The notes under the pieces: generated by a model
The model's input: the letters and a program-made list of their open reading frames with translations, nothing else
Told to the model about the DNA's origin: nothing
Database searches by the model: none
Translations under genes and position numbers: made by a program
Shown: positions 1 through 64,000 of the stretch, piece after piece
Position numbering within the stretch: the stretch's first letter is position 1
Layout of the letters: every line of letters begins with the position of its first letter
Source: Nocardioides bizhenqiangii
GTDB lineage: Bacteria > Actinomycetota > Actinomycetes > Propionibacteriales > Nocardioidaceae
NCBI RefSeq assembly: GCF_034661235.1
Contig: NZ_CP141059.1
Coordinates: 930,001-994,000 of the forward strand
Length of the DNA: 64,000 nt
Direction: 5' to 3'

Positions 1-633
1 ACGCAGGCCGCGGTGGCGTTGTGCGTCGACACCAGCTTCTCGATGGCGATGGACGGCCGCTGGGTCCCGATGAAGCGCACGGCGCTGGCGCTGCACACGC
101 TCATCGGCACCCGGTTCCGCGGCGACTCGCTGGAGCTGATCGGGTTCGGTCGGCACGCGGAGACGATGGACATTGAGCAGCTCACCGCGCTCGACGCCCG
201 CTGGGCGAAGGGCACCAACCTCCACCACGCCCTGCTGCTCGCCAACCGGCACTTCCGCAAGCATCCCAACGCGCAGCCGGTGCTGCTCATCGTCACCGAC
301 GGTGAGCCGACGTCCCACCTCGAGCCCGACGGCGAGGTGTTCTTCAGCTACCCGCCCCACCCGATGACGATCGCGCTCGCCGTGCGCGAGCTCGACAACG
401 CCCGCCGGCTCGGCGCGCAGACCACCTTCTTCCGCCTCGGCGACGATCCCGGCCTCGCCCGCTTCATCGACTCGATGGCCCGCCGTGCCGAGGGCACGGT
501 GATCGCCCCCGAGAGCGACGACCTCGGCGCCGCCGTCGTCGGCTCCTACCTCGGCTCCCGCGCCCCGCAGGACCGGTTCGGCCCCGGTTCGTACGGCGAC
601 TGGTTCGGCGGCCGGGGGTTCTGGGTCGGCTGA
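1..633 (+). CDS. VWA-domain protein, C-terminal part (5' truncated by window edge)
   Basis: The reading frame is open from base 1, so the start lies outside the window. The visible part begins inside a von Willebrand factor A domain with a MIDAS-type metal site, DTSFS in the first 15 residues, and a later VTDGEPTSH strand-loop, both typical of this fold. Proteins of this type usually work with a MoxR- or magnesium-chelatase-like AAA+ ATPase encoded just upstream, which cannot be checked here. The tail is Gly/Phe-rich (GDWFGGRGFW) and has no membrane segment, so it is probably cytosolic. The substrate or partner is unknown. The AraC gene follows after 10 nt. Confidence 0.8.
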   Translation, partial: TQAAVALCVDTSFSMAMDGRWVPMKRTALALHTLIGTRFRGDSLELIGFGRHAETMDIEQLTALDARWAKGTNLHHALLLANRHFRKHPNAQPVLLIVTDGEPTSHLEPDGEVFFSYPPHPMTIALAVRELDNARRLGAQTTFFRLGDDPGLARFIDSMARRAEGTVIAPESDDLGAAVVGSYLGSRAPQDRFGPGSYGDWFGGRGFWVG

Positions 634-643
634 TGGGGATGCC

Positions 644-1099
644 ATGAGCAGACCGGTCGGCCGCGCACCGGGCGACGTGCTCATCCATCTCCGCCGTGCT
701 CGCGACCGGATCGACCGGCACTACGCGGAGCCGCTCGACCTCGACGACCTCGCCCGCACCGCGGGCATCAGCAAGTTCCACTTCCATCGCCTCTTCACCG
801 CGACGTACGGCCGCACCCCCGCGGCGTACCTCTCCGAGCGTCGGATCGAGCGCGCCCAGGACCTGCTGCGTGCCACCAACCTGACCGTGACCGAGGTCTG
901 TCACGCCGTCGGGTTCGCAAGCCTCGGCTCGTTCAGCTCGCGGTTCCGGCAGGTGGTGGGGGAGACGCCGAAGGCGTTCCAGGAACGGTGGGGTGCGGAG
1001 GCCCCGCGGATACCCGGTTGCTTCGTCCTGATGTGGGGCCTCGCGGAGCGGGCGCGCTCCGCAAGCCAGGAGAAGCCAGTTGTCGACGACCGCAACTAG
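644..1099 (+). CDS. AraC-family transcriptional regulator (HTH domain only)
   Basis: A 151-residue protein made almost entirely of an AraC/XylS double helix-turn-helix domain. The first HTH is around residues 28-52 (LDDLARTAGISKFHFHRLF). The second carries the family pattern of a Val-Gly-Phe turn followed by FSSRFRQVVGETP. A short tail of about 35 residues follows, with no sensory domain, so any ligand sensing would need another protein. It lies 9 nt before a VOC-domain gene, a pairing that suggests regulation of that gene or a shared stimulus. Its TAG stop codon forms part of the -10 box of the next gene. The target is unknown. Confidence 0.85.
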   Translation: MSRPVGRAPGDVLIHLRRARDRIDRHYAEPLDLDDLARTAGISKFHFHRLFTATYGRTPAAYLSERRIERAQDLLRATNLTVTEVCHAVGFASLGSFSSRFRQVVGETPKAFQERWGAEAPRIPGCFVLMWGLAERARSASQEKPVVDDRN

Positions 1100-1102
1100 C
1101 GT
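1097..1102 (+). promoter_or_regulatory. -10 box of a leaderless promoter (VOC gene)
   Basis: TAGCGT lies 6 nt before the ATG at 1109, the spacing expected when transcription starts at the start codon. The first three bases are also the stop codon of the AraC gene. No Shine-Dalgarno sequence is present. The same box and spacing recur before many genes in this window. Confidence 0.6.
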
Positions 1103-1108
1103 CGAGGC

Positions 1109-1537
1109 ATGATCACGAACATCGGCATCACGAGTGTCTTCGTCAAGGACGTCGACGAGTCCAAGAAGTTCTACCTCGAGGTCCTCGGGTTCGACGAGGG
1201 GACCGACATCACCCTCGGTGACGGCTACCGCTGGTGCACCGTCGTCCACCCGAGCCAGCCCGAGCTCCAGGTGCACCTGACCGTCCCGGGTCCCCCTCAC
1301 TCGCCGGAGATGGTCGAGGCGATCAACCGCGCGCTCGACGAGGGTGGCATGCACGGGCTCGGCCTCAACGTGGACGACTGCCGCAAGACGGCCGACGAGC
1401 TCCGCGAGCAGGGCGTCCAGTTCATCCAGGAGCCCGAGGAGCGCCCCTACGGCGTCGAGGCGGTCATCCGCGACAACAGCGGCAACTGGATGGTGCTCGT
1501 CGAGCCGAAGGACTACAGCGCCGCCGACTTCGACTGA
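1109..1537 (+). CDS. VOC-family (glyoxalase/bleomycin-resistance fold) protein
   Basis: A 142-residue single-copy vicinal-oxygen-chelate protein. It begins with the typical beta strand and phrase ITSVFVKDVDESKKFYLEVLGF and ends with the second half-module (HGLGLNVDDCRKTADELREQGVQF, then RDNSGNWMVLVEP). Members bind a divalent metal across two beta-alpha-beta-beta-beta modules and act as lyases, dioxygenases or antibiotic-binding proteins, and the substrate cannot be told from sequence. The start is fixed by a TAGCGT -10 box 6 nt upstream, which implies a leaderless message. It follows an AraC regulator in the same direction. Confidence 0.85.
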   Translation: MITNIGITSVFVKDVDESKKFYLEVLGFDEGTDITLGDGYRWCTVVHPSQPELQVHLTVPGPPHSPEMVEAINRALDEGGMHGLGLNVDDCRKTADELREQGVQFIQEPEERPYGVEAVIRDNSGNWMVLVEPKDYSAADFD

Positions 1538-1557
1538 CCATCCGTCGACGGACGCGC

Positions 1558-2403
1558 TCAGGGGTGCAGGACGGCGGCCAGCTCCTCGATCCCGTCGACC
1601 AGCCGCGTGCCGGGCCGCGCCCAGGACGCGTTGGCGTCGACGGCGTGCACAGGGACACCGGCGGGTAGGCGTCCGCGTCGTACGACGTCGTCGGCGAGCT
1701 CCTGCGCACCCGCGCGGTCGTAGCCGCAAGGAGCCAACACGATCAGGTCGGGCCGGGCGTCGGTGACGGCCTCCCACGTCGTCCGCACCGACTTCTCGCC
1801 CGCGGTGCCGAGCACGCACTCGCCGCCCGCGAGCTCGATCATCTGGGGGATCCAGTGGCCCGGGGCGAACGGCGGGTCCGTCCACTCGAGGAGCACGACG
1901 CGCGGCCGGTCACGCCCCGCCACCCGCGCGCGGACCGCCGCGACGCGGTCCCGCTGCGCAGCGACGAGCGCGACCGCCTCGTCCTCCCGGCCGGTCGCGC
2001 GGCCCAGCGTCACGATCGACTCCAGCACCTCGTCAAGGGTGTGCGGGTCGCAGGTGAGCACCTCGGCGGTACAACCGAGGTGGGCGAGCGCGTCGTCGAC
2101 GACCGACACGTCGACCGCGCACACCGCGCACAGGTCCTGGGTCACCACGAGATCGGCGTCGAGCCCGGCGAGCGCGCCGGCATCGAGGTGGTAGAGGTCC
2201 TCGCCACGACGCATCGCGTCAACGACGTACTCATCGATCTCCCGCGGCGTCAACCCCTCCGGCATGGCCGACGTCGACACGATCCGTCGGTCCCGCGCCT
2301 CTTCCGGGTGGTCGCACTCGAAGGTCACGCCGACCACGTCGTCGCCCGCTCCGATCGCGAACAGGATCTCGGTGGTGGAGGGCAGCAACGACACGATTCG
2401 CAC
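1558..2403 (-). CDS. Cobalamin-binding-type periplasmic-fold protein (BtuF-like), no signal peptide
   Basis: A 281-residue protein of the BtuF/class III substrate-binding fold. It opens with VRIVSLLPSTTEILFAIGAG, the standard start of the family, and contains ECDHPEEA and the Cys-rich QDLCAVCAVD, features of a cytosolic actinobacterial and archaeal branch. There is no signal peptide or lipobox, so it is probably not the receptor of an ABC importer. GTG 2403 is chosen because the fold starts there and a TATTGT -10 box lies 7 nt upstream; the in-frame extension to 2595 runs antisense into the neighbouring permease gene. The gene is divergent from the TSUP gene with only 19 nt between starts. 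The ligand is inferred. Confidence 0.75.
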   Translation of the reverse strand: MRIVSLLPSTTEILFAIGAGDDVVGVTFECDHPEEARDRRIVSTSAMPEGLTPREIDEYVVDAMRRGEDLYHLDAGALAGLDADLVVTQDLCAVCAVDVSVVDDALAHLGCTAEVLTCDPHTLDEVLESIVTLGRATGREDEAVALVAAQRDRVAAVRARVAGRDRPRVVLLEWTDPPFAPGHWIPQMIELAGGECVLGTAGEKSVRTTWEAVTDARPDLIVLAPCGYDRAGAQELADDVVRRGRLPAGVPVHAVDANASWARPGTRLVDGIEELAAVLHP

Positions 2404-2410
2404 GCCCCCG

Positions 2411-2416
2411 ACAATA
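2411..2416 (-). promoter_or_regulatory. -10 box of a leaderless promoter (BtuF-like gene)
   Basis: TATTGT on the minus strand ends 7 nt before the GTG start at 2403. It lies inside the 19-nt gap between two divergent start codons, so at least this gene must be leaderless or nearly so. Confidence 0.55.
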
Positions 2417-2422
2417 GGGGCG

Positions 2423-3202
2423 ATGTCCGATCCCACCGTGACCGTCCTCGTCCTCCTCGGGTTGGCCGCGCTGGCGGCCGGGTTCGTGGACGCGGTCGTG
2501 GGCGGCGGCGGGCTGATCCAGCTGCCCGCGCTGCTCATCGGCCTTCCGGGCGCGTCGCCGGTCCAGATCCTCGCTACCAACAAGGTGGCCTCCATCTGCG
2601 GGACGACGGCGGCCTCGGCGACGTACTACCGGCGGATCCGGCCCGACCCCCGCACCTTCGGGCCGCTGATGATCTGCGCGCTGGTCGGCTCCTTCGCCGG
2701 CGCGCTGGTCGCCTCGCAGATCCCGCGCGAGGCGTTCGAGCCGATCGTGCTCGTCGTCCTGATCGTGCTCGGGGCGTACGTCGTGCTCCAGCCCGACCTC
2801 GGGGAGGAGACCCTGCTGCGGTTCGCCGGCGGCCAGCACCTGGCCGCGGCGATGGCGGTCGGTGCCGTGATCGGGTTCTACGACGGCGCGCTCGGTCCGG
2901 GCACCGGCACTTTCTTCGTGATCGCGCTGGTCGGCCTGCTCGGCTACGACTTCCTCGAGGCGTCGGCGAAGGCCCGGCTCGCGAACTGGGCCACCAACCT
3001 CGGCGCCCTGCTGCTCTTCATCCCTACCGGGGCGGTCCTGTGGAAGGTCGGGCTGCTGATGGGCGTGTGCAACCTCGCCGGCGGCTACCTCGGTGCGCGG
3101 ACGGCGGTCGACAGGGGAGCCAAGTTCGTCCGCGTGTTCTTCATCGTCGTCGTCTCCGCGTTCATCGTCCGCATCGGCGGTGACGTGTTCGGCGCCTGGT
3201 GA
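2423..3202 (+). CDS. TSUP-family (TauE/SafE) membrane transporter
   Basis: A 259-residue, strongly hydrophobic protein with about seven to eight predicted membrane segments. It has the family's duplicated glycine-rich half-motifs: GFVDAVVGGGGLIQLPALLIGLP near the N-terminus, and GFYDGALGPGTGTFFVIALVG in the second half. TSUP proteins export or import small sulfur- or carbon-containing anions such as sulfite, sulfonates, sulfoacetate or thiosulfate, but specificity cannot be read from the sequence. ATG 2423 is preferred over an upstream in-frame start because the upstream extension is antisense to the BtuF-like gene and is not hydrophobic. It stands alone. Confidence 0.85.
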   Translation: MSDPTVTVLVLLGLAALAAGFVDAVVGGGGLIQLPALLIGLPGASPVQILATNKVASICGTTAASATYYRRIRPDPRTFGPLMICALVGSFAGALVASQIPREAFEPIVLVVLIVLGAYVVLQPDLGEETLLRFAGGQHLAAAMAVGAVIGFYDGALGPGTGTFFVIALVGLLGYDFLEASAKARLANWATNLGALLLFIPTGAVLWKVGLLMGVCNLAGGYLGARTAVDRGAKFVRVFFIVVVSAFIVRIGGDVFGAW

Positions 3203-3235
3203 CCCTGGTGACTCGTGAGCGTCGGTAGCGGGTCG

Positions 3236-3241
3236 TAGGTT
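3236..3241 (+). promoter_or_regulatory. -10 box of a leaderless promoter (two-domain VOC gene)
   Basis: TAGGTT followed by 7 nt and GTG 3249. This decides for GTG 3249 over the in-frame TTG at 3240, which would lie across the -10 box itself. Confidence 0.55.
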
Positions 3242-3248
3242 GGCTGGC

Positions 3249-3992
3249 GTGCCGCCCACCTGGATCACTGCCTTCCTCGACTTCGCCCCGGACGGCTTCG
3301 ACGACGGCGTCCGCTTCTGGTCCGCCCTGACGGAGTACGACGTCAGCAGTCGCCGCGGCGACGCCGACGAGTTCGCCACCCTCGTGCCGGGCGACGGCGC
3401 TGCCTTCCTCCGCGTGCAGCGGCTGGAGACCGGGGCGGACCGGATCCATCTCGACCTGCACGTCGAAGCCCCACGCGCCGCCGCCGACGACGCGATCGAC
3501 CTCGGGGCGACCGAGGTCGCCGACCACGGGTACGTGGTCCTGCGATCTCCCGGCGGATTCACGTTCTGCTTCGTGCCGCACCGGGCATCGACCCGGCCCG
3601 GACCGACCGCCTGGCCCGACGGGCACTCCTCGCTCCTCGACCAGGTGTGCCTCGACATCCCGGCGTCGTCGTACGAGCGCGAGAGCGAGTTCTGGCGGGA
3701 CCTGACCGGTTGGGAGGAGCGGGCTTCGTCGGTGTCGACGGAGTTCCACTCGCTGCTGCGTCCCGAGGGGCACCCGCTCCGGCTGCTGCTCCAACGGCTC
3801 GGCGAGCAGACCGGTGATGTCCGTGCGCACCTGGACTGGGCCACGACCGATCGCAGCGCCGAGACCGCCCGCCACGTCGGCCGCGGGGCGGCTGTGGTTG
3901 CCGTGCACGAGGGGTGGACGGTGCTCGCCGATCCGAACGGGCGCGTCTACTGCATCACCGACCGCAAACCCGCCACCGGCCTGCCCGGCTGA
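3249..3992 (+). CDS. Two-domain VOC-family protein
   Basis: A 247-residue protein with two tandem glyoxalase-like modules. The first half starts with WITAFLDFAPDGFDDGVRFWSAL and the second with LDQVCLDIPASSYERESEFWRDLTGWEE. Both halves end with the HLDLHVEAP or HLDWATTD strand and a Gly-rich turn. This arrangement is common in Actinobacteria and is usually annotated as a glyoxalase-like domain protein; no activity can be assigned. The start at GTG 3249 is supported by a TAGGTT box 7 nt upstream. A palindromic 166-bp element begins 38 nt after the stop codon. Confidence 0.8.
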   Translation: MPPTWITAFLDFAPDGFDDGVRFWSALTEYDVSSRRGDADEFATLVPGDGAAFLRVQRLETGADRIHLDLHVEAPRAAADDAIDLGATEVADHGYVVLRSPGGFTFCFVPHRASTRPGPTAWPDGHSSLLDQVCLDIPASSYERESEFWRDLTGWEERASSVSTEFHSLLRPEGHPLRLLLQRLGEQTGDVRAHLDWATTDRSAETARHVGRGAAVVAVHEGWTVLADPNGRVYCITDRKPATGLPG

Positions 3993-4030
3993 CGATCCGC
4001 AAACCAGGGTGCGGCTGTTGTCGGTCGCGG

Positions 4031-4196
4031 CTAGGGCACGTCTCCTTGTCCGGCGGCGTCGCGAGCGGCGTTTCCGGCCGATCTGGCAAGGCGGCGGAGC
4101 GAAGTCGTGCTTGTCCGCCCATCGAGCGACGCCAACGCAGCCAGATCGAGGCGGAAACGTCGCGTAGCAGGCGCGGGACAAGGAGACGTGCCCTAG
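4031..4196. repeat. 166-bp palindromic element with 21-bp perfect terminal inverted repeats
   Basis: The left end (4031-4051, starting CTAGGGCACG) and right end (4176-4196, ending CGTGCCCTAG) are exact reverse complements over 21 bp. A second perfect 9-bp pair (4079-4087 and 4140-4148, CGATCTGGC) lies inside, and the sequence between is partly complementary, so most of the element can fold into one long hairpin. It contains no gene. The flanks share GTCGCGG: directly before the left end, and one base after the right end. Size and structure resemble a MITE or a large REP-type unit. Only one copy is seen in this window. Confidence 0.7.
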
Positions 4197-4199
4197 CGT
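4194..4199 (+). promoter_or_regulatory. -10 box of a leaderless promoter (DinB gene), formed at the end of the palindromic element
   Basis: TAGCGT is followed by 7 nt and the ATG at 4207. Its first three bases are the last three of the inverted repeat, so the element appears to supply part of the promoter. Confidence 0.55.
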
Positions 4200-4206
4200 C
4201 GCGGCC

Positions 4207-4743
4207 ATGGACGCTGCTTCCCGGACCGACCCACCGCTCGAAGCCGACGAGGCCACGATGGTGCGTGCCTTCCTCGACTACCACCGCGACACGCTTCGGT
4301 GGAAGGTCGCCGGGCTCACCCGGGAGCAGCTCGGTCAGACGCTCCCGCCGAGCTCGATGACACTGGGCGGGATGGTCAAGCACCTCGCGCTGGTGGAGTC
4401 GGACTGGTTCGAGGTGGTGCTCGCGGGCGGTGACCTGATGCCGCCGTTTCCTGACGTCGACTGGGATGCCGATCCCGACTGGGAGTGGCGGACCGGTGCC
4501 GACGACGGTCCGGAGGCGCTGATGGCGCTCTTCGACGACGCCCTGGCCCGCGCCGACCGGGCCATCGACGAGGCCGTCGCGAAGCCGACCGGGCTCGACA
4601 CCCGCTCGGTGCAGCCGTCGAGGAGGGGAGACGGGTACTTCACCCTGCGCTGGATCCTGCTCCACATGATCGAGGAGTACGCACGGCACAACGGCCACGC
4701 CGACCTGCTGCGGGAGTCGATCGACGGCGTGACGGGGGAGTAG
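4207..4743 (+). CDS. DinB-family / DUF664 four-helix-bundle protein
   Basis: A 178-residue protein of the DinB fold. The expected metal-binding histidines are present: H59 in MVKHLALVE, then H153, H161 and H164 in LLHMIEEYARHNGHADLLRE, the diagnostic C-terminal helix. In Actinobacteria many such proteins are thiol- (mycothiol-) dependent transferases or isomerases. Mycothiol is likely made here because mca is in the window, but the substrate is unknown. The start is supported by TAGCGT 7 nt upstream. It converges with the ABC1 kinase gene, with a 3-nt gap between the stops. Confidence 0.85.
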   Translation: MDAASRTDPPLEADEATMVRAFLDYHRDTLRWKVAGLTREQLGQTLPPSSMTLGGMVKHLALVESDWFEVVLAGGDLMPPFPDVDWDADPDWEWRTGADDGPEALMALFDDALARADRAIDEAVAKPTGLDTRSVQPSRRGDGYFTLRWILLHMIEEYARHNGHADLLRESIDGVTGE

Positions 4744-4746
4744 CGG

Positions 4747-6102
4747 TCAGGCGGCCGGCTCGGCGAAGCCGGGGAGGTACTCCGCCATGATCGCCTGGAA
4801 CGGCGCTTCGGCCTCCAGTTGGCTCATCACCCCGACGCCGCCGAGCCAGGTGCGGTGGATGAGGAGGTACGACGGCGGCAGGTTGAGCTTGATCGTGACC
4901 GCGTAGGTCGGGTCCTTCGGGTTGTTCAGCCGCTGGAACTGCTCGCGCATCCACGCCCGCGAGAACCGGAACCGCTCGGTCCGCCCAGGCTCGACGAACG
5001 GCGCGAGGTAGTCCATCAGCAGCTGCGGGTCGAGATTGATCCGCTCCTTGAGGAACCCCTCCTCGCGGAGCCCGGCGAGGAGCGCGTCGCCGTCGCCGTC
5101 CGCGCACAGCCGGACCAGCCGGCCCAGCGGCTCGGGCAGGCCGCCCTCGGACAGGCGCGCCACCGCGCCGTAGTCGAGCACCCCGAGCCGGCCCGGCGAC
5201 CCGTCGGCGTTCGGGATGATCCGGTAGTTCCCCGGGTGCGGGTCGGCATGCAGCAGGCCGGTGCGAGCCGGCCCAGAGAAGAGGAACCGCACGTAGAGCT
5301 CGCCGTAGTGGTCGCGCTCCTCCGGTGTCCCGCTGGTGATCACTGTGGCCAGCGATGCCGGCGTCTCGAGCCACTCGGTGATGAGCACCCGCGGTCCGAC
5401 CGCGACCACCTCGGGCACGACGATCTCGGGGTCGTCGGCGAACGCCGCCGCGAACGTCCGCTGTGCCTCCGCCTCGAGGGGGTAGTCGAGCTCCTCCATG
5501 GCCCGCGCCTGGATCTCCTCGATCAGCGGCTTGATGTCGACGCCGGGCATCAGCGGCGCGATCGTGCGCGCCGCCCGGGCGAGCGTCTTGAGGTCGGAGT
5601 CGATGGCGGCGCGCGCGTCGGGGTACTGCACCTTCACCGCGACCTCGCGGGAGTGCCCCGTCTCCGGGTCGTGCCAGCGCCCCTTGTGCACCTGCCCGAT
5701 CGACGCGGCGGCGGCCGGCCCACCGTCGAGCCAGACCAGCTTGGTCTTCCAGTCGGGACCGAGGTCGGCGGACAGGATGTCGCGCACGGTCTGGGTCGGC
5801 ATCGGCGGCGCGGAGTCCTGCAGCTTGGTCAGGTGCTCGCGGTAGGGCGCCGCCATCTCCTCCGGCAGCGCACCCTCGAGGATCGACAAGGCCTGGCCGA
5901 ACTTCATCGCCCCGCCCTTGAGCTCACCCAACGTGCGGAACAGCTGCTCCGCCGTCCGCTGCTGGATGTCGTTCATCACCGCCTCGGCGGGCGCACCCCC
6001 GAGTCGCCTGCCGAACCCGATCGCCGTGCGGCCGGCGTACCCGAGCGGGAGCCTGGCCAGGCGAGCGGTGCGCGCGGCTGCGGTGCGAGGGAGGTCGGCC
6101 AT
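4747..6102 (-). CDS. ABC1/UbiB-family atypical protein kinase-like ATPase
   Basis: A 451-residue protein of the ABC1 (AarF/UbiB/ADCK) family. It has the signature KGGAMKFGQ (KxGQ motif, about residue 62), the Ala-rich nucleotide loop AAAASIGQVHKG, the invariant lysine in VAVKVQYPD and the late catalytic region GLLHADPHPGNYRI. Family members are ATPases that act in lipid and quinone metabolism rather than as normal kinases. Actinobacteria use menaquinone, so a direct ubiquinone role is unlikely. There is no C-terminal membrane anchor. GAGAAT lies 6 nt before the ATG, a weak leaderless -10. Confidence 0.9.
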   Translation of the reverse strand: MADLPRTAAARTARLARLPLGYAGRTAIGFGRRLGGAPAEAVMNDIQQRTAEQLFRTLGELKGGAMKFGQALSILEGALPEEMAAPYREHLTKLQDSAPPMPTQTVRDILSADLGPDWKTKLVWLDGGPAAAASIGQVHKGRWHDPETGHSREVAVKVQYPDARAAIDSDLKTLARAARTIAPLMPGVDIKPLIEEIQARAMEELDYPLEAEAQRTFAAAFADDPEIVVPEVVAVGPRVLITEWLETPASLATVITSGTPEERDHYGELYVRFLFSGPARTGLLHADPHPGNYRIIPNADGSPGRLGVLDYGAVARLSEGGLPEPLGRLVRLCADGDGDALLAGLREEGFLKERINLDPQLLMDYLAPFVEPGRTERFRFSRAWMREQFQRLNNPKDPTYAVTIKLNLPPSYLLIHRTWLGGVGVMSQLEAEAPFQAIMAEYLPGFAEPAA

Positions 6103-6159
6103 GACGTCATTCTCGCGGATCGTTGGTGAGCCCGGGTCGCGGGCACACGTGCGGACCGG

Positions 6160-6387
6160 TCACCGGTACGGCGCGACCTGCCCCTCGACCGCCCGCGTCT
6201 CCTGCTGGTCGCGCACGCACTTGGCGAGCGCGAACGACGAGTTCACCAGGAACAGGGCGCCGAGGCACAGGAAGGCACGGATCCAGCCGTCGGCCGGCAG
6301 GAAGTAGATGCCCCCGATGAGGAACAGGAGAGCGGCGCCGAAGGAGATCGCCGATTGCAGGTAGAACGCGTAGGTCGTCTTGGTCAT
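6160..6387 (-). CDS. YiaA/YiaB-family small inner-membrane protein
   Basis: A 75-residue protein with two membrane helices, roughly residues 10-30 and 37-56. It has the family's pattern of an aromatic start, AISFGAALLFLIGGIYFLP, and the second helix FLCLGALFLVNSSFALAKCVRD, followed by a short cytosolic tail. The YiaAB domain has no known biochemical function. The gene stands alone between the ABC1 kinase and a VOC gene. GAGGCT lies 6 nt before the start, a poor match to the leaderless -10. Confidence 0.75.
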   Translation of the reverse strand: MTKTTYAFYLQSAISFGAALLFLIGGIYFLPADGWIRAFLCLGALFLVNSSFALAKCVRDQQETRAVEGQVAPYR

Positions 6388-6459
6388 GCCCCAAGCCTCG
6401 GGCGTACGACGGGCGCTCCGCCTGAGTCGGCGTACTCAAAACCTGATCGCTGAGGTGAC

Positions 6460-6825
6460 TCAGTCGACGCAGATGCAGAACGGATGGCCGGCCGGGTCGA
6501 GGAACACCCGGAAGCTGTTGCCGGGCTGGTGGTCGGCTTTCGTCGCACCCAGCCCGACCACCGCGGCCTCGCCCTCGTCGAGGTCGTCGACGATGACGTC
6601 GAGGTGCATCTGCTGAGGCCCGCCCTGGCCCGGCCACATAGGTGCGCGGAAGTCCGCAACCTGCTGGAATGAGATGCAGTTGGACCCGTCGGCCGGCCGG
6701 ATCTCTGCCCAGTCGTCGCCCTCGTCGACCTTGACGTCCCACTCGAGCATCGCGCCGTAGAACGTCGCGAGGGCGGCCGCGTCGGGGCAGTCGATCACCA
6801 GTCCGGGAAAGCGTGCGATAGCCAT
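6460..6825 (-). CDS. VOC-family protein
   Basis: A 121-residue single-module glyoxalase-fold protein of the actinobacterial type that starts MAIARFPGLVIDCPDAAALA and ends with VFLDPAGHPFCICVD. The internal strand QQMHLDVIVDDLDEGEAAV gives the usual metal-ligand position. No substrate can be named. The internal ATG at 6825 is chosen over the upstream in-frame start at 6855 because a TAGCGT -10 lies 7 nt before it. It is the third of three VOC genes in the first 7 kb. Confidence 0.8.
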   Translation of the reverse strand: MAIARFPGLVIDCPDAAALATFYGAMLEWDVKVDEGDDWAEIRPADGSNCISFQQVADFRAPMWPGQGGPQQMHLDVIVDDLDEGEAAVVGLGATKADHQPGNSFRVFLDPAGHPFCICVD

Positions 6826-6832
6826 GCCGGGC

Positions 6833-6838
6833 ACGCTA
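6833..6838 (-). promoter_or_regulatory. -10 box of a leaderless promoter (VOC gene)
   Basis: Minus-strand TAGCGT followed by 7 nt and the ATG at 6825. It is identical in sequence to the boxes before the VOC gene at 1109 and the DinB gene at 4207. Confidence 0.6.
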
Positions 6839-6877
6839 GGCGTGGGCACCGACATCGATCGAGCGCGTTGGGCGCCC

Positions 6878-7222
6878 TCAGGCGACCCGCTTGCGCTGGG
6901 CCTCCAGGAAGGACCGTCCCGCCTTCAGCAGCTTCCCGGCGCGCTTGCGGGCCGGGCTCAGGTCGACGTCCGTGTCCTTGACCGACTCGACGGCGTCCGA
7001 GCCCTTGCTCCGCGCGGACTTCCCGAGCTCCTCCACGGGGTGCCTCACCTTGCGCGGCACGAAGAACACCATTGAGTAGGCGAACAGCTTGCGCGCCAGC
7101 ATCAGCACCGGAATTCCGACCGGCAGCAGGATGAGCGTCGCGCACAGCACCACACCGACGAGACCGAGGATGCCCGCAAGTACCCACAGCAACGAACCAA
7201 CCAGAGCACGAAGAAGCTTCAT
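6878..7222 (-). CDS. Small membrane protein, unknown function
   Basis: A 114-residue protein. The N-terminal half has two hydrophobic helices, about residues 5-27 and 30-48 (LLWVLAGILGLVGVVLCATLILLPVGIPVLMLARKLF written in two parts), and is followed by a basic, hydrophilic C-terminal half rich in Lys, Arg and Ser. ATG 7222 is chosen because GGAGGT lies about 7 nt upstream, a good ribosome binding site; the longer in-frame start at 7258 would cross it. I do not recognise a family. It is probably a membrane-anchored protein with a cytosolic, positively charged tail. Confidence 0.65.
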   Translation of the reverse strand: MKLLRALVGSLLWVLAGILGLVGVVLCATLILLPVGIPVLMLARKLFAYSMVFFVPRKVRHPVEELGKSARSKGSDAVESVKDTDVDLSPARKRAGKLLKAGRSFLEAQRKRVA

Positions 7223-7336
7223 CGTGCTCACCTCCCTCCGCTCGTGCGGTACCCGCATCGGAGGAGGTCAAGCGCTCCCGCGAGCCGCGACGGCGACCCG
7301 GGTGTCAGGCAAGGTACTTCTAGTGGTGAATCCCGG

Positions 7337-8599
7337 TCACCGGGACCGACCCGTCGGCGTGCGCCCGGGGTTGCCGGGCATCATGAGGTTCCCGCCCGGC
7401 AGGCAACCGTCGATGTAGCGGTCGATCGACTCCATCCAGTCGATCCGCCCGTCGCGGTAGCCGCCCTGGCCCACGTCATATCCCTCGCCGCCGTCGAGGC
7501 GATCGTTGCCCTTGTCGCCCACCAAGTAGTCGTCGCCCGGCCCGCCGAACAGTTCGTTCGGGGCGCCGTCCATCAGGCCGGCCGTGTCATAGGAATTGAT
7601 TCCGATCGCGCAGAACAAGGCGGCGTAGATCTCGTCGTCTCCAGGGCCACCATCGAGGTAGTCGCTGTCGCTCCAGCCCTCGAGGTTGTCGTCGCCTTGC
7701 TCGCCGTACAGCCGGTCCGGGCCCGTCGAGCCCAGGCCGTAGTCCGAGCCCGGCCCGAGGTAGAGGCGATCCGCGTGCTGTCCTCCGTCGACCGAGTCGT
7801 CGCCGGCGCCCGCACGGACCACGTCGGGACCGGCCCCGCCACTGATGCCGTCACCGCCGGCGGTGCCGAGGAGGGTGTCGGAGTGGCGGCTGCCTGTCAG
7901 GCACCAGAAGTTGACCAGGCGGTCGCGTCCCTCACCGCGTGCCCGGCCTCGAGCCAGGTCGACGCGCACCGGTCCGGCGGCGCCTTCGTAGCTCAGGCAC
8001 GGGGCGTTCTCGGGGTAGTAGGGGTGATTGGTCATCATCGACTGCAAGTAGTCCGCGCCGGGGCCTCCGGACAGCTGCCCGGGCCCACGCACGAAGATCA
8101 TCCGGTCGTCGCCGGAGCCGCCCAGGATCTCGTCTGCGTTGACGACGCGGACCCGGTCGTCGCCAGACCCGAGGTCGATACCCCAAACAGCCGGGAATCC
8201 CTTGTGTGTCGAACGAACCCGGTCGTTGCCGGCGCCGCCGCAGACGTAGTCCGCCTCGCCGAGGCCGGTCACGACGTCGTCGCCTCCGCGCGCGACGATC
8301 ACGTCCCGTCGTCGGGTGCCTGTGATCCGGTCGTCTCCTGGGCCTCCTAGGAGGGTCGCGCGGCGGCCGAAGCACTCAGGCAAGCTGTCGAATCCCGGCT
8401 CGCCGTCGCGTGGCGCACGTGTGCCTGCGTTCGTCGGGGCAGGCTCCCACGTCGCCGACGACACCTCCGTGGACGACTCCGGCTTCGAGGGGCGGAGCGA
8501 CGAATCCGAGGAGCTTTCACCCTCAGTCCCGGCTGTGCAGCTTGCCGACACCGCTGACAGGACCGCAACGATCAGCACACAGCCGACTCGTGTGGCCAT
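7337..8599 (-). CDS. Exported RTX-like calcium-binding repeat protein
   Basis: A 420-residue protein with an N-terminal export signal (MATRVGCVLIVAVLSAVSASC), where Cys 21 may be lipidated although the lipobox is weak. A Ser-rich linker follows, then many nonapeptide-like GGxGxDxhx repeats: GGPGDDRITG, GGDDVVTGLG, GGAGNDRVR, GGPGADYLQ, GGAGPDVVRAG, GGPGDDYLVGDKGNDRLDGG. Such repeats form a parallel beta-roll that binds calcium. There is no enzyme domain, so the role may be structural or adhesive at the cell surface. GGAGGG lies 7 nt before the ATG. A Cys pair in the repeats (CFGRR and the later CLSYEG) could form a disulfide. Confidence 0.8.
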   Translation of the reverse strand: MATRVGCVLIVAVLSAVSASCTAGTEGESSSDSSLRPSKPESSTEVSSATWEPAPTNAGTRAPRDGEPGFDSLPECFGRRATLLGGPGDDRITGTRRRDVIVARGGDDVVTGLGEADYVCGGAGNDRVRSTHKGFPAVWGIDLGSGDDRVRVVNADEILGGSGDDRMIFVRGPGQLSGGPGADYLQSMMTNHPYYPENAPCLSYEGAAGPVRVDLARGRARGEGRDRLVNFWCLTGSRHSDTLLGTAGGDGISGGAGPDVVRAGAGDDSVDGGQHADRLYLGPGSDYGLGSTGPDRLYGEQGDDNLEGWSDSDYLDGGPGDDEIYAALFCAIGINSYDTAGLMDGAPNELFGGPGDDYLVGDKGNDRLDGGEGYDVGQGGYRDGRIDWMESIDRYIDGCLPGGNLMMPGNPGRTPTGRSR

Positions 8600-8695
8600 C
8601 TCGAAGCCCTCCGCTCCGATGATGACACGAGTTGCGCGCGCTGTCCCCGGACGAGTCGCAGCGCGCCTCGCATGGGCAGGTGGTCGCGGTGCCGC

Positions 8696-9046
8696 CTACT
8701 CGGGCACGCCCCCGAAGCGCCGTACCTCCTGCGGCCACCCGCAACCCTCGGCGACCTTGCCGGCCCAGACCTTGGCTTCCTCGTCGTCGGACGCGGACAC
8801 CACGCAGAACCCGCCGAGGTGCTCCTTGGTCTCGACGTAGGGCCCGTCGGTGATCATCGTCTCGCCACTGGTCGCGTCGGCGGCGTAGACAGGCGCGTCC
8901 TCCTCCAGCCCGCCTCCGAACACCCAGACACCGGCCGCCTTCATCTCGTTGACGACCGCCATCGACGGTTCGACGCGGCCGCGGAACCACTCCTCGGGGT
9001 GGTCGCCCACCCACTGCTGGTTGAAGTAGATGAGGTACTCGGGCAT
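8696..9046 (-). CDS. YCII-related (DGPF-domain) protein
   Basis: A 116-residue protein starting MPEYLIYFNQQWVGDHPEEW and containing the diagnostic TDGPYVETKEHLGGFCVV segment of YCII/DGPF-domain proteins. The fold is ferredoxin-like. Members are often co-encoded with ECF sigma factors or act as dehydrochlorinase-like enzymes, but no sigma factor is next to it here. AAGGAG lies 6 nt before the ATG, so unlike many neighbours this gene has a leader. The function is unknown. Confidence 0.8.
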   Translation of the reverse strand: MPEYLIYFNQQWVGDHPEEWFRGRVEPSMAVVNEMKAAGVWVFGGGLEEDAPVYAADATSGETMITDGPYVETKEHLGGFCVVSASDDEEAKVWAGKVAEGCGWPQEVRRFGGVPE

Positions 9047-9156
9047 GCCTGCTCCTTCGCTCAGGGCAGGCCGGATGCCCGCCCGTCACCAAGGCTACGA
9101 ACGGGGTCCGCCGGATCCGACAGCTTCAGGAAGGAAATTCCACGCCGGCGCCCGCG

Positions 9157-10050
9157 TCACGTCGTGCCTCGCGCCTGCTCGCGGAGAAAGTCGCTCGCCG
9201 GCTTCGGATCGATGCCGCGCTGCCGGAGCGGCCCGTCGTCCCAGGTTGCTGGTTGGAGGTCCTGGAGCAGGCCGGCGCCGAAGGCCGACGCCAGTGCGTC
9301 CTTCCCCTGGGGCAGCAGGCGAATGGCCAGCCGGGCAACGGCTCGCGGCATGTGCTGCACCTTCAGTCGCCGACCGGTCACCTCCTCCACGATGGCGACC
9401 GCCTCGTTCTTCGAGATCGCCTCGGGCCCGCCGACGGTGACGAGCTCGGGCGGGTCGGGTTCGACAGCGAGGCTGGCGGTGAGCGCCGCCACGTCCGCTG
9501 TGCTGATCCAGCGTCGCTTGCTGTCGCCCCTGCCGATGATCGCGACCTTCCCCGCCGCCACGTCGAAGCGCGCCGCGGCCGTCAAGTGGATCTCCTGGAA
9601 GGCGTCTGCGCGGATGATCACAGGTCGCAGTGACCCCCTGCGCAGCCGCTCCTCGATCGCCAGCTTCGCCCGCTCCAGCGGCGTGCCGACGGCCCGGTCG
9701 ACGCCCGGGAAGGAGAAGTAGACGAAGTGCTCGACTCCTGCGGACTCGGCCGCCCCGACCATCGATGCCATCCCCGCCTCGTCGACCTCCTTGATCGTCG
9801 GTGTGCTGGCATCCTCGAACCGGCGTGCGATAGCCGTCGCCGTGGCGATCACCGAGTCCACACCGTCGCAGGCAGCGCCGAGCGAGTCGGGCTCCGTGAG
9901 ATCCCCACGAGCGACGTCGACGCCGAGTTGCCGCAACGTCGAGTCGTCGACCTGGTGGCGGACCAGGCACCGCACGCCGACCCCCTGCTCGCGAAGGAGC
10001 CGGACGATCCGTCCGCCCAGATCGCCGGTGCCGCCTACGACCAGGATCAT
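9157..10050 (-). CDS. NmrA-like / atypical SDR NAD(P)H-binding protein
   Basis: A 297-residue protein with a Rossmann start MILVVGGTGDLGGRIVRLL (GxxGxxG motif), followed by RCLVRH and GDLTEPDSL, which mark the NmrA-like atypical short-chain dehydrogenases. The active-site Tyr-Lys pair of classical SDRs is not evident. These proteins work as quinone or flavin reductases or as redox sensors. The gene starts 12 nt after the stop codon of msrA in the same direction, so the two are probably co-transcribed, which would fit an oxidative-stress role. Confidence 0.8.
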   Translation of the reverse strand: MILVVGGTGDLGGRIVRLLREQGVGVRCLVRHQVDDSTLRQLGVDVARGDLTEPDSLGAACDGVDSVIATATAIARRFEDASTPTIKEVDEAGMASMVGAAESAGVEHFVYFSFPGVDRAVGTPLERAKLAIEERLRRGSLRPVIIRADAFQEIHLTAAARFDVAAGKVAIIGRGDSKRRWISTADVAALTASLAVEPDPPELVTVGGPEAISKNEAVAIVEEVTGRRLKVQHMPRAVARLAIRLLPQGKDALASAFGAGLLQDLQPATWDDGPLRQRGIDPKPASDFLREQARGTT

Positions 10051-10062
10051 CGAATTGGTGCC

Positions 10063-10710
10063 TCAGGAGGTCTCGGGGAACGGGACACCGGTGTTGGCGT
10101 GGCAGCGGTAGCCGTACGGGTTCTTGTGGAGGTACTGCTGGTGGTGCGCCTCGGCGTAGTGGTACGAGCCCGCGGGCGCGATCTCGGTGGTGATCTCGCC
10201 GTACCCGCGACGGGTGATCTCGTCGCCGTAGATCTTGGTCAGCTCGCGGGCGGTCTGCTCCTGCTCGGGAGAGTGGAAGTAGATCGCGGAGCGGTACTGG
10301 GTGCCGACGTCGTTGCCCTGGCGCATGCCCTGGGTCGGGTCGTGGACCTCGAAGAACCTCTTGACCAGGTCGGCATAGGAGACCTGGTCGGGGTCGAAGA
10401 CGATCCGGATCGCCTCGGTGTGCCCGGTGCGTCCGCTGCAGACCTCTTCGTACGTCGCGTTCGGCGTGGTGCCGCCCGCGTAGCCCACCGACGTCGACCA
10501 GACGCCGGGGACCTGCCAGTAGATCTCCTCCGCACCCCAGAAGCAGCCGAGGCCGAACTCGGCGACCTCGAGACCGTTGGGCACGTCGTCGGTGACGAGC
10601 GGTGCGTCGAGGACGGCGTGCTTCTCAGGAAGGGCGAAAGCGGGCTCGGAGCGCCCCGGGAGCGCCTCGGCAGGGTCGACCATCTCGGTCTTGCGGCGGG
10701 AGAGGAACAT
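10063..10710 (-). CDS. msrA: Peptide-methionine (S)-S-oxide reductase MsrA
   Basis: A 215-residue cytosolic enzyme that reduces methionine-S-sulfoxide in proteins and free form, using thioredoxin. The GCFWGAE active-site motif has its catalytic Cys at residue 56. GYAGGTTPNATYEEVCSGRTGHTEAI and the Gln-Tyr-Arg-Ser segment GTQYRSAIYF are both family hallmarks. An N-terminal extension of about 40 residues is normal for actinobacterial MsrA. It is the first gene of a likely two-gene unit with the NmrA-like reductase. GAGACT lies 6 nt before the ATG, a weak leaderless -10, with GGAGG also close. Confidence 0.95.
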   Translation of the reverse strand: MFLSRRKTEMVDPAEALPGRSEPAFALPEKHAVLDAPLVTDDVPNGLEVAEFGLGCFWGAEEIYWQVPGVWSTSVGYAGGTTPNATYEEVCSGRTGHTEAIRIVFDPDQVSYADLVKRFFEVHDPTQGMRQGNDVGTQYRSAIYFHSPEQEQTARELTKIYGDEITRRGYGEITTEIAPAGSYHYAEAHHQQYLHKNPYGYRCHANTGVPFPETS

Positions 10711-10772
10711 GCCTCCAGTCTCCCCGCCTGCGCAAGGTCTACGCCGCTCTCAGGAAAGTCTTAACCGAGAGG

Positions 10773-11717
10773 TCATTCCTGGCCGTGCGCGGCGCACCAG
10801 GCGTCGCGGCGGGTCGAGTCGGGGATCTGGAACAGCTGTCGGATGACCAGCGCCTGGAGGGCGGCGTAGGTCTCGATCTCGCGCTGCGCGAGCGTGCGCT
10901 GGGCGGGGTTCCGGGACAGCGCGAGCAGCTCGGCGTGCCGCCACACCATCTCGCGCCAGCCGCGCATGATGACGCCCGCGATCGTCTCCTCGACGGTGCC
11001 GGCGTCGACGTCGTCGAAGGTCGGGTCGAACCGGCGCGCCTCCTCCGCGAACACCGGCGCGTAGAGCGAGTCGAGACGCTGGTTGTAGCGGTTGTGGTCG
11101 GCCTTGTGGCTGGTCCCGTCCGGTGCGGTGAGTCCTACCCTGGCGATCACGTAGGGGAAGTCGCGGTTGATGTGCGCGTTCATCGCCAGCATGAAGTTCC
11201 CGAGCCCGCTCACCGCCCGGTCGTCCTCCGCCTGGAGCGCGATCTTCCACGCCGCCGGGATGTTGGTGCGACGACCGCTCTCCCACCGGGAGGTGACGTC
11301 GAAGTAGAGGTCGGCGAACACGGTGTCGACCCGGTTGAGCCACTTCGCGTCGTCGAAGTACCCCGACCGGACGGCGTCGCGGACATTCTCGGTCACACGG
11401 AGGTAGGCCAGGGAGAAGATCGCGCTGTGCGAGCAGGTGCGCACCAGGCGGTCGAGCCGCACCTTCATCCGGGCGATCACCCGGTCGATGCACGCCCCGC
11501 TGCCGGACCGGCAGAGGTCGCCGGCATAGTCCGCACCCGGCACCGGTAGGGGTGGCAGCAGCCCGATCACCGAGTCCAACGGCGGCAGCACCAGCCCGCG
11601 GACCGGGTCGGGATCGGCCGGCGGCGCCGGGTCGTCCGCGGAGGCCGGGACCAGCGGCGCCGCGGAGAGCACGAGCGCGACGAAGGCGGCCAGGAAAGCG
11701 CGGGTCAGGGAGCTCAC
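10773..11717 (-). CDS. Secreted DUF5995-family protein
   Basis: A 314-residue protein with a cleavable signal peptide (SSLTRAFLAAFVALVLSAAPLVPASA) and a Pro/Asp-rich linker. The main domain holds the conserved stretches HSAIFSLAYLRVTENVRDAV, RVDTVFADLYFDVTSRW and MNAHINRDFPYVIARVGL that I associate with DUF5995. The domain is mostly helical, of unknown function, and common in secreted actinobacterial proteins. GTG 11717 is chosen because the signal peptide starts there; the open frame continues upstream to 13025 but that part is antisense to metB and the MutL-type gene. It is divergent from metB. Confidence 0.7.
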   Translation of the reverse strand: MSSLTRAFLAAFVALVLSAAPLVPASADDPAPPADPDPVRGLVLPPLDSVIGLLPPLPVPGADYAGDLCRSGSGACIDRVIARMKVRLDRLVRTCSHSAIFSLAYLRVTENVRDAVRSGYFDDAKWLNRVDTVFADLYFDVTSRWESGRRTNIPAAWKIALQAEDDRAVSGLGNFMLAMNAHINRDFPYVIARVGLTAPDGTSHKADHNRYNQRLDSLYAPVFAEEARRFDPTFDDVDAGTVEETIAGVIMRGWREMVWRHAELLALSRNPAQRTLAQREIETYAALQALVIRQLFQIPDSTRRDAWCAAHGQE

Positions 11718-11792
11718 AACAGAGTCCAACGAGAACGAGTTGCAACGGCTACGAAGGGTACGACGCCCTGCCGGTCCCGCCGCCGTCGTGAG

Positions 11793-11798
11793 TAGGCT
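11793..11798 (+). promoter_or_regulatory. -10 box of a leaderless promoter (metB)
   Basis: TAGGCT is followed by 6 nt and the GTG start of metB at 11805. No Shine-Dalgarno sequence is visible. Confidence 0.55.
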
Positions 11799-11804
11799 CG
11801 CCGG

Positions 11805-12965
11805 GTGAGCCAAGAGCATCGCCAGAAGAGTGGTTTCGAGACCCGCGCCATCCATGCGGGCTACGAGCCGGACCCGACGACCGGAGCGGTGATCCCGCCC
11901 ATCTACGCGACTTCGACGTACAAGCAGGACGGGGTCGGCGGCCTGCGCGGCGGGTACGAGTACAGCCGCAGCGCCAACCCCACCCGGACCGCCCTCGAGG
12001 GGGCGCTCGCGGCGGTCGAGGAGGGCGAGCGTGGCTTCGCGTTCGCCTCCGGGCTCGCCGCCGAAGACACCCTGCTGCGGGCGCTGTGCCTGCCCGGCGA
12101 CCACGTGGTCATCCCGAACGACGCGTACGGCGGCACCTTCCGGCTCTTCGAGAAGGTCGCGGTCCCGTGGGGGCTGAGCCACAGCCCCGCCCCGGTCGAC
12201 GACGTCGACACGGTCCGCGCCGCGATCCGGCCGGGTCAGACCAAGCTCGTCTGGGTCGAGACGCCGACCAACCCACTGCTCTCCATCGGCGACATCGAGG
12301 CACTCGCCGCGGTCGCGCACGACGCCGGAGCGCTGCTGGTGGTCGACAACACCTTCGCGTCGCCGTACCTCCAGCAGCCGCTGCGCCTCGGTGCCGACGT
12401 CGTCGTGCACAGCACCACCAAGTACGTCGGCGGCCACTCCGACGTCGTCGGCGGCGCGCTCGTCGTCCGCGATCTGGAGGTGGCGGAGAAGGTCGCCTTC
12501 CACCAGAACGCGATGGGTGCCGTCCCGGGGCCGTTCGACTGCTTCCTGACCCATCGCGGGCTCAAGACGCTCGCGGTCCGGATGGACCGGCACTGCGACA
12601 ACGCCGAGCGGATCGCCGACTTCCTCACCAGCCACCCCAAGGTCGATGACGTCATCTACCCCGGCCTCGAGACACATCCCGGGCACGAGGTCGCCCAGCG
12701 CCAGATGAAGCGGTTCGGCGGGATGGTGTCCTTCCGCTGCACGGGCGGCGAGGAGGCCGCCCTCCGGGTCTGCGACCGCGCCGAGGTGTTCACGCTCGCC
12801 GAGTCGCTCGGCGGCATCGAGTCGCTCATCGAGCACCCGGGGCTGATGACTCACGCCAGCGTGGCCGGCACCGACCTCGAGGTCCCCGCCGACCTGATCC
12901 GGCTCAGCGTCGGGATCGAGACCGTCGACGACCTGATCGCCGACCTGGAACAAGCGCTTGACTGA
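11805..12965 (+). CDS. metB: Cystathionine gamma-synthase (or gamma-lyase), PLP enzyme
   Basis: A 386-residue Cys/Met-metabolism PLP enzyme. It has the family start GFETRAIHAGYEPDPTTGAV, the substrate-binding YEYSRSANPTR and the cofactor lysine K206 in VHSTTKYVGGHSDV. Length and motifs fit cystathionine gamma-synthase, which joins an acylated homoserine and cysteine in methionine synthesis. Gamma-lyase activity is often shared by actinobacterial enzymes and cannot be excluded. GTG 11805 is fixed by TAGGCT 6 nt upstream. It overlaps the next gene by 8 nt, so the two are translated from one message. Confidence 0.9.
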   Translation: MSQEHRQKSGFETRAIHAGYEPDPTTGAVIPPIYATSTYKQDGVGGLRGGYEYSRSANPTRTALEGALAAVEEGERGFAFASGLAAEDTLLRALCLPGDHVVIPNDAYGGTFRLFEKVAVPWGLSHSPAPVDDVDTVRAAIRPGQTKLVWVETPTNPLLSIGDIEALAAVAHDAGALLVVDNTFASPYLQQPLRLGADVVVHSTTKYVGGHSDVVGGALVVRDLEVAEKVAFHQNAMGAVPGPFDCFLTHRGLKTLAVRMDRHCDNAERIADFLTSHPKVDDVIYPGLETHPGHEVAQRQMKRFGGMVSFRCTGGEEAALRVCDRAEVFTLAESLGGIESLIEHPGLMTHASVAGTDLEVPADLIRLSVGIETVDDLIADLEQALD

Positions 12966-14340
12966 CCCGGCGTCGTCGGCGGTCGGGTCTGGGGAGACCG
13001 TCCTGTGTGTCGACGTCGGCTCCACCTACACGAAGGCACTGCTCGTCGACCTGGGCACGGCTTCGGTCGTCGGGGCCTCCCAGCGGCCGACGTTCGGCAG
13101 TGGTGACGTGCTCGACGCGGTCGGGGCCTGTCGGGCCGAGATCGCTGCGGTCGACGGGCGGGCGTCGGACGCCGAGATCCTGGCCTGCTCGAGCGCGGGC
13201 GGCGGGCTCCGGGTCGCCGTCGTCGGTCACGAGGCGCTGGTGACGGCGGAGGCCGGGCGCCGGGTGGCTCTCTCGAGCGGCGCCAAGGTGGTCGGGGTCA
13301 TCGCGACGGCAGCCGTCGGGCACGACGTGGGCGCGAGGCTCCTCGCCGAGCTCGTCGCCCCCCAGCCACCGGCGTCGGGGGTGGACCTGGTGCTGCTCAC
13401 CGGCGGCACCGACGGCGGCAACCGCGCCGCGCTGGTCGATGCCGCCCGAGCCGTGGCGGGCTCGGGCTTCGACGGACCGGTGGTCGTCGCCGGCAACGTC
13501 GACGCCCACGACGAGGTCGCCGAGGTCCTCGCCGGTGTGCCGCACGTGCTCGCAGGCAACGCCGTACCCCGGATCGGCGTGCTCGCACCCGAGAGCGCGC
13601 GGGCCGCCGTCCGCGCGCAGTTCCTGCAGCACGTGATCGCGGGCAAGGGCCTCACCGCCCGCGGCGACGAGCTGGCGCGGTTGGTCCAGGGGCCTACGCC
13701 GGACGTCGTGCTCGCGGGAGTCGAGATGCTCGCCCTCGGCATCGACGACGAGCGGCCGGGCATCGGCGACGTCGCCGTCGTCGACATCGGTGGCGCGACC
13801 ACCGATGTCTACTCCGTCGTCACCCTCGACGCCGAGCGCTCGGACGACGGGCTGGCGCACGAGGTCGTCGCGCCGACCGTCGCCAACCGGACCGTCGAGG
13901 CCGACCTCGGGATGCGTGAGTCCGCCGGGCTTCCGGGATCGTTCGTGCCGACCACCGACGAGGAGTACGCCGCCGACGAGGAGATCGCGCGAAGCGCCGC
14001 CGCCACCGCCGTACGACGACACGCCGGCCGGTCGCGCGTCGTGCTCTCGCCGGACGGCCGGGTGGTCGAGCGCAGTGGCGTCGACCTGCGCGAGGTGGCA
14101 CTGATCGTCGGCAGCGGCGGCGTGCTGCGGCACGGGCGGCCGGGTGTCGCCGAGCGGGTGCTCGGCGGGCTCGTGACCGCCGACGACCCGGAGGGCTGGC
14201 AGCTGCCGGAGCGCGCGCGGATCGTCGTCGACCAGCAGTACCTGCTGATGGGAGTGGGGCTGCTCGCCGACCGGCACTCCGACGTCGCCTACCGATTGGC
14301 GATGTCGCTGACGACCGATCGATCTAGGGTGGCCCCGTGA
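12958..14340 (+). CDS. MutL-type (glutamate mutase-associated) ASKHA ATPase
   Basis: A 460-residue protein of the MutL/GlmL group: the phosphate-1 loop VLCVDVGSTYTKALLVD at the start, VDIGGATTDVYSVV in the middle and LIVGSGGVLRHGRPG near the end, as in actin/Hsp70-like ATPases. GlmL proteins are thought to reactivate B12-dependent carbon-skeleton mutases such as glutamate mutase. No mutase subunit gene lies nearby. It overlaps metB by 8 nt and the AI-2E gene by 4 nt (GTGA). The TTG at 12958 is the assigned start; a shorter start near 13003 is possible. A -10-like TAGGGT inside its 3' end may give the next gene its own promoter. Confidence 0.75.
   Translation: MTDPASSAVGSGETVLCVDVGSTYTKALLVDLGTASVVGASQRPTFGSGDVLDAVGACRAEIAAVDGRASDAEILACSSAGGGLRVAVVGHEALVTAEAGRRVALSSGAKVVGVIATAAVGHDVGARLLAELVAPQPPASGVDLVLLTGGTDGGNRAALVDAARAVAGSGFDGPVVVAGNVDAHDEVAEVLAGVPHVLAGNAVPRIGVLAPESARAAVRAQFLQHVIAGKGLTARGDELARLVQGPTPDVVLAGVEMLALGIDDERPGIGDVAVVDIGGATTDVYSVVTLDAERSDDGLAHEVVAPTVANRTVEADLGMRESAGLPGSFVPTTDEEYAADEEIARSAAATAVRRHAGRSRVVLSPDGRVVERSGVDLREVALIVGSGGVLRHGRPGVAERVLGGLVTADDPEGWQLPERARIVVDQQYLLMGVGLLADRHSDVAYRLAMSLTTDRSRVAP
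14325..14330 (+). promoter_or_regulatory. -10 box inside the MutL-type gene, for AI-2E transporter
   Basis: TAGGGT followed by 6 nt and GTG 14337. It lies within the last codons of the upstream gene and would give a leaderless internal transcript for the AI-2E/ilvA genes. Confidence 0.5.
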
Positions 14341-15722
14341 CTGACGACGAGCCCGGGGGAGGGGCGGCCGCGGAGCCGCGCGACGGCGCCGCCGACCCGG
14401 TCGAGCCTGTCGACCCGGTCGAGGACGAGCACCGGCAGCGGCACCTCTTCCCGCGGCGGCGACGCACCGGGGAGCTCGAGGAGGACGCCGAGCGCGAGAG
14501 CGTCGAGAGCATCCTCCAACGCTTCGCGCACCAGTGGGCCGTGGCGCGCGAGGAGCGACGCGGCGGCCCTGCTCCGATCCTGACCGGCCCCTCCCGCACC
14601 GGCCGGGCGGAGGTCCCGTGGGGCTTCGACCTCGCCGCGGCGTGGGCCTGGCGGTTGCTGGTCATCGTCGCGGCGGCGTACATCGTGCTGTGGCTCGTCG
14701 GCTTCTTCGCCGTGATCACCATCCCGCTCGCCGTCGCGCTCCTCGTCAGCGCGCTCTCGTGGCCCCTGGTCCACGCGCTGACCCTGCTCCGGATCCGCAA
14801 GAGCATCGCGGCGCTGCTCGTGGTGCTCGGCGGGCTGGCGGCGGTGGGCGCGCTGCTGACGTTCGCCGGCCAGCAGGTGGCGACCGGAGCCTCGGACCTG
14901 GCCGACTCGACCGTGCAGGGCCTGGAGGAGATCCGCGCCTGGCTGCGCGACGGTCCGGTCAACGCGAGCGACTCCCAGATCAACGAGTGGATCGGCGGCG
15001 CGCAGGACCTGATCCGGGAGCGCTCGCAGGACGGCGAGACCATCGGGGCCGTCACCGAGCTCGGCGCCGCGGTCGGGCACGTCGTCGCCGGGTTCTTCAT
15101 CACCCTGTTCGCGACGTACTTCTTCCTCGCCGACGGCGACCGGATCTGGTCGTGGATCGTCCGGCTCGCCCCGCGCGCCGCCCGCGAGCGGGTGGACAGC
15201 TCCGGCAAGGTCGCGTGGCTCTCGCTCGTGCAGTTCGTGCGCGCGACGGTGATCGTCGCGGCGGTGGACGCGATCGGCGTGATGATCGGCGCCGCCGTGC
15301 TCGACGTGCCGTTCGTCCTCGCGATCGGGGTCCTGGTCTTCCTCGGCGCGTTCGTGCCTCTCATCGGAGCCACCATCGCCGGGATCGTCGCGGTGCTGGT
15401 CGCCCTCGTCGACCAAGGCCCGATCACCGCGCTGATCATGCTCGGCGTCGTCATCGGCGTGCAGCAGCTCGAGGGCCACATCCTCCAGCCGTTCCTGCTC
15501 GGCCGGTGGGTGGCGCTGCACCCGCTGGGCGTGATCCTCGCGATCGCCGGCGGGGTGCTCGTCGCTGGTGTGGTGGGGGCGCTGGTCGCGGTACCGCTCG
15601 CAGCAGCGGCCAACGCCGTCGTGCTCCACCTGGCCGAGCTGGCGCAGATGCCGGTCGAGGAGGCCGCCGACGAGCTGGAGGACGACGTCATCTACCCACC
15701 CGACGAGGCGAGCCATGCCTGA
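14337..15722 (+). CDS. AI-2E-family (PerM-like) transporter
   Basis: A 461-residue membrane protein. An acidic, Arg-rich N-terminal tail of about 100 residues is cytosolic. It is followed by helices starting WAWRLLVIVAAAYIVLWLVGFFAVITIPLAVALLV and the conserved C-terminal block with FVPLIGATIAGIVAVLVALV and GVQQLEGHILQPFLLGRWV, which is the family signature. These proteins export small molecules or act as Na+(Li+)/H+ antiporters; the quorum-signal role suggested by the name is known only for TqsA. It overlaps the MutL-type gene by 4 nt and ilvA by 8 nt. Confidence 0.85.
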   Translation: MTDDEPGGGAAAEPRDGAADPVEPVDPVEDEHRQRHLFPRRRRTGELEEDAERESVESILQRFAHQWAVAREERRGGPAPILTGPSRTGRAEVPWGFDLAAAWAWRLLVIVAAAYIVLWLVGFFAVITIPLAVALLVSALSWPLVHALTLLRIRKSIAALLVVLGGLAAVGALLTFAGQQVATGASDLADSTVQGLEEIRAWLRDGPVNASDSQINEWIGGAQDLIRERSQDGETIGAVTELGAAVGHVVAGFFITLFATYFFLADGDRIWSWIVRLAPRAARERVDSSGKVAWLSLVQFVRATVIVAAVDAIGVMIGAAVLDVPFVLAIGVLVFLGAFVPLIGATIAGIVAVLVALVDQGPITALIMLGVVIGVQQLEGHILQPFLLGRWVALHPLGVILAIAGGVLVAGVVGALVAVPLAAAANAVVLHLAELAQMPVEEAADELEDDVIYPPDEASHA

Positions 15723-16932
15723 ACCCACGGTCACCCTCGCCGACATCCAGGCCGCCCGTCCGCTGGTCGAGGCGGTCGCCGTCCGGACCCCGATGCTCGA
15801 GTCGCGTTGGCTCTCCGGCCTCACCGGCGTGCCGGTGCACCTCAAGTGCGAGAACCTACAGCGCACCGGCTCCTTCAAGGTCCGCGGCGCCGCCGTCCGG
15901 ATCGCCCGGCTCTCCGAGGAGGAGCGCGCCCGCGGCGTCGTCGCGGCTTCGGCCGGCAACCATGCGCAGGGCGTCGCGCTGGCCGCACAGCGGCACGGCA
16001 TCGCGGCCACCGTGTTCATGCCCGACGGCGCGCCGATCCCCAAGGAGCGGGCGACCCGCGGCTACGGGGCCGACGTCCGCTTCGCGTCGGGTGTCCTCGA
16101 GGACTGCCTGGCGGCGGCGACCGAGTTCGCCGAGCAGACCGGGGCCGCACTCATCCACCCGTTCGACCACCACGACATCGTCTCCGGCCAGGGCACCCTC
16201 GGTCTCGAGATCATCGAGCAGGTGCCCGACGCCGCCACCGTCGTCGTGCCGACCGGCGGTGGCGGGCTGCTCGGCGGTGTCGCGATCGCCGTGAAGGCGC
16301 TGCGTCCGGACGTGCGCCTCGTCGGCGTGCAGGCCGCCGGCGCGGCGGCATACCCGCCGTCACTCGCCGAGGGACACCCGGTCCGGCTGTCGCAGATGGC
16401 GACCATGGCCGACGGCATCGCGGTCGGCCAGCCGGGCGAGCTGACGTTCCGCCTGGTGCGGGAGTACGTCGACGACCTGCTCACCGTCTCCGAGGAGGCG
16501 CTGTCGCGCGCCCTGGTCGCGCTCGTCGAGCGGGAGAAGCTGGTCGTGGAGCCGGCGGGCGCGGCTGCGGCCGCGGCGCTGTGCGAGGAGCCGAACCGGT
16601 TCACGGGCCCGGTCGTCGTGGTGCTGTCGGGCGGCAACGTCGACCCGCTGCTGCTCGGCAAGGTGATCCGGCACGGCATGGCCGCCGCGCGGCGCTACCT
16701 CAACCTGCAGGTCACGCTGGCCGACGTGCCCGGTGGTCTGGCCCGGCTGCTGACCCAGATCGGTGAAGCGGGCGCCAACGTCATCGAGGTCGCACACGAG
16801 CGGATCTCACCGAGCCTGCTGCTCGACGAGGTCGACGTGCACCTCCAGCTGGAGACCCGCGGGGAGCCGCACGCCGAGGCGGTCATCGCCCGCCTCCGCG
16901 AGCACGGCTACACCGTGCTCGACCGCGGCTGA
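15715..16932 (+). CDS. ilvA: Threonine ammonia-lyase (threonine dehydratase) with ACT domain
   Basis: A 405-residue fold-type II PLP enzyme converting threonine to 2-oxobutyrate for isoleucine synthesis, or for catabolism. K55 in NLQRTGSFKVRGAA forms the Schiff base, and PTGGGGLLGGVAIA is the phosphate-binding glycine loop. A single ACT domain follows at about residues 325-400 (VTLADVPGGLARLLTQIGEAGANVIEVAH), where allosteric ligands bind. One ACT domain and this length are the short form usual in Actinobacteria. It overlaps the AI-2E gene by 8 nt. Its 3' end converges with greA. Confidence 0.92.
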   Translation: MPEPTVTLADIQAARPLVEAVAVRTPMLESRWLSGLTGVPVHLKCENLQRTGSFKVRGAAVRIARLSEEERARGVVAASAGNHAQGVALAAQRHGIAATVFMPDGAPIPKERATRGYGADVRFASGVLEDCLAAATEFAEQTGAALIHPFDHHDIVSGQGTLGLEIIEQVPDAATVVVPTGGGGLLGGVAIAVKALRPDVRLVGVQAAGAAAYPPSLAEGHPVRLSQMATMADGIAVGQPGELTFRLVREYVDDLLTVSEEALSRALVALVEREKLVVEPAGAAAAAALCEEPNRFTGPVVVVLSGGNVDPLLLGKVIRHGMAAARRYLNLQVTLADVPGGLARLLTQIGEAGANVIEVAHERISPSLLLDEVDVHLQLETRGEPHAEAVIARLREHGYTVLDRG

Positions 16933-16941
16933 CGGAGTGGA

Positions 16942-17439
16942 TCAGCCGACGTACGGCTTGGCGTCGAGGATGACGACGGTCAGCGGCTTCCCGTTGACCT
17001 CGTAGGTCACCGTCTCGCCCTTCTTGCGGCCGTTGATCGCCTCGCCGAACGGCGACTGCGGCGTGTAGACCTTGAGCCCCTCGGGCTCGACCTCGCGGGC
17101 GCCCAGCAGCAGGAACGTCTCGGCCTCGTCGTCGGCGTCGCCCTCGAACTTGAACGTCACGACCATGCCCGGCTCGACGACGCCGTCGTCCGGCGGCGTC
17201 TCGCCGACCTCGGCCTTGCGCAGCATGTCCTCGAGCTGGCGGATCCGGCCCTCGATCCGGCCCTGCTCGTCCTTGGCCGCGTGGTAGCCGCCGTTCTCCT
17301 TGAGGTCACCCTCGTCGCGGGCCGCGCTGATCCGGGCGACGATCTCCTGGCGCTGGGGACCCTTGAGGTCCTCGAGCTCAGCCTGGAGCTGGTCGTAAGC
17401 GTCCTGGGTCAGCCAGATCGTCTGGTCGGTCTGCGTCAT
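16942..17439 (-). CDS. greA: Transcription elongation factor GreA
   Basis: A 165-residue protein. The N-terminal coiled coil carries the acidic tip needed to stimulate RNA polymerase cleavage, in the segment ISAARDEGDLKENGGYHAAKDEQ. The C-terminal FKBP-like domain ends in SPFGEAINGRKKGETVTYEV. GreA rescues backtracked RNA polymerase. ATG 17439 is chosen because AGGAG lies 7 nt upstream; the in-frame extension to 17556 is basic and unlike any GreA. It converges with ilvA, with a 9-nt gap. The 209 nt upstream, to the DUF4307 gene, hold its promoter region but no clear -10/-35 that I can identify. Confidence 0.95.
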   Translation of the reverse strand: MTQTDQTIWLTQDAYDQLQAELEDLKGPQRQEIVARISAARDEGDLKENGGYHAAKDEQGRIEGRIRQLEDMLRKAEVGETPPDDGVVEPGMVVTFKFEGDADDEAETFLLLGAREVEPEGLKVYTPQSPFGEAINGRKKGETVTYEVNGKPLTVVILDAKPYVG

Positions 17440-17648
17440 CGGGTACTCCTGGATAGGCGAATCTTGTCGAGCGTGGTCCGGTCGTCTCGCCCGTTTGGTG
17501 GTGCGGGCCCCGAGCGGTCGGGATGCGTTCGGTCGGGAGGCGCCGCCGGTGGTCATGTCACCAACCCGGTGGGCGCCGGCACGGAGCCGGACAGAAGAAT
17601 CAGTCTAACAAGGAGGCACCCGTGCCGCCCATTCGTCGACCGCGACGT

Positions 17649-18059
17649 TCAGCGGGGGCGGGGCTGCCCATCGGCGGTGCAGCCGATGTTCTCCACGGCC
17701 GTCGCCCGGCGTTCGGTCGCGACCTCGACCTCGTAGTCCGGACCCGCGTCAGGATCGGGCACGAAGGTGTGCTGGCCGACGATCGCCTTGTCCTGGGCGA
17801 TGGCGCGGACCGTGCACTCGGCGTCGACCGCTTCGTCGCCCCACTGGACCCGGATCACGGCGGTCGCGGTGTGGTCGTCGACGATCTCGGACGTGATCAG
17901 CTCGGAGGACACCGGAGGGTCCGACTGCGCGATCGTGATCCACGTCCAGACGGCCGCGAACGCACCCACCACGACCATCACGAAACCGATCAGCACGTAC
18001 CGCCGCCAGCGCGGTGGAGCGCCGTACCGCTGTGGCAGGGAATGGCTGTGCACCGTCAC
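17649..18059 (-). CDS. DUF4307-family membrane-anchored protein
   Basis: A 136-residue protein with a short cytosolic N-terminus ([13 protein letters not shown]), one transmembrane helix at about residues 21-45 and an extracytoplasmic domain with the conserved [16 protein letters not shown] and a Cys in [11 protein letters not shown]4307 proteins are found next to mca and greA in many Actinobacteria, as here, but have no known function. A second Cys (ENIGCTADG) could pair with the first. The GTG start is divergent from mca with 41 nt between them. Confidence 0.8.
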
Positions 18060-18087
18060 CGGTTCATGCTCGCATGGCCGGGACTTC

Positions 18088-18093
18088 TACCAT
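18088..18093 (+). promoter_or_regulatory. -10 box of a leaderless promoter (mca)
   Basis: TACCAT followed by 7 nt and ATG 18101. It decides for this start over an in-frame ATG at 18014, which would overlap the divergent DUF4307 gene. Confidence 0.55.
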
Positions 18094-18100
18094 TCCCCGC

Positions 18101-19009
18101 ATGTCCCCCCGCACGTCTACTGCCGAGCCTGCCCGCACCGGCCTGCGCCTGATGCACGTGCACGCGCACCCCGACGACGAGTCGAGCAAGGGCGCGGCGT
18201 CGACCGCTCGCTACGTCGCGGAGGGTGTCGACGTGCACGTGGTGACCTGCACGGGTGGGGAGCGCGGCTCGATCCTGAACCCGAAGATGGATCGCCCCGG
18301 GATCCTCGAGAACATCCACGAGATCCGGCGGCAGGAGATGGAGCGCGCTCGCGACATCCTCGGCGTGACGCAGGACTGGCTCGGCTTCGTCGACTCCGGG
18401 TGGCCGGAGGGCGACCCCAAGCCGCCGCTGCCGGAGGGCTGCTTCGCCACGATCCCGGTCGAGGAGGCGGCAGCGCCGCTCATCCGGCTGGTGCGCAGCT
18501 TCCGGCCGCAGGTGATGACGACGTACGACGAGAACGGCGGCTACCCGCACCCCGACCACATCATGTGTCACCAGGTGTCGGTGTTCGCCTTCGAGAAGGC
18601 GGGCGATCCGTCGTACGCTCCCGAGCTCGGCGAGCCGTGGCAGGTCAGCAAGCTCTACTACCACCACGGCTGGAGCTACGCGCGGATGGTGGCGCTGCAC
18701 GAGGCGATGGTGGAGCACGGGCTCGAGTCGCCGTACGCCGAGCGGCTCGAGCAGTGGAAGCGCGACCCGGAGTGGGACAAGCGGGTCACCACCCGGGTGC
18801 CGTGCGGCGACTACTTCGGCGTGCGTGACCAAGCGCTGCTGGCGCACGCGACCCAGATCGATCCCGACGGCTTCTGGTTCGCGGTGCCGCGCGAGCTCCA
18901 GGTGGCGGTGTGGCCGACCGAGGACTACGAGCTGGTCACCAGCCACGTCCCGACCGAGCTGCCCGAGGACGACCTGTTCGCCGGCATCGAAGACCCGGTG
19001 GGAGAATGA
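18101..19009 (+). CDS. mca: Mycothiol S-conjugate amidase Mca
   Basis: A 302-residue zinc-dependent PIG-L/LmbE-fold amidase that cuts mycothiol S-conjugates so the mercapturic acid can be exported. The metal motif AHPDDE is at residues 22-27, the second metal segment is [12 protein letters not shown], and the long insert [21 protein letters not shown] is typical of Mca rather than MshB. Its presence implies that the cell makes mycothiol, an actinobacterial trait. The start is set by TACCAT 7 nt before the ATG. The next two genes follow closely (4-nt gap, then a 4-nt overlap), suggesting one transcript with a LysE-type exporter. Confidence 0.93.
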
Positions 19010-19013
19010 CGGC

Positions 19014-19280
19014 ATGGTCGTCGATCTGAGCTGGGTCTCCCTCGTGTGGCTCGCCGCCCCCGAGGACGAGGACGTCGTGGCCGGCCCGATCGGCTTCGTG
19101 ATCTTCATCGGCCTCGTGATCGCCGTCGCGTTCCTCGGCTGGAGCCTCAACAAGCACCTCAAGAAGGCGCACCGGGCCGCCGACGAGGGCGTCTTCGGTG
19201 ACCCGGTCGAGTCGAGGTCCGACCAGGGGTCCGACACGGGCTCGGACAAGGGCTCCGACAAGGAACCGACAGAGCAATGA
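19014..19280 (+). CDS. Small single-pass membrane protein downstream of mca
   Basis: An 88-residue protein with one transmembrane helix at about residues 23-45 (VAGPIGFVIFIGLVIAVAFLGW), then a basic stretch NKHLKKAHRAA and an acidic tail with three GSD repeats (SDQGSDTGSDKGSDK). It starts 4 nt after the mca stop and its stop overlaps the LysE start (ATGA). The position between mca and a LysE gene is suggestive of a membrane-associated accessory to detoxification, but nothing in the sequence shows a function. Confidence 0.75.
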   Translation: MVVDLSWVSLVWLAAPEDEDVVAGPIGFVIFIGLVIAVAFLGWSLNKHLKKAHRAADEGVFGDPVESRSDQGSDTGSDKGSDKEPTEQ

Positions 19281-19915
19281 TCGGCTTCGACCAACTGCTC
19301 GGGTTCGGGCTCGCCGCCCTGGTCCTGATCGTCATCCCCGGCCCGAGCGTGGTCTTCGTGGTCGGGCGGGCGGTGTCCTACGGGCACCGGATCGCGTTGG
19401 CGAGCGTGGTCGGCAACACTCTCGGGCTGTTCCTGGTGATGACCCTGGTCGCAGTCGGCCTCGGCGCCGTCGTCGCGGAGTCGATCACGGTCTTCACCGT
19501 CATCAAGCTGCTCGGTGCGGCGTACCTGGTCTGGCTCGGCATCCAGGCGCTCCGTCACCGCCGGCAGATGCGGGTCGACACCAGCGCCGCCCGCACGCCG
19601 CTGTCACCGCGCGCGGCGGTGCGGCAGGGGTTCGTCGTCGGCGTCAGCAACCCCAAGGCGTTCATGATCTTCGCGGCGCTGCTCCCGCCGTTCGTCGACT
19701 CTGGTCGTAGCGTGCCGACGCAGATGTTCCTGCTCGGCTCGGTTGCGGTCGTCCTCGGCCTGGTGTGCGACTCGGCCTGGGCGCTCGCGGCGGGACGCGC
19801 GCGCGACTGGTTCGCGGGGTCGGCGCGCCGCGGGAGCGCGCTCGGTGCGATCGGCGGCACCTCGATGATCGGGCTCGGCGTCGGGATGGCGCTCACCGGT
19901 CACGAGAGCAGGTAG
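19277..19915 (+). CDS. LysE/RhtB-family exporter
   Basis: A 212-residue protein with about six membrane helices. It has the family features LVLIVIPGPSVVFVVGRAVSYG near the N-terminus (the PGP motif), VIKLLGAAYLVWLGIQALR in the first half and the FVVGVSNPKAFMIFAALLPPFV segment in the second. LysE/RhtB proteins export amino acids such as lysine, threonine or homoserine, or their analogues. It overlaps the preceding small membrane gene by 4 nt and overlaps the 3' end of the convergent TetR gene by 16 nt. Confidence 0.88.
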   Translation: MIGFDQLLGFGLAALVLIVIPGPSVVFVVGRAVSYGHRIALASVVGNTLGLFLVMTLVAVGLGAVVAESITVFTVIKLLGAAYLVWLGIQALRHRRQMRVDTSAARTPLSPRAAVRQGFVVGVSNPKAFMIFAALLPPFVDSGRSVPTQMFLLGSVAVVLGLVCDSAWALAAGRARDWFAGSARRGSALGAIGGTSMIGLGVGMALTGHESR

Positions 19916-20490
19916 CCACTCACCATCGCGACGATCTCGTCGAGCAGCTGGTCGCGGGTGATGTCGGGTTGGTCGAGCACCCACCGGGTGGCGAGGTTCT
20001 CGATCGCGAGGACGGTCACCCACGTCGACACGGCAGGGACCGGGCGCCGGCTGTGCTCCGGCCGGGCGATGAGGTACGTCGACGCGAGCCCCCGCACCCG
20101 CTGCTCGAGCGCCTCGCGGCGGGCCTTGCTGCGGGCGAGCGGCAGCTGTTCTGCGACGACGTGCAGCAGGGCACGGTCGGCCTCGAGCGCCGAGACCAGC
20201 GCGTCGACGATGTCGCGGACGACGTCCAACCCGGCGCCGCCCATCCGGTCCGCCATGGCGGCCGCGACCCGGTCGGCCGTCTGCTCGGTGTAGCGGTCGA
20301 TCACGACGTCGAGGATCGCGGCCTTGTCGGGGAAGTACTGGTAGAGCGACCCCGGGCTGATGCCGGCGGCCGCGGCGACCCGGTTGGTCGAGAACGCGTC
20401 GTACCCGTCCGTGACCAGCACCTCCCGGCCGGCCGCGACGATCCGCTCGACCATCTCGCGGGAGCGGGCCTGCCGTGGTGTCTTCCGCAT
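19900..20490 (-). CDS. TetR-family regulator, divergent from MpaB-type oxygenase
   Basis: A 196-residue regulator. The N-terminal TetR HTH is clear (TPRQARSREMVERIVAAG, then FSTNRVAAAAGISPGSLYQYFPDKAAIL), and the C-terminal ligand domain is helical. The in-frame start at 20544 is rejected in favour of ATG 20490 because a consensus TACAAT -10 lies 7 nt before it. A 16-bp inverted repeat immediately upstream is the likely operator, and it also covers the promoter of the divergent oxygenase gene, so local autoregulation and control of that gene are probable. The ligand is unknown. Confidence 0.87.
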   Translation of the reverse strand: MRKTPRQARSREMVERIVAAGREVLVTDGYDAFSTNRVAAAAGISPGSLYQYFPDKAAILDVVIDRYTEQTADRVAAAMADRMGGAGLDVVRDIVDALVSALEADRALLHVVAEQLPLARSKARREALEQRVRGLASTYLIARPEHSRRPVPAVSTWVTVLAIENLATRWVLDQPDITRDQLLDEIVAMVSGYLLS

Positions 20491-20497
20491 GATGCGA

Positions 20498-20503
20498 ATT
20501 GTA
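20498..20503 (-). promoter_or_regulatory. -10 box (TACAAT) of the TetR gene
   Basis: Minus-strand TACAAT followed by 7 nt and the ATG at 20490. It directly abuts the inverted-repeat operator at 20505-20520. Confidence 0.6.
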
Positions 20504-20523
20504 TGCGAGTGATGACTCGCGTA
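20502..20523. promoter_or_regulatory. Probable TetR operator between tetR and mpaB-type gene
   Basis: GCGAGT and ACTCGC (20505-20510 and 20515-20520) form a perfect inverted repeat with a 4-nt centre. Outside one mismatched position the symmetry continues with TA and TA. It sits between two start codons 44 nt apart, where it would cover both promoters. Confidence 0.6.
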
Positions 20524-20534
20524 ACAATCGGGGC

Positions 20535-21797
20535 ATGACAGCACTGGAGACCGGGCCGGTCCCCGTCGGCGCCTACCCCCGGCGGTTCCGGGAGGCGGAG
20601 GCGCGCGGCGTGCGGCTCGGCGTCCCGCTACGGGTGCTGGGCCGGGTCAAGGACGTCGACGAGCGGCTGATGGACCGGATCGGTCGCGCGTTCGGCGAGC
20701 GCGACGAGCCCGGGGCTGCGCTCGCGGACGCGATCCGGACGCGAGCAGGACAGCCCGGCCGGGTGTCGATGGAGCAGCTCCGCACCGCCCTCGCGGGCGG
20801 GATCGACGCCGTACCCGACGCGCCGCCGGCCCTCGCCGCGTTCTTCGCCGAGGTCTCGGCCACTCCCGACTGGGTCGACTGGGACCTGCTCGACGAGGGT
20901 GCGCTGGTCGCCCGCCGGCTCGGCCAGAACGCCGCCGACGCCCTCACTCAGCTCGCGCTCATCGGCGGCTACCGGTTCGGGGGGCCGCCCGACCTCCTGG
21001 TCGCCACCGGAGGCCTGGTCGGCGACAGCACGCGCCGCCGGCTCGGCGAGACCCAGAAGTGGGTCGTCGAGCTGACGAAGCCCGGCTCGCTCCGGCCGCC
21101 GGCGGCAGGCGGACCCGGCGGGGAGGCGTGGCGACTCACCGTCCACGTCCGCGCGATGCACGCCCTCGTGAACGCGGCGTACCAACCCCGGTGGGACTGC
21201 GCACGCTGGGGCCTCCCGATCAACCAGGCCGACCAGGCGTCGACGCTCTTCCTCTTCGACGGCATCCTCATCCTCGGCTGCCGCGGCCTCGGCGTGCGGG
21301 TCACCGCGCGCGAGTCGCGCGCGCTGATGCACCTGTGGAAGTACGTCGGCTGGCTGATGGGCGTCGACCCCTACTTCCTCGTCGACGACGAGTGGGAGCG
21401 GCACCGGATGAGCTACCACGTGCTGCTCGCCCAGTCCGACATCTCCGGCGCCGGGCCCCAGCTCGTGCGGTCGATCGTCGAGGCCCAGCGTCGGCGCCGC
21501 TACCCGCGGTGGCCGGAACGGCTCCAGGGCGTGCGCGCGCGCTACGAGCAGGAGCGGATGCTGAGCATGTTGACGACCTTCCTCGGCCCGACCAGCATGC
21601 GCGACCTCGGCCTGCCGCTCCGCCCGCCCTGGGCGCACGCCTACATCTTCGTCCTCAACACCCTGCGCTACCGCGCGCTCGGACGTACGTCGTGGGGCCG
21701 GCGCCGGCTGCTGGCCTGGGGCGACCGGGTCAGCCAGGAGATCCTCGACAGCCACTTCCTCGAGGAGGATCAGACCGTCGGCGAGCTCAAGGCCTGA
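20535..21797 (+). CDS. MpaB-family oxygenase (DUF2236), latex-clearing-protein-like
   Basis: A 420-residue protein of the DUF2236/MpaB group. Recognisable segments are PDWVDWDLLDEGA, RLGETQKWVVEL, the histidine helix TVHVRAMHALVN, and WKYVGWLMGVDPYFLV. The family includes heme-dependent oxygenases related to the rubber-cleaving Lcp, in which a lysine and a histidine bind heme, but most members have no known substrate. ATG 20535 is chosen over the upstream in-frame start at 20499, which would cross the operator. AACAAT lies 6 nt before the ATG. It overlaps the 3' end of the convergent ABC ATPase by 28 nt. Confidence 0.8.
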   Translation: MTALETGPVPVGAYPRRFREAEARGVRLGVPLRVLGRVKDVDERLMDRIGRAFGERDEPGAALADAIRTRAGQPGRVSMEQLRTALAGGIDAVPDAPPALAAFFAEVSATPDWVDWDLLDEGALVARRLGQNAADALTQLALIGGYRFGGPPDLLVATGGLVGDSTRRRLGETQKWVVELTKPGSLRPPAAGGPGGEAWRLTVHVRAMHALVNAAYQPRWDCARWGLPINQADQASTLFLFDGILILGCRGLGVRVTARESRALMHLWKYVGWLMGVDPYFLVDDEWERHRMSYHVLLAQSDISGAGPQLVRSIVEAQRRRRYPRWPERLQGVRARYEQERMLSMLTTFLGPTSMRDLGLPLRPPWAHAYIFVLNTLRYRALGRTSWGRRRLLAWGDRVSQEILDSHFLEEDQTVGELKA

Positions 21798-23239
21798 GCC
21801 GCGGGCGCAGGAGCGTCCGCACCGCCGGCCCGCGGCGTCAGGTCGAGCAGGTGGTCGGCGACCGCGCCTGCGAGGTCCCGGTCGTGGGTCACGAGGAGCA
21901 ACGCGCAGTCGCGCTCGGCGAGCTCGGCCATCAGGCAGTCCGTGGTCGCCGCCTGGGTGACCAGGTCCAGCCGTGAGGTCGCTTCATCGGCGAGCAGCAG
22001 CTTCGGCCCGGGCAGCATCGCGCGGACGATCGCCAACCGCTGGAGCTCCCCGCCCGACACCTGGCTGGGACGCCGGTCGAGCAGCTCCTCGGGCAGGCCG
22101 ACCCTGTCCAGCAGCGAGCGCAACCGGTCGGGCCGCACCCGGTGCCGCAGGAGGACGTCGTCGACCGCCGCGCGGAGGGGTACCCGAGGCGGGAACGACG
22201 AGGCCGGGTCCTGGTAGAGCTTCTGGACCCGCCCCGGCTCGAGCGCGGGTCCGTGCTCGACGTGGCCGCGGTCGGGTCGGCCCAGCCGCAGGAGCAGGTT
22301 GCCGAGGGTGGTCTTGCCGACGCCGCTGGGCCCGTTCACGGCCCAGCGTTCACCGGCGTGGACGGTCAGCGAGAGGTCGGTGAAGAGGGGGTGGGCGCCG
22401 TACCCCTTGGTCAGTCCGGTCGCGGTGACCAGCGGCTCGGTCGTCCGCGCCGGCGGTGCGGACCGCATCCAGGGATAGTGCCAACGGCCGGGTTCCGCGG
22501 CCAGCAGCCGCCGGGTGTAGTCGTGCGCCGGCCGGCTGAGCACGTCGACGGCCGCGCCGCGCTCGACGATCGTGGCGTCCCGCATCACCAGCACGTCGCC
22601 GCCGAGCTGCCGGGCTAGCCGGAGGTCGTGCGTGATCGTGAGGAGAGCGCCGCCCGCGGCGCAGTGCTCGGTCAGCAGCGTGGCGAGCTGGTCGAGGGCG
22701 ACGGGGTCGAGACCCTTGGTCGGCTCGTCCACGATCAGGATGCGTGCGCCGCCGACCGTCGTCGCGGCGAACGCGACCCGTTGCGCCATCCCGCCGGACA
22801 GCTGGTGGGGGAACGCGCGGCCGGCCCTGGCGAGGCCGAGGCGGCCCAGCGCCGCGTCGGCGACCTCGCCCGCCCGCCGGTCCCGCGACCGGAAGCCGGG
22901 CACGCCCTCGGCGACCTGCCCGCGGACCCGCATCGTGGGGTCGAGCGCCTGCGCCGGCTCCTGGGGCAGCAGCGCGAGCTCGCGGCCCCAGAGCGCCCGC
23001 CGGCTGTCGAGGTCGGCGGCGTCGAAGTGGCGTCCGCCGACGCGCAACGACCCGCGGACGTCGAGCTCGGTCGGGATGGTGCCCATCACCGCGTGTGCGA
23101 GGAGCGACTTGCCCGATCCGCTCTCGCCGATGATCGTCGTCGGCCGCCCCGGCCTGATCGTGACGTCGCCGGCGTCGACGAGCAGGGCCCCGCGGTGCCG
23201 GACCGTGATCTGGTCGATGGTCAACATGGACTCCGTCAT
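21770..23239 (-). CDS. ABC importer ATPase with two fused nucleotide-binding domains (Dpp/Opp/Nik type)
   Basis: A 489-residue fusion of two ATPase domains that are usually separate proteins (DppD/DppF). Domain 1 has Walker A GESGSGKS, signature LSGGMAQR and Walker B ILIVDEPTKGLD. Domain 2, from about residue 250, has Walker A GPSGVGKTT, signature VSGGELQR and Walker B LLLADEATSRLD. It is the last gene of a four-gene minus-strand operon with overlapping ATGA junctions. ATG 23239 is chosen since the open frame further upstream is antisense-like sequence within the permease. It energises uptake of a peptide-like or chelated-metal substrate. Confidence 0.9.
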   Translation of the reverse strand: MTESMLTIDQITVRHRGALLVDAGDVTIRPGRPTTIIGESGSGKSLLAHAVMGTIPTELDVRGSLRVGGRHFDAADLDSRRALWGRELALLPQEPAQALDPTMRVRGQVAEGVPGFRSRDRRAGEVADAALGRLGLARAGRAFPHQLSGGMAQRVAFAATTVGGARILIVDEPTKGLDPVALDQLATLLTEHCAAGGALLTITHDLRLARQLGGDVLVMRDATIVERGAAVDVLSRPAHDYTRRLLAAEPGRWHYPWMRSAPPARTTEPLVTATGLTKGYGAHPLFTDLSLTVHAGERWAVNGPSGVGKTTLGNLLLRLGRPDRGHVEHGPALEPGRVQKLYQDPASSFPPRVPLRAAVDDVLLRHRVRPDRLRSLLDRVGLPEELLDRRPSQVSGGELQRLAIVRAMLPGPKLLLADEATSRLDLVTQAATTDCLMAELAERDCALLLVTHDRDLAGAVADHLLDLTPRAGGADAPAPAAQALSSPTV

Positions 23240-24069
23240 GAGTCCTCCGTCCGTCGCAGGCTCAGGAAGCAGATGGTCAGGATGAACAGCACGGCCACCG
23301 GGGCGAGCGACAACCAGGGCGCCACGTCGTAGAAGGGGAACGACTCGGTGATCATCAGGCCGAGCTCGGCGCGCGGTGGCTGGAGGCCGACCTTGACGAA
23401 GCCGAGGGTCGACATCGCGAGGATCGAGGTGACCATGCCGAGCGATGCGAGCGTGACGAGCAGTGGGCGCAGGTCCGGCCAGAGGTGACGCCGTACGACG
23501 TGCGGCCAGCCGAGCCCCAGGAGCCTGGCCGCCTCGACAGCGGGTGACCCGAGCAGGAGTGCGGAGCGGGACCGGACCACCCGGAAGTACTCCACCCACT
23601 GGGCGAGCGCGAGCCCGAGGTACAAGGTCCACACCCCGCCGTCGGGCGACGACGCGGCGACGAGGAGGACCACGAGCAGGGCGGGCATGGCGACGAACAC
23701 CTCCGACGTCGAGCGGAGGGCGACGTCGACCAGGCCGCCGCGCCAGCCGGCCAGGATCCCGGTCGCGGTGCCCAGCAGCAGCGCGGTGCCGACGCAGGCA
23801 GCGGCCAGCAGGAGGGACAGCCGCGTCGCGTGCGCGAGTCGCGACACGACACTGCGGCCGTACTCGTCGCGGCCGAGCGGCTCGGTCAGGCTGGGCCCCT
23901 CGAGATAGCGGTCGAGGGACTGGGCTGCAGGATCGGCAAGCACGAAGGGCCCGACGAGGGCGAAGAGGACCAGCCCGGCGAGCATCGCCAGGCAGATGCG
24001 ACGGGTGACTGTCGCCGCCCGCGACCTCCTGGCCGGCGGGTGCAGCGCGAGCTCGGCGAGTGCTGTCAT
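23236..24069 (-). CDS. ABC importer permease, DppC-like
   Basis: A 277-residue permease with an N-terminal cytosolic segment, a first helix at about residues 22-42, then five further helices. It has the periplasmic-loop phrase PLGRDEYGRSVVSRLAHATRLSL that marks DppC/NikC/OppC proteins, and the EAA-type coupling loop EAARLLGLGWPHVVRRHLWP. It pairs with the DppB-like permease encoded just before it. Both junctions are 4-nt ATGA overlaps, indicating translational coupling within the operon. Confidence 0.9.
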   Translation of the reverse strand: MTALAELALHPPARRSRAATVTRRICLAMLAGLVLFALVGPFVLADPAAQSLDRYLEGPSLTEPLGRDEYGRSVVSRLAHATRLSLLLAAACVGTALLLGTATGILAGWRGGLVDVALRSTSEVFVAMPALLVVLLVAASSPDGGVWTLYLGLALAQWVEYFRVVRSRSALLLGSPAVEAARLLGLGWPHVVRRHLWPDLRPLLVTLASLGMVTSILAMSTLGFVKVGLQPPRAELGLMITESFPFYDVAPWLSLAPVAVLFILTICFLSLRRTEDS

Positions 24070-25040
24070 CGGAGGGCCTCCTGCCCACGCGGACGGGGAT
24101 CGAGCCACAGCACGGTGAGGTCGGCCAGGGTGTTGACGGCGACCACGAGCAGGGCGAGCACCAGTGCACTCGCCTGGAGGACGGGGATGTCGCGCCAGAA
24201 CACGGCGTGCACGAGTGCGTGCCCGAGCCCTTGCCAGGAGAACAACGCCTCGACGACCACGACGCCCTCGATGATGATCACCGCCTGCACACCGATGTAG
24301 GGGACGAGGACGACGGCCGCGTTGCGCACCACGTGGCGGAGCAGCACCAACCGGCCCCCGAGCCCCTTGGTCCGCGCGAACCGCACGTAGTCGGACCGGC
24401 GCACCTCGACGACCGCGTCCCGGGTCACCCGTGCGAACAGGCCGGACAGGCCGAGCGCGAGGGTCAGGGCCGGCAGGATGATCGTGGTGGATCCCCCCTG
24501 GCCCGCGGACGGAAGCCACCGCAGGTGCACCGAGAGCACCACGATCAGCAGCAGCCCGAGCAGGAACGCGGGCAGTGCGCGCACCCCCGCAACCCAGAGG
24601 TCGGTCAGCCGGTCGACCACGCCCCCCGGCCGGCGTGCTGCCGCCGTCCCGAGAGCCGCTCCGATCGCGACCGCGAGCAGGAGTGCGACCGCCGCGAGCT
24701 GCAGCGTGCCGGTGAGGAAGTAGCCGACCTCGGACAGGACCGGCTGATGGGTGACCAGCGACCGTCCGAAGTCGAGGCGCACCAGGTCACCCAGCCAGTG
24801 CAACAGCTGCTGCCACGCCGGCTGGTCGAGACCGAGCTCGCTGCGGACCCCCGCGACCGCCTGCTCGTCGACCAGGTCGTAGCCGTACCGCCCGGCGGCG
24901 ATCCGGTAGGCGATGTCGCCGGGCAGCCGTTGAACCACGAGGAAGCAGAGCCCGGACACGAGCACGGCGACGCCGACCGCCTGTAGCGCCCGGCCCGCCA
25001 GCACCCGCGCGAGTCGCGCGGGTGCGGCGGAGGAGGTCAT
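24066..25040 (-). CDS. ABC importer permease, DppB-like
   Basis: A 324-residue permease with six helices. It begins with the DppB/NikB-type first helix (VGVAVLVSGLCFLVVQRLPGD) and a long first periplasmic loop containing LGLDQPAWQQLLHWLGDLVRLDFGRSL. The coupling segment is FARTKGLGGRLVLLRHVVRNA, and the last helix ends VNTLADLTVLWLDPR. It follows the substrate-binding protein gene with an ATGA overlap. The long upstream open frame to 26318 is a shadow on the binding-protein gene and is not used. Confidence 0.9.
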   Translation of the reverse strand: MTSSAAPARLARVLAGRALQAVGVAVLVSGLCFLVVQRLPGDIAYRIAAGRYGYDLVDEQAVAGVRSELGLDQPAWQQLLHWLGDLVRLDFGRSLVTHQPVLSEVGYFLTGTLQLAAVALLLAVAIGAALGTAAARRPGGVVDRLTDLWVAGVRALPAFLLGLLLIVVLSVHLRWLPSAGQGGSTTIILPALTLALGLSGLFARVTRDAVVEVRRSDYVRFARTKGLGGRLVLLRHVVRNAAVVLVPYIGVQAVIIIEGVVVVEALFSWQGLGHALVHAVFWRDIPVLQASALVLALLVVAVNTLADLTVLWLDPRPRGQEALR

Positions 25041-26587
25041 GAGGCCCACCGGACCTGGGAGAAGTGCCACGAGGTCTCGAGGGGGTCGAACACGAAGCCC
25101 TCGACCCGGTCCTGCACCGCGGCGTTCATCCGGTACCAGGCGACGGGCACCAGCGGGAGCTGCTCCTGGGCGATCGTCACGATGGTGGCACGCAGCTCCT
25201 CTGCCCGGTCCTCCGAGGGGCCGGTGAGGAGCTGGTCGACCGCGGCGGTGAGCTGCGGGTCCGACCAGTTCTGGACGCCCCACTCGGAGCCTGCCGGCGC
25301 GAAGGTCTCGGCGACGGTGACCAACGGGTCGGACACCAGCGCGAAGTGCCGCGCGACGAGCGCCAGCTCGAGGGTGTCGTCGGCGTGCCGGACCGGGATC
25401 TCGCTGGAGTTGGTGACCTCGACGTCGATCTCGATGCCGACCTCCTTCGCCGACGCCTGGATGGCGGTGGCAAGTGCGGGCAGCTCGGGGCGGTCCGGAT
25501 AGGTCAGCAGGTTCAGGCGGAGGGCCTCGCCGTCCTTGGTCAGGACGCCGTCGTCGTCGGCCTCCCAGCCTGCGGACTCGAGCAGCTGGCGCGCCCCGTC
25601 CGCGTCGTGCTCGAGCGGGGCGAGGTCGGGCTGGCTCCAGGTGGTCAGCGACGGCGGCATGAGCTGGGTGGCGGCCAGCTCGGGCTCGCGGAGCACAGCC
25701 TCCGCCATCGCCTCGCGGTCCAGCGCCATGCTCAGCGCCCGGCGGACGTCCGGGTCGCCCAGGATCGGGTGGTCGTTGTTGACCTTGAGCATGATCGTCC
25801 GCGGCTGCAGGGTCGACGCCATCGAGACCCCGTCGGACGCCTCGACCTTCTGGCGCCCGGCCGGCTCGAGGTGCCAGACGACGTCGGCGTCGTCGCTCGT
25901 CGCCATCAGCGCCCGTGACTCCGCGCGGCTGACCGACTGGAAGCTGACCTTCTCGATCTCCGGAGGCGTCCCTCGCCAGTCGTCGAACCGGGTGACCTCG
26001 ATGGAGGCGGGCAGCTCGATCCGGTCGATTCGGTAGGGACCGGTCCCGATCAGCTCGGAGACGTGATCGTCGTCGTCGTACGCCGCCGGAGCCAGGATCA
26101 TCGTGCTGTAGTGCGTGAGGACCGCGGGCAGGGTGAGGTTGGGTTCGCTCAGCTCGAACCGCAGGCCGGTGTCCGTGGCGGCGATCTGCTCGATCGGCGC
26201 TGCGGCCAGTGGACTGGCCTCGTCGCGCCGGACGGTCTCGAGCGAGTCCACGGCTGCCTCCGGCGTGAGCGGAGTCCCGTCGTGGAACGTCACGTCGGGG
26301 ACGAGCTCGAAGGTCCACGTCCTACCGCCCTGCGACGGGGACCAGTCGCTGGCCAGGCCCGGGGCCAGGTTGCCCTCGAGGTCCGCGGTCACCAGGGTCT
26401 CGGCCACCTCGAGCCGAGTGAAGAACCCGCTCGTCGCGGTCGGCTCCAGGCTGTGGATCTCGAACGGGCCGACGACGCGCAGCGTGTCGCCGCCTCGATC
26501 GTCCGCCCGGGTGGCGCCACAGCCGGACGCGAGTCCGACCACCATGACGACCGTCACTGCTGCGCTGATACGCCGGAACCTCTGCAA
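25037..26587 (-). CDS. Extracellular solute-binding lipoprotein, family 5 (peptide/nickel type)
   Basis: A 516-residue lipoprotein. The signal peptide ends in the lipobox LASGC, with Cys at about residue 23. The family 5 signature appears as LASDWSPSQGGRTWTFELVPDVTFHDGTPLTPEAAVDSLE. Family 5 receptors bind oligopeptides, nickel, opines or chelated metals. A Fur/Zur-like palindrome lies 37 nt upstream, which points to metal or metallophore uptake rather than peptide nutrition; this is inference. The start codon is TTG 26587 with AAAGG 8-9 nt before it. It is the first gene of the SBP-permease-permease-ATPase operon. Confidence 0.88.
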   Translation of the reverse strand: MQRFRRISAAVTVVMVVGLASGCGATRADDRGGDTLRVVGPFEIHSLEPTATSGFFTRLEVAETLVTADLEGNLAPGLASDWSPSQGGRTWTFELVPDVTFHDGTPLTPEAAVDSLETVRRDEASPLAAAPIEQIAATDTGLRFELSEPNLTLPAVLTHYSTMILAPAAYDDDDHVSELIGTGPYRIDRIELPASIEVTRFDDWRGTPPEIEKVSFQSVSRAESRALMATSDDADVVWHLEPAGRQKVEASDGVSMASTLQPRTIMLKVNNDHPILGDPDVRRALSMALDREAMAEAVLREPELAATQLMPPSLTTWSQPDLAPLEHDADGARQLLESAGWEADDDGVLTKDGEALRLNLLTYPDRPELPALATAIQASAKEVGIEIDVEVTNSSEIPVRHADDTLELALVARHFALVSDPLVTVAETFAPAGSEWGVQNWSDPQLTAAVDQLLTGPSEDRAEELRATIVTIAQEQLPLVPVAWYRMNAAVQDRVEGFVFDPLETSWHFSQVRWAS

Positions 26588-26623
26588 CGTCGTGCCTTTC
26601 GTAGGGGAGAGTCCGGACGATAA

Positions 26624-26638
26624 TGAGAACCGTTCTCA
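26624..26638. promoter_or_regulatory. Fur-family (Zur-like) operator upstream of the family 5 ABC importer
   Basis: TGAGAAC-C-GTTCTCA is a perfect 7-1-7 palindrome flanked by AT-rich bases (ATAA on one side, AAA on the other), the architecture of Fur/Zur boxes. It is centred about 44 nt upstream of the importer's start codon and overlaps the likely promoter, consistent with repression when metal is plentiful. It could also affect the divergent YjbR-like gene at 26691. Confidence 0.55.
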
Positions 26639-26690
26639 AAAGGCAAGCCGGCGCATTGTGGTGTCGCCGGGCTGTGGCAGATTGCGGTTC

Positions 26691-27068
26691 GTGCCCGCCC
26701 GTCCCGACGTCCCGCTCGCCTGGGTGGAGCGGCTGCGCTCCCTCTTCGAGGGCTTGCCGGAGTGCTACGAGGAAGCCGCGTGGACCGGTGTCCGCTGGCG
26801 GGTCGGGCACGCGACGGTGGCGCACGTGTTCGGCGGCGAGGACCAGCTGTTCCGGATCACGTTCCGGGCGGAGCCCGACGAAGTGCTCGCGTTCGAGCAC
26901 CTGGGTGCGCCGTACTTCAAGGTCAGCTGGGGGGGCAACGTCGTCGGCATGCTTCTCGACGACGACACCGCCTGGGACGAGCTGGCCGAGCTGCTCACCG
27001 ACTCCTACTGCCTCCAGGCCCCGCAGCGGCTGGCCGACCTGGTGGAGCGGCCCGGCATGGCAGGCTGA
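26691..27068 (+). CDS. MmcQ/YjbR-family DNA-binding-fold protein
   Basis: A 125-residue protein starting at GTG. It contains LRSLFEGLPECYEEAAWTGVRW and the later FRADPDE-like segment TFRAEPDEVLAFEHLGAPYFKVSWGG, which match the MmcQ/YjbR (CyaY-like fold) family. No molecular function is established for the family. CAGATT lies 7 nt before the GTG, a near-consensus leaderless -10. It is divergent from the metal-type ABC importer and shares the 103-nt intergenic region carrying the Fur/Zur-like box. Confidence 0.75.
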   Translation: MPARPDVPLAWVERLRSLFEGLPECYEEAAWTGVRWRVGHATVAHVFGGEDQLFRITFRAEPDEVLAFEHLGAPYFKVSWGGNVVGMLLDDDTAWDELAELLTDSYCLQAPQRLADLVERPGMAG

Positions 27069-27070
27069 CC

Positions 27071-27098
27071 GGCGCCGGCGCCGGCGCCGGCGCCGGCG
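27071..27098. repeat. GGCGCC hexamer tandem repeat
   Basis: Just over four head-to-tail copies of the self-complementary hexamer GGCGCC. It lies immediately after the YjbR-like stop codon and just before a broken SDR fragment, so it may mark a deletion junction. Confidence 0.6.
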
Positions 27099-27103
27099 AC
27101 CGG

Positions 27104-27205
27104 GTGTCGGCGCACGTCCTCGACGTCATCGATCGCAATGCCGTGGCTGCGCTGCCGGCCGAGGTCGTCGCACGCCACGGTCAGGTCGACGGCCTGGTCA
27201 TCTAG
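27104..27205 (+). pseudogene. Remnant of a short-chain dehydrogenase (SDR)
   Basis: A 33-residue open stretch reading VSAHVLDVIDRNAVAALP then a segment ending HGQVDGLVI and a stop. This is the region of classical SDRs between the Asp of the NAD-binding pocket (LDVxDRxAVxALP) and the NxAG motif (HGxVDGLVNNAG), and it stops one residue before that motif. Neither the N-terminal GxxxGxG motif nor the catalytic Ser-Tyr-Lys part is present nearby. It is clamped between the hexamer repeat and the 3' end of the convergent dehydrogenase gene, so I read it as a deletion remnant. Confidence 0.6.
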
Positions 27206-28047
27206 TCATACGTGTAGAAGCCCCGGCCGGTCTTCCGGCCGAGCAGGCCGGCGGAGACCATCCGGGCGAGCAGGGGCGGGGGAGCGTAGAGCGGTTCCTT
27301 GAACTCCTCGTAGAGCGACTCCGCCACCGCCTTGGTGGTGTCGAGGCCGATCAGGTCGGCCAACGCCAGCGGCCCCTGCGGGTGCGCGGCCCCGAGCACC
27401 AGTCCGTGGTCGATGTCCTCGGCGGTCGCGAATCCGGACTCCATCATCCGGATCGCCGACAGAATGAACGGGATCAGCAGCGCGTTGACCACGAAGCCCG
27501 CGCGGTCCTGACACAGGATCGCCTGCTTGCCGAGGCCCTCCTCGACGAAGGCCCGCGCGCTCGCGGTGGTCTCCTCGGCGGTCATCAGGCTCGGCACCAG
27601 CTCGACCAGCTTGAGCACGGGCACCGGGTTGAAGAAGTGGATGCCGAGCACCTGCTGCGGTCGCTGGGTGACGACCGCCAGCTTCATGATCGGGATCGAC
27701 GAGGTGTTGGACGCGAGGATCGCCCCGGGCTGGACGATCTTGTCGAGCTTGGAGAAGAGGTCGACCTTGACCTCCTCGTTCTCGACGATCGCCTCGATCA
27801 CGAGCTCGCGATCGGCGAGGTCGTCGAGCTCGGTCGCGAAGCGGATCCGCCCGAGGACACTGTCCGGGTCGTCGACCTTCCCGCGCTCGGCCGCGCGTCG
27901 GAGTGACTTCTCGATTCGCGCTCGGGCGGCTTCTGCGGCCGGGGCGTTGGCCTCCACGACGATCACGTCCCGTCCCGAGCGCGCGCAGACCTCCGCGATG
28001 CCGGACCCCATCAGTCCGCCGCCCACTACGCCGATCCGTTGCGTCAT
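27202..28047 (-). CDS. 3-hydroxybutyryl-CoA dehydrogenase family protein
   Basis: A 281-residue NAD-dependent 3-hydroxyacyl-CoA dehydrogenase of the Hbd/FadB2 type. It has RIGVVGGGLMGSGIAEVCARSG (GxGxxG), the ASNTSSIPI loop, the catalytic His in GIHFFNPVPVLKLVE and the C-terminal LADLIGLDTTKAVAESLYEEF with GRKTGRGFYTY. It interconverts 3-hydroxyacyl- and 3-oxoacyl-CoA. A second enzyme of the same family is in the paa operon, so this one likely serves short-chain fatty acid or polyhydroxybutyrate metabolism. The ATG at 28047 has GAGGAGC upstream. It follows a TetR gene in the same direction. Confidence 0.92.
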   Translation of the reverse strand: MTQRIGVVGGGLMGSGIAEVCARSGRDVIVVEANAPAAEAARARIEKSLRRAAERGKVDDPDSVLGRIRFATELDDLADRELVIEAIVENEEVKVDLFSKLDKIVQPGAILASNTSSIPIMKLAVVTQRPQQVLGIHFFNPVPVLKLVELVPSLMTAEETTASARAFVEEGLGKQAILCQDRAGFVVNALLIPFILSAIRMMESGFATAEDIDHGLVLGAAHPQGPLALADLIGLDTTKAVAESLYEEFKEPLYAPPPLLARMVSAGLLGRKTGRGFYTYD

Positions 28048-28120
28048 CGTGCTCCTCTTTCGCCGTTGCCCCCGATCGGCCACCGTATTGGCTACCGGTG
28101 GGTCAGCAAATGTGACGAGG

Positions 28121-28753
28121 TCAGCGGGACGCGTGCAGCCCTTGGAACAGGACGCCGGCGACGGCCGCGGCGATGGTGTCGGGCGGGATCGGCCCGTCGG
28201 GGCGGTACCAGTCGGTCAGCGAGTTCACCATGCCGAAGACGAGCCGGCTGATGACCTCCGGGTCGACGTCGTCGCGCAGGTCCCCTTCTGCTGCTGCCTG
28301 ACGGACCAAGGTGGCCAGCTGCTCGTCGATGTGTCGCCGCCGCTCGAGCGCGGACATCTCCAGGGGACTGTTGCCGCGCACCCGCAGCAGCAGGGTGACC
28401 GCCGGTAGGTGCGCGACGAGGATGTGGACGGCAGCCTCGACGGTCGCCCGCAGCCGGTCGTAGGCGCTCTCGTCGCGGGTCGCGTCGGCGGCGGCAGCGA
28501 CCGCGGAGCTCAGTCCTTCCAGGGCCTCGTCGAGCGCAGCGGAGAGGAGCGCCTCCTTGCTGTCGAAGTGGTGGTAGAGCGCGGACTTCGAGACGCCCAG
28601 GTCGACGGCGAGGTCGTTGATCGACGTCGCGTCGTAGCCCTGGCGGTTGAACAGCTCGATCGCCCGCCGCAGCACGGTGTCGCGGTCGTAGCCCGGGCGC
28701 CCGCGCGGGCGGCGACCGGGTTGGCCGGGTGCTTCGACGTCGACATCGGACAT
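28121..28753 (-). CDS. TetR-family regulator, possible PaaR
   Basis: A 210-residue regulator. The N-terminal RGRPGYDRDTVLRRAIELF, followed by GYDATSINDLAVDLGVSKSALYHHFDSKEALLSAALDEAL, resembles the GRPGYD...KSAIYHHxxSKEELL pattern I associate with TetR repressors of phenylacetate degradation in Actinobacteria. If so, its targets would be the two TetR-type operators at 41.6 and 48.9 kb. No such operator is in front of this gene or the dehydrogenase gene next to it, so the assignment is an inference. The start at 28753 is chosen because the fold begins soon after; the longer frame to 28825 is less likely. Confidence 0.75.
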   Translation of the reverse strand: MSDVDVEAPGQPGRRPRGRPGYDRDTVLRRAIELFNRQGYDATSINDLAVDLGVSKSALYHHFDSKEALLSAALDEALEGLSSAVAAAADATRDESAYDRLRATVEAAVHILVAHLPAVTLLLRVRGNSPLEMSALERRRHIDEQLATLVRQAAAEGDLRDDVDPEVISRLVFGMVNSLTDWYRPDGPIPPDTIAAAVAGVLFQGLHASR

Positions 28754-28844
28754 GGCGCCATCGTCCCAGAGCGGACGTCCCGACGGCTTCACCTGGCAGC
28801 CGTGGCGTGAAGCCGTGTTCCGCAAAGCCAGCCCATGCGTTTGG

Positions 28845-28900
28845 GTAACTCAAAGGCTACAGAAGTTGCAGTTGAGCGCAGTCGTCTTCGCGCCTACCTT
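28845..28900 (+). promoter_or_regulatory. LysR-box promoter of the aldo/keto reductase gene (site 3)
   Basis: GTAA at 28845, then 9 nt, then the T-N11-A box TACAGAAGTTGCA (28858-28870). -35 TTGAGC (28872-28877) starts 14 nt after the box begins, followed by a 17-nt spacer and -10 TACCTT (28895-28900). The same spacing is found in front of the amidase and ABC importer genes. Transcription would start about 26 nt before the ATG. Confidence 0.7.
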
Positions 28901-28932
28901 GCTTGGACAGTCAGAGCGAGGAAAGGCGAGCC

Positions 28933-29901
28933 ATGATCCAGGTCCCGTTGGGAACATCTGGTTGGGAAGTCAGCGAGTTCGTGTTCGGAGCCGGCTCGAT
29001 CGGCGGTGTCGGTACGTCATCCGCGACCCGCGGCAAGGGGATCAGCAGGGAGGAGGGCCTGGCCCGTCTCGACGAGGCGCGGGGATTCGGCATCACCCTC
29101 ATCGACACCGCGGACGCGTACGCTGGCGGCGAGAGCGAGCGGGTGGTCGGCGAGTGGCTCAAGGATCGTCAGCCGGACGATGTCCTCGTCTCCACGAAGG
29201 TCGGGCTGATCAGCCGGCCCGACGGTTCGCGTGCGATCGACAACTCTCCCGAGCACATCGAGAGAACCCTGAAGCAGAGTCTGGAGCGTCTCGGTCGGGT
29301 GGACCTTCTCCTTTCCCATGCCCCCGACCGTGAGACGCCGCTCGACGTCACCCTGGCCGCGTTCGCCAAGGCCCAGGAGTCGCGCTCCATCCAGGGATAC
29401 GGGGTCAGCAACGTCGACGCGGCTCGGCTGGTCGAGGTTCTCGAAACGGCTGATCGACTGCGACTGCCCAGGCCCGTCGTCATCGAGAACCGGCTGAACC
29501 TGCTGGACCGTGCCGACGAGGCCGAGCTGTTGCCGATCGCTCACAGCGAAGGAATCGGCTACACACCCTTCTCGCCGCTGGCGGGAGGCGTGCTGTCCGA
29601 GCGGTATCTCGACGGCGCCCCGCCTCCGCCCGACAGCCGGATCGCCGTCGCCGGTGAGATGTACTACCGGGGCTTCTACACGCCCGAGAACCTCGAGCGC
29701 GTGACCGCCCTGCGTGAGGTAGCGAGGGAGGTCGAGGTCGGTGTGTCTGCGCTGGCGCTCGCGTGGCTTCGGGACCACCCCTCGGTGACGGCGCCCATCA
29801 TCGCTCCGAGCACGTCGGCCCAGTGGGAGGCTGTCCGCGAGGCCGCCGTCGTCCGGGTCGAGGGAGACCTGCGCGACCGCGTCTCGGCCATCTTCGACTG
29901 A
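28933..29901 (+). CDS. Aldo/keto reductase
   Basis: A 322-residue NADPH-dependent oxidoreductase of the AKR superfamily. The tetrad is complete: D58 and Y63 in LIDTADAYAGGES, K89 in VSTKVGL, H129 in LLLSHAPD. The C-terminal cofactor region is IIAPSTSAQWEAVREAA. It reduces aldehydes or ketones to alcohols, or works in reverse; the substrate is unknown. GAGGAAAGG provides the ribosome binding site. Its promoter carries the same LysR box as the amidase and ABC importer operons, so it probably belongs to the same pathway. Confidence 0.92.
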   Translation: MIQVPLGTSGWEVSEFVFGAGSIGGVGTSSATRGKGISREEGLARLDEARGFGITLIDTADAYAGGESERVVGEWLKDRQPDDVLVSTKVGLISRPDGSRAIDNSPEHIERTLKQSLERLGRVDLLLSHAPDRETPLDVTLAAFAKAQESRSIQGYGVSNVDAARLVEVLETADRLRLPRPVVIENRLNLLDRADEAELLPIAHSEGIGYTPFSPLAGGVLSERYLDGAPPPPDSRIAVAGEMYYRGFYTPENLERVTALREVAREVEVGVSALALAWLRDHPSVTAPIIAPSTSAQWEAVREAAVVRVEGDLRDRVSAIFD

Positions 29902-29918
29902 GCCGGCGTAGTCGGGGC

Positions 29919-30830
29919 TTAGGCGGCCTCGCGTCCGAACAGCTCGTCGAAGGACTCGTGCATCTGGGAGCGGAACCAGGAGTGCGCCTTGTCGTTGGTG
30001 TAGCGCTCGTGCCAGGCGAGGTAGAGCGGGACCGGGGGCAGCTCGATCGGCAGCGCCCTGGTGCGCAGGCCCAGTGCTTCGATCGTCGCTCGGCAGACGT
30101 GTTCGGGTACGGCGACCACGAGGTCGGTGTGGCGCACGTAGTAGAGCCCTGCGGTGCTGGTGGGGGCGGAGGCCAGGACGCGACGGCTGAGCCCCTGTGC
30201 CGCCAGTGCCTCGTCGATCGGGTCGTGGAGGCGCCCGCGCCGCGAGACGATGAGGTGGCTGGCGCCGGCGAAACGCTTGGCCGTGAAGGCGCCTCGGACC
30301 AGTGGGTGATCCGCGCGCATGGCGACGACCAGGCGGTCGTGGCCGAGCAGGTCGGCGCGCACCTCCGGCAGCTCCGGTTCGTTGGAGCCCACCTCGAGGT
30401 CGACCCGGCCGTGGCGCAGGTCGTTGGTGTCTGCGCTCGCCTCGGCCAGCAGTCGCACCGAGACGCCCGGAGCGTGCGCCTGGACCACAGCCATGAGCCG
30501 GGGGCCGATGGCGGTCGTGACCGCGTCGTGGCCGCGGATCGTGAAGATCCGCTCCAAGGAGTCGAGATCCAGCTCCCGTTCCGCCTGGAGCACGTCCCGC
30601 GCGCGCTGCACGAGGTCGTGCACCTCGGCGCGCATCTCCGTAGCTCGCGGAGTGGGCGTCATCGTGCGGCCGGTCCGCACGAGGATCTGGTCGCCCGTCG
30701 CCCGCCTGATCCGTCCCAGGGTGCGACTCATCGCCGGCGCGGAGAGGTGCATCCGTTGAGCCGCGCCGGCCACGCTCCCCTCTTCGAGCAACGCGTCGAG
30801 GGCCGTCAGCAGGTTCATATCCAATTGCAC
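29919..30830 (-). CDS. LysR-type regulator of the amide-catabolism island
   Basis: A 303-residue LysR-family activator. The N-terminal winged HTH is LTALDALLEEGSVAGAAQRMHLSAPAMSRTLGRIR. The C-terminal periplasmic-fold ligand domain starts around residue 85 (RIFTIRGHDAVTTAIGPRL) and belongs to the NodD/DntR/NahR-like branch, which senses aromatic acids. GTG 30830 is chosen over the frame's first ATG (30893) and over ATG 30818 because a TAGATT -10 lies 7 nt upstream; that -10 lies within the LysR-box region, which suggests autorepression. It is divergent from the first amidase and likely controls three promoters. Confidence 0.88.
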   Translation of the reverse strand: MQLDMNLLTALDALLEEGSVAGAAQRMHLSAPAMSRTLGRIRRATGDQILVRTGRTMTPTPRATEMRAEVHDLVQRARDVLQAERELDLDSLERIFTIRGHDAVTTAIGPRLMAVVQAHAPGVSVRLLAEASADTNDLRHGRVDLEVGSNEPELPEVRADLLGHDRLVVAMRADHPLVRGAFTAKRFAGASHLIVSRRGRLHDPIDEALAAQGLSRRVLASAPTSTAGLYYVRHTDLVVAVPEHVCRATIEALGLRTRALPIELPPVPLYLAWHERYTNDKAHSWFRSQMHESFDELFGREAA

Positions 30831-30890
30831 GTGGGTAAATCTACGACTAGCAAGGTTGCACTGGCAAGACATCGTCGTCCGCTCTACGTT
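30831..30890 (+). promoter_or_regulatory. LysR-box promoter of the amidase operon (site 1)
   Basis: GTGGGTAA (30831-30838), 9 nt, then TAGCAAGGTTGCA (30848-30860), a T-N11-A box with GCAA/TTGC symmetry. -35 TGGCAA (30862-30867) starts 14 nt after the box begins, then a 17-nt spacer and -10 TACGTT (30885-30890). The poor -35 fits a promoter that needs an activator. Confidence 0.75.
30838..30843 (-). promoter_or_regulatory. -10 box of the leaderless LysR gene, within the LysR-box region
   Basis: Minus-strand TAGATT followed by 7 nt and GTG 30830. It overlaps the GTAA-N9 part of the shared box, so a bound LysR protein would block its own promoter. Confidence 0.6.
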
Positions 30891-30920
30891 CAAGCCATCA
30901 CACAGCGAGAGCGAGGGGCG

Positions 30921-32357
30921 ATGGAGATCTGGCAGCTCACAGCGACCGAGGTCGCCGGTGCCGTTCGTACCGGCGTCGTTTCCGCGGAGGAGGTCACGCG
31001 GTCAGCTCTCGACCGGGTGGCTGCCGTGAACCCCGCGGTCAACGCCCTGGTCGAGATCCGCGAGGAGGCGATCGAGGAAGCTCGTCACGCGGACGAGCTC
31101 CGCAGGCGTGGTGAGCCGGTCGGGACGCTGCACGGGTTGCCGGTGACCTCCAAGATGAACACCAACGTAGAGGGCCTGCCGACGACCGACGCGGTCGCGG
31201 CCTACGCGGACCACGTCGCCCCCGAGACCGACCCTCAGGTGGCGAGCCTGCTCTGTGCCGGCGCCATCCTGATCGGTCGCACGAACTGCCCGCCGTTCGC
31301 CACTCGTTGGACGACGGAGAGCGATCTCTACGGCGCCACGATCAACCCGCTTGCTCCAGGAGTCACGCCCGGCGGGTCGAGCGGTGGTGCCGCGGCGGCG
31401 GTGGCCACAGGGATGGGGGTCCTGGCGCAGGGCAATGACATCGGCGGCTCGCTGCGCTATCCGGCGGCGTGCTGCGGTGTCATTGGCCTGCGCCCAAGCC
31501 CCGGGCGGATCCCGGGCTGGGCCGGGCCGGTCGCGTTCGACCCCCCGATGGCCTACCAGGCGTTCGTCGAGCAAGGGCCGATCGCCCGCACCGTCGCCGA
31601 CGTCCGTCTGGGGTTGACCGCGATGGAGGCGTACGACCCCCGGGACCCCCGCGCGGTCGCCAGCGTCAGCCGCATCCCGGCCGGCTCCGGCCTGCCGCGG
31701 GTAGGTGTCCTCACCGACCCGGGTGGCGGCGGCCTCCGCGGATCGTCGACACCAGCGAGTGTGGCCGCCACCCGCCGCGCCGCCGCGTGGTTGGCTGAGG
31801 CCGGCTACGAGGTCGAGGAGGTCGAGCAACCGATCTTCGGTGACGCCTCTCGTCTGTGGTGGGAGCTGGCGCTGACGGAGTTCGCGATCGCGGTCCGGGC
31901 GGAGGTCGCGCGGGTCGGCGAACCAGGCTACCGACGCTTCTTCGACTACATGTACAACGTCTACGAGCAGGAGTTCGGTGATGTCGACCTGTCGCAGTTC
32001 GTCGCCGGCTGGGCGAAGCGCGGCAGGCTGCGCCGGGAGATCTCGGTGTTCATGGATCGCTATCCGCTGATCCTCACACCGGTGTCGGGCGAACCGCCGT
32101 TCCCGATGGGGGCGGACGCGGAGAGCGTGGACCGGCTGGCGGAGATCATGAGCCATCAGTGGCCGTCGATGTCCGTGCCGACCCTCGGTCTGCCGGCTCT
32201 CGGCATGCCGGCCGAGCTTCCGGCCGACGCTGCCCCGCTGGGCGTGCAGATCGTCGGCCGGCCGTTCGAGGACGAGGCGGTGCTCACTGCCGGCGAGGTC
32301 GTCGAGGCCCGGCTCGGGCTCTCGCGTCCCGTGGATCCCCGGCAGGGAGACCGCTGA
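30921..32357 (+). CDS. Amidase-signature hydrolase (first of two in the operon)
   Basis: A 478-residue amidase-signature enzyme with the complete Ser-cisSer-Lys triad: K78 in LPVTSKMNTN, the cis-Ser S154 in TPGGSSGGAAAA, and the nucleophile S177 in GNDIGGSLRYPA. It hydrolyses an amide bond, releasing ammonia or an amine and a carboxylate. The motif variant VTSKMNTN (instead of VKDN) sets it apart from the second amidase. It starts an operon of four genes (gap of 1 nt to the next). GAGGGG is the ribosome binding site. Nothing in the sequence tells the substrate. Confidence 0.92.
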   Translation: MEIWQLTATEVAGAVRTGVVSAEEVTRSALDRVAAVNPAVNALVEIREEAIEEARHADELRRRGEPVGTLHGLPVTSKMNTNVEGLPTTDAVAAYADHVAPETDPQVASLLCAGAILIGRTNCPPFATRWTTESDLYGATINPLAPGVTPGGSSGGAAAAVATGMGVLAQGNDIGGSLRYPAACCGVIGLRPSPGRIPGWAGPVAFDPPMAYQAFVEQGPIARTVADVRLGLTAMEAYDPRDPRAVASVSRIPAGSGLPRVGVLTDPGGGGLRGSSTPASVAATRRAAAWLAEAGYEVEEVEQPIFGDASRLWWELALTEFAIAVRAEVARVGEPGYRRFFDYMYNVYEQEFGDVDLSQFVAGWAKRGRLRREISVFMDRYPLILTPVSGEPPFPMGADAESVDRLAEIMSHQWPSMSVPTLGLPALGMPAELPADAAPLGVQIVGRPFEDEAVLTAGEVVEARLGLSRPVDPRQGDR

Positions 32358-32358
32358 C

Positions 32359-33228
32359 GTGGCAACCGAGCGGACGCCGGAGACACAGCTCGACACGGAG
32401 GACAGCGGCGACGCCGGCCTGTTGCCGGACATGGCCGCCGCGATCAAGGCCGCCGGCGCCGCGATGGTCGAGCGGACGACCGAACGCCCGGACTTCCGGA
32501 CCCGTTCAGACGTGGTGCGAGCGATCTACGACAACGACGACGCCTCCCTCGCGCTGCTGAGACCGCGCCTGAGCAGCCTCCGCCCGGATGCGGGTTGGGT
32601 GGACGACGAGCTCGAGAGCGGTCTGCTGCCACCGGGTGAGTGGTGGGTGACCGACCCGGTGGAGGGAAACATCAATCACGCGCACGGTCTCCCGGACTGG
32701 GGCGTCACCGCGACCCTGGTCCGCGACAACGTCCCGGTCGCCACCGCTGTCCACCTGCCGCTCACCGACGAGACCTACGTGGCTGCGGTCGGCCATGGCG
32801 CCCGCGTCAACGGCCGGCCCCTGGTGCCGTCGGCGAAGCGCGAGCTCAATGCGGCGATGGTCGGCACCGGCCAGGCAGCCCCCGGCGAGTCGGCCGCGAC
32901 GTTCGACCGCATCGGCACGTCCGTGACCGTGATGCTCAACCGGAGCATGGTGCTCCGGGTCTCCGTGCCGGCAACCCTCCAGCTGCTCCAGGTGGCTGCC
33001 GGGCGGATGGATGCGTTCTGGCAGTTCAGCCAGGTGCGCTCCGGGCTGCTCGCCGGTGCGCTGATCGTCGCCGAGGCCGGGGGAGTCGTGTCGGACACCC
33101 GCGGCCGGCCGTGGGACCTCGGGAGCCCGGACTTCCTGGCGACCACGACCCACCTACACGAAGCGGCCGTTGCCGCCCTGTCCACCGTGGACCGGATCTC
33201 GTACGACGACCGACCGACCCCTACCTGA
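32359..33228 (+). CDS. Inositol-monophosphatase-like protein with altered metal site
   Basis: A 289-residue protein of the IMPase fold. The motif usually read DPIDGTTNF is WWVTDPVEGNINHAHGLPDWGV here, with Asp-to-Glu and Thr-to-Asn changes. The usual WDxAAG metal-ligand segment near the C-terminus reads SGLLAGALIVAEAGGVVSD, which lacks the Asp. At least one metal ligand is therefore lost, so a normal Mg-dependent phosphatase is doubtful. The protein starts at GTG 32359, right after the amidase stop codon, and is co-transcribed with both amidases. Its role in amide catabolism is unknown. Confidence 0.75.
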   Translation: MATERTPETQLDTEDSGDAGLLPDMAAAIKAAGAAMVERTTERPDFRTRSDVVRAIYDNDDASLALLRPRLSSLRPDAGWVDDELESGLLPPGEWWVTDPVEGNINHAHGLPDWGVTATLVRDNVPVATAVHLPLTDETYVAAVGHGARVNGRPLVPSAKRELNAAMVGTGQAAPGESAATFDRIGTSVTVMLNRSMVLRVSVPATLQLLQVAAGRMDAFWQFSQVRSGLLAGALIVAEAGGVVSDTRGRPWDLGSPDFLATTTHLHEAAVAALSTVDRISYDDRPTPT

Positions 33229-33239
33229 AGGAGAAACCC

Positions 33240-33878
33240 ATGACCACCATCGCGATCCTCGGCACCGGCCGGGTGTCCCGCACGCTCGCCACCGCCCTCC
33301 TGGGCGCCGGCCACCAGGTGTTGATCGGCAGTCGGGACGCCGAAGCCGCCCGGGCCGGATGGGCAGGCACCGGTGTGACCGTGACCGACGTCGCCGACGC
33401 GGCCGGCAGCGCCGACGTCGTCGTCAACGCAACACCAGGGGACTCTTCCGTCGAGCGGTTGAGCGAGCTGCGTGCGGAGCTTGCCGGGAAAGTGCTGCTC
33501 GACGTCGCCAACGCCTCGGCGCGCGGCGCCGACGGAATGCCGACGGGGCTCCTCTACCCGGGTGAGAGCCTCGGCGAGCGGCTGCAGAGCGCACTCCCGG
33601 AGTCGAAGGTCGTCAAGGCCCTCAACACCATGCTGTTCCCCGTCATGGGCGCACCGGACAGCCTGTCCACGCCGGTCACCGTGTTCGTGTCCGGAGACGA
33701 CGATGCCGCCAAGCAGGTCGTCACCGGCCTGCTCACCGACCTCGGTTGGAAGCCCGACCTGATCCTCGACCTCGGCGGGATCAAGTCCGCGCGCGCCCCG
33801 GAGGCTGCGGTCGAGATCGTGCCCGCCGTGCTCAGGGCACGGGGCATGGTGCCCTTCGCGATCACTGTCGTCGGATGA
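33240..33878 (+). CDS. NADP-binding protein, F420-dependent NADP reductase (Fno)-like
   Basis: A 212-residue Rossmann protein starting TTIAILGTGRVSRTLATALLGAGHQVLIGSRD. The GxGxxxxxLA pattern and the Ser-Arg phosphate-binding pair after strand 2 suggest NADP(H). It contains NATPGDSSVERLSELRAEL, VVKALNTMLFPVMG and a C-terminal segment DLGGIKSARAPEAA, all in the order of Fno/ProC-like NADP oxidoreductases. AAGGAG lies 7 nt before the ATG. Its stop overlaps the second amidase start (ATGA). It may reduce an intermediate of the pathway. Confidence 0.8.
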   Translation: MTTIAILGTGRVSRTLATALLGAGHQVLIGSRDAEAARAGWAGTGVTVTDVADAAGSADVVVNATPGDSSVERLSELRAELAGKVLLDVANASARGADGMPTGLLYPGESLGERLQSALPESKVVKALNTMLFPVMGAPDSLSTPVTVFVSGDDDAAKQVVTGLLTDLGWKPDLILDLGGIKSARAPEAAVEIVPAVLRARGMVPFAITVVG

Positions 33879-35236
33879 GCGTCCCGCTCGATGTCGCTGC
33901 CGCGTCCCTCGAGGCCTGGGCGGGTGCCAGTGATCACCGGCGGGACGCCGGACTGCAGGAGGCCGGCCGACAGGCCGCCCGAGCGGCCGAGACGCACGGC
34001 GCGTTCATCACCGTTGCGCAGGACGTCGGCTCCCCTTCCGCCGGCGAGCTGCGCGGGGTGCCGATCGCGGTGAAGGACAACATCGACGTGGTCGGTCTGC
34101 CGACGACGGCCGGAAGCCCGCTCCTTCGCGGCTACCTGCCCGAGGTGGACGCGAGCGTCGTCGCCGCGCTCAAGGAGGCGGGCGCCGTCGTCGTGGGCAA
34201 GACCAACATGCACGAGCTCGCCTTCGGCATCACCTCGAACAACGCGGAGTTCGGTCCGGTGCGCAACCCGGTGGACAGGTCGCGGGTCGCCGGCGGCTCC
34301 AGCGGTGGCAGCGCGGCGGCGGTGGCCCTGGGCGTCGTCCCCGTCAGTCTCGGCACGGACACCGGCGGCTCGGTGACGATCCCCGCGGCGTTCTGCGGCG
34401 TCGTCGGCTTCCGCCCGACGACCGGTCGCTACCCGGGAGACGGCGTGGTGAACCTGTCATGGACCCGCGATTCAGTCGGGATCCACGGGCGCACCGTGCG
34501 AGACGTACGCGCGCTGGACCGCGTGATCGTCCGTGACGCCGACGAGGACGGTACGCCGCTGAACCGTCTGGTCCTCGGCGTGCCTCGCTCCAGGTACGAG
34601 GGCCTCGACGAAAGGGTCGCCGCCGCCTGCGAGCAGGGGCTCGAGGCGCTGGCCGCCAGCGGCGTGCAGCTGGTGGACGTCGAGGTACCCGACGATCTCC
34701 AAATCGGGAACGGCGCGGGGCTGGGAATGGTGCTCTTCGAAGCGGAGCGCACCATCCGGTGGCGCGCCGCCGGCTCCGAGGGCGGCGAGCGGTTCCGCAC
34801 GTTCGCCGACATCGTCGAGCACGTCGCGTCCCCCGACGTGCGTCGCCTCGCCGAGATGATCGTGTCCGAGCCCTTCGCGCCCGAGTCGTACGAGCAGGCC
34901 CGTCGGTCCCGGCTTTCCCTTCGCCGGGGCTACGCCGACATGTTCCGCACGACCGGCGTGCACGCGCTCGTCGCTCCTGCCGTTCCCGTGACCGCCCCTC
35001 CGATCGGTGCCGACGACGTCATCGACGTGAACGGCGAGGAGCTGCCGACCTTCCCGACGATCACCCGCAACACCGCTCCCGGAACCGTCGCCGGCGTTCC
35101 GATGCTCACGCTCCCTCTCGGGCGCCTCCCCACCGCGCTGCCGGTTGCGCTCACGTTCGAAGGCGCATTCGCGTCTGACGTGGAGCTGCTTGCGGTCGGC
35201 GAACGCCTGGAGCAGGTGCTGCTCCAACGCGGGTGA
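33875..35236 (+). CDS. Amidase-signature hydrolase (second), AtzE/indoleacetamide-hydrolase-like
   Basis: A 453-residue amidase with the standard triad: K67 in GVPIAVKDNIDVVG, S143 in GGSSGGSAAAVAL, and S166 in GTDTGGSVTIPAAFCG. The motifs are closer to the canonical GatA/AtzE/mandelamide-hydrolase pattern than those of the first amidase in the same operon. It overlaps the previous gene by 4 nt. Two different amidases in one operon could act on successive amide bonds of one compound. It converges with the crotonase gene, with a 41-nt gap between stops that holds no clear terminator. Confidence 0.92.
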   Translation: MSVPLDVAAASLEAWAGASDHRRDAGLQEAGRQAARAAETHGAFITVAQDVGSPSAGELRGVPIAVKDNIDVVGLPTTAGSPLLRGYLPEVDASVVAALKEAGAVVVGKTNMHELAFGITSNNAEFGPVRNPVDRSRVAGGSSGGSAAAVALGVVPVSLGTDTGGSVTIPAAFCGVVGFRPTTGRYPGDGVVNLSWTRDSVGIHGRTVRDVRALDRVIVRDADEDGTPLNRLVLGVPRSRYEGLDERVAAACEQGLEALAASGVQLVDVEVPDDLQIGNGAGLGMVLFEAERTIRWRAAGSEGGERFRTFADIVEHVASPDVRRLAEMIVSEPFAPESYEQARRSRLSLRRGYADMFRTTGVHALVAPAVPVTAPPIGADDVIDVNGEELPTFPTITRNTAPGTVAGVPMLTLPLGRLPTALPVALTFEGAFASDVELLAVGERLEQVLLQRG

Positions 35237-35277
35237 CGGTCATCGTCTCCGGACCGATCGGATTCACGGCCCCGACG

Positions 35278-36063
35278 TCATCGAGCGGTGTAGACCGGCT
35301 CGCGGTCCTCTTGCATGGCCGCGAGCCGCTCGGCGAAGTCGGCGCTGCCGATCAATGAGTACATGGCCGGGAGCAGCTCGCCGTAGACGTGGTGCGCGGC
35401 TCCCTCGTAGGCGCGGCGGCCGATGCGCAGCGTCTCCCGTACGGCGAGGGGTGGGTGGGCGGCGATCACCGCAGCGAGCTCCTGTGCTCGCTCGACCTGG
35501 CGACCTGCCGGCACCACCTCCTGGACCAGCCCCAGACGCAAGGCCTCCTCGGCCGGCCAGTCCTCGGCGGTGAGCAGCCACCGCATGGCGTTGCCCCAGC
35601 CGACCTCGAGCGGCATCCGTACGCTGGCGCAGCCGGCAGGCGTCGTACCTCGGCTGACCTCGCCCTGACCGAAGCAGGCATCGTCCGCCGCGATCCTGAG
35701 GTCCGCAGCCAGGATCAGCTCGTGGGCCATCGCACCCACAGTTCCCTGCACGGCCGCGATCAGCGGCTTGGAGAGCCGGGACGACGTCCCGAAGGGATTG
35801 ATCCGCCCCGGGGCGTCCAGGCTGAACAGGCGCTTCTGCAGCGCCGGGAGGAAGGCGTTCGGGTCCAGTCCGACGGAGAAGTCGGCTCCGGCGCCGCTCA
35901 GCACCACGACCCGGACATCGCTGTCGTGCTCGGCCCGGTGGTAGGCCTCGCCGAGGGCGGCGAAGGTGTCCGGGTCGATGGCATTGGCGTGCTCCGGGCG
36001 GTGCAGCTCGACGGTCGCGACGTGCGCGGCGGATTGGTAGCGGATGGTGCGGGCCTGCTTCAT
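35278..36063 (-). CDS. Enoyl-CoA hydratase/isomerase family protein (crotonase)
   Basis: A 261-residue crotonase. The oxyanion-hole segments are SGAGADFSVGLDP (in place of the usual AGGDxxE) and AAVQGTVGAMAHELILAADLRIA. The acidic position after the second strand is in FGQGEVSRGTTPAGCASVRMP. The family hydrates, isomerises or hydrolyses acyl-CoAs. Together with the PaaK-type ligase encoded downstream it could process the CoA ester made by the island. It is read away from the ABC importer, with which it shares a 254-nt region containing LysR site 2. GGGAG lies about 10 nt before the ATG. Confidence 0.88.
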   Translation of the reverse strand: MKQARTIRYQSAAHVATVELHRPEHANAIDPDTFAALGEAYHRAEHDSDVRVVVLSGAGADFSVGLDPNAFLPALQKRLFSLDAPGRINPFGTSSRLSKPLIAAVQGTVGAMAHELILAADLRIAADDACFGQGEVSRGTTPAGCASVRMPLEVGWGNAMRWLLTAEDWPAEEALRLGLVQEVVPAGRQVERAQELAAVIAAHPPLAVRETLRIGRRAYEGAAHHVYGELLPAMYSLIGSADFAERLAAMQEDREPVYTAR

Positions 36064-36207
36064 GGGGGTTGTCTCCCTGATCAGTCGGCTGCCGCCGGAC
36101 CGGCGACGTAGTCAAGGTAGGGACTACGGATCACCCAACTCAACTGCATGTCTGATAGCGGAAGAGTTACTGCGATGCATTCCAGATGGCAGCGGACTCG
36201 AGTGCGT

Positions 36208-36267
36208 GTGAGTAATCCATTCGATAGCAACGTTGCACTGGCGTATCACTGCCGGCGTACCTACCGT
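36208..36267 (+). promoter_or_regulatory. LysR-box promoter of the ABC importer/ligase operon (site 2)
   Basis: GTGAGTAA (36208-36215), 9 nt, then TAGCAACGTTGCA (36225-36237), a perfectly symmetric T-N11-A box. -35 TGGCGT (36239-36244) starts 14 nt after the box begins, then 17 nt and -10 TACCGT (36262-36267). The pattern CACTGGC after the box is identical to site 1. Confidence 0.75.
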
Positions 36268-36281
36268 CGAGGCATTCCTTC

Positions 36282-36298
36282 GGCGGGAATCACCCGCC
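36282..36298 (+). promoter_or_regulatory. Hairpin in the 5' leader of the ABC importer operon
   Basis: GGCGGG and CCCGCC (6-bp perfect stem, 5-nt loop AATCA) fall between the predicted transcription start, about 36274, and the ATG at 36318. It may affect translation or mRNA stability. There is no T-run, so it is not a terminator by itself. Confidence 0.4.
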
Positions 36299-36317
36299 CC
36301 AATCCGATCGGGGACCG

Positions 36318-37139
36318 ATGGCTACGGCGTACCGGCAGCACTCGACAGGACTCTCGGGCGGCGCGGTCGACGCCGAGCCGTCGATCGTGGTGCGCGATCT
36401 CGGCAAGACCTTCGACAACGGGGTCCGGGCGATCTCGAGTGCCACGCTGCACGTGGCGTCCGGAGAGTTCGTCTCCATCGTCGGTGAGAGCGGCTGCGGG
36501 AAGTCGACCCTGCTCCGGATCGTGGCCGGCCTGACCCCGCCGAGCGACGGCAGCGTCGAGGTGAGCGGGACGCGGGTCGTCGGTCCGAGGCGAGACGTCG
36601 GCCTGATGTTCCAACGGCCGGCTCTGCTGGACTGGAAGACCGCACTCGAGAACGCGCTCCTGCCGGTCGGGATCCATCGGCGGGTCACCCGGGCCGACGT
36701 CAGCGAGGCGATGGGGCTCCTGGAGCTCTTCGGGCTGAAAGGTTCGGAGTTCCGGTTCCCTCGTCAGCTCTCCGGCGGCATGCAGCAGCGCGTGGCGCTG
36801 GCGCGGTTGCTGATGACTGGCGCCCAGGTCCGTCTCCTGGACGAGCCGTTCGGCGCGGTCGACGAGCTCACCCGCGAGCACCTGAACGTGGAGCTGCTCC
36901 GCATCCACGATCTCGACGTCTCCGCGACGCTGCTGGTCACGCACAACATCACCGAGGCGGTGTTGTTGTCGGACCGCGTGATCGTGATGGGGCCCCGCCC
37001 TGGCCGGGTCGTCGGCGACATCGCGGTGAACCTGCCTCGTCCTCGCTCGGCCGAGACAACCCAGTCGCAGGAGTTCCAGCGCCTGGTCGGAGCGGTCCGC
37101 GCGCGGCTGGTCGAGGACAGCAACGGAGGGGCGGCATGA
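36318..37139 (+). CDS. ABC importer ATPase, SsuB/TauB type
   Basis: A 273-residue ATPase with Walker A GESGCGKSTLLR (about residue 58), signature LSGGMQQRVALARLL, Walker B VRLLDEPFGAVDELTRE and the switch His in LLVTHNITEAV. The C-terminal VIVMGPRPGRVVGDIAVNLPRPR is typical of nitrate/sulfonate/taurine/pyrimidine-precursor importers. It starts with GGGGAC upstream of the ATG and overlaps the permease gene by 4 nt. It energises uptake of the pathway substrate, probably a small anion or amide. Confidence 0.92.
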   Translation: MATAYRQHSTGLSGGAVDAEPSIVVRDLGKTFDNGVRAISSATLHVASGEFVSIVGESGCGKSTLLRIVAGLTPPSDGSVEVSGTRVVGPRRDVGLMFQRPALLDWKTALENALLPVGIHRRVTRADVSEAMGLLELFGLKGSEFRFPRQLSGGMQQRVALARLLMTGAQVRLLDEPFGAVDELTREHLNVELLRIHDLDVSATLLVTHNITEAVLLSDRVIVMGPRPGRVVGDIAVNLPRPRSAETTQSQEFQRLVGAVRARLVEDSNGGAA

Positions 37140-38080
37140 GCGTCGACACCGTTCCGAGCAGCCGCGGAGCCAAGGCCCGCGAGCGGATCGTGGCCCCGGT
37201 CGTATTCCTCGGCGTGCTCCTTCTCGCGTGGCACCTGGCCACCTCCCAGGATTGGGTGAGCTCTCTCGTGCTCCCTCCGCCCAAGGACGTCGTGGTCTCG
37301 ACGTACGAGCTGTTCGAGACCGGCCTCATCTGGGAACACCTCTTCGCAACCCTCTACGAGACCCTCGCCGGTTTCGCTCTCGCCGCATCGGTGGCGCTCA
37401 TGCTGGCACTCGCCGCAGGTTGGTCGACGCTGCTCCGCAACATGATCCAGCCCTATGCGGTCGTGCTCCAGGTGATGCCGATGCTGTCGCTGGCGCCGAT
37501 CATCATCTCCACGTTCGGGTTCGGGTATCAGTCCAAGATCGTCGTGGCCGCGCTCATCTCGTTCTTCCCGGTGTTCGTCAACACCCTCACCGGACTCCTC
37601 CTCCCCGATCCGCAGGAGGAAGAGCTGTTCCGTTCCCTCGGCGCCGGTCGGGCCAAGACGTTCAGGTACGTGCTGATGCCCACGGCAGCGCCGCTGATCT
37701 TCGCCGGACTGCGGATCGGCCTCACGCTCGCCCTTGCCGGCGCCATCGTCGCGGAGTTCGTGTCAGCCCAAGTCGGCCTGGGGCTGCTCGTGCAGCGGTT
37801 CAGCTACCAGCTCAACCTCGACGATGCGTTCGCGGTCATCTTCGTGCTGACGGCGATGGGGCTGGCGCTCTACGGGCTGATCGCCCTGGTCGGACATCTC
37901 GTCGTGTTCTGGCGACGCGAGGCAGCGCTCAACCGGCGGAGCGCCGCCCGGATGCGGCGCTACCAACGACGCATCGGAGGCGGGGTCGCGCCTGCCGTCG
38001 AACCGGCAGCGGTGCCGGACACACGGTCGTACTCGGGTGGAAACCACGAGAACCCAACCCAACTGGAGGCGAAACGATGA
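37136..38080 (+). CDS. ABC importer permease, SsuC/TauC type
   Basis: A 314-residue permease with six helices. The coupling region EEELFRSLGAGRAKTFRYVLMPTAAPLIFAGLRIG is a clear EAA-type loop, and LQVMPMLSLAPIIISTFGFGYQSKI precedes it, as in SsuC. A long charged C-terminal tail of about 60 residues (RRSAARMRRYQRRIGG) is longer than usual. It overlaps the ATPase and binding-protein genes by 4 nt each, so all three are made together. Confidence 0.9.
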   Translation: MSVDTVPSSRGAKARERIVAPVVFLGVLLLAWHLATSQDWVSSLVLPPPKDVVVSTYELFETGLIWEHLFATLYETLAGFALAASVALMLALAAGWSTLLRNMIQPYAVVLQVMPMLSLAPIIISTFGFGYQSKIVVAALISFFPVFVNTLTGLLLPDPQEEELFRSLGAGRAKTFRYVLMPTAAPLIFAGLRIGLTLALAGAIVAEFVSAQVGLGLLVQRFSYQLNLDDAFAVIFVLTAMGLALYGLIALVGHLVVFWRREAALNRRSAARMRRYQRRIGGGVAPAVEPAAVPDTRSYSGGNHENPTQLEAKR

Positions 38081-39165
38081 CAGCCACGAAGGCGCGACGG
38101 ACAGGAGCGGTGATCGGGATGATCACGCTCGCCGCTACTTCGCTCGCAGCGTGCAGCGACGGGTCCGGGGGAGCGGCAACGGAGAGCGGCAGCGTGCGCG
38201 TCGCCAGCCCAGCGCCGGACTCGCTGTTCACCTACAACGAGATGGTGGCCCGCGAGCTCGGCTTCTACGCGGACGAGGACCTCGAGGTCGAGCTGGTCGC
38301 GCTGTCCGATGCCATCCCGGCAGCGGCACTGGTCCAGAACGGTGAGGCCGATGCCGCGCTGATCTCTGCCACGGACGCGCTGGCGGCCGCCTCGAAGGCG
38401 GAGGACCTCCGACTCGCGTACGACGAGCGCACCGGCGGTACCGACTTCATCTACGGGATCGTCGTGCCTTCCGAGAGCGGCATCGAGGACCTCACCGAGC
38501 TCGAGGGGGAGAACATCGGCCTTGCCTCTCCGGACCAGGATCTCGCTCTCCTCGCGTCGGCGCTCGAGCAGGTCGACATGACGCTCGACGACGTCGAGAC
38601 CACGGTGGTCGGCCCGGGTGGATCGTCGGTCGCCGAGTCGCTGCGTTCCGGCCGGATCGCGGGGTACGCCGGCACCCTTCAGGACTTCGCGGCCTTCGGG
38701 GATGCGGGACTCGAGGTTGACAACATCCTCCCGGAGGGGCTGGAGGGACTACCGGTCGGCGGCTACGTGACCACCACCAGCACGCTCGAGGCCGACGACG
38801 ACATGGTCAAGTTCCTGCGGGCGCTCGCCAAGGGCACGTACGTCGCGCTCGAGCGACCGGAGATCGCAGCGCTGGTCACCCAGGAAGGTGCGCCGGAGCA
38901 GTGGCGTGAGCCCGAGGTCGCCGAGTTCCTTCTCGAGGGCCTGGCAGCGACCCTCGTGCCCTTCGACGGCGAGACCTTCGGCGAGATCAAGACAGACCGA
39001 TGGCAGAACGCCCAGGACCTCCTGATCGAGGTCGGCGTCATGGACGACCCGGCCGACCTGGACGTGCTCCTGGACGACGACCTGATCGAGGAGATCAACG
39101 ACTGGGACCGTGAAGAGGTGCTTGCCCGTGCAGACGAGTGGCTCGCCGAGCACGGGGCCTCCTGA
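38077..39165 (+). CDS. Solute-binding lipoprotein, NMT1/THI5 (SsuA-like) type
   Basis: A 362-residue lipoprotein with a signal peptide ending in the lipobox LAAC (about residue 27: ITLAATSLAACSDGSGG). The mature part has VRVASPAPDSLFTYNEMVARELGFYADEDLEVELV and AAALVQNGEADAALISATDALAAA, the order seen in NMT1/THI5-like receptors. It feeds the SsuBC-type transporter. GGAGG lies 8 nt before the ATG. The very acidic C-terminal third (many Asp/Glu) is unusual for the family. The ligand is unknown and is predicted here to be an amide or related carboxylate. Confidence 0.88.
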   Translation: MTATKARRTGAVIGMITLAATSLAACSDGSGGAATESGSVRVASPAPDSLFTYNEMVARELGFYADEDLEVELVALSDAIPAAALVQNGEADAALISATDALAAASKAEDLRLAYDERTGGTDFIYGIVVPSESGIEDLTELEGENIGLASPDQDLALLASALEQVDMTLDDVETTVVGPGGSSVAESLRSGRIAGYAGTLQDFAAFGDAGLEVDNILPEGLEGLPVGGYVTTTSTLEADDDMVKFLRALAKGTYVALERPEIAALVTQEGAPEQWREPEVAEFLLEGLAATLVPFDGETFGEIKTDRWQNAQDLLIEVGVMDDPADLDVLLDDDLIEEINDWDREEVLARADEWLAEHGAS

Positions 39166-40521
39166 GTGATGGTCGGGGACGTGAGCACCGACCGCCCCGC
39201 CGGGAAGGCCAGGTTCGCACCGCCCGCGCAGGAGGAGCTCGACCCCGCCGAGAGGATGGGTCGGGACGAGCTCGAGGCGCTGCAGCTAGAGCGGTTGCGC
39301 GACGTCGTCACCCACGCGTACCAGCACGTAGCGCCCTACCGGGTGAAGCTGGACGCGGCCGGAGTCTCGCCCGCTGAGATCCGGAGCCTCGACGACGTAC
39401 ACCGGCTCCCCTTCACAACGAAGGAGGATCTGCGCGTCACCTACCCGTTCGGCATGTTCGCCGTGCCCATGGAGCGGATCGCGCGGATCCACGCATCGTC
39501 CGGGACGACGGGACGGCCCACCGTGGTCGGCTACACCTCGGCCGATCTCGACACCTGGGCCTCGCTGATGGCGAGGTCCCTCAGGGCCGCGGGCGTGCGC
39601 CCCGGAATGATGGTGCACAACGCCTACGGCTACGGCTTGTTCACCGGAGGACTGGGCGCGCACGCCGGCATCGAAGCGCTGGGTGCGACGGTCGTGCCCG
39701 CGTCCGGTGGGCAGACCGCCCGACAAGCCCAGATGATCGAGGACTTCGCACCACAGGTGGTGCTGTGCACGCCGACGTACCTGCTCACCCTCGCCGACGC
39801 GCTCGAGGAGCGCGGTGTGGACCCTCGCTCGACGAACCTACGTGTCGCAGTCCTCGGCGCCGAACCGTGGACGAACGAGATGCGGGAGGAGCTCGAGACG
39901 CGCCTCGACCTGGACGCCGTCGACATCTACGGACTCAGCGAGGTGATGGGACCCGGGGTCGGGAGCGAGTGCATCGACACGAAGGACGGGCCGCACCTGT
40001 GGGAGGACCACTTCCTCCCTGAGGTGGTCGACCCGGTCACGGGCGAACCGGTCCCGGACGGGGAGCGGGGAGAGCTGGTGCTCACGACGCTGACCAAGGA
40101 AGCGTTCCCTGTGCTCAGGTACCGCACCCGCGACCTCACCCGGTTGCTGCCGGGCACGGCGCGACCGGCCATGCGACGGATCGAGAAGATCACGGGACGC
40201 AGCGACGACATGATCATCCTGCGCGGGGTCAACCTCTTCCCGACCCAGGTGGAGGAGCTGGTCCTGGCCGCGCCCGGTCTCGCTCCTCACTATCTCCTCG
40301 AGCTCACCCGCAGGGGAAAGCTGGACCACCTCACCGTCTGCGTGGAGCCCTCCAGCGGGCGGCCCGCGGACCCCGACGCGGCCGCGGAGGCTGAGGCTCT
40401 GGTGCGCCGGGTCAAGGACAGCATCGGGGTCTCGGTCGAGGTGCGGTTGGAGGAGCCGGGAGCTCTGCCGCGCAGTGAGGGGAAGCTGCAGCGGGTCCGC
40501 GACCTACGGGCGTCGACCTGA
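39166..40521 (+). CDS. paaK: Phenylacetate-CoA ligase family protein (PaaK-like)
   Basis: A 451-residue (450 from the ATG) AMP-forming CoA ligase. It has the P-loop SSGTTGRPTVVGYT, then YGYGLFTGGLGAHAGIEALGATVVPASGG, the ATP-binding DIYGLSEVMGPGVGSEC and the C-terminal lysine region LPRSEGKLQRVRDLR. Together these are the full PaaK order. It activates phenylacetate or another aryl carboxylate to its CoA ester. Candidate starts are GTG 39166, ATG 39169 and GTG 39181; the SBP stop is directly before the first. It is the only PaaK-type gene in the window and lies 8 kb from the paa operon, which has none. The true substrate may be the acid released by the amidases. Confidence 0.88.
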   Translation: MMVGDVSTDRPAGKARFAPPAQEELDPAERMGRDELEALQLERLRDVVTHAYQHVAPYRVKLDAAGVSPAEIRSLDDVHRLPFTTKEDLRVTYPFGMFAVPMERIARIHASSGTTGRPTVVGYTSADLDTWASLMARSLRAAGVRPGMMVHNAYGYGLFTGGLGAHAGIEALGATVVPASGGQTARQAQMIEDFAPQVVLCTPTYLLTLADALEERGVDPRSTNLRVAVLGAEPWTNEMREELETRLDLDAVDIYGLSEVMGPGVGSECIDTKDGPHLWEDHFLPEVVDPVTGEPVPDGERGELVLTTLTKEAFPVLRYRTRDLTRLLPGTARPAMRRIEKITGRSDDMIILRGVNLFPTQVEELVLAAPGLAPHYLLELTRRGKLDHLTVCVEPSSGRPADPDAAAEAEALVRRVKDSIGVSVEVRLEEPGALPRSEGKLQRVRDLRAST

Positions 40522-40524
40522 CCG

Positions 40525-41244
40525 ATGAGCGTCCTCGTCGTCGAGCACGTGCCCTGGGAGCCGGCCGGCCGCATCCACATGCAGTGCCTCGCCGAGGGCC
40601 TCGACGTGCGCACGGTCAACGCGTTGCGAGGCGACCGGTTCGGCGAGGTGGAATCGCTCGCCGGCGTGGTGGTCATGGGTGGGCCGATGCGTGCCACCGA
40701 CTGGCGAAACCACCCGCGCCTGGAGGACGAGGTGGCGCTCCTACGGGATGCGGTCACGGCGGACGTTCCGTGTCTGGGGATCTGCCTCGGGCACCAGCTG
40801 CTCGCCCTCGCCTGCGGAGGCTCACTGGAGACCGCCCAGACGGCAGAGATCGGTGTCGCACCGGTCGAGGTCATGGCTGAGTCGGTCCTCGGGCGGGTCG
40901 GTGACCGCGTCGATGTACTCCACTGGCATGCGGACGTGGTGTCGTTGCCGTCGGGCGCCGACCTGCTGGCACGGTCCGACCAGTGCGAGAACCAGGCCTT
41001 TCGGCTGGGGTCTGCCGTAGGCCTTCAGTTCCACCTCGAGGTCGACCAGGCGTTGTTCGCCCGCTGGCTCAGCGTTCCCGAGATGGCGGCCGAGCTGCCC
41101 GCGGGGATCGACCACGAAGCCGCTCTGAGAGCTGCGGAGCCGACCATGGCCGAGCTCGCGCGGATGGTCTTCTCGGACTTCACCTCCCGAGCTTCCGCCC
41201 GGGCCGGTCAGCTGAGTCAGTCGGGACCCGCGAGCACCGACTGA
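40525..41244 (+). CDS. Class I glutamine amidotransferase / gamma-glutamyl hydrolase-like protein
   Basis: A 239-residue type I glutamine amidotransferase domain standing alone. The nucleophile is C87 in PCLGICLGHQLLALACGG, and the other triad members are H170 and E172 in GLQFHLEVD. Such stand-alone domains hydrolyse glutamine or gamma-glutamyl compounds, or serve as GuaA-like amidotransferases. It is the last gene of the importer/ligase operon (3-nt gap). An ammonia- or glutamyl-handling role would suit an amide pathway; this is inference. Its 3' end overlaps the convergent SRPBCC gene by 28 nt. Confidence 0.85.
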   Translation: MSVLVVEHVPWEPAGRIHMQCLAEGLDVRTVNALRGDRFGEVESLAGVVVMGGPMRATDWRNHPRLEDEVALLRDAVTADVPCLGICLGHQLLALACGGSLETAQTAEIGVAPVEVMAESVLGRVGDRVDVLHWHADVVSLPSGADLLARSDQCENQAFRLGSAVGLQFHLEVDQALFARWLSVPEMAAELPAGIDHEAALRAAEPTMAELARMVFSDFTSRASARAGQLSQSGPASTD

Positions 41245-41630
41245 AGGGCCCGCAGCTCACGGTCGACGCCTTCCATCTCCGCGAGGATCGCCTGCTCGGG
41301 GGTCCCCGCGGGAAAGACGATCGTGAAGGTCACGTGGGATCCGAGCCCGTCGGGAAGCACGCGGAGGAAGGCGCCCAGTCCCGAGTCGTCCGCAGAGACG
41401 AAGTCCACGACGCCGAGGCCGGGGGCCGTCCGGACGCGCACCATTCTCGAACCGGTGCCCTTCGACACCTGCCAGAGACCAGCCTGCTCAGTGACCGACT
41501 CGGCGAAGTCGGGCGCCCACTCCCGCAGGTTCCGTGGGTCGGCCAGGTAGTCCGTCACGGCCGACGGCGCGCTGGGGATGTGCGCCGCGCGGGTCGCCGA
41601 ACGTCGGGACGTGCGTGTCTGTCCGAACAT
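41217..41630 (-). CDS. SRPBCC-superfamily protein
   Basis: A 137-residue protein with the START-like helix-grip fold: PSAPSAVTDYLADPRNLREWAPDF at the start (the usual AP..VW..L.D...+..W pattern), then the gripping strands, and a long last helix EQAILAEMEGVDRELRALQSVL. These bind hydrophobic ligands such as polyketides or lipids, or act as co-chaperones or cyclases. ATG 41630 is set by TACGTT 6 nt upstream. A TetR-type operator almost identical to the one at paaZ/paaA overlaps its promoter, linking it to phenylacetate control. Confidence 0.78.
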   Translation of the reverse strand: MFGQTRTSRRSATRAAHIPSAPSAVTDYLADPRNLREWAPDFAESVTEQAGLWQVSKGTGSRMVRVRTAPGLGVVDFVSADDSGLGAFLRVLPDGLGSHVTFTIVFPAGTPEQAILAEMEGVDRELRALQSVLAGPD

Positions 41631-41636
41631 CCCATC

Positions 41637-41642
41637 AACGTA
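41637..41642 (-). promoter_or_regulatory. -10 box of a leaderless promoter (SRPBCC gene)
   Basis: Minus-strand TACGTT followed by 6 nt and ATG 41630. It abuts the TetR-type operator at 41642-41666, which would occupy the -10 to -35 spacer. Confidence 0.6.
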
Positions 41643-41666
41643 TTCCAGACCGCTCGGTCAGGAAAT
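41642..41666. promoter_or_regulatory. TetR-type operator in front of the SRPBCC gene (copy A)
   Basis: A 25-bp sequence centred on the palindrome GACCG-CT-CGGTC (41648-41659) and flanked by ATTCCA and AGGAAAT. It matches copy B at 48927-48951 at 22 of 25 positions, including the flanks outside the palindrome, so one repressor probably binds both. Confidence 0.7.
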
Positions 41667-41772
41667 GCGGTTGGCGTGCATTCCGGTAACGCCTGGGCGT
41701 GCCGAAAGCGCAGTTCCGGAGGGATGGCACGGACGCCTACGGTGGATCCACTCCCAGCACGAGAGGTTTCCC

Positions 41773-42393
41773 ATGAAGATCGCCGTCCTCGGCGCAACCG
41801 GTGGAGTCGGTCGCGAGGTCGTCAGCCAGGCACTCGACCAGGGCCATGACGTGGTCGCGGTCTCGAGGCACGCAGCGGAGGCGCTGGACCTCGAGCCCGG
41901 CGACCTTCTGCACAAGGTCTCAGCCGACGTCACAGAGCCTGCGGCAGTGGCCGAGGCGATCAGTGGTTGTGACGCGGTCATCGGGACGTTGGGCGTGTCC
42001 CGCGGCGAGGAGCCGGGCGTCCTCACGGCGGGGGCCCGCTCGCTGATCGCGGCGAACCCCAAGCGGGTCGTGTGGTTGGGGGCCTACGGCACCGGCGCCT
42101 CGGCCGAACGAGCGGGCGCCCTGACCCGCGCCGTCCTGAAGCTGGCGATGAAGGGCGAGCTGCCCGACAAGGAGGCCGCCGACAAGCAGGTGCTCGACGC
42201 GGGAGGCATCGTCCTGCACTCGGGACCCTTCAAGAACGGTGCGATGAGTCCCTCCCACCGCGCCGTCCCGCTGCAGGACGCACCGCACCGGCTCTTCCCG
42301 GCACGGGTGGCCCGGGCCAGCGTTGCCGCCTGCCTGCTGGAAGCCGCAGCCGCCCCCGCCACTGCCGGGGTGCTGGTCCCACTCGAGAGCTGA
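41773..42393 (+). CDS. NAD(P)H-binding atypical SDR
   Basis: A 206-residue Rossmann protein starting KIAVLGATGGVGREVVSQALDQGHDVVAVSR (GxxGxxG). It continues with ADVTEPAAVAEAISGCDAVIGTLG and the Trp-Leu-Gly-Ala-Tyr segment VVWLGAYGTGAS, as in the NAD(P)H-binding (PF13460-like) proteins related to biliverdin and flavin reductases. The classical SDR Ser-Tyr-Lys triad is not complete. The substrate is unknown. AGAGG lies about 8 nt upstream of the ATG, with a possible TACGGT -10 at 41738. Confidence 0.8.
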   Translation: MKIAVLGATGGVGREVVSQALDQGHDVVAVSRHAAEALDLEPGDLLHKVSADVTEPAAVAEAISGCDAVIGTLGVSRGEEPGVLTAGARSLIAANPKRVVWLGAYGTGASAERAGALTRAVLKLAMKGELPDKEAADKQVLDAGGIVLHSGPFKNGAMSPSHRAVPLQDAPHRLFPARVARASVAACLLEAAAAPATAGVLVPLES

Positions 42394-42426
42394 GGACGCC
42401 TGCCCGCGGATCGGCGGGTCGTGCGC

Positions 42427-42888
42427 TCAGCCGCGGCCGACCGGTGCGCCGCTGGGTTCCGGCTCCTCGAAGACCAGCAGGGTGCGGGTGCTGATCACAC
42501 CGTCCATGCCCTGGATCTCGTCGAGGACGAGACGGCGCAGGTCGGCGTTGTCGCGCGCCCGCACGAGCAGGACCACGTCGAACTCGCCACCGACCAACGC
42601 GATGTGGGTGATCCCCGGCAGCTCCCGCAGCTGCGCCGCGATCTGGCGCCACGACGCCTGCCGGACGTTGAGCGTGACGTACGCCGACGTACCCAGGCCG
42701 CTCAGCGCCGGATCGACCTCGGCACGGAAGCCACGGATCACTCCGGTCTCGCGGAGCCGCTCGACCCGGGCGTAGGCGTTCGCGCGCGAGATGTGAAGGG
42801 TCTCGGCCAGCGTCCGCATCGACATCCGGCCGTCGGTGGTGAGCGCGTCGAGGATCCGGTGGTCGGTGTCGTCGAGGGGGCTGGCCAT
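42427..42888 (-). CDS. Lrp/AsnC-family regulator divergent from bkdABC
   Basis: A 153-residue Lrp-type regulator. The N-terminal HTH is LDDTDHRILDALTTDGRMSMRTLAETLHISRANAYARVERL. The C-terminal RAM (ligand-sensing) domain contains AYVTLNVRQAS and THIALVGGEFDVVLLVRARD. Its position, divergent from the branched-chain oxoacid dehydrogenase genes across a 131-nt gap, matches BkdR-type regulators that respond to branched-chain amino acids. The ATG at 42888 starts just before the DNA-binding domain; the longer frame to 42972 is unlikely. Confidence 0.88.
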   Translation of the reverse strand: MASPLDDTDHRILDALTTDGRMSMRTLAETLHISRANAYARVERLRETGVIRGFRAEVDPALSGLGTSAYVTLNVRQASWRQIAAQLRELPGITHIALVGGEFDVVLLVRARDNADLRRLVLDEIQGMDGVISTRTLLVFEEPEPSGAPVGRG

Positions 42889-43019
42889 GTGTCTCGTCCT
42901 CGTGGGTCGGCGTGCGGTGCTTCTGGACGAACGGCACATCTTCGAGGCGTCCGTGTAGACATCTTCTCGCATTTCTGTCGCCAGTGGAATCCAGTTGGCA
43001 TCCGGAGGAGGCTGAGTCC

Positions 43020-44108
43020 ATGACAGGTGATCTGGACCTCATGCCATCGGACACGCCGGTCCAGCTGATCGACCCGTCCGGACGCGCGACCGGCCGCGAG
43101 GGCTTCGCCGTCCCTGGCGACGCGGCGTTGCTCCGGGCGTACGGCGCCCTGGTCGCCGCACGTCGGCTCAACGACCAGGCCTACGCGCTGGTGCGGCAGG
43201 GCCGGCTCGCGGTCTACCCGTCGTCCCACGGGCAGGAGGCCTGCCAGGTGGCCGCGGCGCAGGTGCTCGACGACGAGGACTGGCTCTTCCCGACCTACCG
43301 CGACACCGCCGCCATCGTCGCCCGCGGCGTCGACCCGGTCGAAGCACTCGTGCTCCTCAAGGGCGACTGGCACTCCGGCTACGACCCCTACGCGAAGAAG
43401 GTCGCGCCGCAGGCGACCCCGCTGGCCACCCAGCTGCCGCACGCGGTCGGGGTCGCCCATGCCGCCAGGCTGCGTGGTGAGTCGACGGTGGTGATGGCGC
43501 TCTGCGGCGACGGGGGGACGAGCGAGGGCGACTTCCACGAGGCGCTCAACTTCGCCGCCGTCTTCCGGGCACCCGTGGTCTTCTTCGTGCAGAACAACGA
43601 GTACGCCATCTCCGTCCCGCTCTCCCGGCAGACGGCCGCCCCGTCGATCGCTCACAAGGGCGTCGGGTACGGCGTCCCCGGCGAGCGCGTCGACGGCAAC
43701 GACGTCGCGGCGCTGCTGGCTGTCCTCGGCGACGCCGTCGCCCGCGCTCGGGCCGGCGAGGGCCCGCAGCTGGTCGAGGCGCACACCTACCGCATCCAGG
43801 CCCACACCAACGCCGACGACGCCACGCGCTACCGCCGGGACGAGGAGGTCGCCGCCTGGGCCGGCCGCGACCCGATCCTCCGGATGGGGGCCTACCTGCG
43901 CGAGCACGACCTGCTCACTGACGAGCAGGCGACGGCGTACGCCGAGGCCGCCGACGAGGTCGCCTCCCACACCCGCGACGGACTCAACACCGACGTCTCG
44001 CCGAGGCCCGACGACCTCTTCGACCACGTGTACGCCCGCCGCACCCCGCAGCTGAAGGAGCAGGCCGCCATGCTCGCCGACGAGCTGGCCAGGGAGGTCG
44101 CGCGATGA
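43020..44108 (+). CDS. bkdA: Branched-chain 2-oxoacid dehydrogenase E1 alpha
   Basis: A 362-residue thiamine-diphosphate-dependent E1 alpha subunit. The ThDP motif GDG...NN is clear (CGDGGTSEGDFHEALNFAAVFRAPVVFFVQNN), as is the phosphorylation-loop-like RIQAHTNADDATRYR. It decarboxylates branched-chain (or pyruvate-like) 2-oxoacids and passes the acyl group to E2. GGAGGAGG lies 9 nt before the ATG. It is followed by the beta and E2 subunits with 4-nt overlaps and no E3. An Lrp gene is divergent. Pyruvate dehydrogenase is the alternative, but the Lrp neighbour favours branched-chain substrates. Confidence 0.88.
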   Translation: MTGDLDLMPSDTPVQLIDPSGRATGREGFAVPGDAALLRAYGALVAARRLNDQAYALVRQGRLAVYPSSHGQEACQVAAAQVLDDEDWLFPTYRDTAAIVARGVDPVEALVLLKGDWHSGYDPYAKKVAPQATPLATQLPHAVGVAHAARLRGESTVVMALCGDGGTSEGDFHEALNFAAVFRAPVVFFVQNNEYAISVPLSRQTAAPSIAHKGVGYGVPGERVDGNDVAALLAVLGDAVARARAGEGPQLVEAHTYRIQAHTNADDATRYRRDEEVAAWAGRDPILRMGAYLREHDLLTDEQATAYAEAADEVASHTRDGLNTDVSPRPDDLFDHVYARRTPQLKEQAAMLADELAREVAR

Positions 44109-45091
44109 CGCACGAGAAACTCACGATGGCGCAGGCCCTCAACCGCGCACTGCGCGACGCTCTCGCCGAGGACCCCTCCGTCCTGGTCTTCGGGGAGGAC
44201 GTCGGACCGCTTGGCGGCGTGTTCCGGATCACCGACGGGCTGACGGCCGAGTTCGGCGACGACCGTTGCTTCGACACCCCCCTCGCCGAGTCCGGCATCG
44301 TCGGCATGGCGGTCGGCCTGGCGATGAACGGCATGCGGCCGGTCGTCGAGATGCAGTTCGATGCCTTCGCCTACCCCGCCTTCGAGCAGGTCGTCAGCCA
44401 CGTCGCCAAGCTCCGCAACCGCACCCGCGGCAAGGTCAGCGTGCCGATCGTGATCAGGGTGCCGTACGCCGGCGGCATCGGCGGCGTCGAGCACCACTGC
44501 GACTCCTCGGAGGCCTACTACGCCCACACCCCCGGTCTGCACGTGCTGGCGCCGGCGAACGCCGCCGACGCCTACGGCCTGCTGCGCGAGGCGATCGCCT
44601 CGCCCGATCCGGTCGTCTTCCTCGAGCCCAAGAAGCTCTACTGGGCAAAGGACGAGGTCGATCTCGCAGCCCCCGTCCCGGGCGTCGGCAAGGCGGCGGT
44701 GGTGCGCGAGGGCACGGACGCGACCCTGATCGCCTACGGCCCCTCGGTCCCCACCGCGCTGGACGCCGCCGAGGTCGCTGCCCAGGAGGGCCGCAGCCTC
44801 CAGGTCGTCGACGTCCGGTCGATCGTGCCGTTCGACGACGCGACGGTCTGCGACGCGGTCCGCTCGACCGGCCGCGCCGTCGTCGTGGCCGAGGCGGCCG
44901 GGTTCGCCAGCGTCTCGTCCGAGATCGTCGCCCGGGTCACCGAGCGGTGCTTCCACTCCCTCGCCGCTCCGGTCCGACGGGTCACCGGCTTCGACATCCC
45001 CTACCCACCGCCCAAGCTCGAGCACCTCCACCTGCCCAGCGTCGACCGGATCCTCGACGCCGTGGACGACCTGCAGTGGGAGCACTCATGA
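44105..45091 (+). CDS. bkdB: Branched-chain 2-oxoacid dehydrogenase E1 beta
   Basis: A 328-residue transketolase-like beta subunit. It has VLVFGEDVGPLGGVFRITDGL at the N-terminus, DTPLAESGIVGMAVGLAMNGMRPVVEMQF in the pyrimidine-binding domain, and the C-terminal transketolase domain with DVRSIVPFDDATVCDAV and GFDIPYPPPKLEHLHLP. It forms the alpha2-beta2 E1 with the preceding gene. Both junctions are ATGA overlaps, showing tight translational coupling. Confidence 0.9.
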   Translation: MTHEKLTMAQALNRALRDALAEDPSVLVFGEDVGPLGGVFRITDGLTAEFGDDRCFDTPLAESGIVGMAVGLAMNGMRPVVEMQFDAFAYPAFEQVVSHVAKLRNRTRGKVSVPIVIRVPYAGGIGGVEHHCDSSEAYYAHTPGLHVLAPANAADAYGLLREAIASPDPVVFLEPKKLYWAKDEVDLAAPVPGVGKAAVVREGTDATLIAYGPSVPTALDAAEVAAQEGRSLQVVDVRSIVPFDDATVCDAVRSTGRAVVVAEAAGFASVSSEIVARVTERCFHSLAAPVRRVTGFDIPYPPPKLEHLHLPSVDRILDAVDDLQWEHS

Positions 45092-46446
45092 CCACGTCGA
45101 CCGCGGGCGCCCAGGTGTTCAGGCTCCCCGACCTGGGGGAGGGGCTCACCGAGGCGGAGATCGTGCGCTGGCTCGTCGCCGTCGGCGACCAGGTCGCCGT
45201 CGACCAGGCGATCGTCGAGGTCGAGACCGCCAAGTCCCTCGTCGAGGTGCCGTCGCCGTACGCCGGCCGGGTGGCTACCCTGCACGGCGCCGAGGGCGCG
45301 ACCGTGCCCGTGGGCTCGCCGCTGATCACCGTCGACGCGGCCGACCCGACAGATCCCCCAGACCCCGTGGTCTCCACGGACGCTGCCACGACTCCCGCGG
45401 CCGAGGCGTACCGCGAGGAGGAGCGGGCCGGTTCGGGCAACGTGCTCATCGGCTACGGCACCGCCGAGGCCGGCGGCCGCGGTCGCAAGCGCAGGCCGCG
45501 ACCGGTCGCGTCTGCTCCCGTGAAGGTGGCGGCGGCGCCGTCTCCGCCACCCCCGTCCCCGGCAACGGGTCCGGGCAAGCCGCCGCTCGTCATCTCGCCC
45601 CTCGTACGACGCCTGGCCCGGGACGGAGGCGTAGACCTCGCCGACGTCACCCCCACCGGCGAGGGCGGCGTGATCACGCGCAGCGACGTCGTGCGCGCGC
45701 TGGCCGACCGCGAGAAGCCGAGTCCCGCCACGCCCGCGGCAACGCCGAGCGGCACCGGCGAACGCCGTACACCGCTCAACGGCTTCCGCAAGGCGGTGGC
45801 GGCGCAGCTGAGCCGCAGCCGCAGCGAGATCCCAGAGGCGACGGTCTGGGTCGACGTCGACGCCACGGCCCTGTGGGAGCTGCGGGAAGGCACCCGCACG
45901 GCCGCTGATCCCGGCCCCGGGCTGCTGGCCTACCTCGCCCGCTTCGTCGTCGCCGGCCTGAAGCAGTACCCGGTCCTCAACGCGCGCCTCGACGTCGAGC
46001 GGCAGGAGATCGTCGAGCACGACCACATCCACCTCGGCCTCGCCGTGCAGAGCGAACGCGGGCTCGTCGTGCCGGCGGTCCTGAACGCCGAGACGATGAC
46101 CACCGACCAGCTCGACGCCGCGATCCGCGCCCTCACCTCGCGTGCCCGGGAAGGACGGGCGACGGCCGAGGAGCTGGCCGCCGGGACCTTCACCCTCAAC
46201 AACTACGGCGGGTTCCGGGTCGACGGCAGCGCGGCGATCATCAACCATCCCCAGGTGGCGATCCTCGGGTTCGGGCGGATCCTCGACCGACCGTGGGTGG
46301 TCGACGGCGCGATCGTGCCCCGCAAGATCACCCAGATGTCGTTCGTTTTCGACCACCGAGTCTGCGACGGCGGGACGGCCGCCGGCTTCATGCGCGTCGT
46401 CGCCGACGCGATCGAGGACCCTGCCGCCGCGATCCGCGGCCTCTGA
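45088..46446 (+). CDS. bkdC: Dihydrolipoamide acyltransferase (E2) of the branched-chain complex
   Basis: A 452-residue E2. One N-terminal lipoyl domain carries K49 in VEVETAKSLVEV. A Pro/Ala-rich linker follows, then the peripheral-subunit-binding domain with VISPLVRRLARDGGVDLADVTPTGEGGVITRSDV. The catalytic acyltransferase core ends in the active-site motif DHRVCDGGTAAGF. One lipoyl domain is fewer than many pyruvate dehydrogenases have and supports a branched-chain role. No dihydrolipoamide dehydrogenase gene is present, so E3 must be shared from elsewhere. Confidence 0.92.
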   Translation: MTTSTAGAQVFRLPDLGEGLTEAEIVRWLVAVGDQVAVDQAIVEVETAKSLVEVPSPYAGRVATLHGAEGATVPVGSPLITVDAADPTDPPDPVVSTDAATTPAAEAYREEERAGSGNVLIGYGTAEAGGRGRKRRPRPVASAPVKVAAAPSPPPPSPATGPGKPPLVISPLVRRLARDGGVDLADVTPTGEGGVITRSDVVRALADREKPSPATPAATPSGTGERRTPLNGFRKAVAAQLSRSRSEIPEATVWVDVDATALWELREGTRTAADPGPGLLAYLARFVVAGLKQYPVLNARLDVERQEIVEHDHIHLGLAVQSERGLVVPAVLNAETMTTDQLDAAIRALTSRAREGRATAEELAAGTFTLNNYGGFRVDGSAAIINHPQVAILGFGRILDRPWVVDGAIVPRKITQMSFVFDHRVCDGGTAAGFMRVVADAIEDPAAAIRGL

Positions 46447-46463
46447 TCCACGAGGGGCAGCGC

Positions 46464-46787
46464 CTAGGCCGTCGGCGAATCACCCGCGAACACCGGCCGC
46501 ATGAAGGTCCGCTCGTAGCGGACCACGCACCCCGACTCGTCGCGGATGCGGTCGGCGGCGATGAACTCCGGGTGCTCGCCGAACAGGGCGCGGAACTCCT
46601 CGTACCGCGCCAGCGACGGGAAGGTGAAGAGCGCCAGCGCGCGGTCGCTCGCGCCCTCGGCGGGCAGGAAGTAACCGTGGTGCTGGCCGCCGTGCTCGTT
46701 GACCAGCCGGATCCACTCGGCGGCGAACCGCTCGAAGTCGGCCGTCTTGGCGGGATCGATCGTGTAGTCGATGACGCAGGTGATCAC
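46464..46787 (-). CDS. NIPSNAP-family protein
   Basis: A 107-residue ferredoxin-like-fold protein starting ITCVIDYTIDPAKTADFERFAAEWIRLVNEHGG and containing HHGYFLPAEGASDRALALFTFPSLARYEEFRA, the NIPSNAP pattern. The family has no settled function; bacterial members often sit near catabolic genes. The GTG start is set by TAGCGT 6 nt upstream, and that TAG is the stop codon of paaZ, so this gene has its own leaderless promoter at the end of paaZ. It converges with bkdC. Confidence 0.8.
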   Translation of the reverse strand: MITCVIDYTIDPAKTADFERFAAEWIRLVNEHGGQHHGYFLPAEGASDRALALFTFPSLARYEEFRALFGEHPEFIAADRIRDESGCVVRYERTFMRPVFAGDSPTA

Positions 46788-46793
46788 GGGCGC

Positions 46794-46799
46794 ACGCTA
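46794..46799 (-). promoter_or_regulatory. -10 box of a leaderless promoter (NIPSNAP gene), containing the paaZ stop codon
   Basis: Minus-strand TAGCGT followed by 6 nt and GTG 46787. Its first three bases are the TAG stop of paaZ, the same economy as at 1097-1102. Confidence 0.55.
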
Positions 46800-48860
46800 G
46801 TTGGTAGCGGCGTCCTCCTGCGGCCAGGTCTTCGCGACCAGCGTGAGCACGTCGTACGTCGCGACCGGCGCGTCGTCCTGGTTGGTGACCACGGCGTCCC
46901 AGCGGACCTCGCCGTAGTCGGCGGACGTGCGCGGGGTGACCTGCTTGACGGTGAGCGTCACGCGGATGGTGTCCTCGGCCTTCACCGGGGTCAGGAACCG
47001 CAGGTTGTCCACGCCGAAGTTGGCCAGCACCGGGCCGGGGTTCGGTTCGACGAACAGGCCGGCGGCGAGCGACACGACCAGGTAGCCGTGGGCGACGATG
47101 CCGCCGAACAGCGGGTTGGCGGCCGCGGCCTCGGGGTCGGTGTGGGCGTAGAACGTGTCGCCGGTGAACTCCGCGAAGTGGTCGATGTCGGCGAGGGTGA
47201 CCGTGCGTGAGTCCGACACGATGCTGTCGCCGATCCGCAGCTCGGCGAGGCTCTTGCGGAACGGGTGGCCCTCGTCGACCCGGCGCTCGGCACCCGTCGT
47301 CCAACGGCCGGTGATCGCGGTGAGCATGTCGGGCGACGCCTGGATCGCGGTGCGCTGCATGTGGTGGAGCACGCCGCGGATGCCGCCGAGCTCCTCACCG
47401 CCGCCCGCGCGACCGGGGCCGCCGTGGACGAGGTTGGGGAGCGGGCTGCCGTGGCCCCCTGCCTGCGCTGCCTCGGCCGCGTCGTCGCGGTCGAGCACCA
47501 GCACCCGGCCGTGCCACGGGGCGAGACCGAGGGTGACCTGGCGGGCGATGGCCGGGTCGTGGGTGACCAGCGATGCCACCAGGCTGCCCCTGCCGCGGGC
47601 GGCGAGGGCGACCGCCTCGTCGGTCGTGGAATACGTCAGGACCGTGGAGACCGGGCCGAAGGGCTCGACGTCGTGCGGCTCGGTGGCGCCGGGGTGTGCG
47701 CGCAGCAGCACGGGGGAGAGGAACGCGCCCTGCTCGGCGTCCGCGTCGACGACGTCGACCCGGTCGGGGTTGCCGTACACGATGTCGGCGCTGTTGCGCA
47801 GCGCCTCGATCGCCTTGCGCACCTCGTCCCTCTGGCTGCGGCTGGCCAGCGCGCCCATCCGCACCGACTCGTTCGCCGGGTTGCCGACGGCGATCTTGGC
47901 GAGCCGGTCGCTGATCGCGGTGACCACCGTGTCGGCCAACGCGTCGGGCACGATCGCCCGTCGAATGGCCGTGCACTTCTGCCCGGCCTTGACCGTCATC
48001 TCCGTGACGACGCCCTTGACGAAGAGATCGAGCTCGGGGTCCTCCGCGGTGACATCGATGCCGAGGATCGAGCAGTTGAGCGAGTCCGCCTCGACACCGA
48101 GCCGCACGCCCCGGTGGAGCACCGACCGGTGGTTGCGCAGGATGGCGGCGGTGTGCGCCGATCCGGTGAAGGCGACCGAGTCCTGCTCGTCGAGCTCGTC
48201 GAGCAGGGTGCCGGCGCTGCCCGCCACCAGCTGCAGGCTGCCGGCGGGCAGGATCTCGGACTCGATGATCCGGCGGACGACCGCCTCGGTGAGGTAGGCG
48301 GTCTGGCTGGCGGGCTTGACGATGCTGGGCAGGCCCGCGAGGAAGGCCGGTGCGAGCTTCTCCAACATGCCCCAGACCGGGAAGTTGAATGCGTTGATCT
48401 GGACCGCGACGCCGGTGCGCGAGGTGTAGACGTGCTGGCCGACGAACGCGCCGCCGCGGCCGAGGGGCTCGGTCACGCCGTCGAGCACGACCGTGTCGTT
48501 GGGCAGCTCACGGGTGCCCTTGCTCGAGTAGGAGAACAGGGTGCCGATGCCGCCGTCGATGTCGACCATCGAGTCGCGCTGCGTGGCACCGGTGCGGAGC
48601 GACAGCGCGTAGAACTCGTCCTTGAACCCACCGAGGTGCTTGGCCAGCGCCTTGAGCATGCCGGCCCGCTCATGGAAGGTCAGTCGGCGTACGGCGGGAC
48701 CGCCCACCTCGCGGGCGTGGGCGACCAGCGCGGCGAAGTCGAGGCCGCGGGTCGACACCCGGGCGACCTCTTCGCCGGTGACCGCGTCCAGGAGCGGTTC
48801 GCCCTCGTCCTGGGCGCGGAACCAGTGGCCCGCGACGTAGCTCTCCAGCAGTGCGCTCAC
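46797..48860 (-). CDS. paaZ: Oxepin-CoA hydrolase / 3-oxo-5,6-dehydrosuberyl-CoA semialdehyde dehydrogenase PaaZ
   Basis: A 687-residue fusion protein for ring opening in the phenylacetyl-CoA pathway. The N-terminal aldehyde dehydrogenase (to about residue 520) has the catalytic Cys C296 in KAGQKCTAIRR and the general base E257 in LGVEADSLNCSI. The C-terminal MaoC-type hydratase (from about 545) contains DIDHFAEFTGDTFYAHTDPEAAAANPLFGGIVAHGYLV, with the hot-dog Asp/His pair. GTG 48860 is the assigned start. It is divergent from paaA across a 117-nt region holding the TetR-type operator, so both are likely repressed together. Confidence 0.95.
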   Translation of the reverse strand: MSALLESYVAGHWFRAQDEGEPLLDAVTGEEVARVSTRGLDFAALVAHAREVGGPAVRRLTFHERAGMLKALAKHLGGFKDEFYALSLRTGATQRDSMVDIDGGIGTLFSYSSKGTRELPNDTVVLDGVTEPLGRGGAFVGQHVYTSRTGVAVQINAFNFPVWGMLEKLAPAFLAGLPSIVKPASQTAYLTEAVVRRIIESEILPAGSLQLVAGSAGTLLDELDEQDSVAFTGSAHTAAILRNHRSVLHRGVRLGVEADSLNCSILGIDVTAEDPELDLFVKGVVTEMTVKAGQKCTAIRRAIVPDALADTVVTAISDRLAKIAVGNPANESVRMGALASRSQRDEVRKAIEALRNSADIVYGNPDRVDVVDADAEQGAFLSPVLLRAHPGATEPHDVEPFGPVSTVLTYSTTDEAVALAARGRGSLVASLVTHDPAIARQVTLGLAPWHGRVLVLDRDDAAEAAQAGGHGSPLPNLVHGGPGRAGGGEELGGIRGVLHHMQRTAIQASPDMLTAITGRWTTGAERRVDEGHPFRKSLAELRIGDSIVSDSRTVTLADIDHFAEFTGDTFYAHTDPEAAAANPLFGGIVAHGYLVVSLAAGLFVEPNPGPVLANFGVDNLRFLTPVKAEDTIRVTLTVKQVTPRTSADYGEVRWDAVVTNQDDAPVATYDVLTLVAKTWPQEDAATN

Positions 48861-48926
48861 GGTTCGCAACCTTTCGATCCGGGTGGGGGCGCGCCGTTGC
48901 GCGACCCGGGATGCGTGTGTCACAGT

Positions 48927-48951
48927 ATTACAGACCGTTCGGTCAGTAAAT
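48927..48951. promoter_or_regulatory. TetR-type operator between paaZ and paaA (copy B)
   Basis: A 25-bp sequence centred on GACCG-TT-CGGTC (48933-48944), with flanks ATTACA and AGTAAAT. It matches copy A at 41642-41666 at 22 of 25 positions. The position between divergent start codons fits control of both the paaZ and paaABCDE transcripts. The half-site resembles the ACCG...CGGT core I recall for actinobacterial PaaR sites. Confidence 0.7.
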
Positions 48952-48977
48952 AGGTCTCAGCTGCCTCGGAGGTACTC

Positions 48978-49937
48978 ATGTCGTCGGCCGTCGCGGAGTC
49001 CGAGCTCGCCGCCCAGTTCGAGGCGACCATCGACCGCAAGGACCGCATCGAGCCGCGTGATTGGATGCCCGACGCCTACCGGAAGACGCTGGTCCGCCAG
49101 GTCGCCCAGCACGCGCACTCGGAGATCATCGGCATGCAGCCGGAGGGCAACTGGATCGGCCGGGCGCCGTCGCTGCGCCGCAAGGCGATCCTGCTCGCCA
49201 AGGTGCAGGACGAGGCCGGCCACGGGCTCTATCTCTACTCGGCCACCGAGACCCTCGGGGTCTCCCGGGACGAGCTGACCGAGATGCTGATCTCGGGGAA
49301 GCAGAAGTACTCCTCGATCTTCAACTACCCGACGCTGTCCTACGCCGACGTCGGGACCATCGGCTGGCTGGTCGACGGCGCGGCCATCTGCAACCAGGTC
49401 CCGCTGTGCCGTACGTCGTTCGGGCCCTACGGCCGCGCGATGATCCGGATCTGCAAGGAGGAGTCCTTCCACCAGCGGCAGGGCTACGAGCTGCTGATGA
49501 CGATGATGCGCGGCACGGACGAGCAGCGCGCGATGGTGCAGGAGTCGGTGAACCGGTTCTGGTGGCCGGCGCTGATGATGTTCGGCCCGCCGGACGACGC
49601 CTCCCCGAACACCGAGCAGTCCATGGCGTGGGGCATCAAGACCCACACCAACGACGAGCTGCGCCAGCGTTTCGTCGACATGTCGGTGCCGCAGGCCGAG
49701 GCGCTCGGCGTCACCTTTCCCGATCCCGACCTGGTCTGGAACGAGGAACGGCAGGCGCACGACTTCGGTCAGCCCGACTGGGACGAGTTCTGGGACGTCG
49801 TCAAGGGCAACGGGCCGTGCAACGCGCAGCGGATCGCCCACCGCAAGCAGGCGTGGGACGACGGCGCCTGGGTGCGTGAGGCGGCCCTCGCGTTCGCCAG
49901 AGCGACCCCCTCGACCAACGACGGGAGCAGGGCATGA
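48978..49937 (+). CDS. paaA: Phenylacetyl-CoA 1,2-epoxidase, catalytic subunit PaaA
   Basis: A 319-residue di-iron monooxygenase subunit that epoxidises phenylacetyl-CoA. The carboxylate/His iron ligands lie in [13 protein letters not shown] and in [37 protein letters not shown] and the Trp/Tyr-rich C-terminal [18 protein letters not shown] are family hallmarks. It acts in the cytosol with PaaBCE. GGAGG is 6 nt before the ATG. It opens the paa operon and overlaps paaB by 4 nt. Confidence 0.97.
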
Positions 49938-50230
49938 GCAACGAGGTGCGGGGCGAGTGGCCCCTCTACGAGGTGTTCGTGCGCGGCAAGCGCGGCCTCA
50001 ACCACGTCCACGTCGGATCGCTGCACGCGGCAGACGACGAGATGGCCGTACGGCACGCGCGCGACGTCTACACCCGTCGCAACGAGGGCGTCTCCATCTG
50101 GGTGGTCCGCTCCGAGGCGATCACCGCCTCGAGCCCCGACGAGAAGGATCCGCTCTTCGCGCCCAGCGGCGACAAGGTCTACCGCCATCCCACCTTCTAC
50201 GAGATCCCCGACAACGTCCCCCACATGTGA
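49934..50230 (+). CDS. paaB: Phenylacetyl-CoA epoxidase subunit PaaB
   Basis: A 98-residue subunit that bridges PaaA/PaaC in the epoxidase. [55 protein letters not shown] is highly diagnostic and [11 protein letters not shown] closes it. There is no cofactor of its own. It overlaps paaA by 4 nt and is 15 nt before paaC. Confidence 0.96.
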
Positions 50231-50245
50231 CGGCTGAGGAACGAC

Positions 50246-51181
50246 ATGTCGAACATTCACACCCATGAGCCGGACGACCACGAGTCGGCGTACTCCGGAC
50301 TGCTGGTCAACGACTCCCACTGGGCGTTCGGGACCGACTTCGAGGACCCTCTCGCCGGCGTCGACACCACGGTGCCCGACGGGGTCGACCCGGGCGTGCT
50401 GGCGACGTACTGCCTGATGCTGGGCGACGACGCATTGATCCTGTCGCAGCGCCTGGCCGAGTGGTGCAGCCGCGCCCCGGACCTCGAGGAGGACATCGCG
50501 CTCGCCAACATCGCGCTCGACCTCTTGGGACAGGCGCGGCTGCTGCTGGCGCGGTCAGCGGCGGCCGACCCCGGCGTCGTACCCGCGCTGCCCGACGGTT
50601 CCCCGGTCCCCGACGAGGACCGGCTGGCGTTCTTCCGTGACGACCAGCAGTTCCGCAACGTGCGTCTCGCCGAGGTCCCCAACGGCGACTTCGCCGAGAC
50701 CGTGGTCCGGATCCTGCTCTTCTCCTCCTGGCGGCTCGCGCTCTTCGAGCGAATGGCGGGGAGCCGGGACGCGGTGCTCGCGGCCGTCGCCGCGAAGGGC
50801 GTGAAGGAGCTGGCCTACCACCGTGACTTCGCCGGGCGCTGGTTCCTGACCCTCGCCCAGGGCACCGAGCAGTCGCGGCGTCGGCTGCTGACCGCGCTCG
50901 ACGGGCTCTGGCCGCTGTGGAGCGAGCTCTTCGAGTCCCACGACGTCGAACGCGCTGCCGCGGCGGCCGGTGTCGGCGTCGACCCGAGCGACGTCGCGGC
51001 CGAGGTCGACGTCGTGCTCGAGCAGGTCTTCGCTGCCAGCGGGGTCGAGCGACCGGAACGACCCGGACTGGCCGGCGTGCAGGGGCGGAAGGGTCGCGAC
51101 GGCCGGCACACCGAGGCGTTCAGCCTGCTGCTCGCCGAGATGCAGGTCGTGGCCCGCGCACATCCCGAGGGTCAGTGGTGA
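50246..51181 (+). CDS. paaC: Phenylacetyl-CoA epoxidase structural subunit PaaC
   Basis: A 311-residue ferritin-like subunit paired with PaaA. It has LMLGDDALILSQRLAEWCSRAPDLEEDIALANIALDLLGQARLLL, FFRDDQQFRNVRLAEVPNGDFAETVVRILLFSSW and KGVKELAYHRDFAGRWF, all typical. It lacks a working di-iron site in this family and stabilises PaaA. It overlaps paaD by GTGA. Confidence 0.96.
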   Translation: MSNIHTHEPDDHESAYSGLLVNDSHWAFGTDFEDPLAGVDTTVPDGVDPGVLATYCLMLGDDALILSQRLAEWCSRAPDLEEDIALANIALDLLGQARLLLARSAAADPGVVPALPDGSPVPDEDRLAFFRDDQQFRNVRLAEVPNGDFAETVVRILLFSSWRLALFERMAGSRDAVLAAVAAKGVKELAYHRDFAGRWFLTLAQGTEQSRRRLLTALDGLWPLWSELFESHDVERAAAAAGVGVDPSDVAAEVDVVLEQVFAASGVERPERPGLAGVQGRKGRDGRHTEAFSLLLAEMQVVARAHPEGQW

Positions 51182-51699
51182 CCGCCGTCCTCGACCGCGC
51201 CGAGGTCCTCTCGCGCGCCTGGGCGGCAGCGGCCACGGTCGTCGACCCCGAGCTGCCGATGCTCACGCTCGTCGACCTCGGGGTCCTCCGCGACGTGACG
51301 ATCGACGAGGACGGCGGGGTGGTCGCGGCCATCACGCCGACGTACTCCGGCTGTCCGGCGATGGCCACCATGCGCGACGATTTGATGCGGACGCTTCGCG
51401 ACGCGGGATTCCCCGGGGCGCGGGTCCGGGTCGCCCTCCACCCCGCCTGGACCACCGACTGGATCACGCCTGCCGGCAGGGCGGCGCTGGCGTCGGCCGG
51501 CATCTCACCCCCCGGATCCGCGCCGGTGAGGACCGGACCGGTCCCGCTCCAGCTGACGCCGACCCGCCGCGCGGTCCGATGCCCCCGGTGCGGCACCGAC
51601 GACGTCGGCCTCACCTCGGAGTTCGGGTCGACCGCCTGCAAGGCGATGTACCAGTGCCGCGGGTGTGGCGAGCCCTTCGACCACGTGAAGGAGATCTGA
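51178..51699 (+). CDS. paaD: Phenylacetate pathway iron-sulfur accessory protein PaaD
   Basis: A 173-residue protein with an N-terminal DUF59/MIP18-like domain (VVDPELPMLTLVDLGVLRDV and ITPTYSGCPAM) and a C-terminal Cys cluster: CPRCGTDDV, later CKAMYQCRGCGEPFDHVKEI. It probably helps assemble the Fe-S centre of PaaE. The GTG start is used (GTGA overlap with paaC). It is 1 nt before paaE. Confidence 0.95.
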   Translation: MTAVLDRAEVLSRAWAAAATVVDPELPMLTLVDLGVLRDVTIDEDGGVVAAITPTYSGCPAMATMRDDLMRTLRDAGFPGARVRVALHPAWTTDWITPAGRAALASAGISPPGSAPVRTGPVPLQLTPTRRAVRCPRCGTDDVGLTSEFGSTACKAMYQCRGCGEPFDHVKEI

Positions 51700-51700
51700 G

Positions 51701-52786
51701 GTGACCACCGCCGCGCCTCCCGAGCCGCGCACCCGGGCCGGGTTCCACACGCTGACCGTCAGCGACGTGGAGCGGCTCACCGACGACGCGGTCGCGGTGA
51801 CCTTCGCCGTCCCCGAGGACCTGGCGGACGTCTTCGCGTACGACGCCGGGCAGTCCCTCACCCTCCGGCGGACCATCGACGGCGTCGAGCACCGACGGAC
51901 TTATTCGATCTGCTCGCCGGCGGGCGCTTCCCCGCGCATCGGCGTGCGCGAGATCCCCGGCGGGCTCTTCTCGACCTGGCTGGTGCGCAAGGTGAAGCCC
52001 GGTGACCGGATCGACGTGCAGGCCCCGTCGGGCAGCTTCCGCGCGGACCCGCACGGTGCCGGCCGGCACCTCTGCATCGCCGCCGGCTCCGGGATCACGC
52101 CGATGCTGTCCATCGCCGCAACGGTGCTCGCGAACCCCGACACGCAGGTGACCCTCCTCTACGGCAACCGCACGACGACGTCGGTGATGTTCGCCGAGGA
52201 GCTGGCGGACCTCAAGGACGCCCACCATCGTGCGCTCGACCTGGTCCACGTGCTCTCGCGCGAGCCGCGCGACGTCGAGCTCTTCTCCGGCCGCCTGGAC
52301 GCCGACCGGCTCCGTGCGATCCTCACCATGCTGGTGCCCGTCGCGGACGTCGACCACGTCTGGATCTGCGGACCGATCGGCATGCTGGCGGACGCCCGCG
52401 AGGTGCTTGCGGAGCTCGGCGTCCCCCACGACCGCGTGCACTTCGAGCTGTTCTACGTCGACGAGCCACCTCCGCAGCTCCGACACCCCGACCGGGTCGT
52501 CGACGGCGTCACCAGCGAGGTCACGATCACCCTCGACGGGCGGACGACGACCACGCCGATGGAGCGCGGGAAGACGATCCTCGACTCGGCGCAGGAGCTG
52601 CGGGCGGACCTGCCGTTCGCCTGCAAGGGCGGCGTCTGCGGCACCTGCCGGGCGAAGGTGTGCGACGGCGAGGTCGACATGGTCCGCAACTACGCCCTCG
52701 AACCCGACGAGGTCGCCCGCGACTTCGTCCTCACCTGCCAGACCTTCCCGGTGAGTCCGGAAGTCACCATCGACTTCGACGCCTGA
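51701..52786 (+). CDS. paaE: Phenylacetyl-CoA epoxidase reductase PaaE
   Basis: A 361-residue electron-transfer subunit. The FAD domain has RRTYSICSPAG, the NADPH domain has AAGSGITPMLSIAATVLA, and the C-terminal plant-type 2Fe-2S domain has CKGGVCGTCRAKVCDGEVDM plus a last Cys in LTCQTFP. It passes electrons from NADPH to the PaaA di-iron centre. The GTG start is 1 nt after the paaD stop. A 41-nt gap then leads to the thiolase gene. Confidence 0.96.
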   Translation: MTTAAPPEPRTRAGFHTLTVSDVERLTDDAVAVTFAVPEDLADVFAYDAGQSLTLRRTIDGVEHRRTYSICSPAGASPRIGVREIPGGLFSTWLVRKVKPGDRIDVQAPSGSFRADPHGAGRHLCIAAGSGITPMLSIAATVLANPDTQVTLLYGNRTTTSVMFAEELADLKDAHHRALDLVHVLSREPRDVELFSGRLDADRLRAILTMLVPVADVDHVWICGPIGMLADAREVLAELGVPHDRVHFELFYVDEPPPQLRHPDRVVDGVTSEVTITLDGRTTTTPMERGKTILDSAQELRADLPFACKGGVCGTCRAKVCDGEVDMVRNYALEPDEVARDFVLTCQTFPVSPEVTIDFDA

Positions 52787-52791
52787 CCGGA

Positions 52792-52815
52792 CCCAGGACC
52801 CCAGGAACCCAGGAA
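52792..52815. repeat. Three tandem 8-mers (CCCAGGAM) between paaE and thiolase
   Basis: CCCAGGAC, CCCAGGAA and CCCAGGAA in direct succession in the short gap before the thiolase ribosome binding site. It is probably a slippage product with no known role. Confidence 0.5.
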
Positions 52816-52827
52816 CAAGGAGCCCCC

Positions 52828-53990
<1,163 letters not shown>

Positions 53991-53994
<4 letters not shown>

Positions 53995-54746
53995 CGGACC
54001 CCGTGCTGGTCGAGGAGCACGCCGACCGGGTCGTCATCCGGCTCAACCGACCCGAGGTGCGCAACGCGATCGACCTGGCGACGGTCGAGGCACTGCACGA
54101 GGCGTGCCGCACCCTGGAGGCGACGCCGCTGGTGGCGCTGCTCGCCGGGTCGGGCGGCACCTTCGCCGCTGGCGCCGACATCGCCCAGCTGCGCGAGCGC
54201 CGGCGGGAAGACGCACTGGCGGGGATCAACTCCGGGATCTTCGAGCGCATCCACAAGCTGCCGATGCCGGTGGTCGCGCTGATCGACGGCTACGCACTGG
54301 GCGGCGGCGCCGAGCTGGCCTACGCCTGCGACTTCCGGATCGGCACGCCCACGGTCCGGATCGGCAATCCCGAGCCCGGGCTGGGGATCCTCGCCGCCGC
54401 GGGCGCGGCCTGGCGGCTCAAGGAGCTGGTCGGTGAGCCGTTGGCGAAGGAGATCCTGCTGGCCGGTCGCGTCCTCGACGCGGACGAGGCGCTCTCCGCC
54501 CGGCTGCTCAACGAGGTCGTGCCCGCCGAGGAGCTCGACGCAGCCGGCCATCGTCTGGCCGACCGCATCGCCGGCCAGGCACCGCTCGCCGTACGTCTCA
54601 CGAAGTCGGTCTTCCACGCGCCGCGCGACGCCCACCCGCTGATCGACGACGTCGCGCAGGCGGTGCTGTTCGAGACCCAGGAGAAGCACGACCGGATGAC
54701 GTCGTTCCTCGAGCGGCGTTCCAGATCGGACGAGGAGAAGCGATGA
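53991..54746 (+). CDS. paaF: Enoyl-CoA hydratase PaaF
   Basis: A 251-residue crotonase. The oxyanion residues are in GGTFAAGADIAQL and ALIDGYALGGGAELAYACDFRIG, and the catalytic Glu is in IGNPEPGLGILAAAGAAWRL. It hydrates 2,3-dehydroadipyl-CoA in the pathway. It is joined to the thiolase and dehydrogenase genes by 4-nt overlaps. PaaF is assigned over PaaG by its canonical Glu motif and by comparison with the last gene of the operon. Confidence 0.85.
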
Positions 54747-55576
54747 CCGCGACGACACTCCCGGACGCCGTCGGCGTGTACGGCGGCGGTCGGATGGGCG
54801 GCGGCATCGCCCACGTGTTCGCCGTCGCCGGCGCCCGGGTCACCGTCGTGGAGAGCGACGCGGAGACCGCTGCAGCGGCACGGGCGCGGATCGAGACGAG
54901 CCTGGCGAAGGCCGTGGCCAAGGGTGCCGTGGTCGAGGGCGCCGTCGAGGTCGTCGACGACCCGGCCGCGCTGGCCAGGTGCCCGCTGGTCGTGGAAGCG
55001 GTGCCCGAGCTCGTCGACGTGAAGCGCCAGGTCCTCGAGCGCATCACCGCGGTCGCACCCGACGCCGTCATCGGCAGCAACACCAGCTCGCTGTCGATCG
55101 ACCAGTTGGCCGATGCCCTGCCGGACCCCTCGCGGCTGGTCGGCCTCCACTTCTTCAACCCGGTCCCGGTGAGCGACCTGGTCGAGATCGTCGTCGGCGC
55201 GCGGACGGCACCGGGCCTCGTCGCGGATGCGCAGGCCTGGGTCGCGGCCCTCGGCAAGACCGCCATCACGGTGCGGGACTCACCCGGGTTCGCGAGCAGC
55301 CGACTCGGCGTCGCGCTCGCGCTCGAGGCGATGCGGATGCTCGACGAGGGGGTGGCCTCCGCCGCCGACATCGACACCGCGATGACGCTCGGCTACCGGC
55401 ACCCGGTGGGGCCGCTGCGCACCACCGACATCGTCGGTCTCGACGTCCGGCTCGCCATTGCCGAGCACCTCGAGCGCGAGCTCGGCCCGCGCTTCGCTCC
55501 GCCCCAGGTGCTGCGGGACAAGGTGGCTGCGGGTCACCTCGGACGCAAGACCGGTCAGGGGTTCTACCAGTGGTGA
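54743..55576 (+). CDS. paaH: 3-hydroxyacyl-CoA dehydrogenase PaaH
   Basis: A 277-residue NAD-dependent dehydrogenase (single-domain pair, not fused to other domains). The Rossmann motif is VGVYGGGRMGGGIAHVFAVAG, the NAD loop SNTSSLSIDQLA, and the catalytic His GLHFFNPVPVSDLVEI. LTTDIVGLDVRLAIAEHL-like sequence near the C-terminus dimerises. It oxidises 3-hydroxyadipyl-CoA. ATGA and GTGA overlaps join it to its neighbours. Confidence 0.9.
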   Translation: MTATTLPDAVGVYGGGRMGGGIAHVFAVAGARVTVVESDAETAAAARARIETSLAKAVAKGAVVEGAVEVVDDPAALARCPLVVEAVPELVDVKRQVLERITAVAPDAVIGSNTSSLSIDQLADALPDPSRLVGLHFFNPVPVSDLVEIVVGARTAPGLVADAQAWVAALGKTAITVRDSPGFASSRLGVALALEAMRMLDEGVASAADIDTAMTLGYRHPVGPLRTTDIVGLDVRLAIAEHLERELGPRFAPPQVLRDKVAAGHLGRKTGQGFYQW

Positions 55577-56013
55577 GCGAGGTGGCCGACCCCATGGCGC
55601 TGGCGACGGCGTGCGCCGAGACCATGTGGGCCTCCGACCGTGCCAGCCAGTCGCTCGGCATGGTGCTCGAGAGCGTGACCCCCGGCCGCGCGCGGCTGTC
55701 CATGGCCGTGCGCCCCGACATGGTCAACGGCCACGACCTGTGCCACGGCGGTCTGATCGCGGCGCTGGCGGACAGTGCTTTCGCCTTCGCCTGCAACAGC
55801 CACGGCACCGTCACCGTCGCCTCCGGCTTCGCCGTCGAGATCCTCGAGCCCGCTCGGCTCGGCGACCTGCTCGTCGCCGACGCGCGGGAGGTGGCGCTCC
55901 GCGGCCGGTCCGGTGTCTACGACGTCACGGTCCGCTGTGGTGAGAAGGTGGTCGCGGAGTTCCGCGGCCGCAGCCGGTCGCTCGGGCGACCCGTCCTGGA
56001 GGAGCAACGATGA
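55573..56013 (+). CDS. paaI: Hydroxyphenylacetyl-CoA thioesterase PaaI
   Basis: A 146-residue hot-dog thioesterase. The active-site segment is MVNGHDLCHGGLIAALADSAFAFACNSHG, and ASGFAVEILEPARLGDLLVADA follows, as in PaaI. It rescues CoA from dead-end hydroxyphenylacetyl-CoA and ring-opened side products. GTG 55573 overlaps paaH. The start and length match the family. Confidence 0.93.
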   Translation: MSEVADPMALATACAETMWASDRASQSLGMVLESVTPGRARLSMAVRPDMVNGHDLCHGGLIAALADSAFAFACNSHGTVTVASGFAVEILEPARLGDLLVADAREVALRGRSGVYDVTVRCGEKVVAEFRGRSRSLGRPVLEEQR

Positions 56014-56810
56014 CCGTTGACGACACCGCACCCGTCCTGATCGCGCGTGACCAAGCGGTCGCGACCGTCACCCTCAACCGCGGGGACCGCCGCAACGCGC
56101 TCACCGTCGAGCTCAAGCGCGCCCTCGTGGAGGCGCTCGACGCGGTCTCGGCCGACGGCGACGTGCGGGCGGTCGTGCTCACCGGGGCGGGGCCGGCGTT
56201 CTGCGTCGGGCAGGACCTCGGCGAGCACGCCGCCGCGCTCGAGGCCGACCCGGCGACGGCGTTCGACACCGTGGCCCAGCACTACTCGCCGATCGTCACG
56301 GCGCTCGCGACCATGCCGAAGCCGGTGGTCGCCGCGGTCAACGGCACCTGCGTGGGCGCCGGGCTGGGCTTCGCCCTCGCCTGCGACCTGCGGGTCTTCG
56401 CCGCGGGTGCCACCCTCGGCACGGCCTTCTCGGGCATCGGGTTGACCTGCGACTCCGGTCTATCGAGCACGCTGCCGCGGGCGGTCGGCGAGGCGCGCGC
56501 CCGGGAGCTGGTGCTGCTCGGTCGCAACTTCACGCCCGAAGAGGCGGTGCCGTGGGGCATCAGCGGTGAGATCGTGCCGGCCGACGAGGTGCAGGCCGCC
56601 GCGACCAGGACCGCCGTCCGGCTGGCGGCCGGCCCCACCCTCGCCTACGCCGAGTCCAAGCGGTTGCTGGCCGTCGGCCTCGACCGGCCCCTCGCCGACA
56701 TGCTGGGCGAGGAGGCGGTCGCCCAGGCCCGGTGCGGCATGACCCAGGACCACATCGGCGCGGTCACCGCCTTCCTCAACCGCGAGCGGCCGACCTTCGC
56801 CGGGGAGTAG
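56010..56810 (+). CDS. paaG: Epoxyphenylacetyl-CoA isomerase PaaG (crotonase)
   Basis: A 266-residue crotonase. It has VLTGAGPAFCVGQDLGEH and AAVNGTCVGAGLGFALACDLRVFAAGATLG, followed by the Asp-containing SGIGLTCDSGLSSTLPRAVG, where the catalytic acid is an Asp rather than a Glu, as known for PaaG isomerases. It turns the epoxide into oxepin-CoA. It is the last gene of the operon. A hairpin at 56817-56836 follows the stop codon. Confidence 0.88.
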   Translation: MTVDDTAPVLIARDQAVATVTLNRGDRRNALTVELKRALVEALDAVSADGDVRAVVLTGAGPAFCVGQDLGEHAAALEADPATAFDTVAQHYSPIVTALATMPKPVVAAVNGTCVGAGLGFALACDLRVFAAGATLGTAFSGIGLTCDSGLSSTLPRAVGEARARELVLLGRNFTPEEAVPWGISGEIVPADEVQAAATRTAVRLAAGPTLAYAESKRLLAVGLDRPLADMLGEEAVAQARCGMTQDHIGAVTAFLNRERPTFAGE

Positions 56811-56816
56811 CCGGCG

Positions 56817-56836
56817 CGGGTCAGGTGGTTGACCCG
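56817..56836 (+). terminator. Hairpin after paaG, weak terminator candidate
   Basis: CGGGTCA and TGACCCG (7-bp perfect stem, 6-nt loop GGTGGT) start 6 nt after the paaG stop. No T-run follows, and its right arm overlaps the -35 TTGACC of the GntR gene, so it may not terminate efficiently. Confidence 0.35.
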
Positions 56837-56875
56837 TCGGCACACTCCTGCTTTCCTATGAGCCTAGGAAAGCAG
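56829..56875 (+). promoter_or_regulatory. Promoter and 28-bp palindromic operator of the GntR/ABC operon
   Basis: -35 TTGACC at 56829-56834. Two 11-bp perfect arms (CTGCTTTCCTA at 56848-56858 and TAGGAAAGCAG at 56865-56875) with a 6-nt centre cover the -10 region (TTTCCT/TCCTAT). This is the layout of a GntR-type autorepressor. The GAGGAG ribosome binding site follows directly. Confidence 0.7.
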
Positions 56876-56887
56876 AGGAGATAGCGC

Positions 56888-57283
56888 ATGTTCGTCTTTC
56901 GCCTGGAGACCAAGACCGGCGTACCGCCTTATCTCCAGCTCGTACATCAGGTACGTCAAGCGGTGCTGCTGGGCTACCTGGAGGACGGCGACCAGTTGCC
57001 GATGATCCGCGAGGCCGTCGAGCAGCTCGCGATCAACCCGAACACCGTCTCCAAGGCTTACCGCCAGCTGGAGCAGGAGGGCCTGGTCTCGGCGAAGCCC
57101 GGCGTCGGCACCTTCGTGACGGGTGCACCCCGGACGACGATCCCACCGGCGCGCTACGCCGCCCTCCGGCGGGCCCTGGAGCGGTGGCTGGCGAGTGCCG
57201 AGGACGCTGGCCTGGATGACGACGCGATCGCGGCGCTGATCGCCATCGTGCGCCGGGAATTGGCCGAGGAGGGAGCCGCGTGA
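56888..57283 (+). CDS. GntR-family (YtrA-like) repressor
   Basis: A 131-residue regulator. The N-terminal winged HTH has PPYLQLVHQVRQAVLLGYLEDGDQLPMIREAVEQLAINPNTVSKAYRQLEQEGLVSAKPGVGTFV, which is the YtrA subfamily pattern. The short C-terminal part (about 50 residues) only dimerises and binds no large effector. Such repressors sit at the head of ABC transporter operons, as here, and respond to cell-envelope antibiotics. It overlaps the ATPase gene by 4 nt. Confidence 0.9.
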   Translation: MFVFRLETKTGVPPYLQLVHQVRQAVLLGYLEDGDQLPMIREAVEQLAINPNTVSKAYRQLEQEGLVSAKPGVGTFVTGAPRTTIPPARYAALRRALERWLASAEDAGLDDDAIAALIAIVRRELAEEGAA

Positions 57284-58167
57284 ACGTGGCGCTGGCCGCG
57301 TCCGGCCTCGGCAAGCGCTACGGCAGCACCTGGGCGCTCCAGGACTGCGACCTCTTGCTGCCGACTGGAGCAGTGATCGCCCTGGTCGGGCCGAACGGCG
57401 CGGGCAAGACGACGCTGCTCCAGCTGGCTGCCGGTCTGATCCGACCCTCCACGGGAACGGTCGCCCTGCTGGACGAGCTGGCGCCCGACCGGTCGCCGAG
57501 GGCGCTCGCACAACTGGGCTACGTCGCCCAGGACCACCCGCTCTACCGCCGATTCCGGGTCCGCGAGCTCCTTCACCTGGGCCGCTCACTCAACGAGCGC
57601 TGGGACCAGGCCCTCGCCGAGCGCCGGCTCGCCGAGCTCGGGATCCCGATGGATCGGCACGCCGGGCGTCTGTCCGGCGGCGAACAGGCGCAGCTGGCGC
57701 TCACCCTGGCTCTCGCCAAGTCGCCGCGGCTGCTGATCCTCGACGAACCGGTCGCCAGCCTGGACCCCCTGGCGCGGCGCGAGTTCATGCAGCAGCTCAT
57801 GGGCACCGTGGCCGACGGCGACCTCACCGTGCTCCTGTCCTCCCACAACGTGGGCGAGCTCGAGCGAGTGTGCGACCACCTCGTGCTCGTTGCCGACGGA
57901 CGGGTGCAGCTGGCAGGTGATATCGAGACCCTCCTCGACAGTCACCGGATGGTGACCGGGCCGGGGGCGGAGGTGCCCGACTGGCCAGGGGTCGTCCACG
58001 TCGACCAGGCCGACCGCCATGCTCACGTCCTCACCCGTATCGACTCGGCCTCCCCGATGCCGGGTTGGGAGCCCCATCCGGTCGGGCTGGAGGAACTGGT
58101 GCTCGCCTACCTGAAGCGCTCTCAGGACGACAGCCGACCGGCGTACGAACAGGCGGCCAAGCCATGA
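57280..58167 (+). CDS. ABC transporter ATPase (antibiotic-resistance/YtrB-like type)
   Basis: A 295-residue ATPase. Walker A is VGPNGAGKTTLLQL at about residue 38, the signature LSGGEQAQLALTLALAKSP, and Walker B RLLILDEPVASLDPLARREFM. The H-loop is LSSHNVGELERVCDHL. The C-terminal VQLAGDIETLLDSH region is typical of multidrug/bacitracin-type exporters. It is coupled to the GntR and permease genes by 4-nt overlaps and probably exports or dislodges a cell-envelope-active compound. Confidence 0.9.
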   Translation: MNVALAASGLGKRYGSTWALQDCDLLLPTGAVIALVGPNGAGKTTLLQLAAGLIRPSTGTVALLDELAPDRSPRALAQLGYVAQDHPLYRRFRVRELLHLGRSLNERWDQALAERRLAELGIPMDRHAGRLSGGEQAQLALTLALAKSPRLLILDEPVASLDPLARREFMQQLMGTVADGDLTVLLSSHNVGELERVCDHLVLVADGRVQLAGDIETLLDSHRMVTGPGAEVPDWPGVVHVDQADRHAHVLTRIDSASPMPGWEPHPVGLEELVLAYLKRSQDDSRPAYEQAAKP

Positions 58168-59075
58168 CCTGGCTGGTCTGGCGGCAGCACCGGGGTGAGC
58201 TCCTCGGCGCCGGAGTCATCCTGGTCGGACTCGGCATCCTGCTGGTGCTGCACGGCATCCCGATGCACGAGGCGTACGACCGCGACGGAGTCGCGGCATG
58301 TCACGCGAAGATGGTTCTCTCGGAGGACACCGGCTCCTGCAGCGACGTCCTGGCCGACTTCGACAGCCGATACGGCTTCCTGCCGGGACAGTTCGCCGCC
58401 TATCTGCCCTTCCTGCCGATGCTGGCAGGCATGCTCATCGGAGCGCCCCTACTGGCCCGCGAGTACGAGCAGGGCACCTGGCAGCTGGCCTGGACGCAAG
58501 GTGTGACCCGGCGTCGGTGGTTGGCCGCGAAGCTCGCGCTGGTCCTCGGCGGCGTGCTGGCTGTCTCGGTGGTGTTTGCCGCAGGTGTGACCTGGTGGTT
58601 CGCGCCCACCGCGCCTCATCAGTTCACCACGGCGAAGTTCAACCATGCAGTCCTGGTGTTCCCGGCATACGTCATCGTGGCGGTCGCGATCGGGATCCTG
58701 GCCGGTCTCGTCGTGAGGCGGACGCTGGTGGCCGCCGCCATCACCGTCGCTGGTTACCTCCTGGTCCGTCTCCCCGTCGAGTTCCTCCTCCGTCCTCGCT
58801 ACCGCGAACCCCTGACGACGGACGACCCGGCAGTAGAGATGAAGGGCCTGCCGATCCACGACGTGGTGGTGGAGGGACCTGTCGACGGCCCGACCGCTCC
58901 GACATCCCTCGTCCGTTTCCATCCGGCCGACAGGTTCTGGGAGTTCCAGCTGATCGAGAGCGCGATCCTCGCTGGGGTCACGATCGTGCTGCTCGCGGTC
59001 ACCTGGCGCCTCGTCGTGGGATCAAGGGCACCGGTCAGTCATCCCGCTCCACAGCGAACGCCGGCACGCCGTTGA
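58164..59075 (+). CDS. ABC transporter permease of the GntR operon
   Basis: A 303-residue membrane protein. It starts MTWLVWRQHRGELLGAGVILVGLGILLVLHGI, then has a periplasmic stretch with two Cys (AACHAKMV, TGSCSDVL). FLPMLAGMLIGAPLLAREYEQGTWQLAWTQGVTRRRWLAAKLAL is the coupling region of ABC-2 permeases in this family, with about six helices in all. The tail overlaps the convergent minus-strand gene by 41 nt. It works with the ATPase encoded upstream. Confidence 0.85.
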   Translation: MTWLVWRQHRGELLGAGVILVGLGILLVLHGIPMHEAYDRDGVAACHAKMVLSEDTGSCSDVLADFDSRYGFLPGQFAAYLPFLPMLAGMLIGAPLLAREYEQGTWQLAWTQGVTRRRWLAAKLALVLGGVLAVSVVFAAGVTWWFAPTAPHQFTTAKFNHAVLVFPAYVIVAVAIGILAGLVVRRTLVAAAITVAGYLLVRLPVEFLLRPRYREPLTTDDPAVEMKGLPIHDVVVEGPVDGPTAPTSLVRFHPADRFWEFQLIESAILAGVTIVLLAVTWRLVVGSRAPVSHPAPQRTPARR

Positions 59076-59586
59076 CGCACCTCGCCTCGATCTCGACCCG
59101 GCGGTCGCCGTCGATGGAGCGGAACCGCACCTCGAGCTCGCTGCCGCTCCTCCGCTCGTTCTTGTCGATCTCGTAGCCGTCCTGAGGCGTGGCCCCCTCC
59201 AACTGCAGGTCATGGCCTGTGCACGAGACCCGGAGCAGTCCCTCCTCGCCCTGCCAGGTGCTGGTACGCCGCACCGGCGCCGGCTGCTCAGGGGATCCGG
59301 CCGTCGACTCCGCAGTGGTGGGCGGGGGTGCGGAGGTGTCCGGCGGCGGCGCGGTGGTCGGTCCGTCGGTCGCGCTCGCGGACGGCTGCGGCCGAGCACT
59401 GCCGGACGCGGACGGGTCGGGTGCGGTGGTGTCGGATGCGTCCGGGGTCGGCGTGATCACCTCACGGGCAGGCTGGGTCAGGACGCTCTCTCCGGCATCG
59501 TCGATCACCCACCACGCGACCAGCGCGACGACCGCGACGACGCCCACCCACGCGAGCGGCGCCGTGATCAGCCATCGTCTCTTCAT
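59035..59586 (-). CDS. Membrane-anchored Thr/Ser/Pro-rich protein, unknown
   Basis: A 183-residue protein with an N-terminal transmembrane anchor (WLITAPLAWVGVVAVVALVAWWVI), an extracytoplasmic linker of about 75 residues very rich in Thr, Ser, Pro and Ala, and a C-terminal domain of about 65 residues with two Cys (VSCTGHDL, EARCVNGVP) that may form a disulfide. I do not recognise a family. ATG 59586 is chosen, with GAGAAT 7 nt upstream as a weak leaderless -10. It overlaps the convergent ABC permease at its 3' end by 41 nt. Confidence 0.65.
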   Translation of the reverse strand: MKRRWLITAPLAWVGVVAVVALVAWWVIDDAGESVLTQPAREVITPTPDASDTTAPDPSASGSARPQPSASATDGPTTAPPPDTSAPPPTTAESTAGSPEQPAPVRRTSTWQGEEGLLRVSCTGHDLQLEGATPQDGYEIDKNERRSGSELEVRFRSIDGDRRVEIEARCVNGVPAFAVERDD

Positions 59587-59630
59587 CGCACCCATTCTCG
59601 CGTGTCTTCGTGCGGGCGGGCGGGTTCCCG

Positions 59631-59636
59631 TACCTT
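59631..59636 (+). promoter_or_regulatory. -10 box of a leaderless promoter (response regulator)
   Basis: TACCTT followed by 6 nt and ATG 59643. It fixes the start of the two-component operon. Confidence 0.6.
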
Positions 59637-59642
59637 CGAGCC

Positions 59643-60335
59643 ATGGCGAGCGTCGTCGTCGTCGAGGACGACCCGGGGATCCGTCGCGGGCTGATCGGCG
59701 GGCTGACCGAGCGCGGCCACGCGGTGACGTCGTACCCGTCCGGCCTCCCCGTCCTCGAGCTGGTCGTCAAGGACCGGCCGGACGTCGTCATCCTCGACCT
59801 GGGGCTGCCCGACATCGACGGTCGCAAGCTGCTCGCGATGATCCGCGCCGTCTCCGACGTGCCGGTGATCGTGGTGACCGCGGACGACGACGACCAGTCG
59901 ATCGTGGCGACGCTGGACCAGGGTGCCGACGACTACGTCGTCAAGCCTTTCGGGATCGAGCAGGTGGCGGCGAGGATCCGCGCGGTGCTTCGCAGGTCGG
60001 CGACCGGTCCGGACGGCGGACCGATCGAGATCGGGGAGCTGGTGATCGACTCCCGTGCCCGTCGGGCGAGCCTGGCCGGGCGGGAGCTCGAGCTGGCGCG
60101 CCGGGAGTTCGACCTGCTGCTCGCCCTGGCGGAACGCGTGGGGGAGGTGGTCACCAAGCGGGAGCTGCTCGCCGAGGTGTGGCAGCAGCCGTACGGCGGG
60201 GCCGACCGCACGCTCGACGTCCACCTGTCCTGGCTGCGGCGCAAGCTGGGTGAGACGGCCGCCGAGCCGCGTTACCTGCACACCGTGCGGGGAGTGGGTG
60301 TCCGGCTCGCCCCACCCGAGGGCCCGACCGGATGA
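59643..60335 (+). CDS. OmpR/PhoB-family response regulator
   Basis: A 230-residue regulator. The receiver domain has the acidic pair near the start (VVVEDDPG), the phospho-acceptor D52 in VILDLGLPDIDG, T79 in VVTADD and K101 in VVKPFG. The C-terminal winged helix contains EFDLLLALAERVGEVVTKRELLAEVW and TLDVHLSWLRRKLGE, then TVRGVGVRL. It is coupled by ATGA to its kinase. Direct repeats upstream of the secreted-protein gene at 62.3 kb are a candidate target. Confidence 0.93.
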   Translation: MASVVVVEDDPGIRRGLIGGLTERGHAVTSYPSGLPVLELVVKDRPDVVILDLGLPDIDGRKLLAMIRAVSDVPVIVVTADDDDQSIVATLDQGADDYVVKPFGIEQVAARIRAVLRRSATGPDGGPIEIGELVIDSRARRASLAGRELELARREFDLLLALAERVGEVVTKRELLAEVWQQPYGGADRTLDVHLSWLRRKLGETAAEPRYLHTVRGVGVRLAPPEGPTG

Positions 60336-61612
60336 GGCGGCGCATCGGCTGGCTGGTCGCGGCGACGACATCAGCGGTGATCCTCGGGTTCGTGATCCCG
60401 CTGTGCCTGCTGGTCCAGACGCTGGCCCATGAGCGGGCGGTCAGCACGGCCCGGGACGACGCCGACGACGTGGCCCTGATCGTCTCCGGGCTGCACGGCG
60501 ACCCCGGTCTCCCCGACGTGGTCCGGACCGCCACCGCGAGCACGTTCGCCGCCACCAGCGTGGTCACGCCCCGCGGCACGGTGATGGGTGACGGTGACGC
60601 CGACCTGCCGACCGATCCCGACGTCGAAAGGGCCCGCGAGGGCGCTGCCTTCACGACCTCCGACGACGACGGCGTCACCATCCTCTCGCCGGTGGTGACG
60701 GCCGACGGTACCTATGTCGTCCACGCCCAGGTGAGTGACGAGCAGCTGTCGGCGGGGGTGACCCGCGCCTGGTTCGCGCTCGGGCTGCTCGGCCTCCTCC
60801 TGATCATCGCCGCGCTCGTGATCGCCGACCGGTTCGCGCGGCGCATCTCGACCCCGGTGACCGCGCTCGCCGACGTCGCGCTGCAGCTCCGCGACGGTGA
60901 GCTCGACGTCCGTGCGGTGCCGAGCGGCCCGCCGGAGACCGTCGAGCTGGCCGACGCCCTCAACCAGCTGGCCGACCGGATCAGTGAGCTGCTGGTCGCC
61001 GAGCGGGCAGCGGTGGGTGATCTCTCCCACCGGCTCCGGACGCCGGTGACCGCGTTGCGGCTGGACGCCGAGGCGGTGGCGGATCCCGGTGTCGCTCAGC
61101 GGCTCCAGGAGCACGTCGCCCACCTCCAGCGCACCGTGGACGCCATCGTCCGCGACGCCCGGCGGCCGGTGCGGCACACGATCCGGGCCGGCTGCGACGC
61201 CCGCACCGTCGTCGCCGACCGGATGGCGTTCTGGTCCGCGCTGGCCGAGGACCAGGGACGCCCGGTGCGGGTGCGACTGACGGACGGCCCGGCGCCGGTG
61301 GCGGTCGATGCCGCCGACCTCACCGACGTGCTCGACGTCCTCGTCGACAACGTCTTCGCCCACACACCGGAGGACGCAGCGATCGACGTGACCTTGGAGG
61401 CTCCCGGCGGCCAGGTGTTGATGGAGATCTCCGACACCGGCCCGGGGATCGGCTCCCCGGGCGACGCTGGTGAGCGGCCCGGCTCGACCGGGCTGGGGCT
61501 GCAGATCGCGCGGCGTACGGTCGCGGCGATCGGCGGCACCATGGACATCCGGTCCGGCGCAGGGACGACGGTGACCTTGACGCTGCCCGCCGCGCAGCAC
61601 GCGACCGCCTGA
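60332..61612 (+). CDS. Sensor histidine kinase
   Basis: A 426-residue membrane kinase. Transmembrane helices lie near residues 6-28 and 146-165 with an extracytoplasmic loop of about 115 residues between them that probably senses the signal. A HAMP domain follows, then the H-box with H233 in LSHRLRTPVTALRLD. The ATPase part has VDNVFAHTPED (N-box) and SDTGPGIG (G1), then STGLGLQIARRTV. It phosphorylates the regulator encoded just before it. The signal is unknown. Confidence 0.93.
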   Translation: MRRRIGWLVAATTSAVILGFVIPLCLLVQTLAHERAVSTARDDADDVALIVSGLHGDPGLPDVVRTATASTFAATSVVTPRGTVMGDGDADLPTDPDVERAREGAAFTTSDDDGVTILSPVVTADGTYVVHAQVSDEQLSAGVTRAWFALGLLGLLLIIAALVIADRFARRISTPVTALADVALQLRDGELDVRAVPSGPPETVELADALNQLADRISELLVAERAAVGDLSHRLRTPVTALRLDAEAVADPGVAQRLQEHVAHLQRTVDAIVRDARRPVRHTIRAGCDARTVVADRMAFWSALAEDQGRPVRVRLTDGPAPVAVDAADLTDVLDVLVDNVFAHTPEDAAIDVTLEAPGGQVLMEISDTGPGIGSPGDAGERPGSTGLGLQIARRTVAAIGGTMDIRSGAGTTVTLTLPAAQHATA

Positions 61613-61615
61613 GAG

Positions 61616-62182
61616 TCAGTCGTCGCGGTCGTCCCGGTCGTCATCGTCGTCGTCATCGTCATCGTCGTCGTCGTCGTGATCGTCGTCGTGGTGATCGTCA
61701 TCGTCGTGGTCGTCGTGATCGTCGTCGTGGTCGTCGTGGTCGTCGTGGTCGTCGTGGTCGTCGTGGTCGTCGTGATCGTCGTCGTGGTCGTCGTGGTCGT
61801 CGTCCGGCTCGTCCACGTGGTCGTCGACGTCGTCGTGGTCGTCCGGGTCTCGCGCGTCGTCGTCCCGATCCCCGGACGGGCTGTGCTCGCCGGTCGGGTC
61901 GGTGGTGGTGGCGACCGCGCTCTGCTGCGTAGGTGGCGCGGGCGCGGCGACGTACTCCGTGAGGACGCGCTCCTCGGTCCGGATGCAGAACTTCCCCCGC
62001 AGCACGGTGTCGCGGGGGCAGTCGGCGAACTGGGTGACGCGGCTCGACCGCGCCTTCGTGCCCGTGGGTGCGGCTTCGGCGGACGGCGCCTCGGCCGGGG
62101 CGAACGCCTCGTACGAAGCGACGCCGGTCGTGACGGCTGCTGCCGCGCTGACGGCCATGACGGCCAGACTCGTGAGCTTCAT
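61616..62182 (-). CDS. Secreted protein with long Asp/His repeat tail
   Basis: A 188-residue protein with an export signal (LTSLAVMAVSAAAAVTTGVASYEAF), a small domain with two Cys (FADCPRDTVLRGKFCIRTEERV), a Thr/Ser/Pro linker and a C-terminal tail of roughly 80 residues made almost only of Asp and His (HDD repeats, ending in an Asp run). The tail should bind divalent metal ions such as Ca, Zn, Ni or Cu outside the cell. It converges with the histidine kinase gene, with a 3-nt gap. The open frame on the other strand is a shadow of the repeat. The function is unknown. Confidence 0.7.
   Translation of the reverse strand: MKLTSLAVMAVSAAAAVTTGVASYEAFAPAEAPSAEAAPTGTKARSSRVTQFADCPRDTVLRGKFCIRTEERVLTEYVAAPAPPTQQSAVATTTDPTGEHSPSGDRDDDARDPDDHDDVDDHVDEPDDDHDDHDDDHDDHDDHDDHDDHDDHDDDHDDHDDDDHHDDDHDDDDDDDDDDDDDRDDRDD
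61620..61850. repeat. Trinucleotide/9-mer microsatellite in the Asp/His tail
   Basis: A stretch built from GTC and GTG triplets, with a 9-mer (TCGTCGTGG) repeated in tandem through its centre. It encodes (Asp-Asp-His)n on the minus strand. Such repeats change length by slippage, so the tail length may vary among strains. Confidence 0.75.
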
Positions 62183-62228
62183 GCCCGCAGCATCCGGGCG
62201 CGAGGGATAGGAGCACATCGCGGGAGCA

Positions 62229-62308
62229 TCAAGGCCGCGTCAAGGATCGCCGCCCGCGTCGATCGGTCATGACCTGTTCTTAACGGAGGGCTGAGGACGT
62301 CCTACGGT
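62229..62308 (+). promoter_or_regulatory. Promoter with direct repeats in front of the Ser/Pro-rich secreted protein gene
   Basis: TCAAGG at 62229-62234 and at 62240-62245, with an 11-nt period, resembling OmpR-type regulator sites. -35 TTAACG (62280-62285), a 17-nt spacer and -10 TACGGT (62303-62308) follow. The response regulator encoded 2.6 kb upstream is a plausible binder. The gene start is at 62354 with GGAGGAGG before it. Confidence 0.55.
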
Positions 62309-62353
62309 CCGCGCTCCGACGATCGTCGTCGTCCCCTTCGGAGGAGGAACGAG

Positions 62354-62800
62354 ATGACGTACGACGCGAAGCGCCGCGACCGCTACCGGTTCGCGGTCGC
62401 AGCGGTGACCGGGCTGGCCACCTGCGCGGTGGCCGGCGCGACCGGAGCGGCCACGGGCATGGCCGAGGCCAAGACCGCGCGGGAGGCGGCCGAGAGCGCC
62501 GGCAAGCAGGCGGCGTCGCCTGCCGCGGCCAGACCGCGACGGCCGCGGGTCAAGACGTTGGAGCGGCCGGTGAAGACGGAGGTGGTGACCCGGGTCGTCC
62601 AGGTCACGGTCGGCGGTGGCGAGGTGAGCGCCCCGGCCTCCACCAGCACGTCGAGCTCGACCAGCTCGACCAGCTCGACCAGCTCCAGCAGCTCCGGCAG
62701 CAGCTCGAACGGCTCGAGCGCGAACTCCGGTCCGGGCGGTCCGGCCCCGCAGCCGGCGCCCCCGCCCCCTCCGCCGCCGGCGGACTCCTCGGGCTCCTGA
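62354..62800 (+). CDS. Exported Ser/Pro-rich low-complexity protein
   Basis: A 148-residue protein. An N-terminal hydrophobic segment (FAVAAVTGLATCAVAGATGAATG) serves as a signal or anchor. A basic, Arg/Lys-rich segment and the repetitive VKTLERPVKTEVVTRVVQVTV come next, then a Ser/Thr-rich run and a Pro-rich end (APPPPPPPADSS). I see no catalytic domain. It stands 1 nt before apbE and likely belongs to the same transcript; FMN-binding proteins of this type of operon often start the same way, but the FMN-binding domain is absent here. GGAGGAGG is an unusually strong ribosome binding site. Confidence 0.7.
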   Translation: MTYDAKRRDRYRFAVAAVTGLATCAVAGATGAATGMAEAKTAREAAESAGKQAASPAAARPRRPRVKTLERPVKTEVVTRVVQVTVGGGEVSAPASTSTSSSTSSTSSTSSSSSGSSSNGSSANSGPGGPAPQPAPPPPPPPADSSGS

Positions 62801-62801
62801 C

Positions 62802-63722
62802 ATGGGCTACGGCGTGAGCAGGTGGCGGGTGTGGAGCACCTACGTCCAGCTGTGCGTCTCGGACGACCGGATGCTGCTGCGGGCCGAGGTGCTGACCCGG
62901 CGACTCCTGGCGGCCGTGGACCGGACCTGCAGCCGGTTCCGCGCCGACTCCGACCTGTCGCGGCTCAACGCGGCGCCCGGCCGCTGGGTGGAGGTCGACC
63001 CGCTGCTCGTCGAGGCCACCCGGGTCGCCGTCGAAGCGGCGCGCATCACCGACGGACTCGTCGATCCCTGTGTCGGACGGGCGCTGGTCAGCTGGGGCTA
63101 CGACGTGGACCTGGAGCAGCTCGTGCGACGGCCCGCGCGCGCCGTACCCGAGGTCGTGGAGCCGACGGCCGACTGGCGGGAGATCCGGTGGGACGTCGGC
63201 GCGCTCTGGTTGCCGCCCGATTGCCTCCTTGACCTCGGTGCGACCGCCAAGGCGTGGGCCGCCGACCTGGTCGCGGACACCGTGGCCGCCGAGCTCGGGT
63301 GCGGGGTGCTGATCAGCCTCGGCGGCGACGTACGGGTCGTGTCTCCGGCGGACCTGTCGTGGCCGGTCCGGGTCACCGAGACCGAGGGGAGTCCGGTCGG
63401 CCAGACCGTCGACCTGGGCAACGGCGGGATGGCGACGTCCACCCTCCTGGCCCGCCGGTGGCGCACCGAGGACGGCTGGGCCCACCACCTGATCGACCCG
63501 CGCACGAGCGCGCCGGTCACGGGCGAGGTGCGCACCGCGACCGCCCTCGGCGAGACCGCCGTCGGGGCCAACGTGGCGTCGACGGCCGCGCTGGTGCTCG
63601 GCGACGAGGCGGAAGCGTGGCTGGCCGCACATGGCGTGCACGCCCGTCTGGTGCTGGCCGACGGCACCGTCCGCCGCGTCGGGAGCTGGCCGGCGGCATC
63701 GTCACAGGAGACAGCGGCATGA
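62802..63722 (+). CDS. apbE: FAD:protein FMN transferase ApbE
   Basis: A 306-residue flavin transferase that attaches FMN to a Thr of target proteins from FAD. It contains CSRFRADSDLSRLNAAPGRWV, the conserved LDLGATAKAWAADLVAD, then GGDVRVVSPA and the C-terminal WAHHLIDPRTSAPVTGEV with the metal-binding Asp. There is no signal peptide or lipobox, in contrast to many ApbE proteins, so it may act in the cytosol. It overlaps the following membrane gene by 4 nt. Confidence 0.92.
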   Translation: MGYGVSRWRVWSTYVQLCVSDDRMLLRAEVLTRRLLAAVDRTCSRFRADSDLSRLNAAPGRWVEVDPLLVEATRVAVEAARITDGLVDPCVGRALVSWGYDVDLEQLVRRPARAVPEVVEPTADWREIRWDVGALWLPPDCLLDLGATAKAWAADLVADTVAAELGCGVLISLGGDVRVVSPADLSWPVRVTETEGSPVGQTVDLGNGGMATSTLLARRWRTEDGWAHHLIDPRTSAPVTGEVRTATALGETAVGANVASTAALVLGDEAEAWLAAHGVHARLVLADGTVRRVGSWPAASSQETAA

Positions 63723-64000
63723 GCGACGCAATGCTGTGGTTCCTCAACCGGGGCACGGGATTCGTCCTGCTCGGCGTCCTCACCGCGACCGTGGTGCTCG
63801 GGGTGCTGGCCGTGAGGGGGCGGGCCGGGTCGCTCCTTCCCGCCTTCGTCTCGCGCTCGCTGCACCGCAACCTGAGCCTGTTCGCCGCGGTGCTGCTGGT
63901 CGCTCACATCCTCACCGCGGTGCTCGACGAGTTCGTCGACATCCGCTGGTGGCACGCGTTCGTCCCGTACGGCGCGGCGTACGAGCCGCTCTGGCTGGGC
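63719..64000 (+). CDS. Ferric-reductase-like transmembrane protein (3' truncated by window edge)
   Basis: The first 94 residues of a membrane protein. A helix FVLLGVLTATVVLGVLAVRG is followed by LHRNLSLFAAVLLVAHILTAVLDEF, where the His residues sit as in the heme-binding helices of the YedZ/ferric-reductase domain, then WHAFVPYGAAYEPLWLG. It overlaps apbE by 4 nt. Such proteins pass electrons across the membrane to flavin-carrying partners modified by ApbE. The remainder, and probably an FMN-binding partner, lie beyond the window. Confidence 0.8.
   Translation, partial: MSDAMLWFLNRGTGFVLLGVLTATVVLGVLAVRGRAGSLLPAFVSRSLHRNLSLFAAVLLVAHILTAVLDEFVDIRWWHAFVPYGAAYEPLWLG

Follow-up and report, generated by a model that had tools for sequence, protein, structure and literature searches.

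A LysR-type regulator encoded beside the phenylacetate catabolic cluster of Nocardioides bizhenqiangii probably controls four promoters through one two-part site, whose spacing to the promoter is nearly constant in sequences from its relatives. The gene (29919..30830, minus strand) lies in a stretch of 64,000 nucleotides of contig NZ_CP141059.1 (positions 930,001 to 994,000), here called the window, and all coordinates below refer to it. According to the whole explanation, to which we assign a probability of about 0.86, this LysR would bind a two-part operator before four transcription units, activate them, repress its own gene and respond to an inducer of the phenylacetate type. An original prediction had described three such promoters with a shared T-N11-A box; all three are present, but the count is four, the additional site lying on the minus strand (36180-36114).

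Pattern scanning and alignment placed the recognition half of site 1, ATGCGTTTGGGTAA (TGC-N6-GTAA), at 28835..28848 and its activation half, the T-N11-A box TACAGAAGTTGCA, at 28858..28870 on the plus strand, followed by a promoter at 28872..28900 with a -35 of TTGAGC (28872-28877), a 17-nt spacer and a -10 of TACCTT (28895-28900). Site 2, on the same strand and located in the same way, consists of the recognition half TTGCACGTGGGTAA (30825..30838), which holds the LysR start codon, the activation half TAGCAAGGTTGCA (30848..30860) and a promoter at 30862..30890 (-35 TGGCAA, 17 nt, -10 TACGTT). Site 3, again on the plus strand and found by pattern scan and alignment, has its halves GTGCGTGTGAGTAA and TAGCAACGTTGCA at 36202..36215 and 36225..36237 and its promoter at 36239..36267 (-35 TGGCGT, 17 nt, -10 TACCGT). 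The original prediction was accurate in these respects: the boxes start at 28858, 30848 and 36225 with a GTAA 13 nt upstream of each, and at all three a -35 begins 14 nt after the box start and is followed by a 17-nt spacer and a TANNNT hexamer. Of these three -35 hexamers, those at sites 2 and 3 are weak. Site 4 (36114..36180, minus strand), absent from that prediction, was found with two mismatches at start 36180 by scanning for TTGC-N6-GTAA-N16-GWTGCA, and it precedes an enoyl-CoA hydratase gene. Pattern and profile scans place its recognition half ATGCATCGCAGTAA at 36180-36167 and its activation half TATCAGACATGCA at 36157-36145, with the promoter at 36143-36114 (-35 TTGAGT at 36143-36138, 18 nt, -10 TACCTT at 36119-36114). 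Sites 3 and 4 stand back to back with their recognition halves 21 bp apart.

The extended element reads TGC-N6-GTAA, N9, a T-N11-A box ending in TGCA, 1 nt, the -35, 17 nt and TANNNT. GTAA and the box had been proposed as the whole motif; both are there, but the element extends 10 nt further upstream of GTAA, and TGC lies precisely 6 nt 5' of GTAA at each of the three originally predicted sites in the alignment. The box is indeed of LysR type, but it reads as just the activation half of a two-part operator, with GTAA as the right arm of an upstream recognition half. Assuming that transcription starts 7 nt beyond the -10, T2-N11-A14 is centred near -65 and T24-N11-A36 near -43, and with these inferred positions the layout is that of a LysR-type operator with a recognition site and an activation site. 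The recognition T2-N11-A14 occurs at 4/4 window sites and at 39 of the 40 tallied sites, which were chosen with a pattern already holding recognition-half letters and for which -65 is deduced from the predicted -10. The activation T24-N11-A36 adjoining the -35 is found at 4/4 window sites and 28/40 tallied sites, and the 12 lacking it are the LysR-side sites of loci L006-L017. Among 25 aligned sites, no variation is seen at T24, T38, G40 and T66, which are absent from the scan pattern, or in TGC, GT-A and TGCA, the latter being constant partly by selection as their letters lie within the picking pattern. The TA of the -10 falls at position 61 in 24 of the 25, the exception being window site 4, where it comes one base later. 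This predicted anatomy fits the recognition and activation sites of LysR-type regulators, placed near -65 and near -35 in two published accounts (PMC4730206, PMC11602165). Identity among the three originally predicted sites is 0.56-0.61 within the 66-nt element and just 0.21-0.30 in the flanks, so they did not arise by duplication of a longer segment. Site 4 compared with the other window sites gives 0.44-0.53 inside (the extra base not being allowed for) and 0.19-0.34 outside; against site 3 the upstream identity is 0.50, over a flank common to both.

The LysR gene begins with a GTG within the recognition half of site 2, a start that aligns with those of its relatives, and its product passes the cut-offs of HTH_1 (PF00126, 53.3 bits against 26.6) and LysR_substrate (PF03466, 99.3 against 28). 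Its predicted leaderless promoter (30838..30867, minus strand) has a -10 of TAGATT at 30843-30838 and a -35 of TTGCCA at 30867-30862, the latter occupying the same bases as the amidase -35 TGGCAA of the opposite strand. This -10 had been said to overlap the box; it extends instead over the final base of GTAA and into the 9-nt spacer, not the box at 30848-30860. In 23/23 LysR-side sites, positions 4-6 of the element, taken on the opposite strand, form the LysR start codon, with an ATG also readable there in 4/17 other sites, and a TANNNT suited to LysR stands at positions 14-19 or 15-20 in 14 of the 23 LysR-side sites versus none of the 17 others; therefore operator, leaderless -10 and start codon appear superimposed. 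By sequence, the operator thus overlaps the regulator's own predicted promoter, an arrangement expected of an autoregulated LysR-type gene. The left arm of the recognition half, TTGCAT, gives on its opposite strand the Met-Gln start of the predicted leaderless LysR mRNA. Actinomycetes of several families show this superposition, as does a contig that binning assigned, perhaps wrongly, to the Chloroflexota; in two Burkholderiales loci (L018, L019) the LysR start carries TTGC-N6-GTTA but the remainder of the element is missing. That the high-affinity operator half and the LysR start codon are one and the same sequence, kept across groups, is put forward tentatively and with rather more doubt than conviction.

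LysR relatives were collected by scanning genome contigs, which gave 20 loci, L004-L019 with 52-64% and L020-L023 with 32-34% identity. Hosts of L004-L017 (54-64% identical) are actinomycetes and one Chloroflexota bin, and here the element is located at the LysR start or before a neighbouring gene, with only the upstream half at the start in 12 of these 14. The full element covers the LysR start in L004, L005 and L036-L040. In L006-L017 the upstream half stands alone at the LysR start and a full copy precedes a homologue of the window gene 41767-42393 in 12/12 (PF13460 membership being taken from L008 only); these LysR-side sites keep the recognition T-N11-A in 11/12 and the activation T-N11-A and -10 in 0/12. 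The window gene 41767-42393 itself has no site before it in pattern and profile scans of the genome. A third copy is present in L011 and L016, preceding an FAD-binding monooxygenase-like gene in L011, a homologue of which occupies the corresponding position in L016. Pattern scanning did not find the full element in L018 and L019, and L084 has no TANNNT at the expected place. Relatives with the motif have in common a nearly identical helix, PAMSRTLGRIRR and variants, which we take to be the recognition helix; the helix differs in L020-L023, where the motif with up to two mismatches occurs in 0/4 loci, and the L020 and L022 genomes give no match at E<=1 to profile R1 (described below). The best pattern match in L041-L043 (46-52% identical) has three mismatches. 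Five loci with LysR at about 46-52% identity (L042, L054, L073, L074 and L077) have a window-like activation half and -10 with a recognition half that is different by eye, which suggests that the two halves evolve separately.

The LysR gene was detected in one of 198 family genomes (the organism's own; E<=1e-60), in 4/391 order genomes and in 8/396 phylum genomes (both E<=1e-70), which makes it rare in the groups around its host, as sampled here. Profile R1, built from 21 sites including the four in the window, matched seven of the 396 phylum genomes at E<=0.01, namely 6 of the 8 with LysR versus 1 of the 388 others (the same genome handles being used where listed, and the motif search having stricter filters). 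That other genome, G280, has a partial match (E 0.0055) and no LysR, and two LysR genomes of this sample (G557 and G565) have no R1 match. Because 9 of the 21 training sites came from those six genomes, the three later-found order genomes are the fair test, and each of the three held-out genomes with LysR gives one R1 match (E<=1) at the LysR start, with E values of 3.7e-11, 2.8e-9 and 1.5e-5 and a -10 at 17 nt in two. Across 18 named genomes at E<=1, R1 returned 24 matches in 15 genomes, 16 at known sites and 8 at new places. Six of the new ones adjoin a LysR homologue (five, 44-51% identical) or a remnant of one (one, E 2.9e-10) and two (L069 and L078) have neither alongside; six of the eight are weak (E 0.018-0.46). 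In Streptomyces pseudovenezuelae (L070), a second pair of IMPase and oxidoreductase genes carries a full operator with only a short LysR remnant alongside. Sequence evidence thus establishes that the element exists with this spacing, is conserved and is associated with this LysR, and the comparative data support the proposal of a LysR regulon with a shared operator at a fixed promoter spacing.

Within its own genome the motif is sparse, with three exact and four profile matches instead of the hundreds of promoters that would have spoken against a regulon. R1 at E<=10 returns exactly four matches, the four window sites. Profile R3, from the 17 non-window sites, returns two at the same threshold, window sites 2 and 4 (E 0.07 and 0.23), and does not recover sites 1 and 3. 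Profile R2, from the three originally predicted sites, finds at E<=1 three sites in 28 related loci (548,533 bases), all LysR-linked, and misses other known sites; with three matches in 28 loci it was rejected as a general model, being over-fitted.

The genes behind the four sites look fit to import, hydrolyse and CoA-activate an aromatic compound. Unit 1 would be the aldo/keto reductase (28933..29901, plus strand, PF00248) predicted from site 1. The predicted site 2 operon, on the plus strand, starts with amidase A (30921..32357, PF01425) and continues with an inositol-monophosphatase (IMPase)-family protein (32359..33228, PF00459), an NADP/F420-type oxidoreductase family protein (33240..33878, PF03807) and amidase B (33875..35236), whose best NCBIfam match is indoleacetamide hydrolase at 444.7 bits, below the cut-off of 532. 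The predicted site 3 operon (36318..41244, plus strand) has five genes, an ABC ATPase (36318-37139), a permease (37136-38080), an NMT1/SsuA-type binding protein (38077-39165), the phenylacetate-CoA ligase PaaK (39166-40521; score 647.1 bits, cut-off 646.3) and a class I glutamine amidotransferase (40525-41244). Unit 4 would be the enoyl-CoA hydratase family gene (35278..36063, minus strand, PF00378) predicted from site 4. The phenylacetate catabolic (paa) island extends over 46797-56013, with thiolase, hydratase and dehydrogenase genes after the paa genes; genes at 46797-52786 exceed the NCBIfam cut-offs of PaaZ, PaaA, PaaC, PaaD and PaaE, and none of the island genes carries the LysR motif in the R1 scan of the genome. 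Beside the island are keto-acid dehydrogenase-like genes (42912-46446), the first of which narrowly passes TIGR03181 (pyruvate dehydrogenase E1 alpha; 417.7 against 411.35), the other two being judged from their translations only. The regulated enzymes suit such a compound and lie beside paa, which makes an aromatic acid or amide the probable inducer and one of the phenylacetate type the most likely substrate and inducer.

Most related loci have an IMPase-family homologue oriented divergently from LysR. In this protein and its homologues from 16 loci, the second Asp of DPxDG is changed to E or G in 17/17, and the later WD Asp is replaced in 12/17 by eye, being kept in L037-L040 and L086. Both Asp residues are presumably catalytic in the IMPase family, and this LysR-adjacent member may not be an ordinary phosphatase.

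From these data we infer binding, activation, autorepression, transcription start sites, operon limits and inducer as follows. One dimer of a LysR tetramer would occupy the recognition half (TGC-N6-GTAA, about -65). Next to the -35, the other would occupy the activation half (T-N11-A, about -43) and help RNA polymerase once a phenylacetate-type aromatic acid or amide is bound. At site 2 the end of the predicted leaderless LysR -10 and the start codon both lie within the recognition half, and autorepression is predicted because LysR bound there would block its own gene.

Other origins of the shared sequence fare less well. Chance and duplication were rejected, on Markov and composition expectations and on flank identity respectively. 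GTAA-N9-TA-N5-GTTGCA occurs three times in the 4,546,893-base genome, always in the window (reversed control 0), against 0.028 per genome expected from base composition and none in 300 first-order Markov sequences built from the window, rarity figures that are post hoc, the three sites themselves having supplied the pattern; when a longer pattern is allowed three mismatches, these three sites alone are again returned. A chance three-way match from a long, AT-poor window gains something from this after-the-fact reading, and GTAA-N9-T-N11-A alone occurs 4 times in the window versus 0.8 expected, but other genomes, three of them outside training, also have the extended element at this LysR, and chance is scarcely credible. 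It is in related genomes that independent support for the element is to be sought and, by sequence comparison, is found.

Conservation of the -35 side and the -10 (mostly TANCGT) could also mark a promoter class, for example that of an alternative sigma factor, instead of an operator. Conservation nevertheless reaches position 1, 60 nt 5' of the -10, and falls into two blocks separated by about two helical turns; 11/12 LysR-side sites of L006-L017 keep the upstream block without the promoter, and four profile matches per genome are few for a sigma class, all of which makes this reading very improbable. Somewhat less improbable, though still unlikely, is that the element belongs to another regulator encoded elsewhere and that lysR is one target among others, since the motif is tied to the protein through sequence and its sites also precede genes other than the one divergent from LysR. 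Against this, the motif accompanies this LysR in the phylum sample, stands at the LysR start in all three held-out genomes and lies at LysR homologues or a remnant in six of eight further new matches, and two T-N11-A boxes near -65 and -43 are a LysR-type layout. Control by the adjacent LysR remains the preferred reading.

The closest known counterparts of the protein lie on the DntR/LeuO side of the LysR family. Its best solved-structure match is 2esn (probable transcriptional regulator, 143.2 bits); 2uye/1utb (LysR-type regulatory protein), which we take to be DntR, also match, and LeuO 6gz1 follows further down at 42.5 bits. It is nevertheless distinct from these solved members, scoring 143 bits at most, and none of the 25 LysR NCBIfam profiles listed (of 39 matched) reaches its cut-off. 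The best among the matches listed is BsrA of Pseudomonas aeruginosa, at 155.5 bits against an equivalog cut-off of 480, far from membership. The operator halves are placed like those given for LysR-type regulators in the DntR paper (PMC4730206). BsrA is likewise a LysR-type protein with T-N11-A boxes, but binds 765 regions by ChIP-seq (PMC8407307), compared with four sites for profile R1 in the Nocardioides genome. ThnR, the LysR-type activator of tetralin genes, acts at several promoters through sites that include two close, divergent and cooperating ones (PMC4834489), and sites 3 and 4 standing back to back resemble that pair. Unlike the ThnR pair, their recognition halves are 21 bp apart, and ThnR activates its own transcription and needs ThnY (PMC4834489), whereas autorepression is predicted for the window LysR.

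In the open-licence PMC literature we recognised no description of this LysR, its motif or such a regulon. The system adds a clear new case to a familiar class of gene switches, and the mechanism itself is textbook. For an uncharacterised LysR subfamily the analysis supplies a defined operator, a set of targets and a likely field of substrates (amides or acids of the phenylacetate type), all of which can be tested. A single genome with four natural promoters of almost identical spacing is well suited to asking how rigid the geometry of recognition site, activation site and promoter is in LysR-type activation. If the superposition of operator and start codon is true, the bound protein would cover the promoter end and the start codon at once, and the four promoters, with nearly one geometry, would be a ready system for testing the spacing rules of LysR-type regulators.
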